The notes beneath the pieces are model-generated. The model saw only the letters and a list, made by a program, of their open reading frames with translations, did no database searches and was not told the origin of the DNA. A stretch of DNA of 64,000 nt from Hyphomonadaceae bacterium (lineage in GTDB: Bacteria; Pseudomonadota; Alphaproteobacteria; Caulobacterales; Aquidulcibacteraceae), in contig JAEUMP010000007.1 in the NCBI GenBank assembly GCA_016791445.1, positions 1-64,000 of the forward strand, given 5' to 3'. This document shows positions 1 through 64,000 of the stretch, piece by piece. Every line of letters starts with the position of its first letter. Positions within the stretch are counted from its first letter, which is position 1. A program made the translations under genes and the position numbers.

Positions 1-1
1 G

Positions 2-427
2 TTTCTCCAGATCATCGCCTGGGTCGCGGAGTACGCACCCCTTCCGCGCGACGCGCGGCTCTGGATGCAGTGTCAGCTGCGCCGCGTGCGCAGCGACATC
101 CGCCTCCTGATCGCCGCCGCCGTGATTTCGCGGATGCGCAAAGTCAAGCGGCGGCGCGTTCAAGTGCACAAGCGCAAACTGCCCCGCGGCTATCGCTGGG
201 CGGCACGTCGCTCGCCCGCCATCGGCTGCATCACGCGCGGCATTCGTCTGCGCACGCTCGAAGACATGCGCCGCGCGCTGGATGATTTCGACAAGGTCGT
301 GGACCGCGCCCTCGCGAACCTGCCGCGCCTCCGGCGCAGCGGCGTGCTCGTGCTGACGGACGCGCAGAAGCCGGCGCCGATCGCGTTCTTCATCGCACCC
401 GCGACGGAGGCCGCAGACACGTCATGA
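2..427 (+). CDS. Small basic protein, 5' end beyond window (paralogue of 40203-40700)
   Basis: The frame is open from base 2, so the true start lies left of the window; the first internal ATG (65) is not the start because homology continues upstream of it. The product is Arg/Lys rich. It aligns end to end with the protein at 40203-40700: both have an LQ-(V/I)-(L/I)-AWVA motif, then RDIR or SDIR followed by LLI/MLI, SRM, a basic stretch, TRGI-x-LRTL-x-DMR-x-AL, F-(D/E)-KVV, LP-x-L, and both end in AADTS. The C-terminal third is hydrophobic. I do not recognise a named family and infer no function. The DMR/LRTL block is the most conserved part and probably the core of the domain. Confidence 0.7.
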   Translation, partial: FLQIIAWVAEYAPLPRDARLWMQCQLRRVRSDIRLLIAAAVISRMRKVKRRRVQVHKRKLPRGYRWAARRSPAIGCITRGIRLRTLEDMRRALDDFDKVVDRALANLPRLRRSGVLVLTDAQKPAPIAFFIAPATEAADTS

Positions 428-590
428 CCATGGAGCGCGGTCGACCTCATCCGCGTACCCCTTTGCCAATCAGCATGGGCGGGGTCGCCCATGCGCCACC
501 TGCAACGCGAGATTCCCCGGAGTCTGGCGGCGCCGGCGCATGCCGGTGGCCCTCCGGACCGGCAATCGCCCCGTTCACCACCTTTCCCCC

Positions 591-631
591 TTGCAAGGGC
601 CGCAACAGTCCTTATCATTTATCGATAAGGA
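591..631 (+). promoter_or_regulatory. Possible sppA promoter overlapped by an AT-rich palindrome
   Basis: A TTGCAA at 591-596 is followed after 16 bases by TATCAT (613-618), a reasonable sigma70-type pair about 80 bases ahead of the sppA start. The -10 falls inside a perfect inverted repeat with 8-base arms (609-616 TCCTTATC and 624-631 GATAAGGA, 7-base spacer), the only AT-rich patch in the region. A repressor operator is possible. No known regulator motif is recognised. Confidence 0.35.
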
Positions 632-700
632 CCCGCCGTCAGGGGGTCGAGCCGCCCGCGGATCATCCGGGGGCGGTCCGGGTCCGGTGGAGCAGCCGTC

Positions 701-2479
701 TTGAAGCAGTTTCTCATCACCGTGGCCGGCGTCCTCGTCGGGCTCATCCTCTTCATCGTCGTGGTGCCGATGGTGCTGATCTCGTCGCTGGCGAGCCAGG
801 CGTCCTCGCAGCAGGCGGCCAACATGCCCAAGGCCATCGTGCTCGGCCTCGACCTGCGCCAGGGCGTGACCGACAGCCCCTCGGCCATGCCGTTCAATTT
901 CGGTTCGAGTTCGGGGCCCGCCGTCACCGACATCGTCGAGAAGCTCGCCGCCGCCGCGCGCGACGACAAGGTCAAGGGGGTCTATGTCCGCGCCGCCACC
1001 AGCGGCATCGCGCCGGCGCACGCGGAGGAAATCCGGGAAGCGCTCGCGAATTTCCGCGCCGCCGGCAAATACGTCATCGCCCATATCCAGAACGACGGCA
1101 TCCGCACCTCGATCTTCGGCTATGTGGCCACCGCCGGCGCCGACGAACTCTGGCTCCACGACGCGAGCGAAATGATGCCCATGGGCATCACCGCCGAGGA
1201 GACCTTCTTCGCCGACACGCTGAAGCGCTTCCGCGCCAAGGCCGAATTCGAGACCCGCGAAGAGTACAAGACCTTCGCCGACGCCTACACGCAGACCGGC
1301 TTCACCGCCGCGAACCGCGAGTCGACGACCTCGCTGCTGACCAGCCTCTACGAGCGCGGCATCGCAGCCATCGCCGAAAGCCGCAAGGACCGCGGCCTCA
1401 CGCCCGAACTCGTCCGCGCCGCCATCGAGGCCACGCCCTACTCAGGCGAAGACGCGCTCGCGCGCAAGCTGGTCGACAAGCTCGGCCGTCCGGAAGATGC
1501 GCGCCAGGCCGCCATCGAACGTGGCGGCGGCGTCGGCACCGCCGACATCGTCGAGTTCAAGAAGTACACGCCCAAGCCCGCCACCGGCCCCGTCATCGCG
1601 GTCGTCACCGGCGAAGGAGCGATCGTCTCCGGCGTGGAGGAGAGCTCACCCTTCGGCGGCGAAAGCCTGATGAACGGCGACGCCATCGCCGGCGCGATCC
1701 TCGCCGCCGCCGACGACAAGGACGTGAAGGCCATCGTCTTCCGCGTCTCCTCGCCGGGCGGTTCGGTGGTCGCGTCCGACCAGATCTGGCACGCGGTGAA
1801 GACCGCCCAGGCGCGCGGGAAGAAGGTCGTTGTGTCCATGGGCGCGTATGCGGCCTCGGGCGGCTACTACGTCTCGGCGGGCGCCGACGAGATCGTCGCC
1901 TGGCCGACGACCATCACCGGCTCCATCGGCGTGGTCGGCGGCAAGATCGTGATCGGCGACGCGCTGCGCCACTATCTCAGCGCCCGCACGGAAACGATCC
2001 AGGTGGGCTCGCCGGTGGCGAACTACTTCACCTCCGATCGCGGCTTCAACCAGGCCGAACGCGCCGCCTTCTCGGGCTTCATCGACCGCGCCTACACGGA
2101 CTTCATCAACCTCGTCGCCGAAGGCCGGGGCATGACGCCGGAACAAGCGCGCGCGGTGGCCAAGGGCCGCGTCTGGACCGGCGTACAGGCGCATGACCTG
2201 AAGCTGGTGAACACGATGGGCGGTCTCTCCACCGCCATCGAACGCGCCAAGGCGCTGGCGGAGATCAAGGCCGACACGCAGGTGCAGCTGCGCCGCTATC
2301 CGCAACAGAAGGGACCGTTCGAGGCCTTCCAGGAACTGTTCGGCGTCAGCGCCCAGGGCGCCCGCGCGGCGGCGGTTCTCGGCAGCGTCCTCGGCGACGA
2401 ACGCGTCGCCGGCGCGCTCCGCGAAGTCATGGACGACCGTCGCGGCGTCCGCGCCGAGAGCACGCTCGAAGTGAACTGA
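701..2479 (+). CDS. sppA: Signal peptide peptidase SppA, long (67K) type
   Basis: Membrane-anchored serine protease of peptidase family S49 that degrades cleaved signal peptides in the inner membrane. It is 592 residues, the usual length of the double-domain (67K) form, with an N-terminal membrane anchor at about residues 5-30 followed by two ClpP/crotonase-like S49 domains. The Ser-Lys dyad is visible: Ser386 in the ASGGYY motif of the second half and Lys190 in the EEYK motif of the first half, matching Ser409 and Lys209 of the E. coli enzyme. The start is TTG at 701 with a purine-rich GGTGGAG just upstream; no ATG fits. A strong terminator follows, so it is probably monocistronic. Confidence 0.93.
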   Translation: MKQFLITVAGVLVGLILFIVVVPMVLISSLASQASSQQAANMPKAIVLGLDLRQGVTDSPSAMPFNFGSSSGPAVTDIVEKLAAAARDDKVKGVYVRAATSGIAPAHAEEIREALANFRAAGKYVIAHIQNDGIRTSIFGYVATAGADELWLHDASEMMPMGITAEETFFADTLKRFRAKAEFETREEYKTFADAYTQTGFTAANRESTTSLLTSLYERGIAAIAESRKDRGLTPELVRAAIEATPYSGEDALARKLVDKLGRPEDARQAAIERGGGVGTADIVEFKKYTPKPATGPVIAVVTGEGAIVSGVEESSPFGGESLMNGDAIAGAILAAADDKDVKAIVFRVSSPGGSVVASDQIWHAVKTAQARGKKVVVSMGAYAASGGYYVSAGADEIVAWPTTITGSIGVVGGKIVIGDALRHYLSARTETIQVGSPVANYFTSDRGFNQAERAAFSGFIDRAYTDFINLVAEGRGMTPEQARAVAKGRVWTGVQAHDLKLVNTMGGLSTAIERAKALAEIKADTQVQLRRYPQQKGPFEAFQELFGVSAQGARAAAVLGSVLGDERVAGALREVMDDRRGVRAESTLEVN

Positions 2480-2505
2480 CCGCACCGGTCAAACGGAAGT
2501 GAAGG

Positions 2506-2538
2506 CGGCGGGCCGGAAGGTCCGCCGTTTTCTTTTTC
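2506..2538 (+). terminator. Rho-independent terminator after sppA
   Basis: A 9-bp stem with one G-T wobble (2506-2514 CGGCGGGCC with 2519-2527 GGTCCGCCG) and a GGAA loop is followed directly by a T-rich tract, TTTTCTTTTTC (2528-2538). It lies 27 bases after the sppA stop. Confidence 0.85.
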
Positions 2539-2580
2539 GGCTCGCTGGACTTGGCCCGGCCGGCGCCCGAACGTGCGGCC

Positions 2581-3594
2581 ATGGGTTCCAGAAAACACAG
2601 ACGCGTCATCCTCGAACGCGCCATCGTCGGCAAACCGACGCCCGAGGATTTCCGAATCGTCGAAGGGGTGCTGCCGGAGACCGGCGAAGGCCAGATCCTC
2701 TTCCGCATCCTGCACGCCAGCGTCGATCCCGGCGTGCGTTCCCGACTGTCGGGCGGCGACTCCTACTCCGCCGCGCTGAAGCCGAACGAGACCATCGACG
2801 GCTTCTCCATAGGCGAAGTGATCGAGAGCCGGCACGAGCGCTGGCAAGTCGGCGACCGCGCGGCGCTTGCAGCCGGCTGGTGCGATCACTACCTGTCCGA
2901 TGGCAAGGGGTATCTCCAGAGAATCACGGATGCGCGTCCGCCGCTCACAGCGTGGATCGGCGTGCTCGGCGTGCCCGGTCTCACGGCATGGTTCGGCCTG
3001 CACCGCGTCGCCGAGGCGAAAGAAGGCGAAACGCTTCTGGTCACGTCGGCTGCGGGGCCTGTGGGCGCCACCGCAGGGCAGATCGCGAAGCAGCACGGCC
3101 TGAAAGTGATCGGCATCGCCGGCGGCGCGGAGAAATGCGCATGGCTTGAAAGCGTGGGCTTCGATGCGACCATCGACCGTCACGCCACGCCCGATCTCGC
3201 CGCCGCCATTCGCGCCGCAGCGCCCAAGGGCGTCGATGTCCTCTTCGACAATGTCGGCAACGCGATGGTCGATCTCGCGCTCCCGCTCATGCGACCGCGC
3301 GGTCGCATCGTGGTCTCCGGGCAGGTCGCCGATTATTCGACGCCGCCGGATCAGCGCGTGGGCCTGAAGAACACCGACCGCTTCATCACGCATCGCCTGC
3401 GCATGGAAGGCCTCGTCGTGTTCGACGACATCCGCGCCTTCCCCGAAGCGCAAAGGCAGATGGCTGACTGGATCGTCGCGGGCGCGCTGAAGCTGAAGGA
3501 GGAGCGCTTCAAGGGGATCGAGTCGATGCCGCACGCCTTCAGCGATCTCTTCGAAAGCAACGCAGCCTTCGGCCGCCGGATCGTGGACTTATGA
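2581..3594 (+). CDS. NADP-dependent zinc-free MDR oxidoreductase (CurA-like)
   Basis: Medium-chain dehydrogenase/reductase of the zinc-independent alkenal/quinone reductase branch (CurA, prostaglandin reductase type), expected to reduce the C=C bond of alpha,beta-unsaturated carbonyl compounds with NADPH. Visible features are an early HASVDPGVRSRL motif, GLTAWFGL, the nucleotide-binding SAAGPVGATAGQIAK segment and the subfamily motif LFDNVGN. Length is 337 residues from ATG 2581 (MGSRKHRR), preferred over an in-frame TTG 30 bases upstream because the family normally begins close to this point. It is the first gene of a coupled operon: its stop overlaps the start of the crotonase-fold gene. 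The exact substrate cannot be read from sequence. Confidence 0.8.
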   Translation: MGSRKHRRVILERAIVGKPTPEDFRIVEGVLPETGEGQILFRILHASVDPGVRSRLSGGDSYSAALKPNETIDGFSIGEVIESRHERWQVGDRAALAAGWCDHYLSDGKGYLQRITDARPPLTAWIGVLGVPGLTAWFGLHRVAEAKEGETLLVTSAAGPVGATAGQIAKQHGLKVIGIAGGAEKCAWLESVGFDATIDRHATPDLAAAIRAAAPKGVDVLFDNVGNAMVDLALPLMRPRGRIVVSGQVADYSTPPDQRVGLKNTDRFITHRLRMEGLVVFDDIRAFPEAQRQMADWIVAGALKLKEERFKGIESMPHAFSDLFESNAAFGRRIVDL

Positions 3595-4382
3595 AATTCG
3601 AAAACTACGAGCGTCTCGCCTTCGCCTATGAAGGACGCGTCCTGACCATCACCATCGAAGGCAATGCGGTGAACGCGGTCGATGCCGCCATGCACCGCGA
3701 CCTCGCGCGCGTCTTCGCCGAAGCACAGCACGATCCCGACAGCGACATCATCGTCCTCACCGGCCGTGGGCGCGCCTTCTGCGCCGGCGGCGACTTCGAC
3801 TGGTTCGAGGAGCAGATCAACGACCCTTCGAAGTTCCGCGACATCGGGCACGAAGCCAAGCGGATCGTGTTCTCGCTGCTCGAAATGGAAAAGCCGATCA
3901 TCTGCCGCCTGAACGGCGCGGCCGCGGGCCTTGGCGCCACTATCGCGTTGCTCTGCGACATCATCATCGCCGACGAGACCGCCAAGATCGGCGATCCCCA
4001 CGTGAAGGTCGGCCTCGTCGCCGGCGACGGCGGCGCCGTGATCTGGCCGCAGCTGATCGGTTTCGCCCGGGCCAAGGAATTCCTGATGACCGGCGACCTG
4101 ATGACGGCCAAGCGCGCCGCCGAGATCGGTCTGATCAATCACGCCGTTCCCGCCGCGGACCTCGACGCAAAGGTCGCCGAGATCGTGGAAAAAATCGCCG
4201 GCAATCCGCGCTGGGCGGTCCGCTGGACGAAGACCGTCGTAAACCTCCAACTGAAGGAAATCGCCAACCAGCTGATGGACGCCTCGATCGCCTACGAAAT
4301 GGCCTCCAACACCATGGCCGACCGTCGCGAAGCGGTCCGCGCCTTCGTGGAAAAGCGCAAGCCGAAGCTGACGGGGGAATGA
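3591..4382 (+). CDS. Crotonase-fold (enoyl-CoA hydratase/isomerase family) protein with both catalytic Glu positions altered
   Basis: 263 residues, the normal crotonase length, with the oxyanion-hole motif FCAGGDF (63-69) and the second loop NGAAAGLGATIALLCD. Relative to rat mitochondrial enoyl-CoA hydratase, the position of Glu144 is Thr117 and the position of Glu164 is His137 (motif GDPHVKVGLVAGDGG), so canonical hydratase chemistry is doubtful; a hydrolase, isomerase or decarboxylase role is possible. It overlaps the preceding reductase gene by 4 bases and the following acyl-CoA dehydrogenase by 4 bases, so it surely works in the same acyl-CoA degradation route. The family assignment is firm; the reaction is not. 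Confidence 0.85.
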   Translation: MKFENYERLAFAYEGRVLTITIEGNAVNAVDAAMHRDLARVFAEAQHDPDSDIIVLTGRGRAFCAGGDFDWFEEQINDPSKFRDIGHEAKRIVFSLLEMEKPIICRLNGAAAGLGATIALLCDIIIADETAKIGDPHVKVGLVAGDGGAVIWPQLIGFARAKEFLMTGDLMTAKRAAEIGLINHAVPAADLDAKVAEIVEKIAGNPRWAVRWTKTVVNLQLKEIANQLMDASIAYEMASNTMADRREAVRAFVEKRKPKLTGE

Positions 4383-5536
4383 CGATGGACGCGGAGTCGC
4401 TTGCCGAATTGCGTCAGCAGCTGCGCCGCTTCATCGCCGCCAAGGCGCCGCGCGAGAAGCGCCGCGAATGGGATCGCAATCACGTATGGCCGCGCGACCT
4501 GTTCCGCGAACTCGCGGCGATGGGCCTGTGCGGCCTTACCATCGAGGAAAAGTACGGCGGCCTCGGACAAGACATTGTCACAGCGGTCGCCGTGATCGAG
4601 GAATTGTCGGCGGTCGGGGCCTTTCTTTCCGGCCCCTACATTCACTGCGCCTTCTACGGCGGCATGAACATTTCCGAGAACGGCACAGAGGAACAAAAGC
4701 AGGCGCTGCTGCCAAAGCTCGCGAAGGGTGAACTCCTGTTCGCCTACGGCCTCTCGGAGCCGGACGTCGGCGGTGATCTTTCCTCCGTCACCACGCGCGC
4801 GCACATCGAAGGCGACGAGATCGTCATCAATGGCGCCAAGCGCTGGTGCACCGGAGCGGACTTCGCGGACTACATCTACTGCCTCGTACGCTCCGGCCCG
4901 CCGGAAGAGAAACGCCGCAATCTCTCCTTCGTGCTGATCCCGCCCGGAACGCCGGGCGTGACCCTTTCGCCAATCGACCATGTGAACCTCCGCTACACGC
5001 TATCGTCGGACGTCTTCTTCGAGAACGTGCGCGTGCCGAGGGCCAACATCGTCGGCGGCGAAGCGATGTGGAACAAGGGCTGGAAGATGCTCGCGGGCCG
5101 CGCGCTCGATGTCGAAAAGATCGAGATCTCCGCAGCCGCCTTCGGCGTTGCGCAGGCGGCCGTGAACGAAGCATGGGATTATGCGCAGGAGCGCACGCAG
5201 TTCGGCAAACCTGTCAGCGGGCACCAGTCCGTCCGCCACGCGCTCGTCGATGCACGCACGAAACTCGAGGCATGCCGGCACATGCTCTACCACGGCGCCC
5301 ATCTGGCGCAGGCGGGTGAACCGTGCGCCGTGGAGACCTCCATGGCCAAGCTGTTCATCGGCGAAACGGTCGGCGAGATCGCTCTAATCTGCCAGAAAGT
5401 CATGGGCGCCTACGCCCTCTCCGACGCCTATGACATGGAACGCCACGTCCGCGACCTGCTCGGCATAGCGATCGTCGGCGGCTCGTCGAACATGCAGCGC
5501 AACAACATCGCCGCTCTGATGGGGCTCGCCCAATGA
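4379..5536 (+). CDS. Acyl-CoA dehydrogenase (isovaleryl/long-chain type catalytic Glu)
   Basis: FAD-dependent acyl-CoA dehydrogenase, 385 residues from ATG 4379 (a second ATG at 4385 is equally possible). Family signatures include YGLSEPDVGGDLSS in the FAD/substrate domain and the helix around AQERTQFGKPVSGHQ. At the usual medium-chain catalytic position, before the GT/GS-x-x-x-QR motif, there is Gly instead of Glu (GGSSNMQR), but a Glu occurs in the LDVEKIE helix (Glu246), the location used by isovaleryl- and long-chain-acyl-CoA dehydrogenases. I infer activity with the relocated base. It is translationally coupled on both sides. Confidence 0.88.
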   Translation: MTMDAESLAELRQQLRRFIAAKAPREKRREWDRNHVWPRDLFRELAAMGLCGLTIEEKYGGLGQDIVTAVAVIEELSAVGAFLSGPYIHCAFYGGMNISENGTEEQKQALLPKLAKGELLFAYGLSEPDVGGDLSSVTTRAHIEGDEIVINGAKRWCTGADFADYIYCLVRSGPPEEKRRNLSFVLIPPGTPGVTLSPIDHVNLRYTLSSDVFFENVRVPRANIVGGEAMWNKGWKMLAGRALDVEKIEISAAAFGVAQAAVNEAWDYAQERTQFGKPVSGHQSVRHALVDARTKLEACRHMLYHGAHLAQAGEPCAVETSMAKLFIGETVGEIALICQKVMGAYALSDAYDMERHVRDLLGIAIVGGSSNMQRNNIAALMGLAQ

Positions 5537-6684
5537 AGGACATTGTTTCCGCCGCCCGCGACTTCGCGCCGACACTCGCGGGGCGCAGCGACGAAATCGA
5601 AACAGCGCGCCGCCTTCCGCCGGACATCGCTCAGGCAATGGCGAAGGCGGGCCTCTTCCGCGCCATCGTGCCGAAAAGTCTCGGCGGCCATGAAGCACGC
5701 GCCGACGCGGTCGCCGAGATGATCGAAGCGGTGGCCCGCGCTGACGCATCGACCGCGTGGTGTCTGATGATCGGCTCGACGACCGCGCTCAATGCAGCCT
5801 ACCTCCCCCTGGAGGAAGCGCGCACGATCTACGGCGCCCCCGACGCCATCGCGTGCGGGGTCTACGCACCGCTCGGTCGCGCGATCCCCGACGGTGATGA
5901 CTACGTGGTCACCGGTCGCTGGGCCTGGGGTTCGGGCACGCAGAACGCGCGCTGGATCGCCGGCGGCGCATTCGTGATGGACGGCGAAAAACCCGCGCTC
6001 GGGCCGGACGGCGCGCCCTACCAACGCATGATCATGTTCCGTGCGGAGGACGTGACGTTCCACGACACCTGGCATGTGATGGGGCTGAAGGGCACAGGCA
6101 GCCTCGACTTTTCCGTCGAGGGCGTGCGCGTGCCGAAAGCGCGCTCCGTGTCTCTGATCCACGATGCGCCCCGCGAGACCGGGCCGCTCTATCGCTTTCC
6201 CGCATTCGGGCTGCTTGGCATGGGTATCGCCGCCGTCGCGCTCGGCAATGCGGCCGGCGCTCTGGAGTCCTTCCGCGACCTCGCCACGTCGAAGAAGCCC
6301 GCCGCTTCCCGTCGCACGCTCGCCGAACGTGCGCACACGCAGATGACGTTCGCCGAAGCGCACGCCGCCCATGCCGCCGCGCGCGCGCTCTACTTCGCAG
6401 CCATCGCCGACGCGTGGCGTGAAGCAGAGGCGGGCGACGCCATCAGCCTCGAAGGGCGGGTCAAGCTTCGCCTTGCCTCCACGCACGCGACGCGCACCTG
6501 TGCCAAAATCTGCAGCGAACTGCATGACCTGGCGGGCGGCTCGGCGGTCTATCTGAACAACCCGCTGCAGCGCCGATTCCGCGACGCGCACGTGATGACT
6601 CAGCACATGATGGTCGCGCCGCCGACGCTCGAAGTCGCCGGGCGCGCCCTGCTCGGTCTGCCGACTGACGACATGATGCTCTAG
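5533..6684 (+). CDS. Acyl-CoA dehydrogenase-fold flavoprotein (HsaA/DszC-like C-terminal domain)
   Basis: 383 residues. The N-terminal domain resembles acyl-CoA dehydrogenases (LPPDIAQAMAKAGLFRAIVPKSLGG; ADASTAWCLMIG), while the C-terminal helical domain (FPAFGLLGMGIAAVALGNAAGAL; GGSAVYLNNPLQRRFRD) is of the type 2 seen in flavin-dependent monooxygenases such as HsaA and DszC. It may therefore oxidise or hydroxylate rather than dehydrogenate. It starts inside the stop of the previous dehydrogenase gene and is the last gene of the operon; its stop overlaps the convergent pleD stop by 4 bases. Confidence 0.82.
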   Translation: MKDIVSAARDFAPTLAGRSDEIETARRLPPDIAQAMAKAGLFRAIVPKSLGGHEARADAVAEMIEAVARADASTAWCLMIGSTTALNAAYLPLEEARTIYGAPDAIACGVYAPLGRAIPDGDDYVVTGRWAWGSGTQNARWIAGGAFVMDGEKPALGPDGAPYQRMIMFRAEDVTFHDTWHVMGLKGTGSLDFSVEGVRVPKARSVSLIHDAPRETGPLYRFPAFGLLGMGIAAVALGNAAGALESFRDLATSKKPAASRRTLAERAHTQMTFAEAHAAHAAARALYFAAIADAWREAEAGDAISLEGRVKLRLASTHATRTCAKICSELHDLAGGSAVYLNNPLQRRFRDAHVMTQHMMVAPPTLEVAGRALLGLPTDDMML

Positions 6685-8033
6685 GCGGCTTCCGCCATCA
6701 CGCGATTGCGGCCCGTCTGCTTGGCCTTGTAGAGCGCCTCGTCGGCGCGCTTTAGCAGGCGTTCCGCAGAGTCCGCGCCCGTCAGCGAGACCGCGACGCC
6801 GATGGAGACGGTGACGTCGATGCGTTCGATACCGCCGCGGATCGGGAATGGCGATCCGGCCACATGTCGGCGCAGACGCTCGGCGACCAGACACGCATAG
6901 TCTCCGCGCGTGCCGGGCATCACGACCACGAACTCCTCGCCGCCATAGCGGCAGGCGATGTCCATCGGCCGGAAATTGGTGGCGAGACGCGCGGCAAACT
7001 CCTTGATGACTTCGTCGCCGACGTCATGTCCGAAGCCGTCGTTGATCCGCTTGAAATAGTCGATGTCGGCGACCAGCAAAGACACCGGCTCCCCGCCCCG
7101 CGCGGCGCGCTGCACGAGCGGCTCAAGCTGGGACGTGAGATAGCGTCGGTTGAACAGGCCCGTCATTTGATCGGTGACCGCAAGCTCCAGACTCTGGTCC
7201 AGAGACTGCCGCAATGCATCTACATACCGCTTGCGCCGGATCAGCGAGGACGCGCGCGCCGCAAGTTCATCCGGATCGATCGGCCGATAGATGATGTCAT
7301 GCGCCCCCAGTTCGAGCGCCCGCACCGCACGCCCCGGATCGTCGGGATCGACGACGGCGAGGATCGGCAGCCGACGCGCGCCTTCACCTGCGTGCAACCG
7401 TGCAATCAGCTTGAGGCCATCGAAACTCTCGGACGTCACGGAAACGATGAAGAGGTCGAGGCCGCCCCGGCTCTCATCCGCATCGCTCATCATCATGACG
7501 GTGTGGCTGGACTCGAGCGCCCGCCGGATCTTGTCGGATTGTCGCTGCGCGTCGTCGATGACCAGAATCCGGCCGCCCGCGCCGTCGTCGCCGAGGAGTT
7601 CCTTGTCGATCACGCCGATGCGCCGGCCCGACGCCTCGCGGGACCGCAGCTCGTCGATGACCACCTTCATTCGTGCAAGGCTGCGCACCCGCGACAGAAG
7701 CTGCACGTCATCAAACGGTTTGGAGAGGAAGTCCTCCGCGCCTTCCGCAAGGCCCCGCAACCGATCCTCGCGCTGGTCGAGCGCGGTGACCATCACCACC
7801 GGAATGTGCCGGGTCTCCGGATCGGCCTTCAACCGCCGGCATGTCTCGAAGCCGTCCATGCCGGGCATCATCACGTCCAGAAGGATGATGTCGGGCTTTT
7901 CACGCCACGCCTTGAGAAGCGCCTCCTCACCCCGTGAAGCGGTGATGACGTCGTAGTACTCCGCCCCGAGCTTTGCCTCGAGCAGACGCAGGTTCGCCGG
8001 CACATCGTCGACTACGAGGATGCGCGCGCTCAT
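6681..8033 (-). CDS. pleD: PleD-type response regulator diguanylate cyclase (REC-REC-GGDEF)
   Basis: 450 residues with the PleD architecture: a phospho-accepting receiver (Asp53, LLDVMMPGMDGF), a second degenerate receiver (about 155-275) and a C-terminal GGDEF domain with active-site GGEEF. The c-di-GMP inhibitory site RxxD (RPMD) precedes the active site by the expected spacing. In Caulobacter, PleD makes c-di-GMP at the stalked pole to drive the swarmer-to-stalked transition. It lies 12 bp downstream of divK on the same strand, the conserved divK-pleD operon. Confidence 0.95.
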   Translation of the reverse strand: MSARILVVDDVPANLRLLEAKLGAEYYDVITASRGEEALLKAWREKPDIILLDVMMPGMDGFETCRRLKADPETRHIPVVMVTALDQREDRLRGLAEGAEDFLSKPFDDVQLLSRVRSLARMKVVIDELRSREASGRRIGVIDKELLGDDGAGGRILVIDDAQRQSDKIRRALESSHTVMMMSDADESRGGLDLFIVSVTSESFDGLKLIARLHAGEGARRLPILAVVDPDDPGRAVRALELGAHDIIYRPIDPDELAARASSLIRRKRYVDALRQSLDQSLELAVTDQMTGLFNRRYLTSQLEPLVQRAARGGEPVSLLVADIDYFKRINDGFGHDVGDEVIKEFAARLATNFRPMDIACRYGGEEFVVVMPGTRGDYACLVAERLRRHVAGSPFPIRGGIERIDVTVSIGVAVSLTGADSAERLLKRADEALYKAKQTGRNRVMAEAA

Positions 8034-8045
8034 CCCGCCTCCGCC

Positions 8046-8411
8046 TCAGGCCGCGAATTTTCGGACGGTTTCGAGGAAGACCTGGATCGAGATGGGCTTG
8101 GACAGGTACGCCTCGCAACCCTCGGCCCGGATACGCTGTTCGTCGCCGCGCATGGCGAAGGCCGTCACGGCGACGACCGGGATGGCCTTCAGATCGTCGT
8201 CGCCCTTCAGCTGGCGCGTGACGTCGAGGCCGGAAATGTCCGGGAGCTGGATGTCCATGATGATGAGATCGGGGCGGTGCTCGCGCACGAGGCCGAGCAC
8301 GCTCTTGCCATCCCGCGTCTTCACGGTCCTGTAGCCATAGGCTTCGAGGAGATCATTGAAGAGCTTCATGTTGAGCTCATTGTCTTCAACGATCATGACG
8401 GTCTTGGTCAT
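8046..8411 (-). CDS. divK: Single-domain response regulator DivK
   Basis: 121 residues consisting only of a receiver domain: acidic pocket VEDNELN, phospho-acceptor Asp53 in [12 protein letters not shown], conserved TAFAM and the KPIS lysine. The sequence and its place directly upstream of pleD identify the essential cell-cycle regulator DivK, which in Caulobacter modulates the CckA-CtrA pathway through DivL, PleC and DivJ. The intergenic region to the divergent ROK kinase holds an imperfect CtrA-like motif (TTAA-N7-TTGC at 8493-8507). Confidence 0.95.
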
Positions 8412-8535
8412 GGCTTGCGGACCGCTCGGCGCGACCCCTCCGTCGGACGCCGTGTGGCTGTCCCGCGCTGCGATGTGCTTACCGTGGAGCCCTTAATCAA
8501 GCCTTGCTTCGCCCCCCGATGCGTTAGGATTTGTC

Positions 8536-9444
8536 ATGAGAGTTGGAATCGATTTGGGCGGAACGAAGATTGAGGGTGTCGCCCTTGACCGCCAAGGGGT
8601 GGAACGGGCGCGGCGGCGCATCGACTCCCCGCCCGGCTACGATATGGCCATTGCCGCGATTCGCGGGTTGGTCGCATCGCTGGGCGCAGAAGCCGGCGGA
8701 GAGGTCCGGGCAGTGGGCGTCGGCATGCCCGGCTCCATCTCCCCGACGACCGGCCTCGCCCGCAACGGCAACTCCACCTGGCTCAACGGGCGGCCCTTCG
8801 CGACGGACCTCGAAGCGGCGCTCGGCCTGCCGGTCCGCGCAGAGAATGACGCCAACTGCTTCACCCTGTCGGAAGCCACCGACGGCGCGGCGGCGGGCGC
8901 GCCCTGCGTCTTCGGGGTGATTCTGGGCACCGGCTGCGGCGGCGGCGTCGCCATCGACGGGCGGGTGCTCACCGGCGCGGCAGGGATCGCCGGCGAGTGG
9001 GGGCACAACCCGCTCCCTTGGGCGACGGCGGACGAGCATCCGGGACCGCAGTGCTGGTGCGGCAAGCGCGGGTGCATCGAACAGTGGATCAGCGGGCCGG
9101 CCTTCGCGAAGGACCATGCGCGCGTGACCGGCGAAACGCTCAAGCCGCGCGACATCGCGGCGCGCGCGATGGGCGGCGACGCCAATGCCCTCGCCTCCAT
9201 CGAGCGCCTGAGCGACCGCATCGCGCGCGGTCTGGCGGCGATCATCAATGTCATTGACCCGCAGGTCATCGTGTTGGGCGGCGGCGTGTCGAATATCGCC
9301 GCGATCTATCCGCAGGTGAACGCCCTGCTGCCGCGTTACGTGTTCTCCGATCACGTGGCGACCAAGGTCGTGAAAAATCTCCACGGGGATTCCAGTGGCG
9401 TGCGCGGCGCGGCGTGGATCTGGCGCACCGATGAGATCGGCTAG
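8536..9444 (+). CDS. ROK-family sugar kinase (fructokinase/manno(fructo)kinase-like)
   Basis: 302-residue ATP-dependent hexose kinase. It shows the N-terminal phosphate-binding motif GIDLGGTKIEG, catalytic NDANC, GTGCGGG, and the ROK zinc-binding signature CWCGKRGCIE. The lack of a DNA-binding N-terminus makes it an enzyme rather than an NagC-type repressor. Substrate is probably fructose or a related hexose, by family only. The dinB start codon immediately follows its stop, so the two are cotranscribed. Confidence 0.88.
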   Translation: MRVGIDLGGTKIEGVALDRQGVERARRRIDSPPGYDMAIAAIRGLVASLGAEAGGEVRAVGVGMPGSISPTTGLARNGNSTWLNGRPFATDLEAALGLPVRAENDANCFTLSEATDGAAAGAPCVFGVILGTGCGGGVAIDGRVLTGAAGIAGEWGHNPLPWATADEHPGPQCWCGKRGCIEQWISGPAFAKDHARVTGETLKPRDIAARAMGGDANALASIERLSDRIARGLAAIINVIDPQVIVLGGGVSNIAAIYPQVNALLPRYVFSDHVATKVVKNLHGDSSGVRGAAWIWRTDEIG

Positions 9445-10728
9445 ATGGCGGACGCGCTCTGCCGCGACTGCGCGCTGCCGGTCGAAGCCGATCGCTGCGA
9501 AACCTGCGGTTCGGACCGGATAGCGCGGCACCCTGAACTGACATCCCTGTCCATCGCGCATCTCGATTGTGACGCCTTCTACGCGCAGATCGAGAAGCGC
9601 GACGATCCCTCCATCGCCGCCAAGCCGGTCATCGTCGGCGGAGGCAATCGCGGCGTCGTTTCAACCTGCTGCTATGTTGCGCGCGCCTTCGGCGTGCGCT
9701 CGGCGATGCCGATGTTCAAGGCGCTGAAGCTTTGTCCGCAAGCGGTGGTGGTGAAGCCGAACATGGCGAAGTACGTCGCCGTAGGACGGCAGGTGCGCGA
9801 GGCCATGCTGGCATTGACACCGCTGGTGCAACCGCTTTCGATCGATGAAGCCTTCATGGATCTGACCGGCACCGAGGCCCTGCACGGCGGGCCGCCTGCG
9901 AAGACGCTGATCGATCTTCAGAACCGCATCGAGGCGACGCTCGACATCACTGTTTCCATCGGCCTCTCGTTCAACAAGTTTCTCGCCAAGACCGCCTCCG
10001 ATCTCGACAAGCCCCGCGGCTTCTCGGTCATCGGCAAGGAGGACGCGCTCGATTTTCTGGCGCCCCGTGGTGTCGGCACGCTTCCCGGCGTCGGCCCCGC
10101 CGGCGTGGCGACACTCGAGCGCGCGGGCTACCGCCGCATCGGCGACATCCGCGCCGCCGGCATGAAACGCATGATCGCGAAATTCGGCGACTGGGGCCTT
10201 CACCTCTACCGTCTCTCCGTCGCCGACGATCCGCGCCGCGTCGATCCGGAAGGCGAGCGCAAGAGCGTCTCGGCGGAGACAACATTCTTCAGCGACATCA
10301 CCGATCATGGTGCGCTCGAGGACATCCTGTGGACGCTCTGCGAGAAGGTCTCCGCCCGCGCGCGTGCGGGAGAGACTGCAGGAAGAACGATCACGCTGAA
10401 GCTTCGCCGCGCGGATTTCCGCATCATCACCCGCCGCCGGACGCTCAGCGAACCGACGCTGCTTGCACACCGGTTGTTCGAGATCGGTCGCGCCTTGCTT
10501 GCCGCAGAGACGCCGGGCGTCGCCTATCGCCTGATCGGCATCGGCCTGTCCGACCTCACGGGCGCACTCGAGGCCGACAAGGGTGATCTCATGGACGCCA
10601 AGACGCCGCGCCGCGCCGCAGCCGAGGCCGCGATCGCCAAGGCGCGGGCGAAGTTCGGCAAAGGCGCTGTAGTGACCGGTCGCGGTCTCAAGTCCGATCG
10701 CAAAGACGACGACCCTGCCTCATCGTGA
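9445..10728 (+). CDS. dinB: DNA polymerase IV (DinB) with an N-terminal Cys4 motif
   Basis: Y-family translesion polymerase, 427 residues. Visible are HLDCDAFYAQIEKRDDP (metal-binding Asp), the catalytic PLSIDEAFMDLTG, SIGLSFNKFLAKTASDLDKP, and the helix-hairpin-helix GVGTLPGVGPAG. Before the polymerase domain lies a CxxC-x8-CxxC segment (residues 5-20) that looks like a small zinc ribbon, a variant seen in some alphaproteobacterial DinB proteins. Its ATG abuts the stop of the ROK kinase. No LexA box was recognised immediately upstream, so any SOS control would have to act before the kinase gene. Confidence 0.93.
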   Translation: MADALCRDCALPVEADRCETCGSDRIARHPELTSLSIAHLDCDAFYAQIEKRDDPSIAAKPVIVGGGNRGVVSTCCYVARAFGVRSAMPMFKALKLCPQAVVVKPNMAKYVAVGRQVREAMLALTPLVQPLSIDEAFMDLTGTEALHGGPPAKTLIDLQNRIEATLDITVSIGLSFNKFLAKTASDLDKPRGFSVIGKEDALDFLAPRGVGTLPGVGPAGVATLERAGYRRIGDIRAAGMKRMIAKFGDWGLHLYRLSVADDPRRVDPEGERKSVSAETTFFSDITDHGALEDILWTLCEKVSARARAGETAGRTITLKLRRADFRIITRRRTLSEPTLLAHRLFEIGRALLAAETPGVAYRLIGIGLSDLTGALEADKGDLMDAKTPRRAAAEAAIAKARAKFGKGAVVTGRGLKSDRKDDDPASS

Positions 10729-10841
10729 TCGTGACCGGCGCCCGCGTCTCTTGACACCCTGCCCCTCCGCCTTACGACCTCGCGCCTCATCTGACGGGGA
10801 GAGACGCGCGGTCACCGAGGCCAGCGCGCGAAGCGGCGCCG

Positions 10842-11801
10842 ATGGCGGAAAACTGGTCGGGCATGCGCGAACGCGGCTCCTACTGGGGCGTGCAGTTCTT
10901 CGCCGTCGCTTACCGGCTGCTCGGGCGCCGGGCCTGCCTCTTCTTCCTCGCCCCCGCCATCACCTTTTTCTATTTCACCGGCGCGCGTCAGCGGCGCGCC
11001 TCGCAGGACTATCTTCGACGGGTATGGCGCGCCGGCTACCTGCCGAAACGACCGGGGATCTGGGAGGGGCTGCAGCACTACATGGCTTTTGGCGAGTCGA
11101 TGATCGACAAGCTCGCCGCATGGATCGGCGACATCCGCCCTGAAGACGTCGATGGCGTGGATGAACAGAATTTCGCGGACGCCAAGGCCAACCCGCGCGG
11201 CGGCTTCGTCATCACCGCCCACATGGGCAATCCCGAGGTCATCCGGGCGGTAGCGACCGTCTCCCGGCGGTTCGTCGTCAATGTCTTGATGCACACCGCG
11301 CATGCCGAACAGTTCAACAGGCTGATCGATCGGGTGTCGCCGGACTCCTCGGTTCGCATGATCCAGGTGACCGCCATCGACATGGCCACCGCCATGCGCC
11401 TGTCCGAGGCAGTCGGGCGGGGCGAGTGGGTGATCATCACCGGAGACCGTCTGCCGGTGCACGGGGACGCCTCGCGGGCGGTATCGGCTGAATTGCTCGG
11501 CGCGCCTGCCCTCTTCCCGGAAGGTCCCTACTTTCTGGGGTCAGTCCTGAAGTGCCCGAGCTACATGCTCTTCTGTACCCGGCGGAAGGGCCGGTTCGGC
11601 ATTCGCTTCTCCCTGCTCGACGACCCCCTCCGATTGCCCCGGAAGGACCGCGGGGGCGCCCTGGGCGCCTACGCGCGACGCTTCGCTGCAGCACTGGAGG
11701 CCGAAATTGCCGCGACCCCCTTCCAATGGTTCAACTTCTACGATTTCTGGGGGGCCGCCGCATCGGATCAGTCCGAGGGGCCGGCGGACGAAAGTTCCTG
11801 A
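10842..11801 (+). CDS. HtrB/LpxL-like lysophospholipid acyltransferase of the aryl polyene cluster
   Basis: 319-residue membrane-associated acyltransferase. The HxxxxE catalytic motif appears as TAHMGNPE, with downstream GDR and FPEGPY motifs of the HtrB/LpxL superfamily, and an N-terminal hydrophobic anchor. In E. coli-type aryl polyene clusters such a domain is fused to a glycosyltransferase (ApeJ); here it stands alone, with a free-standing glycosyltransferase at 22963-23745. I infer that it acylates the aryl polyene lipid carrier. It is the first gene of the cluster, 113 bp after dinB. Confidence 0.75.
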   Translation: MAENWSGMRERGSYWGVQFFAVAYRLLGRRACLFFLAPAITFFYFTGARQRRASQDYLRRVWRAGYLPKRPGIWEGLQHYMAFGESMIDKLAAWIGDIRPEDVDGVDEQNFADAKANPRGGFVITAHMGNPEVIRAVATVSRRFVVNVLMHTAHAEQFNRLIDRVSPDSSVRMIQVTAIDMATAMRLSEAVGRGEWVIITGDRLPVHGDASRAVSAELLGAPALFPEGPYFLGSVLKCPSYMLFCTRRKGRFGIRFSLLDDPLRLPRKDRGGALGAYARRFAAALEAEIAATPFQWFNFYDFWGAAASDQSEGPADESS

Positions 11802-11832
11802 AGCCGGGCGCCGGCGCACATCGGGGGAAGGC

Positions 11833-13386
11833 TTGGACGGGTCCGGAGTAAATCGCGACATCGAGATCGGCGGTGAACCGCTGACCGTCGAAGCGGTCTG
11901 GCGGCTTGCGCACGGCCATGCGCCCACGCGCTTGTCCAAGGCGGCGCGGGCCCGCGTGGAGAAATCTGCGGGACACGTGGAAGCGCTCCTGAAGCGCGAC
12001 GGCGTCATCTATGGCGTGACCACGGGCTACGGCGACAGCTGCACCACGGAAATTCCGCCGGAGCTGGTGACGGAACTGCCGCTGCACCTCACCCGGTTCC
12101 ACGGCTGCGGCCTTGGCCGCCATCTGAGCCCGGAAGAAACGCGCGCCGTCATGGCTGTGCGCCTCGCGACGCTCGTGCACGGCTGGTCCGGGGTGACGTG
12201 GGACCTCGTGACGCTTCTGTCGGACATGCTGCGCCTCGACATCCTCCCGCTGATCCCGGCCGAGGGCTCGGTGGGCGCGAGCGGCGATCTGACGCCTCTG
12301 AGTTACATCGCCGGCGCACTCGCCGGTGAACGCGAAGTCCTCTTCGAAGGCGCGCGGATGACGTCGGCCCAGGCTTTCGCGAAGGCGGGTCTCAATCCGA
12401 TCACGCTGAAGCCGAAAGAAGCGCTTGCAGTGATGAACGGCACGTCGATCATGACGGGCCTCGCCGCACTTGCCTTCCGCCGCGCCGAAGCACTGGTCGC
12501 ACTGAGCGCGCGAATGACGTCGATGTCGTGTCTCGCGCTGCTCGGCAATCCGCGCCACTTCGATGAACGCCTGTTCGAGGCGAAACCGCATCCCGGCCAG
12601 ATGGCCGTCGCCGCGTCGATCCGCGAGGACCTCGCCAGCTTCCGCAGCGACCAACCGCTGTCGCGCCTGCAGGACCGCTACTCAATCCGCTGTGCGCCAC
12701 ACGTGATCGGCGTCCTCGCCGACATGCTGCCGACATGGCGCGCGATGATCGAAACCGAGATCAATAGCGCCAACGACAACCCGCTGTTCGATACCGAAAC
12801 CGGCGAACCTCTGCATGGAGGCCATTTCTATGGCGGCCACATATGCTTCGCGATGGATGGCCTGAAGACGCTCGTCGCCAACGTCGCCGACCTGTTGGAC
12901 CGCCAGTTCGCGCTGCTCGTGGACACGCGCTACAACAACGGTCTGCCGGCGAACCTTTCGGGCGCCACCGGCGCGCGCGCGTCCATCAATCACGGCCTGA
13001 AGGCGTTGCAGATCGGGGCCTCCGCGTGGACGGCCGAAGCGCTGAAGCTGACCATGCCGGCAAGCGTCTTTTCGCGTTCCACCGAATGTCACAACCAGGA
13101 CAAGGTCTCGATGGGCACGATCGCGGCGCGCGACGCGTTGCGCGTTCTCGAACTCACCGAGCAGGTGGCGGCGGCGCATCTCGTCTGCACCACCCAGGCT
13201 GTGCGGCTGCGTGTGGAACAAGGTTCGCTCACGCCGGCGCTGCTCGGCCCGCAACTCACCGCTCATCTCGCTGAAATGACCAGGCGCATCCCGAAGATCG
13301 TCGAGGATGCGCCGCTCGAGGGTACGCTCCGCGCGCTCTGCGCCGATCTCGCCGCGGGCGCACTTCAGGCGGACGGGCGTCCCTGA
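11833..13386 (+). CDS. Aromatic amino acid ammonia-lyase (HAL/TAL family)
   Basis: MIO-dependent ammonia-lyase, 517 residues from a TTG at 11833 that follows a GGGGGAAGG ribosome site; no ATG fits the family's start. The catalytic Tyr60 is in VIYGVTTGYG and the self-cyclising Ala-Ser-Gly triad at 149-151 in GSVGASGDLTPL. At the substrate-selectivity loop the pair is Phe89-His90, not the Ser-His of histidine lyases, the His-Leu of tyrosine lyases or the Phe-Leu of plant phenylalanine lyases. In a pigment cluster it should supply the aryl starter (cinnamate or 4-coumarate) to the AMP-ligase. The thioesterase start overlaps its stop by one base. Confidence 0.85.
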   Translation: MDGSGVNRDIEIGGEPLTVEAVWRLAHGHAPTRLSKAARARVEKSAGHVEALLKRDGVIYGVTTGYGDSCTTEIPPELVTELPLHLTRFHGCGLGRHLSPEETRAVMAVRLATLVHGWSGVTWDLVTLLSDMLRLDILPLIPAEGSVGASGDLTPLSYIAGALAGEREVLFEGARMTSAQAFAKAGLNPITLKPKEALAVMNGTSIMTGLAALAFRRAEALVALSARMTSMSCLALLGNPRHFDERLFEAKPHPGQMAVAASIREDLASFRSDQPLSRLQDRYSIRCAPHVIGVLADMLPTWRAMIETEINSANDNPLFDTETGEPLHGGHFYGGHICFAMDGLKTLVANVADLLDRQFALLVDTRYNNGLPANLSGATGARASINHGLKALQIGASAWTAEALKLTMPASVFSRSTECHNQDKVSMGTIAARDALRVLELTEQVAAAHLVCTTQAVRLRVEQGSLTPALLGPQLTAHLAEMTRRIPKIVEDAPLEGTLRALCADLAAGALQADGRP

Positions 13387-13805
13387 TGAAGGCGATCGTC
13401 ACGGCGACCGCCCGGACGTCGCCGCAGTTCTATGATGTCGATTCCATGCGCGTGGTCTGGCACGGCTATTACCCGCGCTTCTTTGAGCTCGGTCGCGTCG
13501 CGGTGATGGACCGCATCGGCTACGGCTATCAGGCGATGGTGGAATCGGGGTTCGCCTGGCCCATCGTGGACATGCAGATCAAGTACGCCCAGCCCATCAA
13601 GCTGGCGCAGGAGATCGAGATCGAGGCCGGGATCACCGAATGGGAAAACCGCCTCAAGATCGCCTTCCTCATCACAGATGCGGCGACAGGCCAGCGCCTG
13701 ACGCGCGGCTACGCCGTGCAGGTCGCGGTGGACATGCAAACGGAGCAAATGCTGTGGGAAACCCCGCCCGCCCTTCGCGAAAAGCTCGCGCCCTATCTGG
13801 TCTGA
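13386..13805 (+). CDS. Hotdog-fold acyl-CoA/ACP thioesterase (4-hydroxybenzoyl-CoA thioesterase type)
   Basis: 139 residues with the 4HBT signature around FYDVDSMRVVWHGYYPRFFE, including the catalytic Asp17. This is the thioesterase found in aryl polyene clusters (ApeK-like), where it probably edits or releases acyl groups from the ACPs. It is coupled to the ammonia-lyase by a one-base overlap, and the LolA-like gene begins inside it. Confidence 0.82.
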   Translation: MKAIVTATARTSPQFYDVDSMRVVWHGYYPRFFELGRVAVMDRIGYGYQAMVESGFAWPIVDMQIKYAQPIKLAQEIEIEAGITEWENRLKIAFLITDAATGQRLTRGYAVQVAVDMQTEQMLWETPPALREKLAPYLV

Positions 13806-14326
13806 TCGCACTCGCGATCGCATCCGTGGTCGCCATAGAAGCGGCATCCGCGCAATGCGTCGATCCGCTGCGTCTGGGCGTAGAACAGGGTGAAGCGCAG
13901 TTCCGCCAGACGCGGCGCATCAAGGGTGTCGCCAACCCGCTTGTCTCCACCGGTACAATGGCGATCCGCGGCGACGTGCTGACGTGGCGCGTGCGCGAGC
14001 CCGTGGACATCGTCACTACGATCACGCCGACAGGCGTCACCCAGTCCATAGACGGCGCGGCCCCGCAGCGCATGGCGAGCGGCGGCGCTTTCGAACAGTC
14101 CGGGCTTCTGCGTCTTGTCACCGGCGACCTCTCCCAGGTGGAACGCAATTACGTCGTTGCGCGCGCCCCTGCCGCCAATGGCGGGTGGCGACTGACCATG
14201 ACGCCGAAGGACGCACAATTGGCGCGGTTTCTGACGAATGTCGAAGTGCGCGGCTGTACGCGCGTGGACGGCGTGCTCGTTCGTCAGACGGACGGCGACA
14301 GCATCGAACTCGAGCGTCGTTCCTGA
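13754..14326 (+). CDS. LolA-like periplasmic carrier of the aryl polyene cluster
   Basis: 190 residues if translation starts at GTG 13754. This start is supported by CGGAG 8 bases upstream and because it gives a proper signal peptide: a basic n-region (RPSRKAR), a hydrophobic core and an ASA cleavage site before Gln-Cys. Starts further downstream remove the basic region. The mature part has the LolA-type pattern of a hydrophobic half-barrel (FRQTRRIKG, TGTMAIRGDVLTWRV, PQRMASGG). LolA-like proteins in these clusters probably carry the lipid-linked pigment to the outer membrane with the MMPL exporter. It overlaps the thioesterase gene by 52 bases. Confidence 0.78.
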   Translation: MGNPARPSRKARALSGLIALAIASVVAIEAASAQCVDPLRLGVEQGEAQFRQTRRIKGVANPLVSTGTMAIRGDVLTWRVREPVDIVTTITPTGVTQSIDGAAPQRMASGGAFEQSGLLRLVTGDLSQVERNYVVARAPAANGGWRLTMTPKDAQLARFLTNVEVRGCTRVDGVLVRQTDGDSIELERRS

Positions 14327-14361
14327 ACGGGCCGCCCCAAAGCAAGCCGGAACGGCGGCGC

Positions 14362-16605
14362 GTGTCGTTCTCGCAGATAGCGGCGACGCTGTGCGTCCTT
14401 TGGTGCCTCGCAGCAACCGGCATCGTCGCCTGGCGTCTCCAGCAAACGCCGGCGCCCATCGACACCGACATCCAGTCCATGCTGCCGGACAGCGACTCCG
14501 ATCCCGTGCTGCGCGCGGCGATGCTGCGCGCGGGCGAAGCGGCTTCCGGGCGCATCGCCCTCCTCGTCGCCGCGCCGGATCCCGCGAATGCCGAAGCAGC
14601 AGGCGCTGCGCTGCGCGGCGCGCTCGACAACGCCAAGGTATTCGTAGCTGACTCCGCCGACGCGGAATCTACCGGGCGATGGCTGTTTGCCAACCGAAAC
14701 GAACTGCTGTGCGAAGCGGACCCCGCGCAGTTCGACGACGCCGCCGCGGACCGGACAGCCCGCAGCGCGCTCGCCGCGCTTTACTCGCCGATCGCGCCGG
14801 TCAACGGGGACATGCTCGCCGCTGATCCATTCCTGCTGACGCTGCGCCTATCCCAATGTCTTTCGCCTGTCCCTGCGGGCGTTCCCGCTGACGCAACACT
14901 CATTTCCGGGAGGCTCACCGCTTCGGCGTTCCGCCTCGATACTCAGGCAGCGGTGACGACCATTGTCGAAGACTGGCGCGCGGCTTGGGAACCCAAAGGC
15001 GTAACGCTGCAACGCGCCGGCGCGATATTCCACGCGGCGGCGGCGGCGGACAGAGCCAAGACCGAAGTCGCGATTATAGGCGGCGTTGGGGGCATCGGCG
15101 TCATTCTGCTTTTCTGGCTGGCCTACCGTCGGTTCAAGGCGGTCCTGATCGCCGTTTCATGCGTCTATGTGGGGCTTGTGGGCGGGCTTGCCGCAGCTCT
15201 TCTCGTCTTTCCGTCCGTGCACATCATGGTCTTCGTGTTCGGCGCAACGCTGATCGGCGTCGTCTCTGATTACGCGGTGCACTTTCTTTCCACCGGACCC
15301 GCGACACGTTGGGCCGGCGCAGCGCATCGCCTGAAGCTCATCGGCCGTCCGATCACTGTCTCCATGATTACGACGACTCTCGCTTTCGCGGCCATGGCGC
15401 TGTTCCACGCGCCACTGTTCGCGCAAGTGGCGGTGTTCGCGACCGCCGGGCTCGTTACCGCCTGGGCATTCGTGCTCGCCGTCCTGCCGCGCATCGACAC
15501 GACTCCGCGCAACTCAGACGCACTGGCTGCACATTGGCGGCGCCTCGAGGACTTGCGGTCGCGCATCATCGTGTCCCCCGCCCTGAGCGGCGCCTGCGCC
15601 GTCGCCATTCTGGGCGCGGTTGCATGGGGCGGGCTTCATCTCACCTATCTCGACGATCCGCGCGCATTTCAGCCGAAAGAGGCCGCGCTGCTCGCCGAGG
15701 AACGCGTCATCCGCGCCGTCGGCGAGAGCACGTTCGCGCCCGCCTTCCTGCTTTCCGAAGGGAACTCCGCGGCGGAGGCGCGCGCTGTAGAGGAAGCCGC
15801 GCTCGCCCGCCTCGACCGCAGCGACATCCTCGCCACCAGCCGCTTCGATCCTTCGCCTGCGCGTCGTGCGGAGAATGCGGTGCGCATCGAGGCGCACCTT
15901 CTGGAACCTCGCCTCGCAGGACAGCTCGCGGCCGTGGGCCTGGATCCGTCGACCGTCGATGCGAGACGCTCCGACGCCGTCGAGCCGCCCCGCTGGCTAG
16001 AGGCGTGGCGCGGCGCGACGAGCGGCCGCCACTACCTCGTCGCGCCGATACTCGCCGACGGCGTTCAGGACGTCGCACTTCCGCCCGGCGCCCGCCTCGT
16101 CACGCCGGCGGATCACTATGCGACCACGTTCCGGGCGTACCGCGGCTTTGCGACCGGAGCGCTGCTCGCGGCCATGGCTGCAGCGGGACTAATCCTGCTC
16201 GCGGCCTACCGGCGTCTCGCCGCGCTCGCCATCCTCGTGGCGCCGCTTGCAGGGGTGACCGCAGGGCTGGCCATACCGGCGGCTTTCGGGGAACCCATCT
16301 CGTTCTTCTCGCTGGTCGCCGCCCTCGTCCTGCTGGGCGTGGGCGTCGACTATTCTGCGTTCCAGTGGGAGGCCGGTCGGGACGGCGACGGACGAGAGGA
16401 TCGCTGGACTGCCGTGGCCCTGCCCATCGACGCGGCGACCACGGCGCTCTCCATGGGGCTTCTCATGTTCAGCGCCACGCAACCACTGCGGAACTTCGGC
16501 CTGACCATAGCGATCGGTGTGGCGGCGGCGCTCATATTCTCGTATGTGCCAAGGGTTGTCGCGCGCAGGAGCGCACGCAAATCGATAGGGGAAGTGTCGT
16601 CATGA
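14362..16605 (+). CDS. MMPL/RND-family exporter of the aryl polyene cluster
   Basis: About 747 residues with the two-fold RND/MMPL plan: one N-terminal helix, a large periplasmic domain, five clustered helices (about 235-400), a second periplasmic domain and a final block of helices. Key patterns are GVVSDYAVHFL in the first half and GVGVDYSAFQW in the second, the paired Asp-Tyr motifs of MMPL transporters. It is expected to move the finished pigment lipid out of the inner membrane (ApeM-like). The start is uncertain; GTG 14362 was chosen because it places the first helix near the N-terminus. Its stop is followed 1 base after by the halogenase-like gene region. Confidence 0.83.
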   Translation: MSFSQIAATLCVLWCLAATGIVAWRLQQTPAPIDTDIQSMLPDSDSDPVLRAAMLRAGEAASGRIALLVAAPDPANAEAAGAALRGALDNAKVFVADSADAESTGRWLFANRNELLCEADPAQFDDAAADRTARSALAALYSPIAPVNGDMLAADPFLLTLRLSQCLSPVPAGVPADATLISGRLTASAFRLDTQAAVTTIVEDWRAAWEPKGVTLQRAGAIFHAAAAADRAKTEVAIIGGVGGIGVILLFWLAYRRFKAVLIAVSCVYVGLVGGLAAALLVFPSVHIMVFVFGATLIGVVSDYAVHFLSTGPATRWAGAAHRLKLIGRPITVSMITTTLAFAAMALFHAPLFAQVAVFATAGLVTAWAFVLAVLPRIDTTPRNSDALAAHWRRLEDLRSRIIVSPALSGACAVAILGAVAWGGLHLTYLDDPRAFQPKEAALLAEERVIRAVGESTFAPAFLLSEGNSAAEARAVEEAALARLDRSDILATSRFDPSPARRAENAVRIEAHLLEPRLAGQLAAVGLDPSTVDARRSDAVEPPRWLEAWRGATSGRHYLVAPILADGVQDVALPPGARLVTPADHYATTFRAYRGFATGALLAAMAAAGLILLAAYRRLAALAILVAPLAGVTAGLAIPAAFGEPISFFSLVAALVLLGVGVDYSAFQWEAGRDGDGREDRWTAVALPIDAATTALSMGLLMFSATQPLRNFGLTIAIGVAAALIFSYVPRVVARRSARKSIGEVSS

Positions 16606-17828
16606 CGACGAAGACGGATGTTGTTATCATCGGCGGCGGTCCCTCGGGCGCGGTCGCGGCCGCCATGCTCCGGAACAAGGGCCGCACCGTCGAAGTCATC
16701 GAGCGACAGCACTTCCCGCGCTTCTCCATCGGCGAAAGCCTCCTGCCGCAGAGCATGCACTACCTCGAAGAGGCGGGACTGCTGTCGCACGTCATGAATT
16801 GCGGCTTCCAGTTCAAGGACGGCGCCGCGTTCGCGTGGGGCAAGGACTACACCGACATCTACTTCCCCGACAAAATGACCGAAGGCTACGGCACGACCTT
16901 CCAGGTCAAACGCGACGAATTCGACATGGCGCTGATCACGGGCGCGCAGGAGAAAGGCGCCAACGTCACGTTCGGCGAGGAAGTCACCGCGTTCGAAAGC
17001 GACGAAAGCGGCGTGAAACTCACGGTGAAGAACGAAACTGGCGATGTCCGAACAGTCGAGGGCCGCTTCTGCCTCGATGGCTCGGGTTTCGGACGCGTGC
17101 TCCCGCGCCTGCTCAAGCTCGACAAGCCGTCCGACTTCCCGACCCGCCGGTCGGTGTTCTGTCACATCAAGGACAACATCAACGACCCCGACTTCGACCG
17201 GAACAAAATTCTCGTTTCCATCAATCCCGACGAACCGCAGATCTGGTACTGGCTCATCCCACTGCACAACGGCCTCTCCTCCGTCGGCGCAGTAGGGCCT
17301 GAAGCAGACATCACCGCCGCCGGCGACACCGATCAGGAGCGCCTCTGGAACCTGATCGCCCGCGCGGAGCGCATGTCCAAAGTACTCGTCAACGCCGAAC
17401 AGGTGAGACCTGCCGGAACGATCATCGGCTATGCGTGCAATGTGTCGTCGCTCGTCGGCCCGAGCTTTGCGCTGCTGGGCAATGCAGCGGAGTTTCTCGA
17501 TCCGGTATTTTCATCCGGCGTCACGATCGCGGTGAAATCCGCAAGCCTTGCAACTGATCTCGTCGACAAGCATCTCGATGGTCACGAGGTCGATTGGCAA
17601 AAGGACTTCGTTGAGGAGCTTCAGGTCGGCGTCGAGACATTCCGCGCGTGCGTCGAGGCGTGGTATTCCGGCTCCTTGCAACGGATCATCTTCAATCGTC
17701 CGCGCGAAATGAATGACGTCACCAAGATGCTGACCGCTGTTCTCGCCGGTTATGCGTGGGATCGTGACAATCCGCTCGTTCGCCAGCCGAAGCGTTTCCT
17801 GCGGGTGATCGACCAATTGTGCGAGTGA
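16602..17828 (+). CDS. FAD-dependent halogenase-like oxidoreductase
   Basis: 408 residues. The N-terminal dinucleotide fold reads GGGPSGAVAA; GESLLP follows as in tryptophan halogenases. Lys72 in FQFKDG sits where the catalytic Lys79 of PrnA lies, and W215-P220 (WYWLIP) fits WxWxIP, the motif that marks flavin-dependent halogenases against monooxygenases. A Gly-Asn-Ala-Ala second FAD motif and a hydrophobic segment DPVFSSGVTIA follow. Halogenated aryl polyenes are known (bromine in xanthomonadins, chlorine in some flexirubins), so chlorination or bromination of the aryl head is the natural inference. A non-halogenating member of the same family is the alternative. Confidence 0.8.
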   Translation: MTTKTDVVIIGGGPSGAVAAAMLRNKGRTVEVIERQHFPRFSIGESLLPQSMHYLEEAGLLSHVMNCGFQFKDGAAFAWGKDYTDIYFPDKMTEGYGTTFQVKRDEFDMALITGAQEKGANVTFGEEVTAFESDESGVKLTVKNETGDVRTVEGRFCLDGSGFGRVLPRLLKLDKPSDFPTRRSVFCHIKDNINDPDFDRNKILVSINPDEPQIWYWLIPLHNGLSSVGAVGPEADITAAGDTDQERLWNLIARAERMSKVLVNAEQVRPAGTIIGYACNVSSLVGPSFALLGNAAEFLDPVFSSGVTIAVKSASLATDLVDKHLDGHEVDWQKDFVEELQVGVETFRACVEAWYSGSLQRIIFNRPREMNDVTKMLTAVLAGYAWDRDNPLVRQPKRFLRVIDQLCE

Positions 17829-17833
17829 GCTGC

Positions 17834-18481
17834 ATGCGGGGGCGTGCAGCGATCCTTACGGCAATGATGACAGCCGGCTGTGCGACACCGGCTTTGCCGC
17901 GCGTGTCGTGGCCGACGACCTTGCCTTGGCCATCTGCGCGTCAGGAACCCCTCATACCGATTGCGCCGCTCGAGGCGTCGTCGACGCGCGACGTCAATTT
18001 CGGTCGTGATGTGAAACTCACACTGCCGAGCCGCCCCGGCTACCCGATCCCCTTCGAGGCGTCCCAGACCGTCGTCGCTCGTCACGAGAATCGCACCGTC
18101 GCCTTCCAGGCCGCGCTCTCACTCTCAGAAGCTGAAGCTCGCGTGACACTCGTCGCGCCCAGCGGACCGCGCATCCTGACCCTCTCGTGGACTGAAACCG
18201 GCGTCGCGGAGGATCGCACAATATTGGCGCCGGACCAGCTTCGCGGCGTCGACGTGCTGGCGGACATTTTCATGTGCCTGTGGCCAGCGGACACCGTGCG
18301 CGCCGCGCTCGCAGAACCCGCCACGCTTACATCCGCCGACGGCGTCCGCACGATCCGTTCCGCCGAGCGCACCGTGGTCGAAATCACCGAGGAGCCGGCT
18401 ACGGACGGCGCAACGCGCCATGTCCTGCGCAATCACGACCGGGGCTACTCACTCACCATCGTGACGCAGCGCGCCACATGA
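17834..18481 (+). CDS. Putative lipoprotein of the aryl polyene cluster (DUF3261-like)
   Basis: 215 residues from ATG 17834; an in-frame GTG at 17819, overlapping the halogenase stop, is an alternative. A short hydrophobic N-terminus ends in MTAGC, a weak lipobox with Cys at about residue 16, so lipid anchoring is likely but not certain. The rest is a beta-rich domain (VTLVAPSGPRILTLSW; GYSLTIVTQ). A protein of this sort accompanies LolA-like and MMPL genes in aryl polyene clusters, and I infer an outer-membrane role in pigment display. It overlaps the following ketosynthase by 4 bases. Confidence 0.65.
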   Translation: MRGRAAILTAMMTAGCATPALPRVSWPTTLPWPSARQEPLIPIAPLEASSTRDVNFGRDVKLTLPSRPGYPIPFEASQTVVARHENRTVAFQAALSLSEAEARVTLVAPSGPRILTLSWTETGVAEDRTILAPDQLRGVDVLADIFMCLWPADTVRAALAEPATLTSADGVRTIRSAERTVVEITEEPATDGATRHVLRNHDRGYSLTIVTQRAT

Positions 18482-19635
18482 GTGCTCGCGCCTACATACA
18501 AGACTTCTCCGTTGCATGCGCAGCAGGCGCTGATGCCGACGCCGTCGCGCGCGCCGTGTTCTCGGACGCGCCGCCAAAACTCCACACGACCGCTTCGCTG
18601 GTGGACGGACGGACGACCACAGTGGGACCGCTCGGATTCGAACCGGGATCACGCGAGGCCGCGCGCACCCGTTCCAATCGCCTTGTCGGGCACCTGCTCG
18701 ATCCCCTGCGGACGACGATTCAACAACGCCTCGCCACGCACAGCGCCGACCGCCTCGGTGTTGTCATCGGCACGTCCACGGCCGGCATGTTCGAGGGCGA
18801 AACCGCTTTGGCCGCGCGCAAGCGCGTTGGCGCCTGGGCCGCCGACTTTTCGTTTCGCGACCAGGAATTGAGCGATCCGGCGAACTTCGTCGCCGCCGCC
18901 GTCGGCGCGCGCGGGCCGGTATATGTGATTTCAACGGCGTGCACATCCGGGGGCAAGGCCATCGCCGCCGCCGCACGCCTCCTCGCAGCGCAGCTCTGCG
19001 ACACAGTGATATGCGGCGGTGTCGATACGCTGTGCGATCTTACGCTCAACGGCTTTTCGGCGCTGGAAAGCCTTTCCGAAACTGTTTGCAACCCCTTCAG
19101 CCGCAATCGTCGCGGCATCAACATCGGCGAGGGTGGCGCGCTCTATGTGCTGACGCGCGATGGCGGCCCCTTTGCGCTACTCGGCGCCGGCGAGAGTTCC
19201 GACGCCCACCACATCAGCGCACCCGAGCCCACAGGCGCCGGCGCAGAAGTAGCGATCCGACGGGCGCTTCTAAGAGCCGGCGATGCTGCCGCCGACATTG
19301 ACTTCATCCACCTCCACGGCACCGCCACGCGTCTCAACGATCAGGCGGAGTCCGCCGCGATCCATCGCGTGTTCGGCGATGACACGCCGGCGAGTTCCAC
19401 CAAGCCATTGACGGGTCACACGCTCGGCGCCGCCGGCGCCATCCAGACGGCGATCTGTCTTCTCGCCTTGCGCGACGGCGTTCTGCCGCCGCACCTCTGG
19501 GACGGCGAGCGGGACCCGGATCTTCCACACATTCGTCTCGCCGAAATCGCCGAGCGTGCTGACGTCCGACGCGTGCTCAGCGCAAACTACGCGTTCGGCG
19601 GCAACAACATCGCCCTGGTACTCGCCGCCGCATGA
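18478..19635 (+). CDS. Beta-ketoacyl-ACP synthase of the aryl polyene cluster (first)
   Basis: 385-residue type II ketosynthase with an intact Cys-His-His triad: Cys155 in ISTACTSGG, His280 in HLHGTATRLND and His314 in LTGHTLGAAGA. It probably performs chain extension of the polyene on ACP together with the second ketosynthase at 20834-22063; in characterised clusters two ketosynthases (ApeO/ApeR type) work with a chain-length-factor-like partner. ATG 18478 overlaps the previous stop (ATGA), and the dehydratase gene begins within its own stop region. Confidence 0.85.
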   Translation: MSARAYIQDFSVACAAGADADAVARAVFSDAPPKLHTTASLVDGRTTTVGPLGFEPGSREAARTRSNRLVGHLLDPLRTTIQQRLATHSADRLGVVIGTSTAGMFEGETALAARKRVGAWAADFSFRDQELSDPANFVAAAVGARGPVYVISTACTSGGKAIAAAARLLAAQLCDTVICGGVDTLCDLTLNGFSALESLSETVCNPFSRNRRGINIGEGGALYVLTRDGGPFALLGAGESSDAHHISAPEPTGAGAEVAIRRALLRAGDAAADIDFIHLHGTATRLNDQAESAAIHRVFGDDTPASSTKPLTGHTLGAAGAIQTAICLLALRDGVLPPHLWDGERDPDLPHIRLAEIAERADVRRVLSANYAFGGNNIALVLAAA

Positions 19636-20087
19636 ACGCCTCCTTCCCACCGATCCGCGAACTTGTACCGCATGAAGGAGCATTGCTGCTGATCGACGAG
19701 GTGCTGGCCTCGGACGACGACCACATCCGCGCCGTCGCCGTCGTGCGCAAGGATTGCCCCTTCTGGGTCCACGAGCGTGGCATTCCGGGCTACCTCGCCT
19801 TCGAATTCATGGCCCAGGCGATCAGCGCGCAGGACGGGCTGGAGCGCCGCAAGGCCGGGCAGGCGCCACAGCTCGGATTTCTGCTCGGCAGCCGGAAGTA
19901 CGCCGTCGCGACCGACTGGTTCGAGGACGGCGAGCGCCTGGAAATCACCGCGCGCGCAGTCCTGAACGAGGGGGAACTGCGGGCTTTCGCCTGCACAGTC
20001 TCGGGGCGCGGCAATCCGGGTTTGGCGACCGCCCTCGTGAACGTCTATCGTCCGGACGATCCGGCGGCGTTCGTCCGTGATTCCTGA
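19632..20087 (+). CDS. ApeP-like 3-hydroxyacyl-ACP dehydratase
   Basis: 151-residue single hotdog protein matching the aryl polyene dehydratase family: catalytic His14 in LVPHEGALLLID and Glu58 in LAFEFMAQAIS. It should remove water from 3-hydroxyacyl-ACP to create the conjugated double bonds. It overlaps the ketosynthase by 4 bases and precedes the ketoreductase by 12 bases, giving the usual KS-DH-KR-KS order of such clusters. Confidence 0.85.
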   Translation: MNASFPPIRELVPHEGALLLIDEVLASDDDHIRAVAVVRKDCPFWVHERGIPGYLAFEFMAQAISAQDGLERRKAGQAPQLGFLLGSRKYAVATDWFEDGERLEITARAVLNEGELRAFACTVSGRGNPGLATALVNVYRPDDPAAFVRDS

Positions 20088-20099
20088 GTTTTGAAGCGT

Positions 20100-20834
20100 A
20101 TGTCCGACCGCGCCCAACGTCCCGTCCTCGTCACCGGCGCCAGCAAGGGCATCGGACGGGCCGTCGCGCTGCGTCTTGGCCGCGAAGGCTACCCTGTCAC
20201 GGTCCATTACGGCGGCGACCGCGCGGGAGCCGAGACAACCCAACGCGAGATCGAAGCCGCCGGCGGCAAGGCCATGGTGATTGGCTTCGACACGACAGAC
20301 CGCGCCAAGACCGCCACCACGCTGGAAGCCCATCTCGCCGCTCACGGCCCCTTCTGGGGCGTCGTCCAGAACGCCGGCATCGCCCGAGACCGAGCGTTTC
20401 CGGCCATAGAGGGCGAGGACTGGGACATCGTCCTGCGCACCAATCTCGACGGCTTCTACAACGTACTCCACCCGCTGATGATACCGATGATCCGGCGGCG
20501 TGACGGCGGACGCGTCATCGCGATGTCGTCAGTTTCGGGCGTGATCGGCAATCGCGGCCAGGTGAACTACAGCGCCTCGAAGGCGGGCGTCATCGGAGCG
20601 GCAAAGGCGCTCGCAGTCGAGCTCGCGTCACGCAAGATCACGGTGAACTGCGTCGCGCCCGGCCTCATCGAAACGGCGATGACAGAGGACGTACGCGAGG
20701 AAGTGCTGGCGGCGATTCCGATGAAGCGCGTCGGTCAGGTCGACGAGGTCTCTGGTCTCGTTGCGTTTCTCATGTCTGACGAAGCCGCCTACATCACGCG
20801 TCAGGTCATCGGCGTGAACGGGGGGATTTGCTGA
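20100..20834 (+). CDS. FabG-like 3-ketoacyl-ACP reductase (ApeQ-like)
   Basis: Short-chain dehydrogenase, 244 residues from ATG 20100; a TTG at 20091 is also in frame. The NADPH motif TGASKGIG, NAG (91-93), and the Ser144-Tyr157-Lys161 catalytic set with Asn115 are all present, and the C-terminus VIGVNGGIC is typical of FabG. It reduces 3-ketoacyl-ACP in each polyene extension cycle. The next ketosynthase starts at its stop (TGATG). Confidence 0.88.
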   Translation: MSDRAQRPVLVTGASKGIGRAVALRLGREGYPVTVHYGGDRAGAETTQREIEAAGGKAMVIGFDTTDRAKTATTLEAHLAAHGPFWGVVQNAGIARDRAFPAIEGEDWDIVLRTNLDGFYNVLHPLMIPMIRRRDGGRVIAMSSVSGVIGNRGQVNYSASKAGVIGAAKALAVELASRKITVNCVAPGLIETAMTEDVREEVLAAIPMKRVGQVDEVSGLVAFLMSDEAAYITRQVIGVNGGIC

Positions 20835-22063
20835 TGGAGCGCCGCGTCGTCGTCACCGGCATGGCCGGCATCACATCGCTCGGCGCCGACTGGCAGAGCA
20901 TTTCCGCCGCCATGCACGAGGGCCGTACCGGCGTGAAGCGCATCGCGGAGTGGGAACGGCTGACCGATCTCTCCACCCGCCTCGGCGCACCGGCGGACTG
21001 GTTCACACACGAAGGCGTCTATCCGCGTCAGGCGGCGCGTTCTATGGGACGGGTCGCGGTGCTTTCGGTGAAGACCGCCGAACGCGCACTGGAACAAGCG
21101 GGCCTGCGTGACGATCCCGTGCTGAAAACCGGACGCACCGGCGTGGCGTGCGGCTCCTCATTCGGCTCCACGGCGCCGACGGTTGACTTCTTCCGCTTCC
21201 TCGAAACCGGCAAGGCAGGCCAGCTCAACGCGACGAGCTATATCCGCATGATGGGCCACACCGCGCCCGTAAACATAGCGGTGTTCTTTGGCCTCAAAGG
21301 GCGCGTGATCACGACGTCTTCCGCCTGCACTTCGGGATCGCAGGGCATCGGATCTGCGTTCGAGGCAATCCGCAACGGTCAGGCGGACGTGATGATCGCC
21401 GGCGGCGCGGAGGAGTTCTGCCCCACCATGACGATGGTGTTCGATCGTCTCTACGCCACCTCGACGCGCAATGACGACCCCAATGCCGCAAGCCGGCCGT
21501 TCGACAAGGATCGCGACGGCCTCGTCGTCGGCGAAGGCGCAGGCATTCTCATCCTCGAAGACCTCGAACACGCGCTGGCGCGCGGCGCGACGCCGCTGGC
21601 GGAAATCGTAGGCTATTCGACCAACTGCGATGGCGCGCACATCTCCCATCCGTCGCAGGAGACGCAGGTCGTCGTGATGCGCGAAGCGCTGGAGAGCGCG
21701 GGCATTCCCGCGAGCGAAATCAGCTTCGTTTCCGGCCACGGGACCTCGACCGAAGCGGGCGACATGGTTGAATCTAAGGCGACCGAAGAAGTCTACGGAA
21801 CCAATGTTCCCTTTCATACGCTCAAGGGCCATTTCGGCCACACACTGGGCGCGTGCGGCGCCATCGAGGCGTGGCTCGGCATCGAGATGATGCGCGAAAG
21901 CTGGCTGGCGCCGATCGCGAACTTCTCCAGTCCCGATCCGAAATGCGCGCCGCTTGACTTCATCGATGGCGCGGGCCGCCGTCTGGACGCCGCGTACTTC
22001 GCCTCCAACAACTTTGCCTTCGGCGGGATCAACACGTCCCTCATCTTCAAGCGCCTTTCGTGA
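20834..22063 (+). CDS. Beta-ketoacyl-ACP synthase of the aryl polyene cluster (second)
   Basis: 409-residue FabF-type ketosynthase with triad Cys165 (SSACTSGSQ), His302 (VSGHGTSTEAGD) and His336 (FGHTLGACGA). It is longer and closer to FabF than the first ketosynthase in this cluster, suggesting that one handles initiation or early cycles and the other later ones; which does which cannot be decided from sequence. Start ATG 20834 overlaps the ketoreductase stop. Confidence 0.87.
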   Translation: MERRVVVTGMAGITSLGADWQSISAAMHEGRTGVKRIAEWERLTDLSTRLGAPADWFTHEGVYPRQAARSMGRVAVLSVKTAERALEQAGLRDDPVLKTGRTGVACGSSFGSTAPTVDFFRFLETGKAGQLNATSYIRMMGHTAPVNIAVFFGLKGRVITTSSACTSGSQGIGSAFEAIRNGQADVMIAGGAEEFCPTMTMVFDRLYATSTRNDDPNAASRPFDKDRDGLVVGEGAGILILEDLEHALARGATPLAEIVGYSTNCDGAHISHPSQETQVVVMREALESAGIPASEISFVSGHGTSTEAGDMVESKATEEVYGTNVPFHTLKGHFGHTLGACGAIEAWLGIEMMRESWLAPIANFSSPDPKCAPLDFIDGAGRRLDAAYFASNNFAFGGINTSLIFKRLS

Positions 22064-22080
22064 CTAGCGGGAAAAACGCC

Positions 22081-22953
22081 ATGAAATCGAGCCTTCTGGC
22101 CTTTGCAGGCCTTGCCGCACTGTCGGCCCCCGCATTCGCGGAAGAAACGCAGCGTTCGTCCTATGCTCCCGAAGAGTCGCTGTGGGAACTGCGTCTTGGC
22201 GGAACAGGCCTCTGGGCGCCGGACTATCCGGGCGCCAATGAGGAAAGTTTCAACTGGGCGGCGGCGCCGATCTTCATCTACCGCGGAGACCGCATCCGGT
22301 TCGGCGAGTACGGCATGGCGCGCGCCATTGCGACCGAGACGAAGCGCTTCGAACTCGACCTCTCGGTCGACGCGGCCTACGCGGCGGAATCCGATGACAA
22401 CACCGCGCGTCGTGGCATGCCGGACATCGACTACCTGCTGCAGATCGGCCCGCAGGCGATCATCAATTTCAAGGACACCGGCTGGACCGCCAACGGCCGC
22501 GACGAGATCAAGCTGCGCATTCCTGTGCGCGGAGTTGCAGCAACCGACTTCCGGTCCATCGAACACGCTGGCTGGCTGGCGGAGCCAACACTTTCCTACC
22601 GTCACCGCTGGCCTGGTGAACGGCGCATGGGCGTGACCGCGAGCCTCTTTGCATCGTTCGCCGACGAGCAGTTGCAGGACTATTATTACGGCGTCGCGCC
22701 GCAGTTCGCTGCGCCAGGACGCCCGGCCTATGTCGCCGACGGCGGCTATCTTGGCGCGGGCATGAACATCTCCGCGACGCGCGAGATGCACGACAACTTC
22801 CAGATTTACCTGACATGGCAGGGCCGCAGCTTCGAGGGCGCGGCAAACCAGGACAGCCCGCTGCATCGCGCAGACTATACCTCGGCAGTCTCGGTCAGCT
22901 TCGTGTGGAAAATGCTCCGCAGCAAACGCCCGGCGCAGAACGACGACATGTAA
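22081..22953 (+). CDS. MipA/OmpV-family outer-membrane protein
   Basis: 290 residues with a clear signal peptide (MKSSLLAFAGLAALSAPAFA) and a beta-barrel-like mature part rich in alternating aromatic strands, beginning with LRLGGTGLWAPDYPGAN, the MipA/OmpV hallmark region, and ending in a C-terminal strand with aromatic residues. MipA links peptidoglycan synthases in E. coli and OmpV is an outer-membrane protein. Its presence right after the ketosynthase suggests a part in display or envelope adaptation for the pigment, but it could be a passenger. It converges with the glycosyltransferase gene, 9 bases apart. Confidence 0.75.
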   Translation: MKSSLLAFAGLAALSAPAFAEETQRSSYAPEESLWELRLGGTGLWAPDYPGANEESFNWAAAPIFIYRGDRIRFGEYGMARAIATETKRFELDLSVDAAYAAESDDNTARRGMPDIDYLLQIGPQAIINFKDTGWTANGRDEIKLRIPVRGVAATDFRSIEHAGWLAEPTLSYRHRWPGERRMGVTASLFASFADEQLQDYYYGVAPQFAAPGRPAYVADGGYLGAGMNISATREMHDNFQIYLTWQGRSFEGAANQDSPLHRADYTSAVSVSFVWKMLRSKRPAQNDDM

Positions 22954-22962
22954 CGTCGCGCC

Positions 22963-23745
22963 TCAGCGGCCGCGCATCAGCCGCATGGGTACGCGGACGG
23001 GCATCTGCACAAGCAGCCGGATGTGCATCCAGCTGATGCGCAGATTGTCCATCAGCATCCGGAAATTCGAGACATTCCCGTCCGGATAGACCACCCGCGT
23101 CTCCTGCGTCACGAAAGGCGCGCCACGCCAGTGCAGGTGGACCGCGATCTCCGTGTCGAAATCCATGCGATCGCCCACATGCTCCTGTGAAAGCAGCGGC
23201 TCGACAGCGGCCAGCGGATAGAGCCTGAAACCGCACATGCTGTCGGTGATGTCGAAAGACAGCGTCTCGATCCACACGCAGACGTGCGTCACATACCGAC
23301 CGAGTTTCCGCGCGCGCGGCACAGAAGCGTCGTAGATGGGAACCCCGCAGATTACCGATGCAGGGTGCGCCTCAGCGTGCGCGAGGAACTTCGGCGCGTC
23401 TGCAAGATCGTGCTGCCCGTCCGCATCCACCTGCAGGGCATGTGTGTACCCGGCGGCGATGGCGGCGCGGAACCCGGTCTTGATGGCCGCGCCCTTGCCG
23501 CCGTTCACGTCGCGCCGGATCACCGCGACCGAACGCTCCACATTCGCCAACGCGGCGATGGCGCTGCGCGCTTCGGCCTCGTTGCCGTCGTCGACCACAA
23601 ACACAGGCAGCCCGAGTTCCACCAGAGCGCCTACGACGCCGCCCAATCGGGCCACATGGCGATAGCTCGGCACGATCGCGCAGGGTCGAAAGGCGTTCAG
23701 TTCCTGACTTCCGGCCGGCTCCCCCGCCTTCGTGATCGTCTTCAT
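22963..23745 (-). CDS. Family 2 glycosyltransferase, likely of the aryl polyene cluster
   Basis: 260 residues from the ATG complement at 23745 (MKTITKAGE). GT-A fold motifs are IVPSYRH, VVDDGN, GKGAAIKTG, and the metal-binding DADGQH. In E. coli-type clusters the corresponding glycosyltransferase is fused to an HtrB-like acyltransferase; here it is separate and on the opposite strand to all other cluster genes, with the acyltransferase at 10842-11801. I infer that it attaches a sugar to the pigment or its lipid anchor. Confidence 0.8.
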   Translation of the reverse strand: MKTITKAGEPAGSQELNAFRPCAIVPSYRHVARLGGVVGALVELGLPVFVVDDGNEAEARSAIAALANVERSVAVIRRDVNGGKGAAIKTGFRAAIAAGYTHALQVDADGQHDLADAPKFLAHAEAHPASVICGVPIYDASVPRARKLGRYVTHVCVWIETLSFDITDSMCGFRLYPLAAVEPLLSQEHVGDRMDFDTEIAVHLHWRGAPFVTQETRVVYPDGNVSNFRMLMDNLRISWMHIRLLVQMPVRVPMRLMRGR

Positions 23746-23850
23746 CTCACCACCGTAACGACGGATTGTCGCCGAAACGGGTCGCAACTATAACCGCGCT
23801 TCGCCGGGCCGGATCGGACCCGTCGGATTCATCAATGAGGGGACAGTCCC

Positions 23851-24285
23851 ATGAAGATCAAGGCTTTCGCGCTCGCGTTTGCGCTCGCTCTCGCCATGGC
23901 GGTGGCGCCGACGGCCGCCGACGCCAAGGGCCGGCGCAATGTTCAGGTCTGGAAGATCGCGGACTTCGAGAACAACGCCGAGTATATGGCGCGGCTCGAA
24001 GGCTTCCGGTTCCAGTGGGGCGGCGGCAGCGGCGCGTCCATGGGCACGACCGAATCCCGACGCGCCACCAACGGTCTCGGGAAGTCCGATGAACAGGCCT
24101 GCCAGTGGGCGCTGCTGAGCGCCCTTCTCGCCATCAAGGCCGACGCACAAGCGCGCGGCGGTTCGCGGGTGGTCAACCTGCGCTCGTTCGCGGAGAACAC
24201 GGACTTCGTGTCGACGACTGAATACCAATGCGTCTCGGGCGCGACGAACTCCCGAGTTTACATCCGCGGCACCATCGTCCGCTGA
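23851..24285 (+). CDS. Small exported protein of unknown function
   Basis: 144 residues with a strong signal peptide (KIKAFALAFALALAMAVAPTAADA, cleavage near residue 25) and an SD (GAGGGG) before ATG 23851. The mature domain has two cysteines (in QACQWALL and YQCVSGA) that could form a disulfide, and a RVVNLRSF core. It resembles small secreted proteins often mislabelled in databases as excinuclease subunits; no DNA repair role is credible. It has its own terminator and is probably independent of the pigment genes around it. Confidence 0.7.
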   Translation: MKIKAFALAFALALAMAVAPTAADAKGRRNVQVWKIADFENNAEYMARLEGFRFQWGGGSGASMGTTESRRATNGLGKSDEQACQWALLSALLAIKADAQARGGSRVVNLRSFAENTDFVSTTEYQCVSGATNSRVYIRGTIVR

Positions 24286-24307
24286 GTGGCTCGGAATGGT
24301 CTGATGA

Positions 24308-24340
24308 CGGCCCCGGCGCCCGCCGGGGCCGTTGTTCGTT
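24308..24340 (+). terminator. Probable terminator after the exported protein gene
   Basis: Perfect 10-bp GC stem (24308-24317 CGGCCCCGGC with 24322-24331) and a 4-base loop, followed by a modest T-rich tail, TTGTTCGTT, 22 bases after the stop codon. Confidence 0.65.
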
Positions 24341-24424
24341 CTGGATGACCGCGCACTACCGCAGCGAACGACCGTCACGCCCTTGTGAGGGGCATCGGCG
24401 CCTGTAGTATCGCGGCGGGCAATC

Positions 24425-25108
24425 ATGACTGACGCGATCTCGTTCGCGACACAGGGCGATATGAATATCCTCGCAATTGCGGATTTCGCGGCCATCGTCG
24501 TCGCGCCCGGCATGCCGGAAACGGTGCACGGTCGCGCGCGCGGCATGGATGCCATCCCAATGGCCTTGCGCCGGCGCATGAGCCGGTTCGAGACAGGCGC
24601 TGTCCGCTGCGCGCTGGGATTGATCGAGCCCGGCGCTGACGAAACGCTGATCCTTGCCTCACGCTATGGCGGCATGACGACGGCGTTCGGGCTGCTGGAA
24701 AGTCTCGCCGCACGCGAGATCCTCTCCCCCTCGGACTTTTCCATTTCCGTGCACAATGCAGCCCCTGGGCTCGCCAGCCAGATTGCGCGCAACAGGGCGG
24801 GACACACGGCCGTCGCCGCGGACACACACACCTTCCACGCGGCGCTGACCGAGGCGGCAGCACGGCTGTGCGACGGCGAACGCGCCGTCACCGTGATTTT
24901 CGCCGAACAACCCCTGCCGGGCGTCTATGCGGAAGTGGAGGAGCCGGACGATCCGCGGGAAGTCTGGCTTGCGGTACAGTTGCACGCCAATGGTGAGAAT
25001 GCAGACAATGCGCACGCTCTCGGCCCGGGGCGGCGCGGCGCCTGCGCCCTCGTCGAGGCGCTCGAACGCGGCGAGCGCCGTATCTGCTGGCGCACGGGCG
25101 CGCCGTGA
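24425..25108 (+). CDS. Ketosynthase-like N-terminal-domain protein (chain-length-factor-like, ApeC type)
   Basis: 227 residues, about half a ketosynthase. It has the SVHNAAPGLASQIA motif of the stand-alone beta-ketoacyl-synthase N-terminal family (PF13723 type), in which the thiol nucleophile is absent. In characterised aryl polyene systems such proteins pair with an intact ketosynthase. An internal ATG at 24461 could be the start instead of 24425. Its stop overlaps the GTG start of the next acyltransferase gene. Confidence 0.78.
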   Translation: MTDAISFATQGDMNILAIADFAAIVVAPGMPETVHGRARGMDAIPMALRRRMSRFETGAVRCALGLIEPGADETLILASRYGGMTTAFGLLESLAAREILSPSDFSISVHNAAPGLASQIARNRAGHTAVAADTHTFHAALTEAAARLCDGERAVTVIFAEQPLPGVYAEVEEPDDPREVWLAVQLHANGENADNAHALGPGRRGACALVEALERGERRICWRTGAP

Positions 25109-25875
25109 TCGCCGCACTGGACCGGCTCTGGCGTCTCATCGCCACCGGCATTTCCTTCGCACTCTTCGGTCTCGGCGGCGTGCTGATGGCGCTCGTCGTC
25201 TATCCGCTGATGACTCTGGTCATCCGGAACCGCAGCCGGCGTGAGGAACTGGCGCAGTGGAGCGTTCACCTCCTGTGGGCGTTCTTCGTTTGGATCATGA
25301 AGACGCTCGGCGTCCTGACCTATGAATGCCGCGGGAAGGATATCCTTCGTGCGGACACGGGCACGATCGTCGTCGCCAACCATCCCTCCTTGATCGACGT
25401 CGTCTTCCTGATGTCCTTCATGCGCCGCTCACAGGCGGTGGTGAAGGAGGGCGTCTGGAAGAACCCTTTCATGGCCGGCGTCGTCCGCGCGACGAACTAC
25501 ATCCCGAACCTCGGGGACCCTGAACGGCTGGTGGCTGATTGCGCCAACGTGCTGCGCGCCGGGAAGAACTTGTGCATCTTTCCGGAGGGCTCGCGCACGG
25601 TTCCCGGCCAACCGCGCCGGTTCCAGCGGGGCTTCGCCTACGCCGCCATCGCCGCCAACGCCCCGATCCGGATCTGCACCATCGTCTGCGACCCGCCGAC
25701 CCTGCTCAAGGGCGAGCCCTGGCACCGGATTCCCACACGCCGCCCGCATTGGCTCATCACGGTCCATGAGCGCATTGAGCCGCCCCCCGGGACTGGATAT
25801 GACAAGGGCCCCATGGGGGTCCGGAAGCTGACCGCACAGGTGGAAGCCCGGATTGAGGAGCTGTTGCAGGCATGA
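25105..25875 (+). CDS. PlsC-like 1-acylglycerol-3-phosphate acyltransferase (ApeD-like)
   Basis: 256 residues, GTG start overlapping the preceding stop. The acyltransferase motifs NHPSLID (HxxxxD), FPEGSRT and an N-terminal pair of membrane helices are visible. It is distinct from the HtrB-like enzyme at 10842 and belongs to the PlsC branch, as expected for the second acyltransferase of an aryl polyene cluster, probably building the lipid anchor. It overlaps the first ACP gene by 4 bases. Confidence 0.83.
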   Translation: MIAALDRLWRLIATGISFALFGLGGVLMALVVYPLMTLVIRNRSRREELAQWSVHLLWAFFVWIMKTLGVLTYECRGKDILRADTGTIVVANHPSLIDVVFLMSFMRRSQAVVKEGVWKNPFMAGVVRATNYIPNLGDPERLVADCANVLRAGKNLCIFPEGSRTVPGQPRRFQRGFAYAAIAANAPIRICTIVCDPPTLLKGEPWHRIPTRRPHWLITVHERIEPPPGTGYDKGPMGVRKLTAQVEARIEELLQA

Positions 25876-26129
25876 GCGACATCGAAGCGGACCTGAAGAC
25901 CATGATCGTCGAGATCCTGGGTCTTGAAGACGTCCGGCCGGAGGAAATCGGCTCCGAGGAGAACCTTTTCGACGACAGTGGCCTTGCCCTCGATTCCATC
26001 GACGCGCTGGAGCTCGGGGTGTCCATCCAGAAGAAGTACGGCATCAAGATCGACCCGCAGGACAAGAGCATCAATGAGCATTTCAAGAGCGTCCGCTCCC
26101 TCGCCGATTTCATCCGCAAGGGCAGCTGA
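25872..26129 (+). CDS. Acyl carrier protein (first of a pair)
   Basis: 85-residue acidic ACP with the phosphopantetheine attachment Ser in GLALDSIDALEL. It is followed by a second, different ACP, the ApeE/ApeF arrangement of aryl polyene clusters in which one carries starter/extender units. No phosphopantetheinyl transferase gene is in the window, so activation depends on one encoded elsewhere. Confidence 0.88.
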   Translation: MSDIEADLKTMIVEILGLEDVRPEEIGSEENLFDDSGLALDSIDALELGVSIQKKYGIKIDPQDKSINEHFKSVRSLADFIRKGS

Positions 26130-26163
26130 CGGCGCGCGAGACGAAGAAATGCCGGGGGCGGAA

Positions 26164-26412
26164 ATGACGAAGGACGAGATATATCGCGAGATCGTTGAGT
26201 ACCTCACCGGGACCTTCGAGGTGCCCGCGGCGAAGATAAAGCCTGAGGCGCTGCTGATGGATGATCTCGACCTGGATTCCATCGACGCCGTCGATCTCAT
26301 GGTGAAGCTGCAGGAAACGACCGGGCGCAAGGTGTCGGCCGACCAGTTCGAGAACATTCGCACCGTCGACGATCTCGTCGTGCTCGTGAACACGCTTCAG
26401 TCGGCGCGATGA
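26164..26412 (+). CDS. Acyl carrier protein (second of a pair)
   Basis: 82 residues from ATG 26164, preferred over ATG 26149 because GGGGGCGGAA lies just before it. Attachment Ser is in LDLDSIDAVDL. The sequence differs clearly from the first ACP, so the two are likely specialised. It overlaps the membrane protein gene by 4 bases. Confidence 0.88.
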   Translation: MTKDEIYREIVEYLTGTFEVPAAKIKPEALLMDDLDLDSIDAVDLMVKLQETTGRKVSADQFENIRTVDDLVVLVNTLQSAR

Positions 26413-26981
26413 AACTGTCGCCCTCAGCGCTGGCGCTGGCGGCGTTCTCGATCGCCTATCCCATACTCGCGATGATCGCGATCCGCACGATCGGACCGTG
26501 GCCGGTCGTCGGGCTGCTATGCGCGATGCTCGTCCTGCGCAGCGTCGTGGATGTTTTCGGCGCGGCGTCGTCGCCGTTGACGCTGGCATTGCTGGCGGTG
26601 GCGGTCGCTGTTGGCGGGTTTTCCGCGTTCGATCCGGAGCGCGCGGTGCGGCTCTATCCGGTGTTCATGAACGCGGCGATGCTCACGGCTTTCGCGCTGA
26701 CGCTGGCGCGCCCGCCGTCGATGATCGAACGCTTCGCGCGGGTCACCGAGCCGGACCTGCCGCCAAGCGGCGTGCGCTATACACGCCACGTCACAACCGC
26801 GTGGTGTCTCTTCTTCATCGCCAACGGCTCCATCGCGCTGTGGACGGCGCTGTTCGCCGACCTTCAAGTATGGGCGCTCTACAACGGTCTCATTGCCTAT
26901 CTCGCGATGGGCGCGCTCTTTGCGATCGAATTTGTCATCCGCGGCCGTGTGAAGGCGCGCGATGCGCTGGAACACTCATGA
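26409..26981 (+). CDS. Polytopic membrane protein of the aryl polyene cluster (COG4648, ApeG-like)
   Basis: 190 residues with about five hydrophobic helices and a conserved TRHVTTAWCLFFIANGSIA segment. Proteins of this type sit between the ACPs and the AMP-ligase in aryl polyene clusters; biochemical role unknown, possibly membrane assembly of the synthase. Start and stop both overlap neighbours by 4 bases. Confidence 0.78.
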   Translation: MKLSPSALALAAFSIAYPILAMIAIRTIGPWPVVGLLCAMLVLRSVVDVFGAASSPLTLALLAVAVAVGGFSAFDPERAVRLYPVFMNAAMLTAFALTLARPPSMIERFARVTEPDLPPSGVRYTRHVTTAWCLFFIANGSIALWTALFADLQVWALYNGLIAYLAMGALFAIEFVIRGRVKARDALEHS

Positions 26982-28630
26982 AGGGCGTCGTCGCAAGCCT
27001 GACATCCGCGCGTGCCGACGCAGTATGCTTCACCAGCGGCGATGCGTCGATCACCGCCGGCATGATCCGTGCGAGCGCGGCGCGCGCCATTGCTGCGCTT
27101 GAGCCCTCGACGGCGCCGCTCTACGTCCACACGCAATCCGCCGCCCTGTTCTGCGCCGCTCTACTTGCTGCAGCCGCGACAGGTCGACGTCTGAGCGTTC
27201 TGCCGCAGGCGCAGCCCGGGTATCTCGCCGACATCGCCGCCCCGCGCGAAGCGTTGCTCATCGACCACGGTGAGACGCCGACGTTCGCCCTGCACGACGG
27301 TGACTCACGGATCGACGCCGACGACGCCGTAGACCTCGATTTCTTCACCTCGGGATCGACCGGTGCGCCGAAGATCGTGCCGAAGAAGCTCGCCCATCTC
27401 GAACGCGAAATCGCCTTCTGGGAATCCGAGATCGGAGGCCGCTGCGACGCGATGGAAGCCACCGTTTCGCACCAGCATGTGTACGGCATGCTCTTCCGCG
27501 TCGTTTGGCCTGTCATGGGTGCATGGCGATCACGGGACATCGCTGCACTGGCGTGGGAGCAGCTGGAAGGCGCACTAGGCCCCCGCGTCGCACTCGCATC
27601 GAGCCCCGCCCACCTCTCGCGACTCCCACCTGCCTTCGCGCTGAAAGGCGGCCCACCCGCCTTCATCTTCAGCTCCGGCCAGATGCTGGCGTGGCCGGCA
27701 GCACAGGCCACAGCCGCGCTGTTTGGCGCCGCGCCCACAGAAATTCTCGGCAGTACGGAGACGGGCGGAGTCGCGTGGCGCTTGCGTACGGCTGAGGATT
27801 CACTGTGGACTCCGCTCAACGACGTTTCGGTCAGCACCGACGAGGATGGCGCGCTGCACGTCTCGTCACCGTATTTCGATGCGTCTGCGCCGATGGCGAC
27901 CGGTGACCGCATCCAACGCGATGCAGCGGGCGGCTTTCGATTGCTGGGCCGCGTCGACCGCATCGCCAAGATCGACGGCAAGCGCGTGTCGTTGTCTCGG
28001 GTGGAGGAGGCGCTGCGCGCATCGCCGCTTCTTGCGGACGCGGCGACGCTCGCATTGCCGAGCCGACGCAATGCGCTCGGCGCGGTCGCGACCCTGACGG
28101 AGGCCGGTCGCGCGCTACTGGCTGACGAGGGCGCATTCCGCTTCACCCGGCGCTTGAGAACCGCACTCTCCTACACGCTTGAGCCTGCAGAGCGACCGAA
28201 GCACTGGCGCTTCGTCGGCGCAATTCCGGTGAACAGCCAAGGCAAGCGGCAACTCACGACCCTCGCACGCCTGTTCGAGATCGACAGCGTGATGAGCACG
28301 CTGAAGGCGGCGCCGCTGCATCTGGACGCCGTATCGGCGCGCCTCGCCTTCACGCTTACGGCGGACATGCCCTGGTTTCAGGGCCACTTCCGCGACGCGC
28401 CCGTGATGCCGGGCGTCGCGCAGGTCCATCTGGCGGCGCGCCTCGCGGAAGAGTTATGGGGCTTCGAACCATCCAGCCACATGCTCACACAAGTGAAGTT
28501 CAAGCGGCTCCTGAAGCCCGATCGACCGGTCCTCCTGGACCTCGACATCGACGCCGCAACAGGCGTGATCGCGTTCGCTTTCACCTGCCGCGACGAGCGC
28601 GTTGCGGAAGGCAGGATCGGAGGCGGCTGA
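26978..28630 (+). CDS. Fused aryl AMP-ligase and hotdog dehydratase (ApeH-ApeI-like)
   Basis: 550 residues. Residues 1-440 form an ANL-type AMP-ligase: P-loop FFTSGSTGAPK (122-132), GSTETGG (258-264), TGDR with Asp310, and catalytic Lys423 in NSQGKR. It should load the aryl acid onto an ACP. Residues 445-550 are a FabA/FabZ-like hotdog dehydratase with the motif WFQGHFRDAPVMPGV and catalytic His470. In E. coli-type clusters these are two genes, ApeH and ApeI; here there is one uninterrupted frame. It starts in the stop of the membrane protein gene and is the last gene of the pigment operon. Confidence 0.85.
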   Translation: MKGVVASLTSARADAVCFTSGDASITAGMIRASAARAIAALEPSTAPLYVHTQSAALFCAALLAAAATGRRLSVLPQAQPGYLADIAAPREALLIDHGETPTFALHDGDSRIDADDAVDLDFFTSGSTGAPKIVPKKLAHLEREIAFWESEIGGRCDAMEATVSHQHVYGMLFRVVWPVMGAWRSRDIAALAWEQLEGALGPRVALASSPAHLSRLPPAFALKGGPPAFIFSSGQMLAWPAAQATAALFGAAPTEILGSTETGGVAWRLRTAEDSLWTPLNDVSVSTDEDGALHVSSPYFDASAPMATGDRIQRDAAGGFRLLGRVDRIAKIDGKRVSLSRVEEALRASPLLADAATLALPSRRNALGAVATLTEAGRALLADEGAFRFTRRLRTALSYTLEPAERPKHWRFVGAIPVNSQGKRQLTTLARLFEIDSVMSTLKAAPLHLDAVSARLAFTLTADMPWFQGHFRDAPVMPGVAQVHLAARLAEELWGFEPSSHMLTQVKFKRLLKPDRPVLLDLDIDAATGVIAFAFTCRDERVAEGRIGGG

Positions 28631-28646
28631 GGCACGCATCCCTAAC

Positions 28647-29858
28647 ATGGCGTCTCCCTTCATCCTTCTCGTCGATGCGGCGCTGATCATCGGTGCGCCC
28701 TATGCGCTCTGGGCGGCGACACCCCTGCGTCGGCATGTGCCGCTTGCGGTTTGGCAAATCGTGATCGGACTGGCGCTGGGACCGTCCTTGCTAGGGCGTT
28801 ACGCGCCCGAAGCGCACGATATCCTGTTTCCGGAAGAGTCGCGCTCCGCGATCGGCGCCATCGCCATGGTCGCGGTGACGCTGTTCAGCTTTGTGACCGG
28901 CATGCATCTCGATCTCGCCGCCGTGCGCCGGTCGCGCGGCATCGCCGGCATCGCGCTCGGTTCCTTCGCCGTTCCTTTCGCCCTAGGCTTCGGACTCGGA
29001 CTGATCCTCACGCAAACAACGCCGGACGCGGTCGGCACACTGGGCCGACCGTGGCTCTTCGCCGTCGCGATCGGCCTCCTCGTTACGGTCACCGCACTTC
29101 CTGTTTTGGGCGCAGTGTTGAAGGAAATCGGCCTGCTGCAACACCGCGTGGGTCAACAGGCCATCGGCCTCGCCGCGATGAACGACGCGGCGCTCTGGAT
29201 CGGCATCGGCGTCCTGCTGCTCGCGTCGGCGGGCTCTCGCACCGAGATCAACTTCATCTGGCTGCCCGTCTACATCGCCGCCGTCGCCCTGGCCGCACGC
29301 GCCTTCGCCCATATCTCCGCGCGGCACGATGCAAGACCGCCCAACGGGCGCAACGGCGACGGACTCGCCGTGGCGATGTGCGCCATCGCGTTCGTTTCGG
29401 CATTCGCTGCGGAGCATGTCGGCATTGGCTACGTGTCCGGCGCATTCCTGGCGGGCCTTTGCGTTCCTCAACCGCGCCGCACGGCGCTGCTGGCGCGGCT
29501 TGAATGGCCGACCACGCTCATCCTGCTGCCGTTCTTCTTCATGGCGACGGGACTCAACACCACCGCCGACCTCCTCTCCCCAGCGACGCTGTTGCTCGGC
29601 CTGGTGTTCAGCCTCGCGGCATTCTTCGGCAAGATCGCCGGCGTCGCCGCGCCCGCGCTCATGGCGGGGGGCGACCGCCGCGAGGCGCTGGCGCTTGGCG
29701 TACTCCTGCAGACCAAGGGGATGATGGAGATCCTCGCAGCGACAATCCTCTTCAACGCTGGCATCGTCAGCCCCACCGTGTTCACCGCGCTGCTGCTGAT
29801 GGCCATCGTCTGCACCGCCATCGCCGGGCCGCTTGCGCGCGCACTGGTGCGCCCTTGA
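28647..29858 (+). CDS. CPA2-type cation:proton antiporter
   Basis: 403 residues and about twelve helices; the fold and the sequence around LLVTVTALPVLGAVLKEIG and AAMNDAALW correspond to the Na+/H+ or K+/H+ exchanger domain (KefB/GerN-like). The Asn-Asp pair in AAMNDAAL is the likely ion-binding site. There are no C-terminal RCK domains. It follows the pigment ligase by 16 bases and could be cotranscribed, but such antiporters are not a standard part of aryl polyene clusters. Confidence 0.85.
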   Translation: MASPFILLVDAALIIGAPYALWAATPLRRHVPLAVWQIVIGLALGPSLLGRYAPEAHDILFPEESRSAIGAIAMVAVTLFSFVTGMHLDLAAVRRSRGIAGIALGSFAVPFALGFGLGLILTQTTPDAVGTLGRPWLFAVAIGLLVTVTALPVLGAVLKEIGLLQHRVGQQAIGLAAMNDAALWIGIGVLLLASAGSRTEINFIWLPVYIAAVALAARAFAHISARHDARPPNGRNGDGLAVAMCAIAFVSAFAAEHVGIGYVSGAFLAGLCVPQPRRTALLARLEWPTTLILLPFFFMATGLNTTADLLSPATLLLGLVFSLAAFFGKIAGVAAPALMAGGDRREALALGVLLQTKGMMEILAATILFNAGIVSPTVFTALLLMAIVCTAIAGPLARALVRP

Positions 29859-29902
29859 ATGACGACGCGCGGGCGTCGATAAGGCGAAAAACGGAGCCTC
29901 CC

Positions 29903-30367
29903 ATGTCGCGTATCGAAGCCCGCCTGACGGAACTCAACATCACGCTGCCGACGCCGCCGGCGCCGGTGGCGTCCTATGTGCCCTTCGTCGTCGTGGGTGG
30001 GCTCGTCCATATCTCGGGCCAGGTGAGCGTGGACGCATCGGGCGGCATCAAGGGCAAGCTCGGCGCGAATGTCAGCCTTGAACAGGGACAGGCGGCGGCG
30101 CGCCTGTGCGGCCTCAACCTGCTGGCGCAGCTCAAGGCCGCCTGCGGCGGGGATCTTGATCGGGTGATACGGGCGGTGAAGCTCGGCGGCTTTGTGAATG
30201 TCACGCCGGACTTCGACCCGATCCCGCAGGTGGTGAACGGCTGTTCTGACCTGATCGCCGAGGTGCTGGGAGACGCAGGCAAGCACGCCCGCTCGGCGGT
30301 CGGCGTCGCCAATCTGCCGCTGGGCTTTGCTGTAGAAGTCGACGGCATCTTCGCCATCGCAAGCTGA
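29903..30367 (+). CDS. RidA (YjgF/YER057c/UK114) family protein
   Basis: 154 residues, longer than the ~130-residue RidA core, in the subgroup with LHISGQV-like motifs (VHISGQVSVD) and a C-terminal LPLGFAVEVDGIFAI. The conserved Arg of true RidA, needed for enamine/imine deaminase activity, is not obvious, so a non-archetypal subfamily is likely. Confidence 0.85.
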   Translation: MSRIEARLTELNITLPTPPAPVASYVPFVVVGGLVHISGQVSVDASGGIKGKLGANVSLEQGQAAARLCGLNLLAQLKAACGGDLDRVIRAVKLGGFVNVTPDFDPIPQVVNGCSDLIAEVLGDAGKHARSAVGVANLPLGFAVEVDGIFAIAS

Positions 30368-30409
30368 CGGCGCCTCGACACGGCGGCTCCGCGCCCCACA
30401 TACTGACGC

Positions 30410-31567
30410 ATGGCCGACGGCGCGCGCGCACAGATCGACATCACGCTAACGCCCAGTCTGCAGGCTGTGGATGCGGCGGCGTGGGACGCGCTGGCCAACC
30501 CGACGGGCGAGAGACGCGACCCCTTCGTCACGCACGCGTTCCTGTCGACGCTGGAAGACTCCCGTTGCGTCGACGGGGACTCCGGCTGGGACTCCTGCCA
30601 CCTCATCGCGCGAGAGGGCGATGCGCTCGTCGGCGCCATGCCGCTCTACGCCAAGACCCACTCCTACGGCGAATATGTCTTCGATCACGCCTGGGCGGAC
30701 GCGATGCGCCGCGCCGGCGGGCGCTATTATCCGAAGCTGCAATGCGCCGTGCCGTTCACGCCGGTCACGGGGCGCCGCGTATTCGCAAAAAGCGATGCCG
30801 TCCGGGACATGCTGATCGCCGGCGCCAAGGAGGCGGCGCGCAAACTCGAGGCGTCGTCGATCCACATCACCTTCCCCACGCACGACGAGTGGGCGCGCAG
30901 CGGCGAGCTGGGATATCTGCAACGCACCGGCATCCAGTATCACTGGGCCAACGAAGGTTACGGCTCCTTCGATGCGTTCCTCGGCGCGCTTTCATCCCAG
31001 AAGCGAAAGAATATCCGCAAGGAGCGCGCGCGCGCGCAGGCGGGCCTCGTCATCCGTCGCCTCGAAGGCGAAGCGATCACCGCCGCGCATTGGGACTTCT
31101 TCTTCCGATGCTACATGGATACGGGTTCCCGGAAGTGGGGCAGCCCCTATCTGAACCGCACCTTCTTCCATCTGCTCGGCGACCGCATGGCCGACAGCTG
31201 TGTGATGTTCGTCGCCGAGGCCGATGGCACACCGATCGCCTGCGCGCTCAACCTCGTGGGTTCGGACACGATCTACGGGCGCTATTGGGGATGCACGCAG
31301 GACGTGCCATTCCTGCATTTCGAGCTCTGTTATTATCAGGCGATGGACTACGCCATCGAACACGGGCTGCGTTGCGTCGAAGCTGGCGCGCAGGGTGAAC
31401 ATAAATTGTTGCGCGGCTATGCACCCACCGCCACCTATTCCGCGCACTGGATCGAGCATCGCGGCCTGCGCGACGCCGTGGCGCGCTATCTCGCCGACGA
31501 ACGCCCCGCCGTCGCACACGAGATCGAAGCCTTGAACGAGCACACACCCTTCAGGAAGTCCGAGTAG
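30410..31567 (+). CDS. FemAB-like GNAT acetyltransferase (DUF482)
   Basis: 385 residues, typical for the peptidogalycan/FemAB-like family. Conserved stretches are DPFVTHAFLSTLEDS, HSYGEYVFDHAWADA, and the C-terminal EAGAQGEHKLLRGY. The C-terminal half has the GNAT fold (ACALNLVGSDTIYGRYWG). Substrate unknown. The HIT gene follows after 12 bases, so the two are cotranscribed. Confidence 0.85.
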   Translation: MADGARAQIDITLTPSLQAVDAAAWDALANPTGERRDPFVTHAFLSTLEDSRCVDGDSGWDSCHLIAREGDALVGAMPLYAKTHSYGEYVFDHAWADAMRRAGGRYYPKLQCAVPFTPVTGRRVFAKSDAVRDMLIAGAKEAARKLEASSIHITFPTHDEWARSGELGYLQRTGIQYHWANEGYGSFDAFLGALSSQKRKNIRKERARAQAGLVIRRLEGEAITAAHWDFFFRCYMDTGSRKWGSPYLNRTFFHLLGDRMADSCVMFVAEADGTPIACALNLVGSDTIYGRYWGCTQDVPFLHFELCYYQAMDYAIEHGLRCVEAGAQGEHKLLRGYAPTATYSAHWIEHRGLRDAVARYLADERPAVAHEIEALNEHTPFRKSE

Positions 31568-31579
31568 AGGAACCCGCCC

Positions 31580-32014
31580 ATGAGTCTCCACGGGGCGTAC
31601 GACGACGCCAACATCTTCGCGAAAATCCTGCGCGGCGAGGCGCCGTGCTTCAAGGTGTACGAGGACGACGTCGCGCTCGCGTTCATGGACATTTTCCCCG
31701 TTTCGCGTGGACACACGCTGGTCATTCCGAAGCGCGCTGCGGCGCGCAACTTGCTTGAACTGCCGACCGATGAAGTTGGTCCTTACATGACGCGCGTCCA
31801 GCGAGTGGCGCAGGGCGTGGAGCGGGCGCTGACGCCAGACGGCGTGAGCATCTTCCAGTTCAACGGCGCGCCGGCAGGCCAGACGGTTTTTCACCTGCAC
31901 TTCCACATCGTCCCGCGCTGGGAGGGCGTCGCGATGGGCCAGCACGGCAAGACGCCGATGGCCGACAAGGAGACGCTCGCACAGCTGGCCAAGGACATCG
32001 GCGCCGCCGTCTGA
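31580..32014 (+). CDS. HIT-family nucleotide hydrolase
   Basis: 144 residues. The histidine triad HLHFHI (His105, 107, 109) and the N-terminal IFAKILRGE are classic for Hint/HIT proteins that hydrolyse nucleotide phosphoramidates or adenylates. ATG 31580 has an SD (GAGG) upstream. Confidence 0.92.
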   Translation: MSLHGAYDDANIFAKILRGEAPCFKVYEDDVALAFMDIFPVSRGHTLVIPKRAAARNLLELPTDEVGPYMTRVQRVAQGVERALTPDGVSIFQFNGAPAGQTVFHLHFHIVPRWEGVAMGQHGKTPMADKETLAQLAKDIGAAV

Positions 32015-32064
32015 AGGCGGAGGGTGCGTACGGATTCTTAAGCGCCGTGCGCGATGAGTGGCGC

Positions 32065-32328
32065 ATGTCGGCCTATGTCTATGTCATCGCGACAGATGCG
32101 CCCTCAGGGCGGCGCACCTATGTCGGCTGGACGATTGATCTTGAGCAGAGACTTGCGCGGCACAATACGGGGCGCGGCGCCAAGTCCACGCGGGGGCGCG
32201 TGTGGGTGCTGCTCTATGCCGAACGCTATGACAGCCGTCGCGAAGCGATGAGCCGGGAATGGCATCTGAAGAAGGATCGCGGCTTTCGCGCCGCCCTCTC
32301 GCCGAATGACCCAGCACGCCGCGACTAG
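32065..32328 (+). CDS. GIY-YIG domain endonuclease-like protein (UPF0213 type)
   Basis: 87 residues from ATG 32065 (MSAYVYVI), chosen over an upstream GTG at 32047. The GIY-YIG core reads YVYVI and TYVGWT, with RLARHNTG and a Glu in SREWHLKK. Stand-alone proteins of this size occur widely; the cellular role is unproven. Confidence 0.85.
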   Translation: MSAYVYVIATDAPSGRRTYVGWTIDLEQRLARHNTGRGAKSTRGRVWVLLYAERYDSRREAMSREWHLKKDRGFRAALSPNDPARRD

Positions 32329-32352
32329 CGCCGGCGGGAAATACCCGTCGCG

Positions 32353-32772
32353 TCAGGGCGAATTCGGCGCGGGTTTCGTGCGGATATTGAGCTGCCCTGC
32401 GAGACCAGCAGTCCGGTGGTGTTCGATCGCCTGATACTCGGGTGAGGTCGCCATCTTCTGGAACGCTGCAAGCGAAGGATATTCCGCAAGCGCCACCGCG
32501 TCCCACAAGTCCTCGACTTCGCCGAGGATCAGGCCGGTGACCTTGCCGCTATAGCGCACGCGTCCGCCAAGGGCGTGCACGAGCTTGGCCACCTCGACGC
32601 CATAGATGTTGTAGGCTTCCGCGCCCGTCATGTGCGGGTTGGAGCCGTCGGGGTACTCGGCCTTCTCCTTGAACTTCAGAAGATTGACCATCACGAAAGC
32701 CCCGTCTTCCGGCGCGCCGAAGAAGCTCATGGCCTGCTCGCCCTTCGGGTAGACGGCGTTCTCGACTTTCAT
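32353..32772 (-). CDS. DUF1330-like alpha/beta-barrel dimer protein
   Basis: 139 residues with the MVNLLKFKEKAEY segment and the C-terminal YPSLAAFQKMATSPEYQAIEHHRTAGLA pattern of small DUF1330-type stress-responsive barrels. No enzymatic function is known. It is 12 bases downstream of the haloalkane dehalogenase gene and probably cotranscribed with it. Confidence 0.78.
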   Translation of the reverse strand: MKVENAVYPKGEQAMSFFGAPEDGAFVMVNLLKFKEKAEYPDGSNPHMTGAEAYNIYGVEVAKLVHALGGRVRYSGKVTGLILGEVEDLWDAVALAEYPSLAAFQKMATSPEYQAIEHHRTAGLAGQLNIRTKPAPNSP

Positions 32773-32784
32773 GTCATTGCTCCT

Positions 32785-33678
32785 TCACGCGCGGATGGCG
32801 GCGTCGATGATGTCGGCGAGTTCGTCGAAGGCGTCTTCCTGCAGGAAGTGCTTGCCGCCCACGATGGTGCGGTGCGGTTGCCCTTTTGCGCCGGGCACGC
32901 GGGACTGGAAGATGCGCTCACCGCCCTTTGTCACGGGATCGCTGTCGCTGAAGGCGGTGATGAAGGGCTTTTCGAACGTCTCGAGTACGGCCCACGCGGC
33001 CTTGTTCTCGGCGACGGAAGGATGCTCCGCCGTAATCGGCACGAGCACCGGAAACTGCCGCGCGCCTTCCTTGAACGTCTCGTCCGGATAGGGCGCGTCA
33101 TAAGCCGCCTTCTCTGCATCAGTCATCGTGCGCGCCACGGCACCCTGAATGATGAAGCTCGTCGGGAATGTCGGGACATTTTGGCTGAAGTCGAGCCAAG
33201 CCTGGAAGCCCGGCCCAACGGTTTCGCCTGTCGGCAACCCGGTGTTGCCGACGATGACACGCGCGAAGCGCTCAGGGAAGGCCGCGACGAGCCGCAGGCC
33301 GATGAGGCCGCCCCAGTCCTGGCAGAAGAGCGTGATGTCCTTGAGATCGTTCTTCAAGAGCCATGCGCTCATCCATGCGACGTGGCGCTCATAGGTATAG
33401 TCCGTGCGCGCGGCGGGCTTGTCGGAACGACCGAAGCCGATGAGATCCGGCGCGATGGCGCGGTGACCCTTCGCCGAGAGCCGCGCGATCATCTTGCGAT
33501 AGAGAAAGCTCCAAGACGGTTCGCCGTGCATCAGCAGGACGGTCGCGCCCGCCCCCGCTTCCACATGCGCGATGCGCAGCGGCGTGCCATCGGCGTCCGT
33601 GATCTCCGTGTAGTGCGGCGCCCACGGAAAATCCGGGAGATTGGCGAAGCACTCGTCTGGCGTGCGCAGGACCTTCAA
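32785..33678 (-). CDS. Haloalkane dehalogenase (alpha/beta hydrolase)
   Basis: 297 residues. Nucleophile Asp121 followed by Trp122 in [10 protein letters not shown], the oxyanion [16 protein letters not shown] and a second Trp (161) in QAWLDFSQ match haloalkane dehalogenases of the HLD-I (DhlA-like) subgroup; the acid Asp in SDSDPVT and His in GGKHFLQED complete the triad. It hydrolyses carbon-halogen bonds of haloalkanes. The halide-binding tryptophans argue against a plain epoxide hydrolase. No evident link to the halogenase-like gene 15 kb away. Confidence 0.88.
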
Positions 33679-33753
33679 GTTCTTCCTCCTCGTGCGCCGT
33701 TCTTGTCGCGCGCTTTCCCCTGAATATGGCCCTCATAGTGCCAATTCAAGTGC

Positions 33754-33785
33754 AAATGAAAAGGGCGGCCCGATAGGACCGCCCT
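33754..33785 (-). terminator. Rho-independent terminator after clpA
   Basis: On the minus strand a 10-bp stem (AGGGCGGTCC / GGGCCGCCCT, one U-G wobble) with a TATC loop is followed by TTTTCATTTG. It sits 24 bases beyond the clpA stop. Confidence 0.8.
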
Positions 33786-33808
33786 CTCCTGTCACTTCCG
33801 TGAGCGCC

Positions 33809-36127
<2,319 letters not shown>

Positions 36128-36134
36128 GTGCGCC

Positions 36135-36461
36135 CTATTCCTTTTCCATCGTGCATTGGAGCGGATGTTCATTCCGCCGGGCCAGATCCATCACCTGCGC
36201 GACCTTTGTCTCCGCGACCTCGTAGGTGAAGATTCCGCAGACGCCGACGCCGTGCTGGTGAACATGCAGCATGATGTGCGTGGCCTCATCGCGGTCCTTG
36301 TTGAAGATGCGCTCCAGCACGAAGATCACGAATTCCATCGGCGTGTAATCGTCGTTCAGAAGCAGGACCCGATACAGCGACGGCTTCTTGGTGCGCGTAC
36401 GGGTCTGGGTGGAGACGCCACTGTCCCCCTCCTCGCCATCCTCGTCCCACTTGTCGCTCAT
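36135..36461 (-). CDS. clpS: ClpS adaptor for N-degron recognition
   Basis: 108 residues. The substrate-pocket motifs [12 protein letters not shown], the [25 protein letters not shown] region and C-terminal PLQCTMEKE identify ClpS, which delivers N-end-rule substrates to ClpA. It is the first gene of the clpS-clpA operon. Confidence 0.96.
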
Positions 36462-36824
36462 CGGTTCTTCTTCCTGCGCTCTCGGGCCCGCTTGCCTCGA
36501 AGCCGGACCCTGAAGGCGCTTCGATTAAATATGATGAAGAAGGTCTTATGGAAGGCCTTGACGCGGCTTGTTGGCCACTATGCTCACCCGCGAGGCGCCG
36601 GAGGGCTGACGTCTGGGGAAGGCACAAGGCGACGCAGACCGGCCGCGACCGCTGTCGCAGCATGGGACACGCGCTCCTCCTCACACGCCCTGATTCGAGG
36701 GCGCGCGGGCACGGTCGCACTTCATTGAGGATGTTTAACCGCGAGGCGGCGGAACAGAAAACGGGCCCGACCGGCTGGTCGGGCCCGTTCATGTTTTGCG
36801 GACGCGAAGAGCGCCGGCGAAAAC
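36462..36824. other. Intergenic region between clpS and the phasin gene
   Basis: 363 bases without a credible gene. It holds the upstream region of clpS (an AT-rich GATTAAATATGATGAAG patch near 36523-36540 is the likely promoter area) and, at 36754-36789, the phasin terminator. Open frames here are short, Arg-rich and lack ribosome sites. Confidence 0.6.
36754..36789 (-). terminator. Terminator after the phasin gene
   Basis: A perfect 13-bp inverted repeat (36760-36772 AACGGGCCCGACC with 36777-36789), 4-base loop; on the minus strand the stem is followed by TTTCTG. It lies 35 bases past the phasin stop. Confidence 0.8.
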
Positions 36825-37295
36825 TTAGCGGCTGACGCCGGCCTGCATGAGGCTCGACACGGCCGTGACGCGCTCGTTGAGCGGCGCGATCACTTCCTTG
36901 GACATGCCGGTCATGAGTTCGGTCATCTTCGTCATTTCGGCAACATAGGCCTCGAACGCCGACTTCGCGTAGGCGGCCTGCTTTTCAGCGACTTCCTGCA
37001 CCGACTTCGACGTCATGATCGCCTTCGTGGCGGCCATGTGGTTTTCCATGGCGGACTTGGAGTAGGTCGCGGCGCGGGCCGAAATCGTCTCGAAACCCTT
37101 GGCGGCCACGGTCGCGGAGGCGACGAACGCTTCCACGTTTTCCTTGCCGAAGGCGCCCACTTCCGACATCGCCGTCATCGTGCGCTCGAAGCCTTCCGTC
37201 ATCTTTTCCTGGCCGACCGAAGTCATGGCCTTGAAGGTGTTGGCGGCGTCTTCAGCGGCGGTCTGGACGGTCTTGGCGGTCTTCGTGGCGGCCAT
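36825..37295 (-). CDS. Phasin family protein
   Basis: 156 residues, almost wholly helical, rich in Ala, Lys, Glu, Met and Thr, with the phasin pattern FGKENVEAFVASATVAAKGFETI and long amphipathic helices. Phasins coat polyhydroxyalkanoate granules, so the host probably stores PHA. The gene is single, with its own terminator and a TGC-rich motif upstream. Confidence 0.88.
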   Translation of the reverse strand: MAATKTAKTVQTAAEDAANTFKAMTSVGQEKMTEGFERTMTAMSEVGAFGKENVEAFVASATVAAKGFETISARAATYSKSAMENHMAATKAIMTSKSVQEVAEKQAAYAKSAFEAYVAEMTKMTELMTGMSKEVIAPLNERVTAVSSLMQAGVSR

Positions 37296-37428
37296 GGGTG
37301 CGCTCCTGGTGCGATCTGGCCGCAGGTGGACGCCCGGGGCCTGGTTTCAGACAATCGCCTGCGCGGGGAAATCGCGCCGGACTTGACCCGTATGTGTCAT
37401 GCTGCACCTGCGAAGTCAACCGCGACAT

Positions 37429-37450
37429 TGTTGCAATGCAGCATGACTGC
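37429..37450 (-). promoter_or_regulatory. TGC-rich motif upstream of the phasin gene (possible PhaR site)
   Basis: TTGTTGCAATGCAGCATGAC-like TGC repeats occur about 135 bases ahead of the phasin start. PhaR repressors of alphaproteobacteria bind TGC-rich sites near phasin genes. The match is by eye only. Confidence 0.3.
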
Positions 37451-37572
37451 TTTTCAGGCGCCGCGCCGCGACGCCTGCGGAACAACAGCTGTAACGGCAT
37501 TCACGACTCGTCAAACTCCCTTGCGATATGCTTTCCCTGTGAATGGCCGCGTTCTTGCGTGATCGGAGCTCC

Positions 37573-38658
37573 ATGACCTCCTCGTTCCGGCTCTCCTCCA
37601 AGGTCCCGATGGGCCGTGTCCTCCTCGGCGCCGCAGCCACGTCCGTGGCGCTCGCGCTCGCACCTGCGGCATGGGCGGACCGGTATGCGGCCATCGTCGT
37701 CGACGCCAACACCAATGAAGTCCTGCACGCCGACCAGGCGGATTCGATCCGCTATCCGGCGTCGCTGACCAAGATGATGACCCTCTACATGCTGTTCGAG
37801 GCATTGGAGCGAGGCGAGATCCGGCTCACCGACACCATCGAGGCGTCCCGCCGCGCCGAAGCCCAGCCCCCGTCCCGCCTCGGCCTGCGCGCCGGGGACC
37901 GGCTGACGGTCGAGCAGGCGATCGGCGCCCTTGTCACTAAGTCCGCCAACGACGTCGCGGTGGCCGTGGCCGAGCGCCTGGAAGGCTCCGAAGCCCGCTT
38001 CGCCCAGCGCATGACCGCCAAGGCCCGCCAGCTCGGCATGCGCGACACTCGCTACGCCAACGCCAGCGGCCTGCCCGACCCCAACCAGATCACCACCGCA
38101 CGCGACATCCTGGTCCTCAGCCAGGCGCTGATGCGCGACTATCCGCAGAACTACCGCTACTTCCAGACGTCGCAGTTCAGCTGGCGCAACGTCTATGCCC
38201 GCAATCACAACAGCCTGCTCGGCCGGGTCGAGGGCGTGGACGGCATCAAGACCGGCTACACCCGCGCGTCCGGATTCAACCTCGCCTCATCGGCGCAGCG
38301 CAACGGCCACCGGATTTTCGCCGTCGTCATGGGTGGTGAGAGCGCCGCGTCCCGCGACGCGCAGATGGCTTATCTGATCGAGACCGCCTTCCAGCAGATC
38401 GACGCCAAAACGGGCGGCGCGGCCCCAGCGCCGGCGACCGCCGTCTACACGAGCCTGCCGGTCACGCGCGTGATCGTGACGCCTCCGGCGATGACGCACA
38501 ACGAACCCGAGGACATGGCTGAAGTCGCCATCTCGGCGTCGGGCATGGCGATCGTCGAGCAGGGGTCGGCCGACGAACCGAGCTATGTCGTCCCGGTGCC
38601 CTTCGCCCCGCGCCCGGTGGCGAGCAGCGTCGGCGCGTCCGGCGGCGGCGGCCACTAG
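37573..38658 (+). CDS. D-alanyl-D-alanine carboxypeptidase (peptidase S11, DacA-like)
   Basis: 361 residues from ATG 37573, which has GGAG 7 bases upstream. A signal peptide ends near Ala-Trp-Ala (residue 35). The penicillin-binding triad is complete: SxxK (Ser64-Lys67, SLTK), SxN (Ser124-Asn126) and KTG (226-228). It trims the terminal D-Ala of peptidoglycan stem peptides in the periplasm. The C-terminal PBP5 beta domain and amphipathic anchor of the E. coli enzyme are absent; a Pro/Ala-rich, low-complexity tail takes their place. Confidence 0.92.
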   Translation: MTSSFRLSSKVPMGRVLLGAAATSVALALAPAAWADRYAAIVVDANTNEVLHADQADSIRYPASLTKMMTLYMLFEALERGEIRLTDTIEASRRAEAQPPSRLGLRAGDRLTVEQAIGALVTKSANDVAVAVAERLEGSEARFAQRMTAKARQLGMRDTRYANASGLPDPNQITTARDILVLSQALMRDYPQNYRYFQTSQFSWRNVYARNHNSLLGRVEGVDGIKTGYTRASGFNLASSAQRNGHRIFAVVMGGESAASRDAQMAYLIETAFQQIDAKTGGAAPAPATAVYTSLPVTRVIVTPPAMTHNEPEDMAEVAISASGMAIVEQGSADEPSYVVPVPFAPRPVASSVGASGGGGH

Positions 38659-39053
38659 CCTTTCAGTTTTCGCAGCAGGAGATCGCGCGCGGCGTTGAGC
38701 CGCGCCGCGTGACCCTGCGCGCCGCCACGATCGGGATGCGCTGCGGCGATCAGCCGGCGATGGGCGGCGCGGATGTCGTCGCGGGTCGCGGCTTCGCCGA
38801 CGCCGAGCAAGGCGCGCGCCTGGGCGACGTCTATGTCGGGCGCAGGTCCCTTCGGCGCGAACCACCAGACCAATGCACCGACCACTGCGCCCGCGGCGAC
38901 GCCGATCACGCCCATGCGCCAGAGGAGCGCCGCCGTCGCGACGCCCGCCGCAGCGGGCATCAGCCAGCGCGGCCGCGGCCGCATCACCGCCCACCGGACG
39001 GCGCCGAGCGCCGCGAAGGCAAGCGCGATGACGATGAGGGCCTTGGCGAGCAT
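38655..39053 (-). CDS. Membrane-anchored J-domain protein (Pam18/TIM14-like topology)
   Basis: 132 residues: two N-terminal hydrophobic helices (about 5-25 and 40-65), then a short C-terminal J-domain (ARALLGVGEAATRDDIRAAHRRLIAAAHPDRGG) with the essential HPD motif. It would stimulate DnaK at the membrane; the layout recalls mitochondrial TIM14/Pam18, which descends from alphaproteobacterial proteins. Its stop overlaps the convergent carboxypeptidase stop by 4 bases. Confidence 0.85.
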   Translation of the reverse strand: MLAKALIVIALAFAALGAVRWAVMRPRPRWLMPAAAGVATAALLWRMGVIGVAAGAVVGALVWWFAPKGPAPDIDVAQARALLGVGEAATRDDIRAAHRRLIAAAHPDRGGAQGHAARLNAARDLLLRKLKG

Positions 39054-39071
39054 GGCTGCCTTCTACCCGGC

Positions 39072-39947
39072 TCAGAACTGCAGCGGCAGTCCTTCGAGGC
39101 CAGGGAGTTTCAGCACGATCAGCAGATCGCGCACTTCCTGGCGCGCCGCGAGATGCGCCATCTTCAGGTCGTCGGCGCGGGCGTCGGCGACATCGAGCAA
39201 GGTCAACCCCTGCGGGAAGAGCTCGCGGAAAATCACGCGCTCTGAAAAGCCCGGTGCGAGGCGGAATCCGACACGCCCCGAAAGCGCGTGCAGCGCATCG
39301 CCCACGCGCTGCTTGTTCTTCGACTCGATGCGCCCTGGCGCGACGCGGTTGCGCATCACCACCCAGTCGATCGGCGCGCGCTGGTCCTGCGCCTTGCGCT
39401 TGCGACTCTCCCAGATCAGCGAAGCGTAGAAGCTCGGGCGCACCACTTCATGCGTCTCGGGGTCGACGTCGCCCAGAAGATCGAAGTCGATGAAGCTGTC
39501 GTTGAGCGGCGTGATCAGCGTGTCGGCGGTCGCGTGTGCCTCGCGCGAGAGGAAGGTGTTGGTGCCCGGCGCGTCGACGACGATGAACTGGCAGGTTTCG
39601 GAGAGCCGTTTCAATGCGCCCGTGAAGAGCGCGCCCTCCTCGGCTTCGGCGAGATCGAGATCGCGCGCGATGGAGCCGCGCACATCGGCGATCTGCGGCA
39701 TGGGCAGCGCCTGGTTGAGGCGCGCGCAATACTGGACACGGTTCTCGACATAGCGCGACAGCGTGCGCTGGCGGAGATCGAGATCGATGGCGCCGACGCG
39801 ACGGCCCATTTTCAGGAGCGCGACGATGAGGTGCATCGCGACGGTGGACTTTCCGGCGCCACCCTTCTCATTGCCCACGACAATGACATGCGCGCCGCGG
39901 GGTTCCGCGACAGCGTCATGTCTCGGGGCGAGAGCGGCGGCGTGCAT
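39072..39947 (-). CDS. mipZ: Division-site regulator MipZ (ParA/MinD-like ATPase)
   Basis: 291 residues. The deviant Walker A GNEKGGAGKST, the DLDLRQRTLSRYVENR segment, VDAPGTNT and SFIDFDLLGDVDPET match MipZ, the ATPase that forms a gradient from ParB-bound poles and inhibits FtsZ away from midcell in Caulobacter. This supports a MinCD-less alphaproteobacterium. The start is the ATG complement at 39947, giving a 20-residue N-terminal extension relative to the Walker region. A consensus CtrA box lies 25 bases upstream. Confidence 0.95.
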   Translation of the reverse strand: MHAAALAPRHDAVAEPRGAHVIVVGNEKGGAGKSTVAMHLIVALLKMGRRVGAIDLDLRQRTLSRYVENRVQYCARLNQALPMPQIADVRGSIARDLDLAEAEEGALFTGALKRLSETCQFIVVDAPGTNTFLSREAHATADTLITPLNDSFIDFDLLGDVDPETHEVVRPSFYASLIWESRKRKAQDQRAPIDWVVMRNRVAPGRIESKNKQRVGDALHALSGRVGFRLAPGFSERVIFRELFPQGLTLLDVADARADDLKMAHLAARQEVRDLLIVLKLPGLEGLPLQF

Positions 39948-39970
39948 GGAGCGATGTTTCGTTCATTGCG

Positions 39971-39986
39971 GTTAAGCCCTGATTAA
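39971..39986 (-). promoter_or_regulatory. CtrA box upstream of mipZ
   Basis: On the minus strand the sequence is TTAATCAGGGCTTAAC, an exact fit to the CtrA consensus TTAA-N7-TTAAC, ending about 24 bases before the mipZ start codon. It suggests cell-cycle control of mipZ, by repression or activation depending on the -35/-10 position. Confidence 0.7.
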
Positions 39987-40202
39987 ATATTCGGCGGCAG
40001 CCGTGTGAGAGAGTCGTCATGGTCGTTAACGGGAAGGCTCGGTCGGGGAACGCGCGGGATGGTCGGGCGAAAGGCGCAGCGCGTGGGGCCGGACCGCGCA
40101 GCGCCGCTGCGCATGCGCCCGCGGCGCCAGACTCCGAAGAATCTCGCGTGGACATGGAACATGGGCATGCGCACCGGGAGGCGCCCGGTCCGGCATGACC
40201 AG

Positions 40203-40700
40203 TCATGAAGTGTCCGCGGCGTCCGGCGCGGCTGCGACGGCGGCGGCGCCGAGGGCGATCATCACGGCGATGACCGTGACGACGGCGCCGGGCGCGACTC
40301 CGAGTTTGGGCAGGCGCGCGATGGCGCACTTCACCACTTTTTCGAACTTCGCCAACGCATCGCGCATGTCGCGCAGCGTGCGCAGCGGAATCCCGCGCGT
40401 GTAGATGCGCAAGAGACGCGCGCGCCGGCGCCGGTAGCCGACGATCCCGTGCGGCCTGCGCGTGATCTTCCCGAAGTCGCGACGACGGAACGTCATGCGC
40501 GAACACATGCCGAGGAAGATCAGCATGCGGATGTCGCGGCGCGCCTTGCGGATTTCGTCCTGAAGATCGAGGCGCAGGATGCGCGGCAGGCGCACGCGGG
40601 TCGCAACCCACGCCAACACCTGGAGCAGCCACAGATGCAGGTCGCGCGCGGCGGTCGCATAGGCTTCGCGGCGGTGACGTAACGGTCTGACGATCTGCAT
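40203..40700 (-). CDS. Small basic membrane-associated protein (paralogue of 2-427)
   Basis: 165 residues from the ATG complement at 40700 (MQIVRPLRHRRE), which has GAGAGGAG 8 bases upstream; longer frames lack a ribosome site. It is highly basic in the middle (repeated Arg) and ends in one hydrophobic helix (VVTVIAVMIALGAAAVAAA) followed by PDAADTS. The central RDIRMLI, TRGIPLRTLRDMRDALAKFEKVV and final AADTS are shared with the protein at the left edge of the window. No known family recognised. It lies upstream of mipZ on the same strand with 255 bases between. Confidence 0.72.
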   Translation of the reverse strand: MQIVRPLRHRREAYATAARDLHLWLLQVLAWVATRVRLPRILRLDLQDEIRKARRDIRMLIFLGMCSRMTFRRRDFGKITRRPHGIVGYRRRRARLLRIYTRGIPLRTLRDMRDALAKFEKVVKCAIARLPKLGVAPGAVVTVIAVMIALGAAAVAAAPDAADTS

Positions 40701-40937
40701 CTGGCTCTCCTCTCCGGGACGCCCGGACCATCCGGACGCGACGTGGGAGGAGCGTTTCATGACTTTCGACCCGGTCGGATTGCGGAGGCGAATTTTCTGC
40801 ACAGGACCGCCGGCGCCCTCGCCGGCAGCCATGTGCGCCAAGGGGAACCTCTTTGCGGGCGGGGCGCCGGCGGTCCTTCGGGCGAGGGATTGAGGACTTC
40901 GGAATCCCCCTAATTATCGGCAATGTGCTCGAAGAAC

Positions 40938-40995
40938 CCTTCTCCCCCGTGAGGGGGAGAAGGTGGCGCGCGTCAGCGCGACGGATGAGGGGGCG
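40938..40995 (+). repeat. Palindromic repeat unit 1 (5' of panC)
   Basis: Begins with an 11-bp perfect hairpin CCTTCTCCCCC-gtga-GGGGGAGAAGG (40938-40963), then a spacer with its own GCGCG/CGCGC arms and the box CGGATGAGGGGGCG. One of four copies of the same design near panC. Confidence 0.85.
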
Positions 40996-41037
40996 TCCCG
41001 GAGATCGTCATCCGGCGCCCGACTTCATCCTGCGACT

Positions 41038-41092
41038 CGCCCCCTCATCCGTCAGCTTCGCTGACACCTTCTCCCCCTCGCGGGGGAGAAGG
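41038..41092 (-). repeat. Palindromic repeat unit 2, inverted
   Basis: Inverted copy: CGCCCCCTCATCCG box, a TCAGC-ttc-GCTGA small stem, then the CCTTCTCCCCC-tcgc-GGGGGAGAAGG hairpin at 41067-41092. With unit 1 it forms a head-to-head pair. Confidence 0.85.
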
Positions 41093-41140
41093 AATGCGGC
41101 GGCGTGCAATCGCGCCCCACCTTCGCTATCACCCGCGCCC

Positions 41141-42001
41141 ATGACTCCCCTGCCCATCGTCCGCACCGTCGCCGATCTCCGCGCCCAGGTCTCCGCGTGG
41201 AAGCGCGCGGGCCTCCGCGTCGGTCTCGTGCCCACCATGGGGGCGCTCCATGCGGGGCATCTGTCGCTCGTCACCCTCGTCAAGCGCGAGCACGACAAGT
41301 GCGTGGCGAGCCTCTTCGTGAATCCCAAGCAGTTCGCCGCACACGAGGACCTCGACCGCTATCCCCGCGACGAGGCGGGCGATGCGGCGCTGCTGCAATC
41401 GGCGGGGTGCGATCTCCTGTTCGCGCCGACGGTGGACGTGATGTACCCGACGGGCTTCGCGACGGCGGTGACGGTAAGCGGCGTCTCCGCGCCGCTCGAA
41501 GGCGAGATGCGGCCGCACTTCTTCGGCGGCGTGGCGACGGTGGTGGCGAAGCTGCTGCTGCAATGCCTGCCGGATGCGGCGGCGTTCGGCGAGAAGGACT
41601 ACCAGCAGCTGCTGGTCATCAGGAAGATGGTCGCGGACCTCGACATTCCGGTGGAGATCCTCGCCGGCGAAACCGTGCGCGAGCCGGACGGCCTCGCCAT
41701 GTCCTCGCGCAATGCGTATCTCACGCCGGCGCAGCGCGAGACGGCGGGCCTGCTCAATGTCATCGCCCGCGACGCGATTGCGAGGATCGAGGCGGGCGGC
41801 GCGATTTCACCGGCACTTTCGGAGGCGAAGGCCGCGCTCGCCGCAGCGGGCTTCTCGCCGATCGACTATGTCGCGCTTCATGATGCGACGACGCTGGCAG
41901 AGATCAGAACGCCGACGCTGCAGCAGGCCGCGCGCCTTCTCGTCGCCGCGCATCTCGGCGGCACGCGGCTGATCGACAATTTCGCGGTGCGGTCTGTTTA
42001 A
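41141..42001 (+). CDS. panC: Pantoate-beta-alanine ligase
   Basis: 286 residues from ATG 41141. It makes pantothenate from pantoate, beta-alanine and ATP via a pantoyl-adenylate. The nucleotidyltransferase motif VPTMGALHAGH (His37, His40), SLFVNPKQF, FGEKDYQQLLVI and the SSRNAYL loop are intact. A longer upstream frame runs through the repeat and is not credible. No panB neighbours it; the gene stands alone between two palindromic repeat pairs. Confidence 0.95.
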   Translation: MTPLPIVRTVADLRAQVSAWKRAGLRVGLVPTMGALHAGHLSLVTLVKREHDKCVASLFVNPKQFAAHEDLDRYPRDEAGDAALLQSAGCDLLFAPTVDVMYPTGFATAVTVSGVSAPLEGEMRPHFFGGVATVVAKLLLQCLPDAAAFGEKDYQQLLVIRKMVADLDIPVEILAGETVREPDGLAMSSRNAYLTPAQRETAGLLNVIARDAIARIEAGGAISPALSEAKAALAAAGFSPIDYVALHDATTLAEIRTPTLQQAARLLVAAHLGGTRLIDNFAVRSV

Positions 42002-42006
42002 ACCTC

Positions 42007-42052
42007 CCTTCTCCCCCGCGAGGGGGAGAAGGTGTCGACGGATGAGGGGGCG
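42007..42052 (+). repeat. Palindromic repeat unit 3 (3' of panC)
   Basis: CCTTCTCCCCC-gcga-GGGGGAGAAGG hairpin at 42007-42032 followed by TGTCGACGGATGAGGGGGCG. It begins only 5 bases after the panC stop, so it may double as a transcript-stabilising or terminating structure. Confidence 0.85.
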
Positions 42053-42093
42053 AGGTTCAGGATAAGGTCGGGTGGCGCGGCCGATCGCATGGA

Positions 42094-42148
42094 CGCCCCC
42101 TCATCCGACCGCTTCGCGGCCTCCTTCTCCCCCTCGCGGGGGAGAAGG
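42094..42148 (-). repeat. Palindromic repeat unit 4, inverted
   Basis: CGCCCCCTCATCCG box, then the CGCTTCGCG small stem and the CCTTCTCCCCC-tcgc-GGGGGAGAAGG hairpin ending at 42148, 11 bases before the stop of the convergent dioxygenase-like gene. Confidence 0.85.
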
Positions 42149-42159
42149 ACTCTTTCACT

Positions 42160-42813
42160 TCACCCCGTCTGCAGGACGATGTCCCACGAGAAGCGCGCGA
42201 CGCCGTCGGCGCGCGCATCGAGCTTCTTCGCCATGAGCGCGGGATGCGCCGCTGCGGGATAATCCGCGAGCACGCGGTCCTGCCCGTTCAGCGGATCGTC
42301 GGGAAACCACATCTGGCTGCTGACGCGATCGACGCGGCCGGCCGCGTCGATATGCAGATGCGGCGGACGGCTCCAGTCACGGCCGGCGGGATAGGCGCCG
42401 GGCTTCACCGTGAGAATGCGGAACTGGCCAGTCTGGTCGGTGACGATGCGCGCATAGCCCTGGAAATCCGTATCCAGCGCGGCCGCGGTGTTGGGATCGG
42501 ACGGGTGCGCGTAGCGGCCGGCCGCATTCGCCTGCCAGAATTCGACGACGCCGCGGTTCACCGGCGCGCCGCGTCGGTTCAGCAGTCGTCCGGTGACCTC
42601 GATCACCTCGCCTTTCGCGCGGTTCGCGTGGCCGCGCAGGCGGGTCATGTCGGCGTCGGTCTCGCGTTCACGGTCGAGCGGATAGAACGGGCCGAGCGTG
42701 ACCATCGGCGTCCTGCGCAGCGTCTCTTCCGCGTGCGCCGTTCCGCCGAGCACAAGCGCCCCGCCGATGATCTGCAGCAACGCCGCGCGCCGGTTCACAT
42801 CGTTTTCGCACAT
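42160..42813 (-). CDS. Exported intradiol ring-cleavage dioxygenase-like protein
   Basis: 217 residues from ATG at 42813, with GGGGAGA upstream. The N-terminus NRRAALLQIIGGALVLGGTAHA is a twin-arginine-type export signal. The iron ligands of intradiol dioxygenases are present: Tyr101 (GRYAHP), Tyr141 (GAYPAG), His152 and His154 (PPHLHID). The fold is that of the protocatechuate 3,4-dioxygenase beta chain. A periplasmic location with folded iron cofactor is consistent with Tat export. It lies 32 bases downstream of the Baeyer-Villiger monooxygenase; both may act on an aromatic or cyclic substrate. Confidence 0.82.
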   Translation of the reverse strand: MCENDVNRRAALLQIIGGALVLGGTAHAEETLRRTPMVTLGPFYPLDRERETDADMTRLRGHANRAKGEVIEVTGRLLNRRGAPVNRGVVEFWQANAAGRYAHPSDPNTAAALDTDFQGYARIVTDQTGQFRILTVKPGAYPAGRDWSRPPHLHIDAAGRVDRVSSQMWFPDDPLNGQDRVLADYPAAAHPALMAKKLDARADGVARFSWDIVLQTG

Positions 42814-42845
42814 GCCGTTCTCCCCGGATGCATGTGTCGAGCGTG

Positions 42846-44648
<1,803 letters not shown>

Positions 44649-44795
44649 GGCGTGTCTCTCTCCCGCGCCGCCCTATGCCGGGCGGTCGGTTCCGATTGGA
44701 CCATGAAGCCAGCGGCGGTGACAAGCCGGCGCCGTGGCGTCAGCGGCGGCGTTCAATGAGACACAATTCACGTTCTCGGCTGTCGCACTAACGCT

Positions 44796-47348
44796 TCACC
44801 AGGTCTCGCCTATGCGCGTAAGCAATTGTTGTGACCCAACGTCGCCGGCCCGTGCGCCGAGGCGCAAATAGCGCACGGCCTCTCGACGGTCATGACGAAC
44901 ACCAGCGGTCCCATTCAGATAGATCTGCCCCATCATGAAATACCCGGACACATTGCCGGCTTCGGCAGCAAGTCTAGCGTACCGGAGCCCTTCCTGCGGG
45001 TTGGCAGGCCCGCCCCGACCGCCAAGCAGCCAGCCCGCGTAAGTAGCTTGCGCAAACCCGTAACCTGCATCCGCTGCCTCACGCATGAGACGCAGCGCCT
45101 CACGTGTGTCCGCCGGAGCCCCCCTCCCATACATGAGCATCGTCGCTAGATAAGCCTTGCCAACCGAGCTGCCACCGCTCGCCGAAGCCCTATAAAGCCT
45201 GACGGCTTCGGCAGGATCGCGAGTCAAGCCGAACTTGCCCTCTTCATACAAGGCGCCAAGATTCGCTTGCGCGTCGGGAATTTGGCGGTCGGACGCAAGT
45301 CGCAATAGACGCAAACCTTCCGCAGCGTTGCGCGGCCGACCATTGGGGCCTGACAGCTCAATCTGCGACATCACAAGGTACGCGAGAGCGGCGTCTCCCT
45401 CAATTCCGCTACGCGCGAGACGCTCCGCTTCGGGCCGGTTTGCTGCGAGTCCGCCCCGTCCATAATAGTAATACCAAGACAGAAGAGCGTCCGCTGTCTT
45501 AGACCTACCCGTTACGCTCTGAAGCAAGCGCACCGCTTGTGGCTGGTCAATTGTCTGACCCGCAATACCGTAGGTGAATATCTGCGCCAGATAGACCGCC
45601 GCGTCCACACTTCCACTTCGTTCGGCGCGACGCAACAAAGTCATACCCTCTTCAACATTCGGGGTTGCCGCACAGCTAGCTCTCAAGAGACACCAACCGA
45701 GCTGCGCTCGTGCATCCTCATTGCCCAAGTTTGCGCTGCGACGCAGGTCGGCAATCGCCTTATCTCGCTCCTCCCGAGATGAATTGACATTCGCAATGAC
45801 ATCGACCGCGCGATCGGCCTGCGTGACAAAGTCACCACCTTCTACCGCCAGACGCTCCAGCCGCGCTATTTCTGCGGGATCGTTGCGCAATCCCGCCTTC
45901 TCATCGCGATGCATGCGCGCGATATAGCTGTAGGCTTGAGGGTCGCCCCCGGCCGCGCCTGCGCGAAATAGACGCAAGGCTTCGATCGCGTTGATAGGGA
46001 CACCGCCCTGTCCCGACATGTGCAGGACTCCTAGCTGAGTCATCGCGCCGGCAACGCCTTGATCTGCAGCGCTTCGAAACCATCGGGCGCCTGCAACCAA
46101 ATCTGCATCACCCGAGGGCATACCAGCGGCGACCATTGCGCCGAAGGCATACTGCGCCAATCCATTGCCCCTCTCGGCAGCTGCTTGGAACAGCCGCCGA
46201 GCCTCTGCACGCCCGCGCCCTGGTTCGAGGTCGGCCATGACGACTACGCCGTACTCGAATTGCGCGCGAGGATGGTTTTGTGCGGCTGAGGTGCGCAGTA
46301 ACGATACGATCTCACGCATGTCATCGTTAAGACCGGCGCGCTTGGTCGCCATCCCTGTCGCAAGAACCACCTGTGCTTCAGCGTTACCCCCATTCGCGAG
46401 TATTCGAAGCCCCCCGACAGTCTGAGGGGTTACGATGCGTTGAAGCCATCGATCCGCTGGAATTGCGGACCACTCCGCCGGTGTGACACTGGCAAGCGCG
46501 GCACGCGCTGCCGCAGTCTGCGGATCCCCGCCGTCGCCGCCGGGACGCCGGGGAGCCGGGACAAACACGAGCGGCTCCGCAGATAGCGTCATCACTGTAT
46601 GCGGCAGTTGCGGCGGACGGGTGTTGTTATACACCTCTTCACTGATTTGACGCGCAGCGAACGTGAGCTCAAGTCCAGGCTCTGCGATCCACCTCGCAAA
46701 CGCGCGGGCAAACGGGCTGTTTCCACCCGCAGGACCATCATTGGCGACCGCGCCCGGGGCCGCGGACAACATAATCAGAGAACCGCGTGGCGTCTGCTGC
46801 TCGCTCGGTGCGGACAACCCGCGTCTAAGGCTTCTTGTAACTCCTCCAAGTTGCCGACTGGAAATCAGGAATGGGTTGTCGCGGCAAGCATCCAAGACAA
46901 TCACGCGTGCACGCGCTTGGCCGGTCGCCTTGAGCAGCGCATCCGCCTCCACAGCCTGGAAGCTCAGCTCGCTTTGCTCGGATAGCTTGGCATCGACCGG
47001 CACAAGCCAATTCCTGCCGTCTGCCTCGACGCCGTGTCCAGCATAGTAGATGAGTGCGACGTCTGCCCCGCGCGTACGAATCTGAAACTCGCCGAGAACC
47101 CGCATTAGCTCCGCAAAGCCAGCGTTGCGTGTTATCTGGATGTCGGCTTGCTGAAAGCCCGCCCGCCGCAATGCGCCTTCAACCAATGACGCATCTGCCG
47201 TAGGGTTATTGAGCGGAGCGTATGTCCCGTACGTGTCGTTGGCGACAATAAGCGCCACACGGCGCTGTGGTTGCGCTTCGGCAGGGCCCCATAGCGCGAA
47301 TGCAATAATGCAGGCCGTTAGCGCGAGAAAACCTACCAGTCGCGTCAT
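44796..47348 (-). CDS. Exported caspase-like (peptidase C14) protein with SEL1-type repeats
   Basis: 850 residues. A signal peptide ends at AEA (residue 25). The caspase domain (about 28-260) has the catalytic dyad His105 (YYAGHGVE) and Cys155 (VLDACRDNPF). After a Pro-rich linker, residues 320-845 hold about a dozen SEL1-type helical repeats with patterns such as A-x2-LGALYEEGKFGL, EALRLMREAADAGY, GYFMMGQIYLNG. SEL1 repeats are protein-interaction scaffolds; caspase-homologue proteases often execute suicide or signalling, but in the periplasm a processing or envelope role is also possible. Base composition is lower in GC than the flanking genes. Confidence 0.85.
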   Translation of the reverse strand: MTRLVGFLALTACIIAFALWGPAEAQPQRRVALIVANDTYGTYAPLNNPTADASLVEGALRRAGFQQADIQITRNAGFAELMRVLGEFQIRTRGADVALIYYAGHGVEADGRNWLVPVDAKLSEQSELSFQAVEADALLKATGQARARVIVLDACRDNPFLISSRQLGGVTRSLRRGLSAPSEQQTPRGSLIMLSAAPGAVANDGPAGGNSPFARAFARWIAEPGLELTFAARQISEEVYNNTRPPQLPHTVMTLSAEPLVFVPAPRRPGGDGGDPQTAAARAALASVTPAEWSAIPADRWLQRIVTPQTVGGLRILANGGNAEAQVVLATGMATKRAGLNDDMREIVSLLRTSAAQNHPRAQFEYGVVVMADLEPGRGRAEARRLFQAAAERGNGLAQYAFGAMVAAGMPSGDADLVAGARWFRSAADQGVAGAMTQLGVLHMSGQGGVPINAIEALRLFRAGAAGGDPQAYSYIARMHRDEKAGLRNDPAEIARLERLAVEGGDFVTQADRAVDVIANVNSSREERDKAIADLRRSANLGNEDARAQLGWCLLRASCAATPNVEEGMTLLRRAERSGSVDAAVYLAQIFTYGIAGQTIDQPQAVRLLQSVTGRSKTADALLSWYYYYGRGGLAANRPEAERLARSGIEGDAALAYLVMSQIELSGPNGRPRNAAEGLRLLRLASDRQIPDAQANLGALYEEGKFGLTRDPAEAVRLYRASASGGSSVGKAYLATMLMYGRGAPADTREALRLMREAADAGYGFAQATYAGWLLGGRGGPANPQEGLRYARLAAEAGNVSGYFMMGQIYLNGTAGVRHDRREAVRYLRLGARAGDVGSQQLLTRIGETW

Positions 47349-47455
47349 ATGGGCGCCCCTCCACTTTCGGGACGCTAACTGCGGTTCAAAGGCGCATCAA
47401 GACAGAGCCGCGTCCATCTGGCTAATTGGGGAAGGCTCTAATGCCCCTTCACCCC

Positions 47456-47878
47456 TCACCAAGCCCCGATCGACACCAGCTCCGCGCGCAGTTTCTCCGG
47501 CAGGTCCCCGCCCTTGCCCTTCCGCCCCTCAAGATCGGCGGGCGCATCCGCCGCTTCGAGGTAGCGCCAGCCCTGGAAGGCGCGGCGCGGTTGCGGGGCG
47601 GTGCGTACGAGTTTGGGATCGAGCCAGAGGCCGCAGCGCAGGCCGTGCTCATCGTCGACTTCCGCCACCTCGACGATGCGCTGGCGTACCACGACGGCGC
47701 CTTTGATCACCCAGTACAGCGAGCCGCCCGCGAGTACCTCGTCCACGCGCTTGGGCCACATGCGCGTGCCGCACACCGGCGCGCGGCGTTTCAGGTTTTT
47801 CACCTGATGTTTTTGCCACAGCGCAAGGTCTTCGACGCTGTCTGCGCCTACGCAGAGTTTGACGATGTGAATCGGCAT
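47456..47878 (-). CDS. DUF1489 family protein
   Basis: 140 residues from the ATG complement at 47878 (MPIHIVKLC). Conserved alphaproteobacterial family with ARR-rich middle TRMWPKRVDEVLAGGSLYWVIKG and LVRTAPQPRRAFQGWRYL. Function unknown. A longer frame running up to 48604 is an artefact antisense to the next genes. Confidence 0.85.
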   Translation of the reverse strand: MPIHIVKLCVGADSVEDLALWQKHQVKNLKRRAPVCGTRMWPKRVDEVLAGGSLYWVIKGAVVVRQRIVEVAEVDDEHGLRCGLWLDPKLVRTAPQPRRAFQGWRYLEAADAPADLEGRKGKGGDLPEKLRAELVSIGAW

Positions 47879-47929
47879 GTGCTGAAGATAGCGCGCTCGA
47901 TGCTCGGGCGGAAATACGGAGCGCTGTGG

Positions 47930-48412
47930 ATGCGACGTTTCCTTCTCGCCGGTCTCATTGCGATGGGGCTCGCCTCCACCGCCCACGCGCAGAAGCCGCG
48001 GACCGCCTGCCCTGACCTCGCGATCACCTACCACAAGCAGGTCGCCTCCATTCCCGGCATGACGCTGGAGCCCGACCAGATCGCGTTCCGTTACACGGTG
48101 CGCAATGTGGGCCGCGCGCCGCTGGTGGCGGCGAGCGACAGCACGCAGTGGATTTCGCTCGAAGTGCTTACCGGGACGGGGTCTCTCGGCGTGAACGTGC
48201 TGCCGCCCTCGGCGCCGCCCGGACCGGTGACGATCGCGCCCGGGGCGCGCATGGACGGGTTCATCGTCGGGCGCTTCCTGCCGGTCTTTCCGCCGACCGT
48301 GCCGCTCTTTCTCCAGCTCAACTACGCCGCCGCGAGCGCCGGCGGTCCCGCCGATCCGCAGGACTGCTCGACCGCCAACAACCGCGTGCGCGTTTCCTAC
48401 AGGCGGCGGTGA
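47930..48412 (+). CDS. Exported protein with a CARDB-like domain
   Basis: 160 residues with a signal peptide (MRRFLLAGLIAMGLASTAHA). The mature part has two Cys (CPDLAI near the start, DCSTANNRVRV near the end) and an Ig-like/CARDB pattern: RYTVRNVGRAPL, ISLEVLTGTG, PPGPVTIAPG. Likely an adhesion or carrier domain. It overlaps the following gene by one base (TGATG). Confidence 0.7.
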   Translation: MRRFLLAGLIAMGLASTAHAQKPRTACPDLAITYHKQVASIPGMTLEPDQIAFRYTVRNVGRAPLVAASDSTQWISLEVLTGTGSLGVNVLPPSAPPGPVTIAPGARMDGFIVGRFLPVFPPTVPLFLQLNYAAASAGGPADPQDCSTANNRVRVSYRRR

Positions 48413-48822
48413 TGTCATCGCCCCTGCGCCGCCTCCCGCGCCGCGCGCCGCCGAAACTTCGTCTCCGCGCCGCCGAACGGCGCCGGCTCGTCTATTCAAA
48501 GGTCTGGCGTCGGCTGACCGATCCGGCGCCGGAGGAGATCGCGCGCGGCGCCGTCCTGCGCGTGCCGGCGCAGCATGGCGACTGCATGGATTTCCTGCTC
48601 GCACAGCATGACGGCGGCGCGGGCTTCGCGCTCGTGGTCGCCGCCGGGGAAAAGGCGGGCAGCCTCAAGCTCGTGCTGCCGGAGGATGCGCGCGCGACGC
48701 GGGCCGGCGTCACCGGCGTATCGCGCTCGTGGCTGATCTCGAACTGGGAGCGCTGGATCTACGGCGCGTGCGGCGCGCGCGACGTACTGATCGCCGCCTC
48801 GGGATATCCCGCGCCGCGCTGA
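48412..48822 (+). CDS. Possible Imm45-like immunity protein
   Basis: 136 residues, very basic N-terminus, then RGAVLRVPAQHGDCMDFLL, FALVVAAGEKAGSLKLVLP and SRSWLISNWERWIYGACGARDVLI. From memory this pattern (ILR-PA, GxKAG, WLxxNWxxWxY) matches the polymorphic-toxin immunity family Imm45. No toxin gene is next to it, so it would be an orphan, or the resemblance is misleading. It is coupled to the exported gene upstream and runs 64 bases into the 3' end of the convergent hydroxylase gene. Confidence 0.45.
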   Translation: MSSPLRRLPRRAPPKLRLRAAERRRLVYSKVWRRLTDPAPEEIARGAVLRVPAQHGDCMDFLLAQHDGGAGFALVVAAGEKAGSLKLVLPEDARATRAGVTGVSRSWLISNWERWIYGACGARDVLIAASGYPAPR

Positions 48823-49748
48823 GGCCCGCCCTGTTGGGCTTCGCGCCATTCGGCCTTCAGCATCTTCGAGGTCTTGCGCGAACCGTCCGGCGTCCAGCCT
48901 GGTGGGCCGAAGATGTAGCCGAACCATTCGCCGATGGACTTCGCGCCGCGCAAATCCCGCAGGATGCCGATCCACTCGTGCGTGGCGATCCGCAGCGGAT
49001 TGAAGGTACCGAGATTGGAGACGATGCCGTAGCGCGGGCGGTCGTGATCCACTTCCGGGATGAAGGTGCCGAACAGGCGATCCCAGATGATGAGCACGCC
49101 GGCGTAGTTCGCATCGAGATAGCGCGGGTTGGTGGCGTGATGGACGCGGTGGTGCGAGGGCGTGTTGAAGATCCACTCGAAAGCACCCATCCGTCCCACC
49201 GTCTCGGTGTGGACCCAGAACTGGTAGACGAGGCTGATGCCGGTGAACATCAGCACCATCTCCACGGGGAAACCGATGAGAAAGAGCGGCAGCTTCGTCG
49301 CGAACGAAAGAGAGAGGTTGCCCGTCCAGGTCTGACGCAGCGCGGTGGTGAGGTTGTAGTGCTGCGAGGAGTGGTGGACGACGTGCGAGGCCCACCAGAA
49401 GCGCCGCTCATGGGCGATCCGGTGGAACCAGTAATAGGCGAGGTCCTCGCCGAGAAAGCACAGCAGAAGCGCCCACCACGTCCAGCCGATGTCGAACAGG
49501 CGGAACTGGTAGATCCAGTAGGCGGCGACGAGATAGAGCCCGCCGGTTAGGATCCCGGCGATCGTCGAGCCGAAGCCCATGAAGAGACTCGCGGCGGAAT
49601 CCTTGGCTTCGTAGGCGCCGCGCTTCGACACGCGCACGATGATCATCTCGACAATGACAAGCACGATGAACAGCGGCACCGCGAGCGTGACCACGTCCTC
49701 GGGCACCCAGGACGGCGTCGTCGGCGCCGGCAGCGGATTGCGCTCCAT
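48759..49748 (-). CDS. Sterol desaturase/fatty acid hydroxylase superfamily membrane protein
   Basis: 329 residues from the ATG complement at 49748. Four to five helices and the eight-histidine diiron motif are present: HRIAH (HxxxH), HVVHH (HxxHH) and HHRVHH. These enzymes hydroxylate or desaturate lipids; bacterial members act on hopanoids, carotenoids or ornithine lipids. Substrate unknown. It is preceded 5 bases upstream by a small membrane protein gene. Confidence 0.88.
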   Translation of the reverse strand: MERNPLPAPTTPSWVPEDVVTLAVPLFIVLVIVEMIIVRVSKRGAYEAKDSAASLFMGFGSTIAGILTGGLYLVAAYWIYQFRLFDIGWTWWALLLCFLGEDLAYYWFHRIAHERRFWWASHVVHHSSQHYNLTTALRQTWTGNLSLSFATKLPLFLIGFPVEMVLMFTGISLVYQFWVHTETVGRMGAFEWIFNTPSHHRVHHATNPRYLDANYAGVLIIWDRLFGTFIPEVDHDRPRYGIVSNLGTFNPLRIATHEWIGILRDLRGAKSIGEWFGYIFGPPGWTPDGSRKTSKMLKAEWREAQQGGPQRGAGYPEAAISTSRAPHAP

Positions 49749-49753
49749 GTCCG

Positions 49754-50194
49754 TTACTTTCCTCTCGCCCCGCGGCGCAGCCGTTCGATGAACGGCGGCG
49801 CCTCGCGGCTGTCGAACTCGATGGTGAAGTCGTCGAAACCGGCGTCGGAAAAGCGCAGCCGCGCGCCGATGCCGCGGCCCTTGGGCCGGTACATGCGCAC
49901 CCCCGCCACCGCCGCGCGCGTGAACGTCCGCGTGGTGAGCTTGTCGCCGAGCGCCTTCACCACGAACACCTTGTCTGCGCCTATCTCGGCGAGAGCGACG
50001 CGGCCCAGCGCATCGACGGCGATCGCGCCCGTCTCGCCCGCGCGGTCCTGCTCGGCAAGTTTGCGGACGTGCCACTCATCAAGCACGCGCGCCTTCTTGC
50101 GGAACCCGATCAGCCAGGCGAGCGCCACCAGCACGAGCACCCCGCCGAGAGAGATGCCCTGCACGACCAGAAATTTCACGACTTCCGGGCTCAT
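49754..50194 (-). CDS. Small membrane-anchored protein of unknown function
   Basis: 146 residues: one N-terminal helix (VVQGISLGGVLVLVALAWLIGF), then a soluble, beta-rich domain (AIAVDALGRVALAEIGADKVFVVKALG; FDDFTIEFDSREAPPFIERL). Start overlaps the carboxylase stop (ATGA) so it is coupled. No family recognised. Confidence 0.7.
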   Translation of the reverse strand: MSPEVVKFLVVQGISLGGVLVLVALAWLIGFRKKARVLDEWHVRKLAEQDRAGETGAIAVDALGRVALAEIGADKVFVVKALGDKLTTRTFTRAAVAGVRMYRPKGRGIGARLRFSDAGFDDFTIEFDSREAPPFIERLRRGARGK

Positions 50195-52152
50195 GCGGCA
50201 GGCTCCAGCCGCACCAGGAGAGCGCCCTCCTTCACCTGCGCGCCTTCGCTTGCGCCCACCTCCGCCACCACGCCGTCGCGCGGCGCCTTCAGCGCGTGCT
50301 CCATCTTCATCGCCTCAAGCGTGACGAGCGCATCGCCCTTCTTCACGCTAGCGCCCACTTTCGCGCTGAAAGCGACGATCTTGCCGGGCAGCGGCGCCTT
50401 GATGTCGTCTCCGCCGGCGCCGACGTCCTGGTCGGCCGCCGCGCCGGGACGCGCGAACACGAACGCCTCGCCCGCGACCAGCACGGTGATCCGTGCGCCG
50501 GCGCGCATGTGGCGCGCGCGGAACGGCAGGCCGTCCATGTCGCCCTGCGCTTCTTCTTCATCGAGCCATTCGGCGGCGAAATCGCTCGCGACGCCATCGA
50601 CAAGCGGCGAAGGCCTTGCATCCTCGATGCGCACGGTGACGCCGCCCTCTTCGAGCAGCCATTCGCGGCGCGGCGGGGCGTTGAGACGCCAGCCGTCGGT
50701 CTTTTCCCAGATGTTGCGCTCGTCGCGGTCGAGATTGCGCAGCACCTGCGCCGCGATCACCGCCGCACGGCGCCGGCTCGCGCTGCGATCAGCGAGCGTG
50801 TCGATCTTTTCGGCGATGATGCCCGTGTGCAGCGCGCCGGAGACGAAGTCCGCATCCGCAAGGCAGCGCTGCAGGAACGCGCCGTTGGTGGCGAGACCTT
50901 CCACATGCAGCCGCCCGAGGCAGACGCGCGCGTGATGAATCGCCTCTTCGCGCGATTGCGCGAAGGTGATCTCCTTGGCGAGTAGCGAGTCATAGGAGGA
51001 GGACACCGTGTCCCCCGCGTCGAAGCCCGCGTCCACGCGGCTGTAGCCGTCGAAGTCGAGCGTGCGGATGCGGCCGACGCTGGGGCGGAAGCCCTCGCTC
51101 GGATCCTCCGCGCAGATGCGCGCCTCGATGGCGTGGCCGTTGAGCTTGATCTGTTTCTGCGCGGGGAGATTCTTGCCTGCCGCAACCAGGAATTGCCACT
51201 GCACCAGGTCGTGGCCGGTGACCGCTTCGGTCACCGGATGCTCGACCTGCAGCCGCGTGTTCATTTCCAGGAACCAGAAGCCATCCGGCCGCAATGGTCC
51301 GGCGCCATCGACGATGAACTCCACCGTGCCCGCATTCTCGTACTTCACGGCGCGCGCGACTTTCAGCGCGGCGTCCGTCATCGCGGTGCGGACCGCCTCC
51401 GTCATCCCCGGCGCCGGCGCCTCCTCGATCACCTTCTGACGCCGGCGCTGCAGCGAACAGTCGCGCTCGAAGAAGTGGACGACATGGCCGTGCTTGTCGC
51501 CGAACACCTGCACTTCGATATGGCGTGGCCGCTCAACGAGTTTCTCCACCAGCACGCGGTCGTCGCCGAATGCGGCCTTCGCTTCGCGTTGCGCGCTCGC
51601 GAGCTGTTCCTTGAACTCGCCCGCCGCCTTCACCTCGCGGATGCCGCGCCCGCCGCCGCCGGCGACGGCCTTGATCAAGACCGGAAAGCCGATGTTCTTC
51701 GCTTCGGCGAGCAGTGTCGCCTCGGACTGGTCCTCGCCCTGATAGCCGCTGAGCACGGGCACGCCGGCCGAAATCGCGATGCGCTTGGCCTCGTCCTTCA
51801 GGCCCATCGCGCGGATCGCATCCGGCGTCGGGCCAACCCAGATCATGCCGGCCTTGATGACCGCTTCGGCGAAGTCCGGATTTTCGGAGAGAAAGCCGTA
51901 GCCCGGATGGATCGCGGCGGCCTTCGTCTGCTTTGCGGCGGCGAGCACCTTGTCTGCGCGCAGATAGGAGTCCGACGCCGCGCTCGGCCCGATATGCACG
52001 GCCTCGTCAGCTTCGCGTACGTGTTTGGCGTTCGCGTCGGCGTCCGAATAGACGGCGATGGTGCGGATGCCCATCTCGCGCGCCGTGCGGAAGATGCGGC
52101 AAGCGATCTCGCCGCGATTGGCGACGAGGATGGACTCAAACAGCGCGCTCAA
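50191..52152 (-). CDS. Methylcrotonyl-CoA carboxylase alpha (biotin) subunit, acyl-CoA carboxylase family
   Basis: 653 residues from a TTG whose bases overlap the previous stop (TTGA at 52152-52149). Biotin carboxylase domain (ILVANRGEIACRI; VAGGGGRGIREVKAAGEF; EMNTRLQVEHPVTEA) occupies about residues 1-450, and the C-terminal biotinyl domain has EAMKMEHALKAPRDG. A liuC gene 1.4 kb upstream points to leucine degradation, so the substrate is most likely 3-methylcrotonyl-CoA, but the beta subunit and the isovaleryl-CoA dehydrogenase are not in the window, and propionyl-CoA carboxylase cannot be excluded. Confidence 0.88.
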   Translation of the reverse strand: MSALFESILVANRGEIACRIFRTAREMGIRTIAVYSDADANAKHVREADEAVHIGPSAASDSYLRADKVLAAAKQTKAAAIHPGYGFLSENPDFAEAVIKAGMIWVGPTPDAIRAMGLKDEAKRIAISAGVPVLSGYQGEDQSEATLLAEAKNIGFPVLIKAVAGGGGRGIREVKAAGEFKEQLASAQREAKAAFGDDRVLVEKLVERPRHIEVQVFGDKHGHVVHFFERDCSLQRRRQKVIEEAPAPGMTEAVRTAMTDAALKVARAVKYENAGTVEFIVDGAGPLRPDGFWFLEMNTRLQVEHPVTEAVTGHDLVQWQFLVAAGKNLPAQKQIKLNGHAIEARICAEDPSEGFRPSVGRIRTLDFDGYSRVDAGFDAGDTVSSSYDSLLAKEITFAQSREEAIHHARVCLGRLHVEGLATNGAFLQRCLADADFVSGALHTGIIAEKIDTLADRSASRRRAAVIAAQVLRNLDRDERNIWEKTDGWRLNAPPRREWLLEEGGVTVRIEDARPSPLVDGVASDFAAEWLDEEEAQGDMDGLPFRARHMRAGARITVLVAGEAFVFARPGAAADQDVGAGGDDIKAPLPGKIVAFSAKVGASVKKGDALVTLEAMKMEHALKAPRDGVVAEVGASEGAQVKEGALLVRLEPAA

Positions 52153-53489
52153 ATTGCGAGCCCCAGATAAAGAATGGCGAGGAAGAACAGCATCGCCGCG
52201 ACGAGTGCGAAGATGGACAGGAAGAAGGTGCGCCACAGCGCCGACCACCAGCCGAGCGCATAGGTCCCCTTCAGGTGGAAGTACATGTGCGTCGGCGGGA
52301 TGATTCCGCCCAGCGTGCCGATCACCGGCGCGATCAGGCTGTCTCCCAGCGCGCCCGTCAGCAAGGCGAGCATGAGGAAGAAGAGCGACATGAACGACAG
52401 CGAGTAGAGCGAGAAGACGACATGGTCGAAAAGCGTCACGCCGCGCCGCCACAGGAAGAGCAGCGCAATGAACGGCAACGAGATCGGCACGAGGAGGAAG
52501 GAAAATTTGTAGGTCGTCTGCTGCAGCTTGTAGAGCGCGAGATCGGGGTTCTCTAGCGTCTGGCGGACCTTCTCGTTCAGCTTTGCGTCGCCCATGTTGA
52601 TGTCGAGCGTGCCCGCGCGCGCGGCCGCGGAAAGCTGGTCCTGCCAGCGTCCCTGTTCGCCGGATTTCGTCGCGTCGCCGGCCTGCACGCGCGCGTCGTC
52701 GGACGCCTCCGCCGCCTGTTTCACAACGCCTTCCACCGCATCGAGCACGGGTGCGGCTTCCGGGTTGGCGGCCTTCTCGGCGGCAAGCTCCTTGGCCGCC
52801 TCATCAAGCTGGCGACGCCGCTCGGCGAAACTCGCCTCCGTGCGCGTCACCGCGGCCTCCGCATCGCGCACCGCTTTCTCCGCGACTTCGTATCGGATAC
52901 GCGGACCGGTCGTGATGCCGGCCATGACGCCGCCGGAGCCCGGTTTGCCTTCCTTCTCGACCTCTGCGGCCCTCGCCTCCGCCTCATCGAGTGCGCGCTT
53001 CGCGAGATCGCGCTCGGCGATCGCCTTGGCGCGCAGGTCGCGCGCAGCATCCGGATGGACGACATTCTCCGCCGTGACGTTCGCGTTGACCTTCACGGCG
53101 TTCTCGCCCGGGCCGCCGACGAAGGCGAACACGAAGAACATGAGGAAGACGGTGAACAGGAACAGCGCCAGCGGCGAGATGTATCGCGCGCGCTTGCCGT
53201 GGATGTACTGGTGGGTCAGCGTGCCGGGCCGCACGAAGATCATCGGCAGCGTGCGCCAGGCCTTCGTGTCGAAGTGCAGCACCGAGTGCATGAAGTCGTG
53301 GAACGCTTCGCCGAGCGTGCGGCTGATGTGCGCGGGCTGTCCGCACGCGTGGCAGTAGGCGCCCTCAAGCGGGGTGTCGCAGTTCAGGCACGCGCCGTCG
53401 TGTTCGCCGGCCCGGCCGCCGCCCTCGATCGCCTTCGCGGCCAGTCCGGCCGTGGCAAGCGCGCCCGCCGCCTCGATTTCACCGCTCAT
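52149..53489 (-). CDS. DUF3667-like zinc-ribbon membrane protein
   Basis: 446 residues. A CxxC...CxxC zinc ribbon (CLNCDTPL, CHACGQP) is followed by HISRTLGEAFHDFMHSVLHFDTKAW, the DUF3667 hallmark. There is a first helix (FLFTVFLMFFVFAFV), a long charged helix-rich periplasmic or cytoplasmic segment of about 200 residues likely forming a coiled coil (RALDEAEARAAEVEKEG; AEKAVRDAEAA), and three to four C-terminal helices. Sits between liuC and the carboxylase, coupled to the latter by a 4-base overlap. Function unknown. Confidence 0.78.
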   Translation of the reverse strand: MSGEIEAAGALATAGLAAKAIEGGGRAGEHDGACLNCDTPLEGAYCHACGQPAHISRTLGEAFHDFMHSVLHFDTKAWRTLPMIFVRPGTLTHQYIHGKRARYISPLALFLFTVFLMFFVFAFVGGPGENAVKVNANVTAENVVHPDAARDLRAKAIAERDLAKRALDEAEARAAEVEKEGKPGSGGVMAGITTGPRIRYEVAEKAVRDAEAAVTRTEASFAERRRQLDEAAKELAAEKAANPEAAPVLDAVEGVVKQAAEASDDARVQAGDATKSGEQGRWQDQLSAAARAGTLDINMGDAKLNEKVRQTLENPDLALYKLQQTTYKFSFLLVPISLPFIALLFLWRRGVTLFDHVVFSLYSLSFMSLFFLMLALLTGALGDSLIAPVIGTLGGIIPPTHMYFHLKGTYALGWWSALWRTFFLSIFALVAAMLFFLAILYLGLAI

Positions 53490-53532
53490 CCGAGTCTCCC
53501 GACCGCGATGCTAGCGCGCGCCGGGCGCCAAA

Positions 53533-54327
53533 TCACCCCACGTCCCACGACGCCTTGCGCCGCTCGAGGAAGGCCGCGAGCCCTTCCTTGCCCTCATCGC
53601 TCGCGCGGCGGGCGGCGATCCGCTTGGCGGTTTCGCGCAGGAGGTGATCGTCGACCTTCTGGCCCGCCACGTCGCGCACGAGCTTCTTGGCGTCGGCCAC
53701 CGCGCCGGGGGCGTTCTGGAGCGTCATGCGGCACAGCTGCTCGGCCATCTCGTCGAGTTCCTGGGCTGTCTCGACGGTATATTGCGTGAGCCCGATCTTC
53801 TCGGCGTAGGCGCCGTCGAAGGTCTCGGCGGTGGCAAAGAGCGCCTTCGCCCAGCGCGGACCGATGGCCTCGATGACGTACGGACTGATCGTCGCCGGCG
53901 TCAGCCCGAGACGCACCTCCGAGAAGCGGAAGCTCGCCGACCGCAGCGCCACGCCCACATCGCATGCCGCCACCAGCCCCGCGCCGCCGCCCATCGCCGC
54001 GCCCTGCACCAGCGCCACCGTCAGCTGTGGCAGCTCATGCAACGCCTTGAGCATCCGCGCGAGATCCAGCGCATCGGCTTCGTTGTCGGCGCGGTCGCGC
54101 GCGCCCTGACGCTTCATCCATTCGAGGTCGGCGCCGGCGGAGAAGTGCGCGCCCGCGCCGCGCAGCATCACCACGCGCACATGGTCGGCGCCCTTCAGCG
54201 TTTCGAAAGTCTCGGCGAGGCCTGCGATCACGCTCTCATCGAACGCGTTGCGCTTGTCCGGGCGGTTGAGGCGCACGACGGCCACGCCCTCCGGGGATAC
54301 ATCGAGCAGGACGGAGGAGTCAGTCAT
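53533..54327 (-). CDS. liuC: Methylglutaconyl-CoA hydratase (LiuC-like)
   Basis: 264-residue crotonase. SAGADLEWMKR, GGGAGLVAACD and the run FSEVRLGLTPATISPYVIEAIG are characteristic of LiuC from leucine degradation, which hydrates 3-methylglutaconyl-CoA to HMG-CoA. It lies 43 bases upstream of the DUF3667 gene, which is coupled to the carboxylase, so all three are probably one operon. Confidence 0.85.
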   Translation of the reverse strand: MTDSSVLLDVSPEGVAVVRLNRPDKRNAFDESVIAGLAETFETLKGADHVRVVMLRGAGAHFSAGADLEWMKRQGARDRADNEADALDLARMLKALHELPQLTVALVQGAAMGGGAGLVAACDVGVALRSASFRFSEVRLGLTPATISPYVIEAIGPRWAKALFATAETFDGAYAEKIGLTQYTVETAQELDEMAEQLCRMTLQNAPGAVADAKKLVRDVAGQKVDDHLLRETAKRIAARRASDEGKEGLAAFLERRKASWDVG

Positions 54328-54362
54328 GGCGGTTTCCTTTCCATCCCCCGCGCGGGGCTATG

Positions 54363-55493
54363 TCACACCGCCTTGAGTGCGCGCGCGATGGCGGCGGCGT
54401 GGTCGGCGCGGGGCGTCTTGTGCAGTTCGAGACATTGCACGTTGGCGAAGAAGTACTCGAAATCCTCGGGCGGCGGCGCAGGCTCGAGGAACACCGGCAC
54501 CATCGGCTTCTTGTAGCGATCGGCGAGATAGACCTCCCGCTTCACATGATCGCTTTCAAAGGCGTGCTTCGAACACATGATGATCACGCCGCGCGCGCCC
54601 TTGATCGCGCGCACGATCTCGCCGGCCCAGCCGTCGCCGCCGGCGATGCCCTGCTTGTCGATCCACACATTGCGTCCCTGCGCCTGAACCGCTTCGACGA
54701 CGGGCAGCACGGCCGTGTTGTCGGCGTGGGCGTAGGAGACGAAGAGCGGATCGCCGGCGGTCGGCGCGGCCGGCGCAACCGCCGCCTTCTTCGACTTGCC
54801 GCCGGAGATGGCCGCGATGGCGACGAGCCCGACGAGAAAGAGCGCCAGACCGGCGCCGACCGCAGGCAGCCAGGGCTGATACTGCGCTGGCAGCGGCGTC
54901 GCGCGCAGATCAAGGTGGCCGAGCACGCTCGCCGCATAGACGCCCGCGCCGACGACGAGCGCGAACATCAGGAGGAAGAAAAGTCCGAGCCATCCGGCGC
55001 CGCGTCTGGCGGGCGTCTCGCCGCCCCCGGGGCCGCGGCGGAACGATTCAAGTTCTTCCAGTTCTGCCGAAGCGCCACCCTGACCGTCGGCGCCTCGCTG
55101 GAAAGCATCAAGGGGAGCCGGCGCCGGACGCAGCCGTGCATCGTGCGCAACTTTCGCCACCGCCGACCATGCAATGTCGCGCTGCGGCTCGAAGCTCGCG
55201 TCTATCGCCGGCAGGTCCCGCAATCCCACGGGCGCGAAGGCGTGGTCGAGCTTCACCATCACCAGCTGCTCGTCGGCCCATGCCTCCATCGTGCGCTTTT
55301 CGAAGAGCAGCCTGTAGGGCGAGAAGCCGGTGTCCTTCGACCAGAGGGCGACGACCGTGTCCGCTGGCTGCACATGGCGGAAGCCGCGTTGCCCCGTTTC
55401 CAGCTCGACGAACAGCCCGCGCCGCTCGAGAAACTTCTCAAGCGCTTCCGCAGCCGCGCGATCGGCCTCGGCGTGGGCGATGAATACCGTCAT
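54363..55493 (-). CDS. Membrane protein with two TIR-like domains
   Basis: 376 residues. An N-terminal TIR-like domain (about 1-115; MTVFIAHAEADRAAAEAL, TVVALWSKDT, LVMVKLD) is joined by a linker and two membrane helices (166-190 and 209-230) to a C-terminal TIR domain (248-338; FVSYAHADNT, VWIDKQGIAGGDGW, IIMCSKHAFESDHVKREV, MVPVFLEP). Glu320 in KREV is in the position of the NADase catalytic Glu of active TIR domains. Bacterial TIR proteins often deplete NAD+ in phage defence or carry virulence roles; this one has no adjoining defence partner. Confidence 0.82.
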   Translation of the reverse strand: MTVFIAHAEADRAAAEALEKFLERRGLFVELETGQRGFRHVQPADTVVALWSKDTGFSPYRLLFEKRTMEAWADEQLVMVKLDHAFAPVGLRDLPAIDASFEPQRDIAWSAVAKVAHDARLRPAPAPLDAFQRGADGQGGASAELEELESFRRGPGGGETPARRGAGWLGLFFLLMFALVVGAGVYAASVLGHLDLRATPLPAQYQPWLPAVGAGLALFLVGLVAIAAISGGKSKKAAVAPAAPTAGDPLFVSYAHADNTAVLPVVEAVQAQGRNVWIDKQGIAGGDGWAGEIVRAIKGARGVIIMCSKHAFESDHVKREVYLADRYKKPMVPVFLEPAPPPEDFEYFFANVQCLELHKTPRADHAAAIARALKAV

Positions 55494-55557
55494 GAATCCC
55501 TCCGGGGCGGCGGCTATAGCAAGCGCGCCCGGAGGCAGGAAGCGCCAAGCGCGGCGG

Positions 55558-55827
55558 CTAGTTGAACTGCGTCCAGCTCGTCGCGGCGCGCACCCGCGCA
55601 GGGGCCAGTTCCTCTCCGCTCGCCAGTCGCACGGAGTGGATCACCGCCTCGATCTCGGCCTTCCAGAAATCGAGAAATTTGTGCAGCCGCGGATAGCGCG
55701 GCGCGAGATCGAGCGTCTGCCAGACGAAGCTCTGCAGCAATTTGGGATGATCGGGCATGTAGTAGAGAACTTCCGCCGTCGTCAGTCGCCAGCCTTCGAG
55801 TTGGCGCTGGATGTCCTCGTGCCGCAT
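55558..55827 (-). CDS. usg: Usg family protein
   Basis: 89 residues with the conserved LTTAEVLYYMPDHPKLLQSFVWQTLDLAPRYP-type core of alphaproteobacterial Usg proteins, a small family of unknown function often near asd or other metabolic genes. It is monocistronic here as far as can be seen. Confidence 0.88.
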   Translation of the reverse strand: MRHEDIQRQLEGWRLTTAEVLYYMPDHPKLLQSFVWQTLDLAPRYPRLHKFLDFWKAEIEAVIHSVRLASGEELAPARVRAATSWTQFN

Positions 55828-55935
55828 CTACCGCATCCCTCCGTCAAAAGGTGTCCGGAATGCGAGGGTGCTGAGTCGCGGGGCGTGCTGTCAAACACTG
55901 ATTCTGTTGGCAATTTCGCGCGATGGCTGCTGGCG

Positions 55936-58038
55936 CTACTTGGACGGCGCGACGGACTGCGCGGGCGGCGGCGTACGCGGCATCGCGGCGACCGCCTCGG
56001 CAAGTCCGGGAATCTGGTCGGCGCCTTCGCGCACCTGCAGGCTCGATCCCTCGAAGTCGCGACCGACCGGCTCAACGCGCCCGCCGAGGCATTTCTGCAG
56101 GAAGCCTTCCGCCATCGCGTAGAAAGAGATGCGGTTCTGCGGACGCGCGAAACCGTGGCCTTCATCGGGATAGAGCGCATAGGTGACGGGCAGCTGGCGC
56201 GCGCGCATGGCGGCGACGATCTGCTCACTCTCGGCCTGCTTCACGCGCGGATCGTTGGCGCCTTGCGCGATCAGCAGAGGCCTGCGGATCGCGGCGGCGC
56301 GCGTGAGCGGCGATCGCTCCTGCAGGAGCGCCTGCCCTTCGGGCTTCGTCGGATCGCCGACGCGCAGATAGAATTCGTTGCGCGAGGATTCCCAGTACGG
56401 CGGGATCGCCTCGAACAGCGTGCGCAGGTTCGACGGGCCCACGATGGACACGCCGCAGGCGTATTGCTCGGGCGTCTGCGTCAGCCCCGTCAGCGCCGCG
56501 TAACCGCCGTACGACGCGCCGTAGATGGCGACTCTTTCCGGCGTCGTGATGCGGCGCTGGATCGCCCAGTTCATGGCGTCGGTGAGGTCGCGCTGCATGG
56601 CGGCGCCCCACTCCCGGTTGCCGAGATTGATGAAGGCTTTGCCGAAGCCTGTGGAGCCGCGGAAATTGACGCTCAACACCGCGTAGTTGCGATTGGCGAA
56701 CCACTGGTGCTCGGGGTTGTAGCCGAACCGGTCGCGATACCACGGGCCGCCATGGACATTGATGACGAGCGGCACCGGCGTCTCCGGCACGCCGTCGCCA
56801 TTGGTGTCGGCGCCGGGCGGCAGTGTGAGATAGGACACAAGCACCTGGCCGTCGCTCGATGAAATCTCGACCGGGATCATCGGCTGCAGCGGCGCGCCGG
56901 CAAGCGCGGGGCGCTGGTCGAAGAGCGGCGTGAGTTTGCGTTCGGGGCGGCGCTCATAGACATGGACGCGCAACGGCGTCGTCGGGCCGTCTTCCACGAC
57001 GATCCAGCGGCTGTCGTCGGCGGAACGGCTCACCACCGTCGGCTCACCGGTGAGTTTGTCGTTCAGGAAGGCGATGTCGGCGCGCGCTTCGTCGTCGATG
57101 CCGATCCATTCATTCTTGAGATATTGCGACGCGTAGGCGCGCGCTTCGAATTTCACCGGATCGATCCAGACGTCGGAGACATCCGCCCGCCGGTTCTCGC
57201 CGATCACGGTCTTGTCCCCGGTGGCGGCGTCGACGCTGACGAGCGCGGCCTTGTCGCGCCCCATCGAGTCAAACATCAGAAAGCGCTTGTTCTCGTTGGT
57301 GAACGCAACGGGATAGGTGGTCAGGCTGTCTTCAAAGGGAATGTCGAAGAGCTTCTTCCAGCCGCCTTGCAGCAGGAACGTGAACACCTCGATCGACCCG
57401 TCCGGCATATTGCGCAAGGCGAGCCGTATGATGTTGTCGCGATCAGGGATGAAGGCGGAGAACTTCTCCGTATTGCGCTGCACCAGCGCGCGCTGCGCGG
57501 TGCGCACATTGATGTTGTAGATGTCGGGCCACTTCGGATCACGTTCATTCAGGCTGACGAGCACCCAGTCCGGCGTGGTCCGGCTCAGGCCGACGACCGT
57601 GGCCTGCGTGTTCGGAAATGGCGTCAGTTCCTTCGCCTCGCCCGTCTCGACATTCACGCTGTGCAGGCGCCAGTTCTCGTCGCCGGCGGCGTCCTGAAGG
57701 TAGAGGATGTGCGTGCCGTTCTCGGCCCAGAAATGCTTGCGGATGCCGCGCGAGGCGTCGCGGGTCACCGGACGGGCGCTGGTCAGCGGCTCCCCGTACT
57801 TCACGACGAAGACGTTCAGGTAGCCGTCCAGCGGCGCAAGGAATGAAATCATATCGCCGCGCGGCGATATTCTGGCCTGCGCCCGCTCCGGGTTCCCGAA
57901 GATGGCCACACGCGGAATAAGCGGCGCCTGGGTGACGGACGGCGGCGGCGGCACCGGCGCGCGCGCCTTTTCCTGGCCGCACGCCGCCAGAAGGCCGCCC
58001 AGCGCGATCGCCAGCGCGATGACGACCGCCCGCCGCAT
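55936..58038 (-). CDS. Lipoprotein S9-family prolyl oligopeptidase-like peptidase
   Basis: 700 residues from ATG at 58038. A lipobox LAAC (Cys20) follows a hydrophobic leader, so the mature enzyme is lipid-anchored in the envelope. A seven-bladed propeller-like N-terminal part precedes the alpha/beta hydrolase domain with Ser509 in GASYGGY, Asp in GANDPRV and His in EGHGF, the S9 peptidase triad. It would cleave short peptides. Confidence 0.9.
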   Translation of the reverse strand: MRRAVVIALAIALGGLLAACGQEKARAPVPPPPSVTQAPLIPRVAIFGNPERAQARISPRGDMISFLAPLDGYLNVFVVKYGEPLTSARPVTRDASRGIRKHFWAENGTHILYLQDAAGDENWRLHSVNVETGEAKELTPFPNTQATVVGLSRTTPDWVLVSLNERDPKWPDIYNINVRTAQRALVQRNTEKFSAFIPDRDNIIRLALRNMPDGSIEVFTFLLQGGWKKLFDIPFEDSLTTYPVAFTNENKRFLMFDSMGRDKAALVSVDAATGDKTVIGENRRADVSDVWIDPVKFEARAYASQYLKNEWIGIDDEARADIAFLNDKLTGEPTVVSRSADDSRWIVVEDGPTTPLRVHVYERRPERKLTPLFDQRPALAGAPLQPMIPVEISSSDGQVLVSYLTLPPGADTNGDGVPETPVPLVINVHGGPWYRDRFGYNPEHQWFANRNYAVLSVNFRGSTGFGKAFINLGNREWGAAMQRDLTDAMNWAIQRRITTPERVAIYGASYGGYAALTGLTQTPEQYACGVSIVGPSNLRTLFEAIPPYWESSRNEFYLRVGDPTKPEGQALLQERSPLTRAAAIRRPLLIAQGANDPRVKQAESEQIVAAMRARQLPVTYALYPDEGHGFARPQNRISFYAMAEGFLQKCLGGRVEPVGRDFEGSSLQVREGADQIPGLAEAVAAMPRTPPPAQSVAPSK

Positions 58039-58255
58039 GCCTCTTCCCGTTCCGATCGCCGACCCCATGAGAAACCCTAGACAATTCCGATAGGCGCCGA
58101 AACCATCAAGCTGAAGGCGCCGGTAACATTACCCTGCGTCAGCCCCACGCGGCCCGGTTCGGCGAGGGGTGCTTTCATTCCGGTCATACGGCGGGAATGG
58201 GGCGGCTGGACCGCCGGATGCAGCGCCCTTTCTCCCGCCCCTTCGGCGCACCCCT

Positions 58256-58284
58256 TTGACAGGGGGGGCGACGCCGCCTAACCC
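58256..58284 (+). promoter_or_regulatory. Likely carA promoter
   Basis: TTGACA at 58256-58261 and CCTAACCC around 58277-58284 resemble a Caulobacter-type housekeeping promoter (TTGAC and GCTANAWC). Transcription would start about 20 bases ahead of the GGAG at 58301. The -10 match is only partial. Confidence 0.4.
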
Positions 58285-58310
58285 AACGCCCGTTTGCGCG
58301 GGAGAAAGCC

Positions 58311-59522
58311 TTGGCGGCCGTCAGGAAAAGCGGATCGGACGGCGCAACGCCGGCCAAGCCCGGAACCGGGGCGACCGCGACCGGCGTGCTGGTCCTGGCG
58401 GACGGGACGGTATTCTTCGGCGCCGGGCACGGCGCGACGGGCGCCGCTGTCGGCGAGGTCTGCTTCAACACCTCGATGACGGGCTATCAGGAGATCCTGA
58501 CGGACCCCTCCTACGCCGCCCAGATCGTCGCTTTCACGTTCCCGCATGTCGGCAATGTCGGCTCCAATGCAGAGGACATGGAGGGCTCAAGCCCCGCCGC
58601 CGCCGCAGCCGCCCGCGGCGCCATTTTCCGCGCGCCGCCGACGGCGCCGAGCAATTACCGTTCGGACCTGCCGCTGGAAGACTGGCTCGCGCGCCGCGGC
58701 GTCATCGGGCTTTCCGGCATCGACACGCGCGCGCTCACGCGGCGCATCCGCGAACAGGGCATGCCCAACGGCGTCATCGCGCACGATCCTGCGGGCAAGT
58801 TCGACATCGACGCGCTCAAGGCGCAGGCGAAATCGTGGTCCGGCCTTGAAGGCATGGATCTCGCGAAGGACGTCACCACCGCGCAGTCCTACATCGTCGA
58901 GGAAGGCCGCTGGCGCTGGGACGGCGGCGTGCCCGAGGTGAAAGCGCCGAAATTCGATGTCGTGGTGTTCGACTACGGCGTGAAGCGCAACATCCTGCGC
59001 GCGCTGGGCGACATCGGCGCGCGTTGCCATGTGTTGCCGGCCAGCGCGACGGCGGAAGAAGCGCTCGCGAAAAAGCCCGACGGCGTCGTGCTGTCCAACG
59101 GCCCCGGCGATCCGGCGGCGACGGGAAAATACGCCGCGAAGGAAATCCGCAAGATCGTCGACAGCGGCGTGCCGGTGTTCGGCATCTGCCTCGGCCATCA
59201 GATGCTCGGCCTCGCGCTCGGCGCGAAGACGTTGAAGATGCCGCAAGGCCATCACGGCGCGAACCACCCGGTGAAGGACAAGGCCACCGACAAGGTGGAA
59301 ATCGTCTCGATGAATCACGGCTTCGCCATCGATCGCGACACGCTGCCGAAGGACGTCGAGGAGACGCACGTCTCGCTGTTCGACGGATCCAACTGCGGCA
59401 TCGCGGTGAAGGGCAAGCCGGTGTTCTCCGTGCAGTACCACCCGGAAGCGAGCCCCGGCCCGCAGGACAGTCACTATCTCTTCGAGCGCTTCGCGGAGGA
59501 GATGGCGAGGCGCAAGCGCTAA
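58311..59522 (+). CDS. carA: Carbamoyl-phosphate synthase small (glutamine amidotransferase) subunit
   Basis: 403 residues from TTG 58311, supported by GGAG 6 bases upstream. The N-terminal carA domain ([21 protein letters not shown]) precedes a class I glutaminase domain with nucleophile Cys293 in GICLGHQM and YHPEASPGP (His-Glu). It supplies ammonia for carbamoyl phosphate in arginine and pyrimidine synthesis. carB does not follow; a small membrane protein and icd do. Confidence 0.95.
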
Positions 59523-59605
59523 GCCGGCGGCCGCGACATCGCCGCAATCGCGCAGGGAACCAGCCCCCGCCTCCACCCGTTGCCTCCCCGACACTGGAGG
59601 ATCAG

Positions 59606-59902
59606 ATGACGGGAACCGAACAGCAAAAGACCGATACCGAGCGCACGCTCGAACGCCGCACCGTCGCGCGCAAGACGATCATGGGCGGGCTCTTCGCCGT
59701 TATCGTGCTCGGCGTGGTGGGCGGGTTCGTCTTCATGTCGCTCAATCCGAGCAATGAGCCGCTCGTGGCCGAGCAGGACGTTTCGCTCCCGGATTTCACC
59801 GGCGATCCGCTGATCTCGCCGCCGGACCAGCCGCTGCCGGCGCCCACCATCCCGCCCGTGCCGCTGCCGGACGCCGAAACGCCTGCAGCCCCGACGCCGT
59901 AA
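59606..59902 (+). CDS. Small single-pass membrane protein with a proline-rich tail
   Basis: 98 residues with GGAGG 7 bases ahead of ATG 59606. A charged cytoplasmic N-terminus, one helix (GGLFAVIVLGVVGGFVFMSL), then a Pro-rich periplasmic tail. No family recognised. It lies 83 bases downstream of carA. Confidence 0.6.
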   Translation: MTGTEQQKTDTERTLERRTVARKTIMGGLFAVIVLGVVGGFVFMSLNPSNEPLVAEQDVSLPDFTGDPLISPPDQPLPAPTIPPVPLPDAETPAAPTP

Positions 59903-60022
59903 ACGCCGAGGAGCGCATCTGCTCACCGGTCGGCGGTGCGACAGCCCAGCGTCACGGGGCATGTTGCGCCGCCGCAAGCGTGTGCTAGGCAACGGTCCAT
60001 CATTCCCGAGGACCGAAGGCAA

Positions 60023-61234
60023 ATGGCGAAGATCAAGGTGGACAATCCCGTCGTCGACATGGACGGCGATGAAATGACGCGCATCATCTGGGCGCTGCTC
60101 AAAGAAAAGCTGATCTTCCCCTTCCTCGACATCAAGCTCGACTACTACGACCTCGGCGTCGAACACCGTGACGCAACGAACGACCAGGTCACCATCGACG
60201 CGGCGAACGCCACGAAGAAGCACGGCGTCGCCGTGAAGTGCGCGACCATCACGCCGGACGAAGCGCGCGTCGAGGAATTCAAGCTGAAGGAAATGTGGAA
60301 GTCGCCGAATGGCACGATCCGCAACATCCTCGGCGGCGTGATCTTCCGCGAGCCGATCATCTGCAAGAACGTGCCGCGCCTCGTGCCGGGCTGGACGCAG
60401 CCCATCGTCGTCGGCCGCCACGCCTTCGGCGACCAGTACCGCGCCACCGACTTCAAGTTTCCCGGCAAGGGCACGCTGACGATCAAGTTCGTCGGCGACG
60501 ACGGCACGGTGATCGAGAAGGAAGTGTTCAAGGCGCCGGGCTCCGGCGTGACGATGGCGATGTACAACCTCGATGAAAGCATCAAGGACTTCGCGCGCGC
60601 CTCGTTCAACTACGGCCTGCTCAAGGGCTGGCCCGTCTATCTCTCGACGAAGAACACGATCCTCAAGGCCTATGACGGCCGCTTCAAGGACATCTTCCAG
60701 GAAATCTTCGACGCCGAGTTCAAGGCCGAGTTCGACAAGCGCAAGCTGACCTACGAACACCGCCTCATCGACGACATGGTCGCGGCGGCGCTCAAGTGGT
60801 CAGGCGGCTATGTCTGGGCGTGCAAGAACTATGACGGCGACGTCCAGTCAGACACGGTCGCGCAAGGCTTCGGCTCGCTCGGCCTGATGACCTCGGTGCT
60901 GCTGACGCCGGACGGGAAGGTCGTGGAGGCGGAAGCCGCCCACGGCACCGTGACGCGCCACTACCGCGAGCACCAGAAAGGCAATCCGACGTCGACGAAC
61001 TCCGTCGCCTCGATCTTCGCGTGGACGCGCGGCCTCGCCCACCGCGGCAAGCTCGACGGCAACCAGGCGCTGATCGACTTCGCGCTGAAACTCGAGAAAG
61101 TCACCGTCGACACGGTCGAAACCGGCCAGATGACCAAGGACCTCGCCCTCCTCGTCGGCGACAAGCAGAGCTGGCTCACCACCGAAGGCTTCATCGACGC
61201 GGTGGCGGCAAACCTGCAAAAGGCGATGGCGTAG
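60023..61234 (+). CDS. icd: NADP-dependent isocitrate dehydrogenase (eukaryote-like type)
   Basis: 403 residues from ATG 60023 (ribosome site CCGAAGG). It matches the monomer-like type II form shared by alphaproteobacteria and mitochondria: [52 protein letters not shown], and [12 protein letters not shown]. It converts isocitrate to 2-oxoglutarate with NADP. A frame extending further upstream is unlikely given the start. Confidence 0.95.
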
Positions 61235-61247
61235 CGACCATACGGCG

Positions 61248-61274
61248 CATCAGCGCGTCGCCGGCGCGCTGATG
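61248..61274. terminator. Stem-loop between convergent icd and caspase-like gene
   Basis: Perfect 10-bp inverted repeat (CATCAGCGCG ... CGCGCTGATG) with a 7-base loop, 13 bases after the icd stop. No T-tract on either side, so intrinsic termination is doubtful; it may protect mRNA 3' ends or work with Rho. Confidence 0.45.
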
Positions 61275-61282
61275 ACGACCAC

Positions 61283-62641
61283 CTACTGCCGGACGAAAGC
61301 GCAACTTCTGTCCGGGACGTAGAGCGTCAGCGTTTCGCGCGAAAAGACGACGCTCGCCTCGTCGTCGGCCACGACCTTCGCGCGCCTGTTGGAGTTCAGC
61401 AGGGCATCGGCGAGTCCGCCGGTCGAAAACGATGTCGAACTCATGCTGAGCCGGTTATTGCCCACGGCGGTGATGCGCCAGGCGCGTCGGGAGCTTCGAC
61501 CTTCGGCGTCGGTCTCCGTGTAGGAAAATTGCTGCAGGTTCGCCGCGACATCCAGTACCGCGGGACACGCGCCCGCACGCACGCGTACGGCGCGCGACAG
61601 AATCCAGCGCCCGCTCAGCGAGGCGGGGAAATGCGCCGCAGAACTTGCCGGGGCCGGTGAAGACGATGGCGCAGTCGCCGTCGTCGCGCGCAGGCGCGCG
61701 ATATTCTGTTGTGCAAGGTCCCGGAAGCGACCGCCGGGGTACTGGCGCAAGTAACTCTCGAACGCGGGTACGGTGTACGCCGCCAGCGCGCCCTGCCAGA
61801 CGGACAGCTCGACGGCTTCTGGCGACGGCCCCGGCGGCGGAGCGGATTGGGCGGCTGACGCACCCGCTCCCGGCACCAGATAATACGGTGTGCCGGTGAT
61901 GCTCGCGCTGACGAAGGGTCGTTGTCTGTCCCCCGTCGCGCGGATCACGTCATCACGCACCATGCCGCCGAGGAGCTGCAGCGGCAGGCCGGGTTCCGGC
62001 AGTCTCCTGGCAAGCGCCGCCGCAAAGGGCGAATTCGAAGCGCCGACGCCGTCCGACGCCGTCTGCCCCGGCGCAGCCGCGTAAATCACGAGAACATCGT
62101 CCACTTCTATCGGCGCGAGACCCTGCCCGACCACGCGCGACCCACGGGTCCAGGACCGACCGAGCGGATTGTTGCGGCAGGCATCCAGAATGACCACCCG
62201 CATGCGAGCGCCGGCCAATGCTTCCGTCACCTGATCAAGATTGATGGCCTCATAAACGAGGTCGTACTCGCTATTGAGTTTGGCGTCCGTCGGAATGAGC
62301 CAGTTCTTGCCATTGCCCTCAATGCCGTGACCAGCGAAGTAGACCAGCGCCACATTCGCGCCGCTGGCTTTCGATCGAAAATCGCGGAGCGCGCGACCGA
62401 ACGCCTGGTGTCCCAGATCGGCGTGCGCGTCGATGGTCTGGAAGCCGGCCTGGCGAAGCGCGCCAGCAACCAGTCGCGTGTCGCTCAGTGGGTTCGCAAG
62501 GCGCCCCGCATGCTGGTAGTTGGCGTTGCCGATCACCAGCGCGACACGACGGGGCGTCTGTGCAGACGCAGACAGGCAAATCAGCGCCGTCGACAAGATG
62601 GCGACGGCGAACCACAGCAAGCCCTTCCCCGCGATCGTCAT
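61283..62641 (-). CDS. Exported caspase-like (peptidase C14) protein with a C-terminal beta domain
   Basis: 452 residues from ATG at 62641, with GGGGGA 8 bases upstream. A signal peptide ends at SASA (residue 27). The caspase domain (29-260) has His105 (YFAGHGIE) and Cys155 (ILDACRNNP). Residues 280-330 resemble a helical QYPGGRFRDLAQQNIARL linker, and residues 340-452 are a beta-rich domain (SGRWILSR ... CAFVRQ). The gene lies 23 bp downstream of a tandem-repeat protein gene on the same strand, so they form an operon. Whether it is a suicide effector, a processing protease or a signalling caspase is unknown. Confidence 0.85.
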   Translation of the reverse strand: MTIAGKGLLWFAVAILSTALICLSASAQTPRRVALVIGNANYQHAGRLANPLSDTRLVAGALRQAGFQTIDAHADLGHQAFGRALRDFRSKASGANVALVYFAGHGIEGNGKNWLIPTDAKLNSEYDLVYEAINLDQVTEALAGARMRVVILDACRNNPLGRSWTRGSRVVGQGLAPIEVDDVLVIYAAAPGQTASDGVGASNSPFAAALARRLPEPGLPLQLLGGMVRDDVIRATGDRQRPFVSASITGTPYYLVPGAGASAAQSAPPPGPSPEAVELSVWQGALAAYTVPAFESYLRQYPGGRFRDLAQQNIARLRATTATAPSSSPAPASSAAHFPASLSGRWILSRAVRVRAGACPAVLDVAANLQQFSYTETDAEGRSSRRAWRITAVGNNRLSMSSTSFSTGGLADALLNSNRRAKVVADDEASVVFSRETLTLYVPDRSCAFVRQ

Positions 62642-62664
62642 GCAAAGTCCCCCAGCCATGTCAT

Positions 62665-64000
62665 TCATCGAATGGTCGACGGCGGCGTGCCGCGCGTGAA
62701 TGTGCAATTCACGGCGCCATCGACGCGCCAGACGAGATTCCCGCTCTCGAGGCCGAGTGATCGGCGCTTCGTGTCGGCAGTCTGCGTCCACACCAGCCGC
62801 CCGCTTTCGTAGCTGATCGTCCAGTTGCTGATCCCGGTCTGAGACCAGGATGTTGAAGACGCCTCTGCAAACCGCCAGCTCAGCGCGCCGCCGGGGAAGC
62901 TGACCGACTGCCACTCCACGCAGCCCGTGCCGCTGATGCGCCGCCAGGAGCCTGCAATGTCCCGCTGGACCTGCTCGCGCACGCTCAGCGTCGCCGGCGG
63001 GGTCGTGGACGGCGCAAGCGGCGCGATGCTCCGGCGGTCCTGGATCGCACCGCAGGACTGCCCGGAAGCCCGATAGGCCGCTTCCGACGTCGCCCTCCAG
63101 GCGTCGTTCCAGCTTGTGCCGAGATAACTCGTGCGCGCCGGATAGAAATCCGCTGTCACGCTCGTCGAATTCGGGGTCTTGCGTCCGTACACGAGTTCGA
63201 AACGCATCGTGCCGTTTTGCGAAGGCTTCGACCAGGTGTTGCCGCGCACGATGGCGCCGCCGCATGTGGGAACGCCCGTCGACCACGAGCCCCCCTTTGT
63301 CTGAGACCCGACCATGAAATAGCCGTTCCTGAAGAAGGAGGGCGCGGTCTCCGCATTCTCCCAGCCGCGCGTCCAGTCCCCGCGAATGTTCGCGAGCCGG
63401 GTGAGCTCCTGCGCGGTCGTCGTCGCGGTCGGCGCCGGCGGTGGGGCGGTTGTCCCGGACGAACTGAATCGCCGGTCCTGCACCGCACCGCAGCTCTGGC
63501 CGGAGCGCGCGTAAGCGGCTTCCGATGTCGCGCGCCACGCATCGTTCCACGTCGGGCCGAGATAAGTCGTCCGGGAGTGGTAGAAACTGTGCGTCGTCAG
63601 CGTCACGTTGGCGGGCAGGCGGCCATAGACAAGCTCGAAGGTGAGCGACGACGTCGCCGTCGGTTTCGACCATGTGCTGCCGCGCACGATGGCGCCGCCG
63701 CACGGATAGCCGGTCGCCGTCATCCAGCCGCCCGTCTTGGAAGACGCGCCGATGATGAAGAACCCGGTCCGGAAATAGCTCGGCCCGGTGTCGGAGTTGA
63801 GCCAGCTCCGGATCCAGTCGCCGCGGATCGACGCGAGACGGGTGAGTTCCTGATCGGTGGAGGAAGCGGGCGTCGTCGGCGGCGGCGTGGAGGCCCTTTT
63901 CTCCGCTTCCTGCCGCTTCTTCGCTTCATCGGACGCGCGTTGTTCGGCCGCGCGGCGCGCGCTTTCTTCCCGCGCCAGCCGTTCCCTGAGTTCACGCGCC
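62665..64000 (-). CDS. Tandem-repeat protein encoded upstream of a caspase-like protein (5' end beyond window)
   Basis: Open to the right edge of the window, so the N-terminus is missing; the internal ATG at 63723 is not the start. The visible 440+ residues begin with a charged coiled coil (ARELRERLAREESARRAAEQRAS), a Pro/Thr linker, then two tandem copies of a 147-residue unit starting QELTRLA(S/N)IRGDW and containing CGGAIVRG, FELVYGR, Y-LG-x-(T/S)WNDAWRATSEAAY, SGQSCGA(V/I)QDRR, and finally a beta-rich domain with Trp and Cys (SWRRISGTGCVEWQ ... NCTFTRG). The final domain has the same GRW/SWR start and C-x-F-x-R end as the tail of the caspase-like protein next door. No known family recognised. 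Confidence 0.75.
   Translation of the reverse strand, partial: ARELRERLAREESARRAAEQRASDEAKKRQEAEKRASTPPPTTPASSTDQELTRLASIRGDWIRSWLNSDTGPSYFRTGFFIIGASSKTGGWMTATGYPCGGAIVRGSTWSKPTATSSLTFELVYGRLPANVTLTTHSFYHSRTTYLGPTWNDAWRATSEAAYARSGQSCGAVQDRRFSSSGTTAPPPAPTATTTAQELTRLANIRGDWTRGWENAETAPSFFRNGYFMVGSQTKGGSWSTGVPTCGGAIVRGNTWSKPSQNGTMRFELVYGRKTPNSTSVTADFYPARTSYLGTSWNDAWRATSEAAYRASGQSCGAIQDRRSIAPLAPSTTPPATLSVREQVQRDIAGSWRRISGTGCVEWQSVSFPGGALSWRFAEASSTSWSQTGISNWTISYESGRLVWTQTADTKRRSLGLESGNLVWRVDGAVNCTFTRGTPPSTIR
63031..63411 (-). repeat. Repeat unit B of the tandem-repeat protein
   Basis: Codes from QELTRLANIRGDW to GAIQDRR. It aligns over its whole length with unit A at DNA and protein level; the offset of equal points is 441 bases (147 codons). 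Confidence 0.85.
63470..63852 (-). repeat. Repeat unit A of the tandem-repeat protein
   Basis: Codes from QELTRLASIRGDW to GAVQDRR. The invariant Cys-Gly-Gly and SGQSCGA cysteines suggest a conserved disulfide in each unit. The two units have diverged at many third positions, so the duplication is not recent. Confidence 0.85.

Follow-up and report, generated by a model that had tools for sequence, protein, structure and literature searches.

The window (the whole 64,000-nucleotide stretch of DNA analysed here) contains an aryl polyene (ape) gene cluster for a yellow pigment, in which one gene encodes a flavoprotein, and the locus raises the question of whether this flavoprotein halogenates the pigment, as was suggested by a preliminary description that had recognized a flavin halogenase signature inside the pigment operon. 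Aryl polyenes have been described as the products of the most abundant family of bacterial biosynthetic gene clusters (PMC8253772). The genes that identify an ape cluster are present in order (Table 1): ketosynthase/chain-length factor, ketoreductase, dehydratase, two acyl carrier proteins (ACPs), AMP-ligase, and the LolA/RND/DUF3261 transport set. A second block of genes (24425-28630) comprises the chain-length factor, the acyltransferase, the two ACPs, the membrane protein and the AMP-ligase/ApeI fusion. The AMP-ligase (apeH-like) and the ApeI-like dehydratase, which are encoded by separate genes in E. coli, are joined here in a single protein of 550 amino acids.

Table 1. Genes of the aryl polyene cluster in the window.
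Feature	Coordinates	Strand	Evidence or remark
Lysophospholipid/lipid A-type acyltransferase (apeJ-like part)	10842..11801	+	syntenic in relatives
MIO-type aromatic amino acid ammonia-lyase	11830..13386	+	BagA/FevW 404, HutH 387 and FlxA 321 bits, all under the equivalog cut-offs
Acyl-CoA/ACP thioesterase (apeK-like)	13386..13805	+	
LolA-like carrier (apeL-like)	13802..14326	+	PF19574
MMPL/RND transporter (apeM-like)	14314..16605	+	start codon approximate
FAD-dependent halogenase-like protein, 408 aa	16602..17828	+	motifs, Pfam profile, fold, HMMER alignments
DUF3261 LolB-like protein (apeN-like)	17819..18481	+	PF11659, 82 bits
Ketosynthase (apeO-like)	18478..19635	+	PRK09185, 444 bits, over cut-off
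Dehydratase (apeP-like)	19632..20087	+	
Ketoreductase FabG2 (apeQ-like)	20091..20834	+	
Ketosynthase (apeR-like)	20831..22063	+	PRK09116, 615 bits, over cut-off
MipA/OmpV outer-membrane protein	22060..22953	+	
Chain-length factor (apeC-like)	24425..25108	+	
Acyltransferase (apeD-like)	25105..25875	+	
Two acyl carrier proteins (apeE-, apeF-like)	25872..26412	+	
Membrane protein (apeG-like)	26409..26981	+	
Fused AMP-ligase + ApeI-like dehydratase (apeH-apeI-like)	26978..28630	+	

The core gene order apeK-L-M-N-O-P-Q-R of the E. coli CFT073 apeA-R cluster (PMC8253772 Table 1; CFT073 record) is also that of the window cluster, but the E. coli cluster contains neither a flavoprotein gene nor an ammonia-lyase gene, and it has a methyltransferase, ApeB. 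The halogenase-like gene is thus an insertion between apeM and apeN of an otherwise E. coli-like operon, and its absence from the E. coli cluster indicates that it is an accessory gene outside the core machinery of assembly and export. No flavin reductase is encoded within the ape cluster; the host genome has one, of the PF01613 type, at another location.

The open reading frame is intact. Its ATG overlaps the stop codon of the upstream RND/MMPL gene (ATGA), and its own stop codon shares nucleotides with the start of the DUF3261 gene. The Pfam match of the 408-amino-acid product is Trp_halogenase (E 1.5e-22; 80.6 bits, cut-off 21), and the protein contains the motifs GGGPSG (residues 11-16), WYWLIP (215-220), GN (293-294) and FLDPVFSSG (298-306) in addition to Lys72. 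As the preliminary description had it, Lys72 lies within FQFKDG and, with WYWLIP, coincides with the catalytic lysine and the WxWxIP motif of flavin-dependent halogenases: in HMMER alignments, both features align with their counterparts in six solved halogenases (CmlS, ChlB4, Mpy16, PltA, CndH and FasV (8ZOP)). We take the position of Lys72 to be that of K79 of PrnA and K83 of BrvH. The activity of the halogenase BrvH was abolished by the substitution K83A (PMC5945002).

Conservation of these motifs was examined across 44 sequences of the family, PDB entry 3NIX included. Lys72, W215, W217, I219 and P220 are identical in all 44, in 14 of 14 xanthomonadin-type sequences, and in 7 of 7 sequences that are known halogenases or a near homologue of CmlS. 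The FxxPxxSxG loop and G11, G13 and G16 of the GxGxxG motif (GGGPSG; 44/44 in the family) are likewise invariant in all three groups. Within the family, 65 of 408 positions are invariant. Shuffling of the protein produced a WxWxIP motif in 45 of 200,000 trials; given this rarity, the conservation and the Pfam score, the signature is not attributable to chance. The catalytic glutamate found at the E346 position of PrnA is absent, the loop being DPVFSSG with Phe303, but PltA, ChlB4, Mpy16, CmlS and CndH also have Phe at this position, so from what is known of the family the glutamate is dispensable in this branch; it is a property of the tryptophan-halogenase branch only.

The family has a distinctive FAD site: at the GD motif, which precedes the halide-binding loop, residue 294 is Asn in 44/44 sequences, whereas all 21 of the halogenase-type sequences have Asp. 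Because most of the flavoprotein superfamily at large also has this Asp, GN is a mark of a variant and GD does not define halogenases. Further residues found only in this clade are Arg182, Arg200, Lys202, Glu297, Trp354, Tyr384 and Trp386, and together with the change from GD to GN they indicate that the chemistry of the family may differ. One such chemistry would be ring hydroxylation on a halogenase scaffold, giving a 3,4-dihydroxyaryl head group that could then be methylated wherever an ApeB-type methyltransferase is present. This would suit the clade-specific GN, the pairing of the gene in a Vibrio-like genus with a methyltransferase that has an O-methyltransferase domain, and the precedent of QhpG, a relative with the halogenase fold that is a dihydroxylase (PMC7876137). 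However, the QhpG monooxygenases (of which one sequence, L126, was left out of the motif comparison) and the LodB-like maturases, which are the nearest relatives of known non-halogenase function, lack both the catalytic Lys and the IP of WxWxIP that every family member retains. The Lys and WxWxIP pair therefore separates halogenases from their hydroxylating cousins, and WxWxIP has been proposed to block monooxygenase function (PMC5945002); a hydroxylase is accordingly considered unlikely.

Structure prediction, which the preliminary description had recommended, yielded a halogenase fold. The AF2 model (pLDDT 95.1) has as its best PDB match 3NIX (TM 0.95), and the next matches, all of them halogenases, are PltA, ChlB4, FasV, Mpy16, RadH and Bmp2 (TM 0.76-0.88). 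The fold, the Lys, WxWxIP and a DPxFSSG-type loop are common to the window protein and to the carrier-protein-type halogenases PltA, ChlB4, Mpy16 and Bmp2 as well as FasV, RadH, CmlS and CndH, but these eight are only 24-28% identical to it, have GD rather than GN, and belong to a separate clade. In contrast, 3NIX, a structural genomics target from the bacteroidote Cytophaga hutchinsonii, shares with the window protein the Lys, WxWxIP and the GN signature, is 41% identical over the fold alignment, and falls into one clade with the family (support 100/100). Its deposition simply as "flavoprotein/dehydrogenase", the clade-only residue signature and the tight linkage to the transport genes apeM and apeN would also be consistent with some other flavin-dependent redox reaction (oxidation, reduction or isomerization) while the polyene is assembled or exported, Lys and WxWxIP having been retained for other reasons. 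Yet E. coli needs no such gene to produce and export its aryl polyene, and we know of no protein with all the motifs of flavin-dependent halogenases that has another function, so this reading appears fairly improbable.

Placement of the protein among geranylgeranyl reductases (GGRs), the alternative named in the preliminary description, was not obtained. GGRs form a group of their own (100/99), have neither the Lys nor WxWxIP nor the FSSG loop, and give a poorer fit to the fold (TM 0.67). A GGR-type FAD reductase would be in keeping with a score of 116 bits against the NCBIfam GG-red-SF model (geranylgeranyl reductase family, TIGR02032), but this is below both the cut-off of 158.8 bits and the score obtained with the CmlS model (163 bits), and the genome has a genuine GGR-family protein (256 bits) at another locus. 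The best trees place the family among halogenases; in approximately unbiased (AU) tests, alternative positions beside the GGRs (p 0.53), the xanthomonadin type (p 0.33) or QhpG/LodB (p 0.47) were not rejected. Motifs, fold and profile score nevertheless speak against a GGR, an identity that was rejected and is regarded as very improbable.

The preliminary description had likened the expected product to xanthomonadins; identity of the protein with the xanthomonadin-type halogenase (an enzyme named in the literature; PMC3691225) was also rejected. Distant homologues with about 30% identity form a second clade (L025-L035, L093-L097), assigned to the xanthomonadin type by gene context rather than by a Xanthomonas sequence. 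These proteins have halogenase motifs like those of the window protein and most are encoded beside other aryl polyene core genes, but they have GD where the window family has GN, and their clusters are of a different type. No genome with genes of both clades was seen in samples of 385 and 398 genomes. A homologue on a Variovorax plasmid (L114) proved to be of the xanthomonadin type, and within 14 kb of it no ape gene was detected. Two loci (L096 and L098) each encode two distant halogenase-like proteins near aryl polyene-like genes, one of them of a deeply separate type.

Among 398 Pseudomonadota genomes, 47 encode orthologues of the window protein with scores of at least 282 bits (most above 350), and the next score is 166 bits; the family is thus sharply bounded. 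Judged by its sequence, the window protein belongs to a halogenase-like family that is widespread in aryl polyene clusters and has a FAD-site signature of its own. The preliminary description had also drawn attention to the alphaproteobacterial host, but such a host is not exceptional: of 385 genomes of the window's own class, 23 have matches at any level, the window's included, with 8 others carrying the family (at least 366 bits) and 14 having only distant homologues (at most 159 bits), most of which belong to the xanthomonadin-type clade. Two relatives, one from the same family and one from the same order, come closest to the window protein, with 64-65% identity.

Thirty loci were examined, and in 28 of them the gene is inside an ape cluster, most often between apeM and apeN in the order thioesterase, LolA, RND, halogenase-like gene, DUF3261, ketosynthase, dehydratase, ketoreductase, ketosynthase. 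An ApeB-type methyltransferase is absent from 40 of the 47 carriers, and no overall correlation was found between the family gene and this methyltransferase (7/47 versus 7/24; Fisher p 0.21). In the Vibrio-like genus (L101 (G642), 7862-10202; Vibrionaceae-like at best, with 16S 92.5% identical to Vibrio sp.), the flavoprotein gene and an adjacent, co-directional gene for an ApeB-type methyltransferase make up a two-gene unit that is divergent from the ape cluster and not at the usual apeM-apeN site. This pairing and the absence of ApeB from most carriers suggest tailoring of the head group.

Several other loci depart from the common arrangement. One family member (L080 (G730), 8969-10198) has only a ketoreductase-like ape match within about 9 kb and is possibly an orphan copy. 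The flavoprotein gene is apparently broken, with a split frame or three alignment pieces, in L100 (G620; 8868-10096) and in Neisseria gonorrhoeae plasmid-collection matches H20 and H21, which hints that ape clusters can lose the gene. A 38% identical relative (H23) on a plasmid of Aureispira anguillae (Bacteroidota; L113, 10821-12074) is near a MMPL/acyltransferase/methyltransferase fusion, a second FAD oxidoreductase and an AMP-ligase; this locus may be what is left of a flexirubin-like system.

On balance, the protein is probably a ring halogenase whose target is the 4-hydroxyaryl head group of the aryl polyene. The starter of the cluster is probably a 4-hydroxyaryl acid derived from the MIO-type ammonia-lyase, which is predicted, with tyrosine as its presumed substrate, to supply 4-hydroxycinnamate. 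A 4-hydroxyaryl phenol is activated for electrophilic halogenation ortho to the hydroxyl group. From the observed fold, motifs, invariance and operon context we infer an activity for which halide, substrate, position and timing would be as follows. The enzyme would be a two-component flavin-dependent halogenase, receiving FADH2 from a flavin reductase encoded elsewhere; FADH2 and O2 would form a flavin hydroperoxide, halide at the DPVFSSG loop would be oxidized to HOX, and HOX would pass to Lys72, which would transfer X+ to the ring position ortho to the phenolic hydroxyl group. The target would be the 4-hydroxyaryl starter or the finished polyene, probably carried by an ACP, and the expected product a 3-chloro- or 3-bromo-4-hydroxyphenyl polyene.

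Counting against the halogenase reading are GN in place of GD, the AU results (p 0.33-0.53) and the lack of a flavin reductase within the cluster. No halogenated pigment from any member of the window-family clade was found in the literature surveyed. In a paper of 2021, xanthomonadin is the only pigment mentioned as a halogenated aryl polyene, even though expression of the V. fischeri cluster had been achieved (PMC8253772). Azoarcus arcuflavin (C41H52O4) is halogen-free despite an annotated halogenase, possibly of another clade, in its cluster (PMC3949708), so an annotated halogenase in a cluster can accompany a halogen-free pigment.

Tentatively, and as a somewhat less than even prospect, the family may constitute a separate class of flavin halogenases with a FAD site altered from GD to GN, present in about one in eight of the sampled Pseudomonadota species and halogenating aryl polyenes presumed to be halogen-free, with 3NIX as its first structure. 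If head-group halogenation is true, a large share of outer-membrane aryl polyene pigments would carry chlorine or bromine, the halogen should alter their light absorption and redox behaviour, and a hitherto unexplained crystal structure, 3NIX, would gain a function. Since the family is widespread in ape clusters, halogenated pigments may, if the activity predicted from sequence holds, be more frequent than is presently expected.
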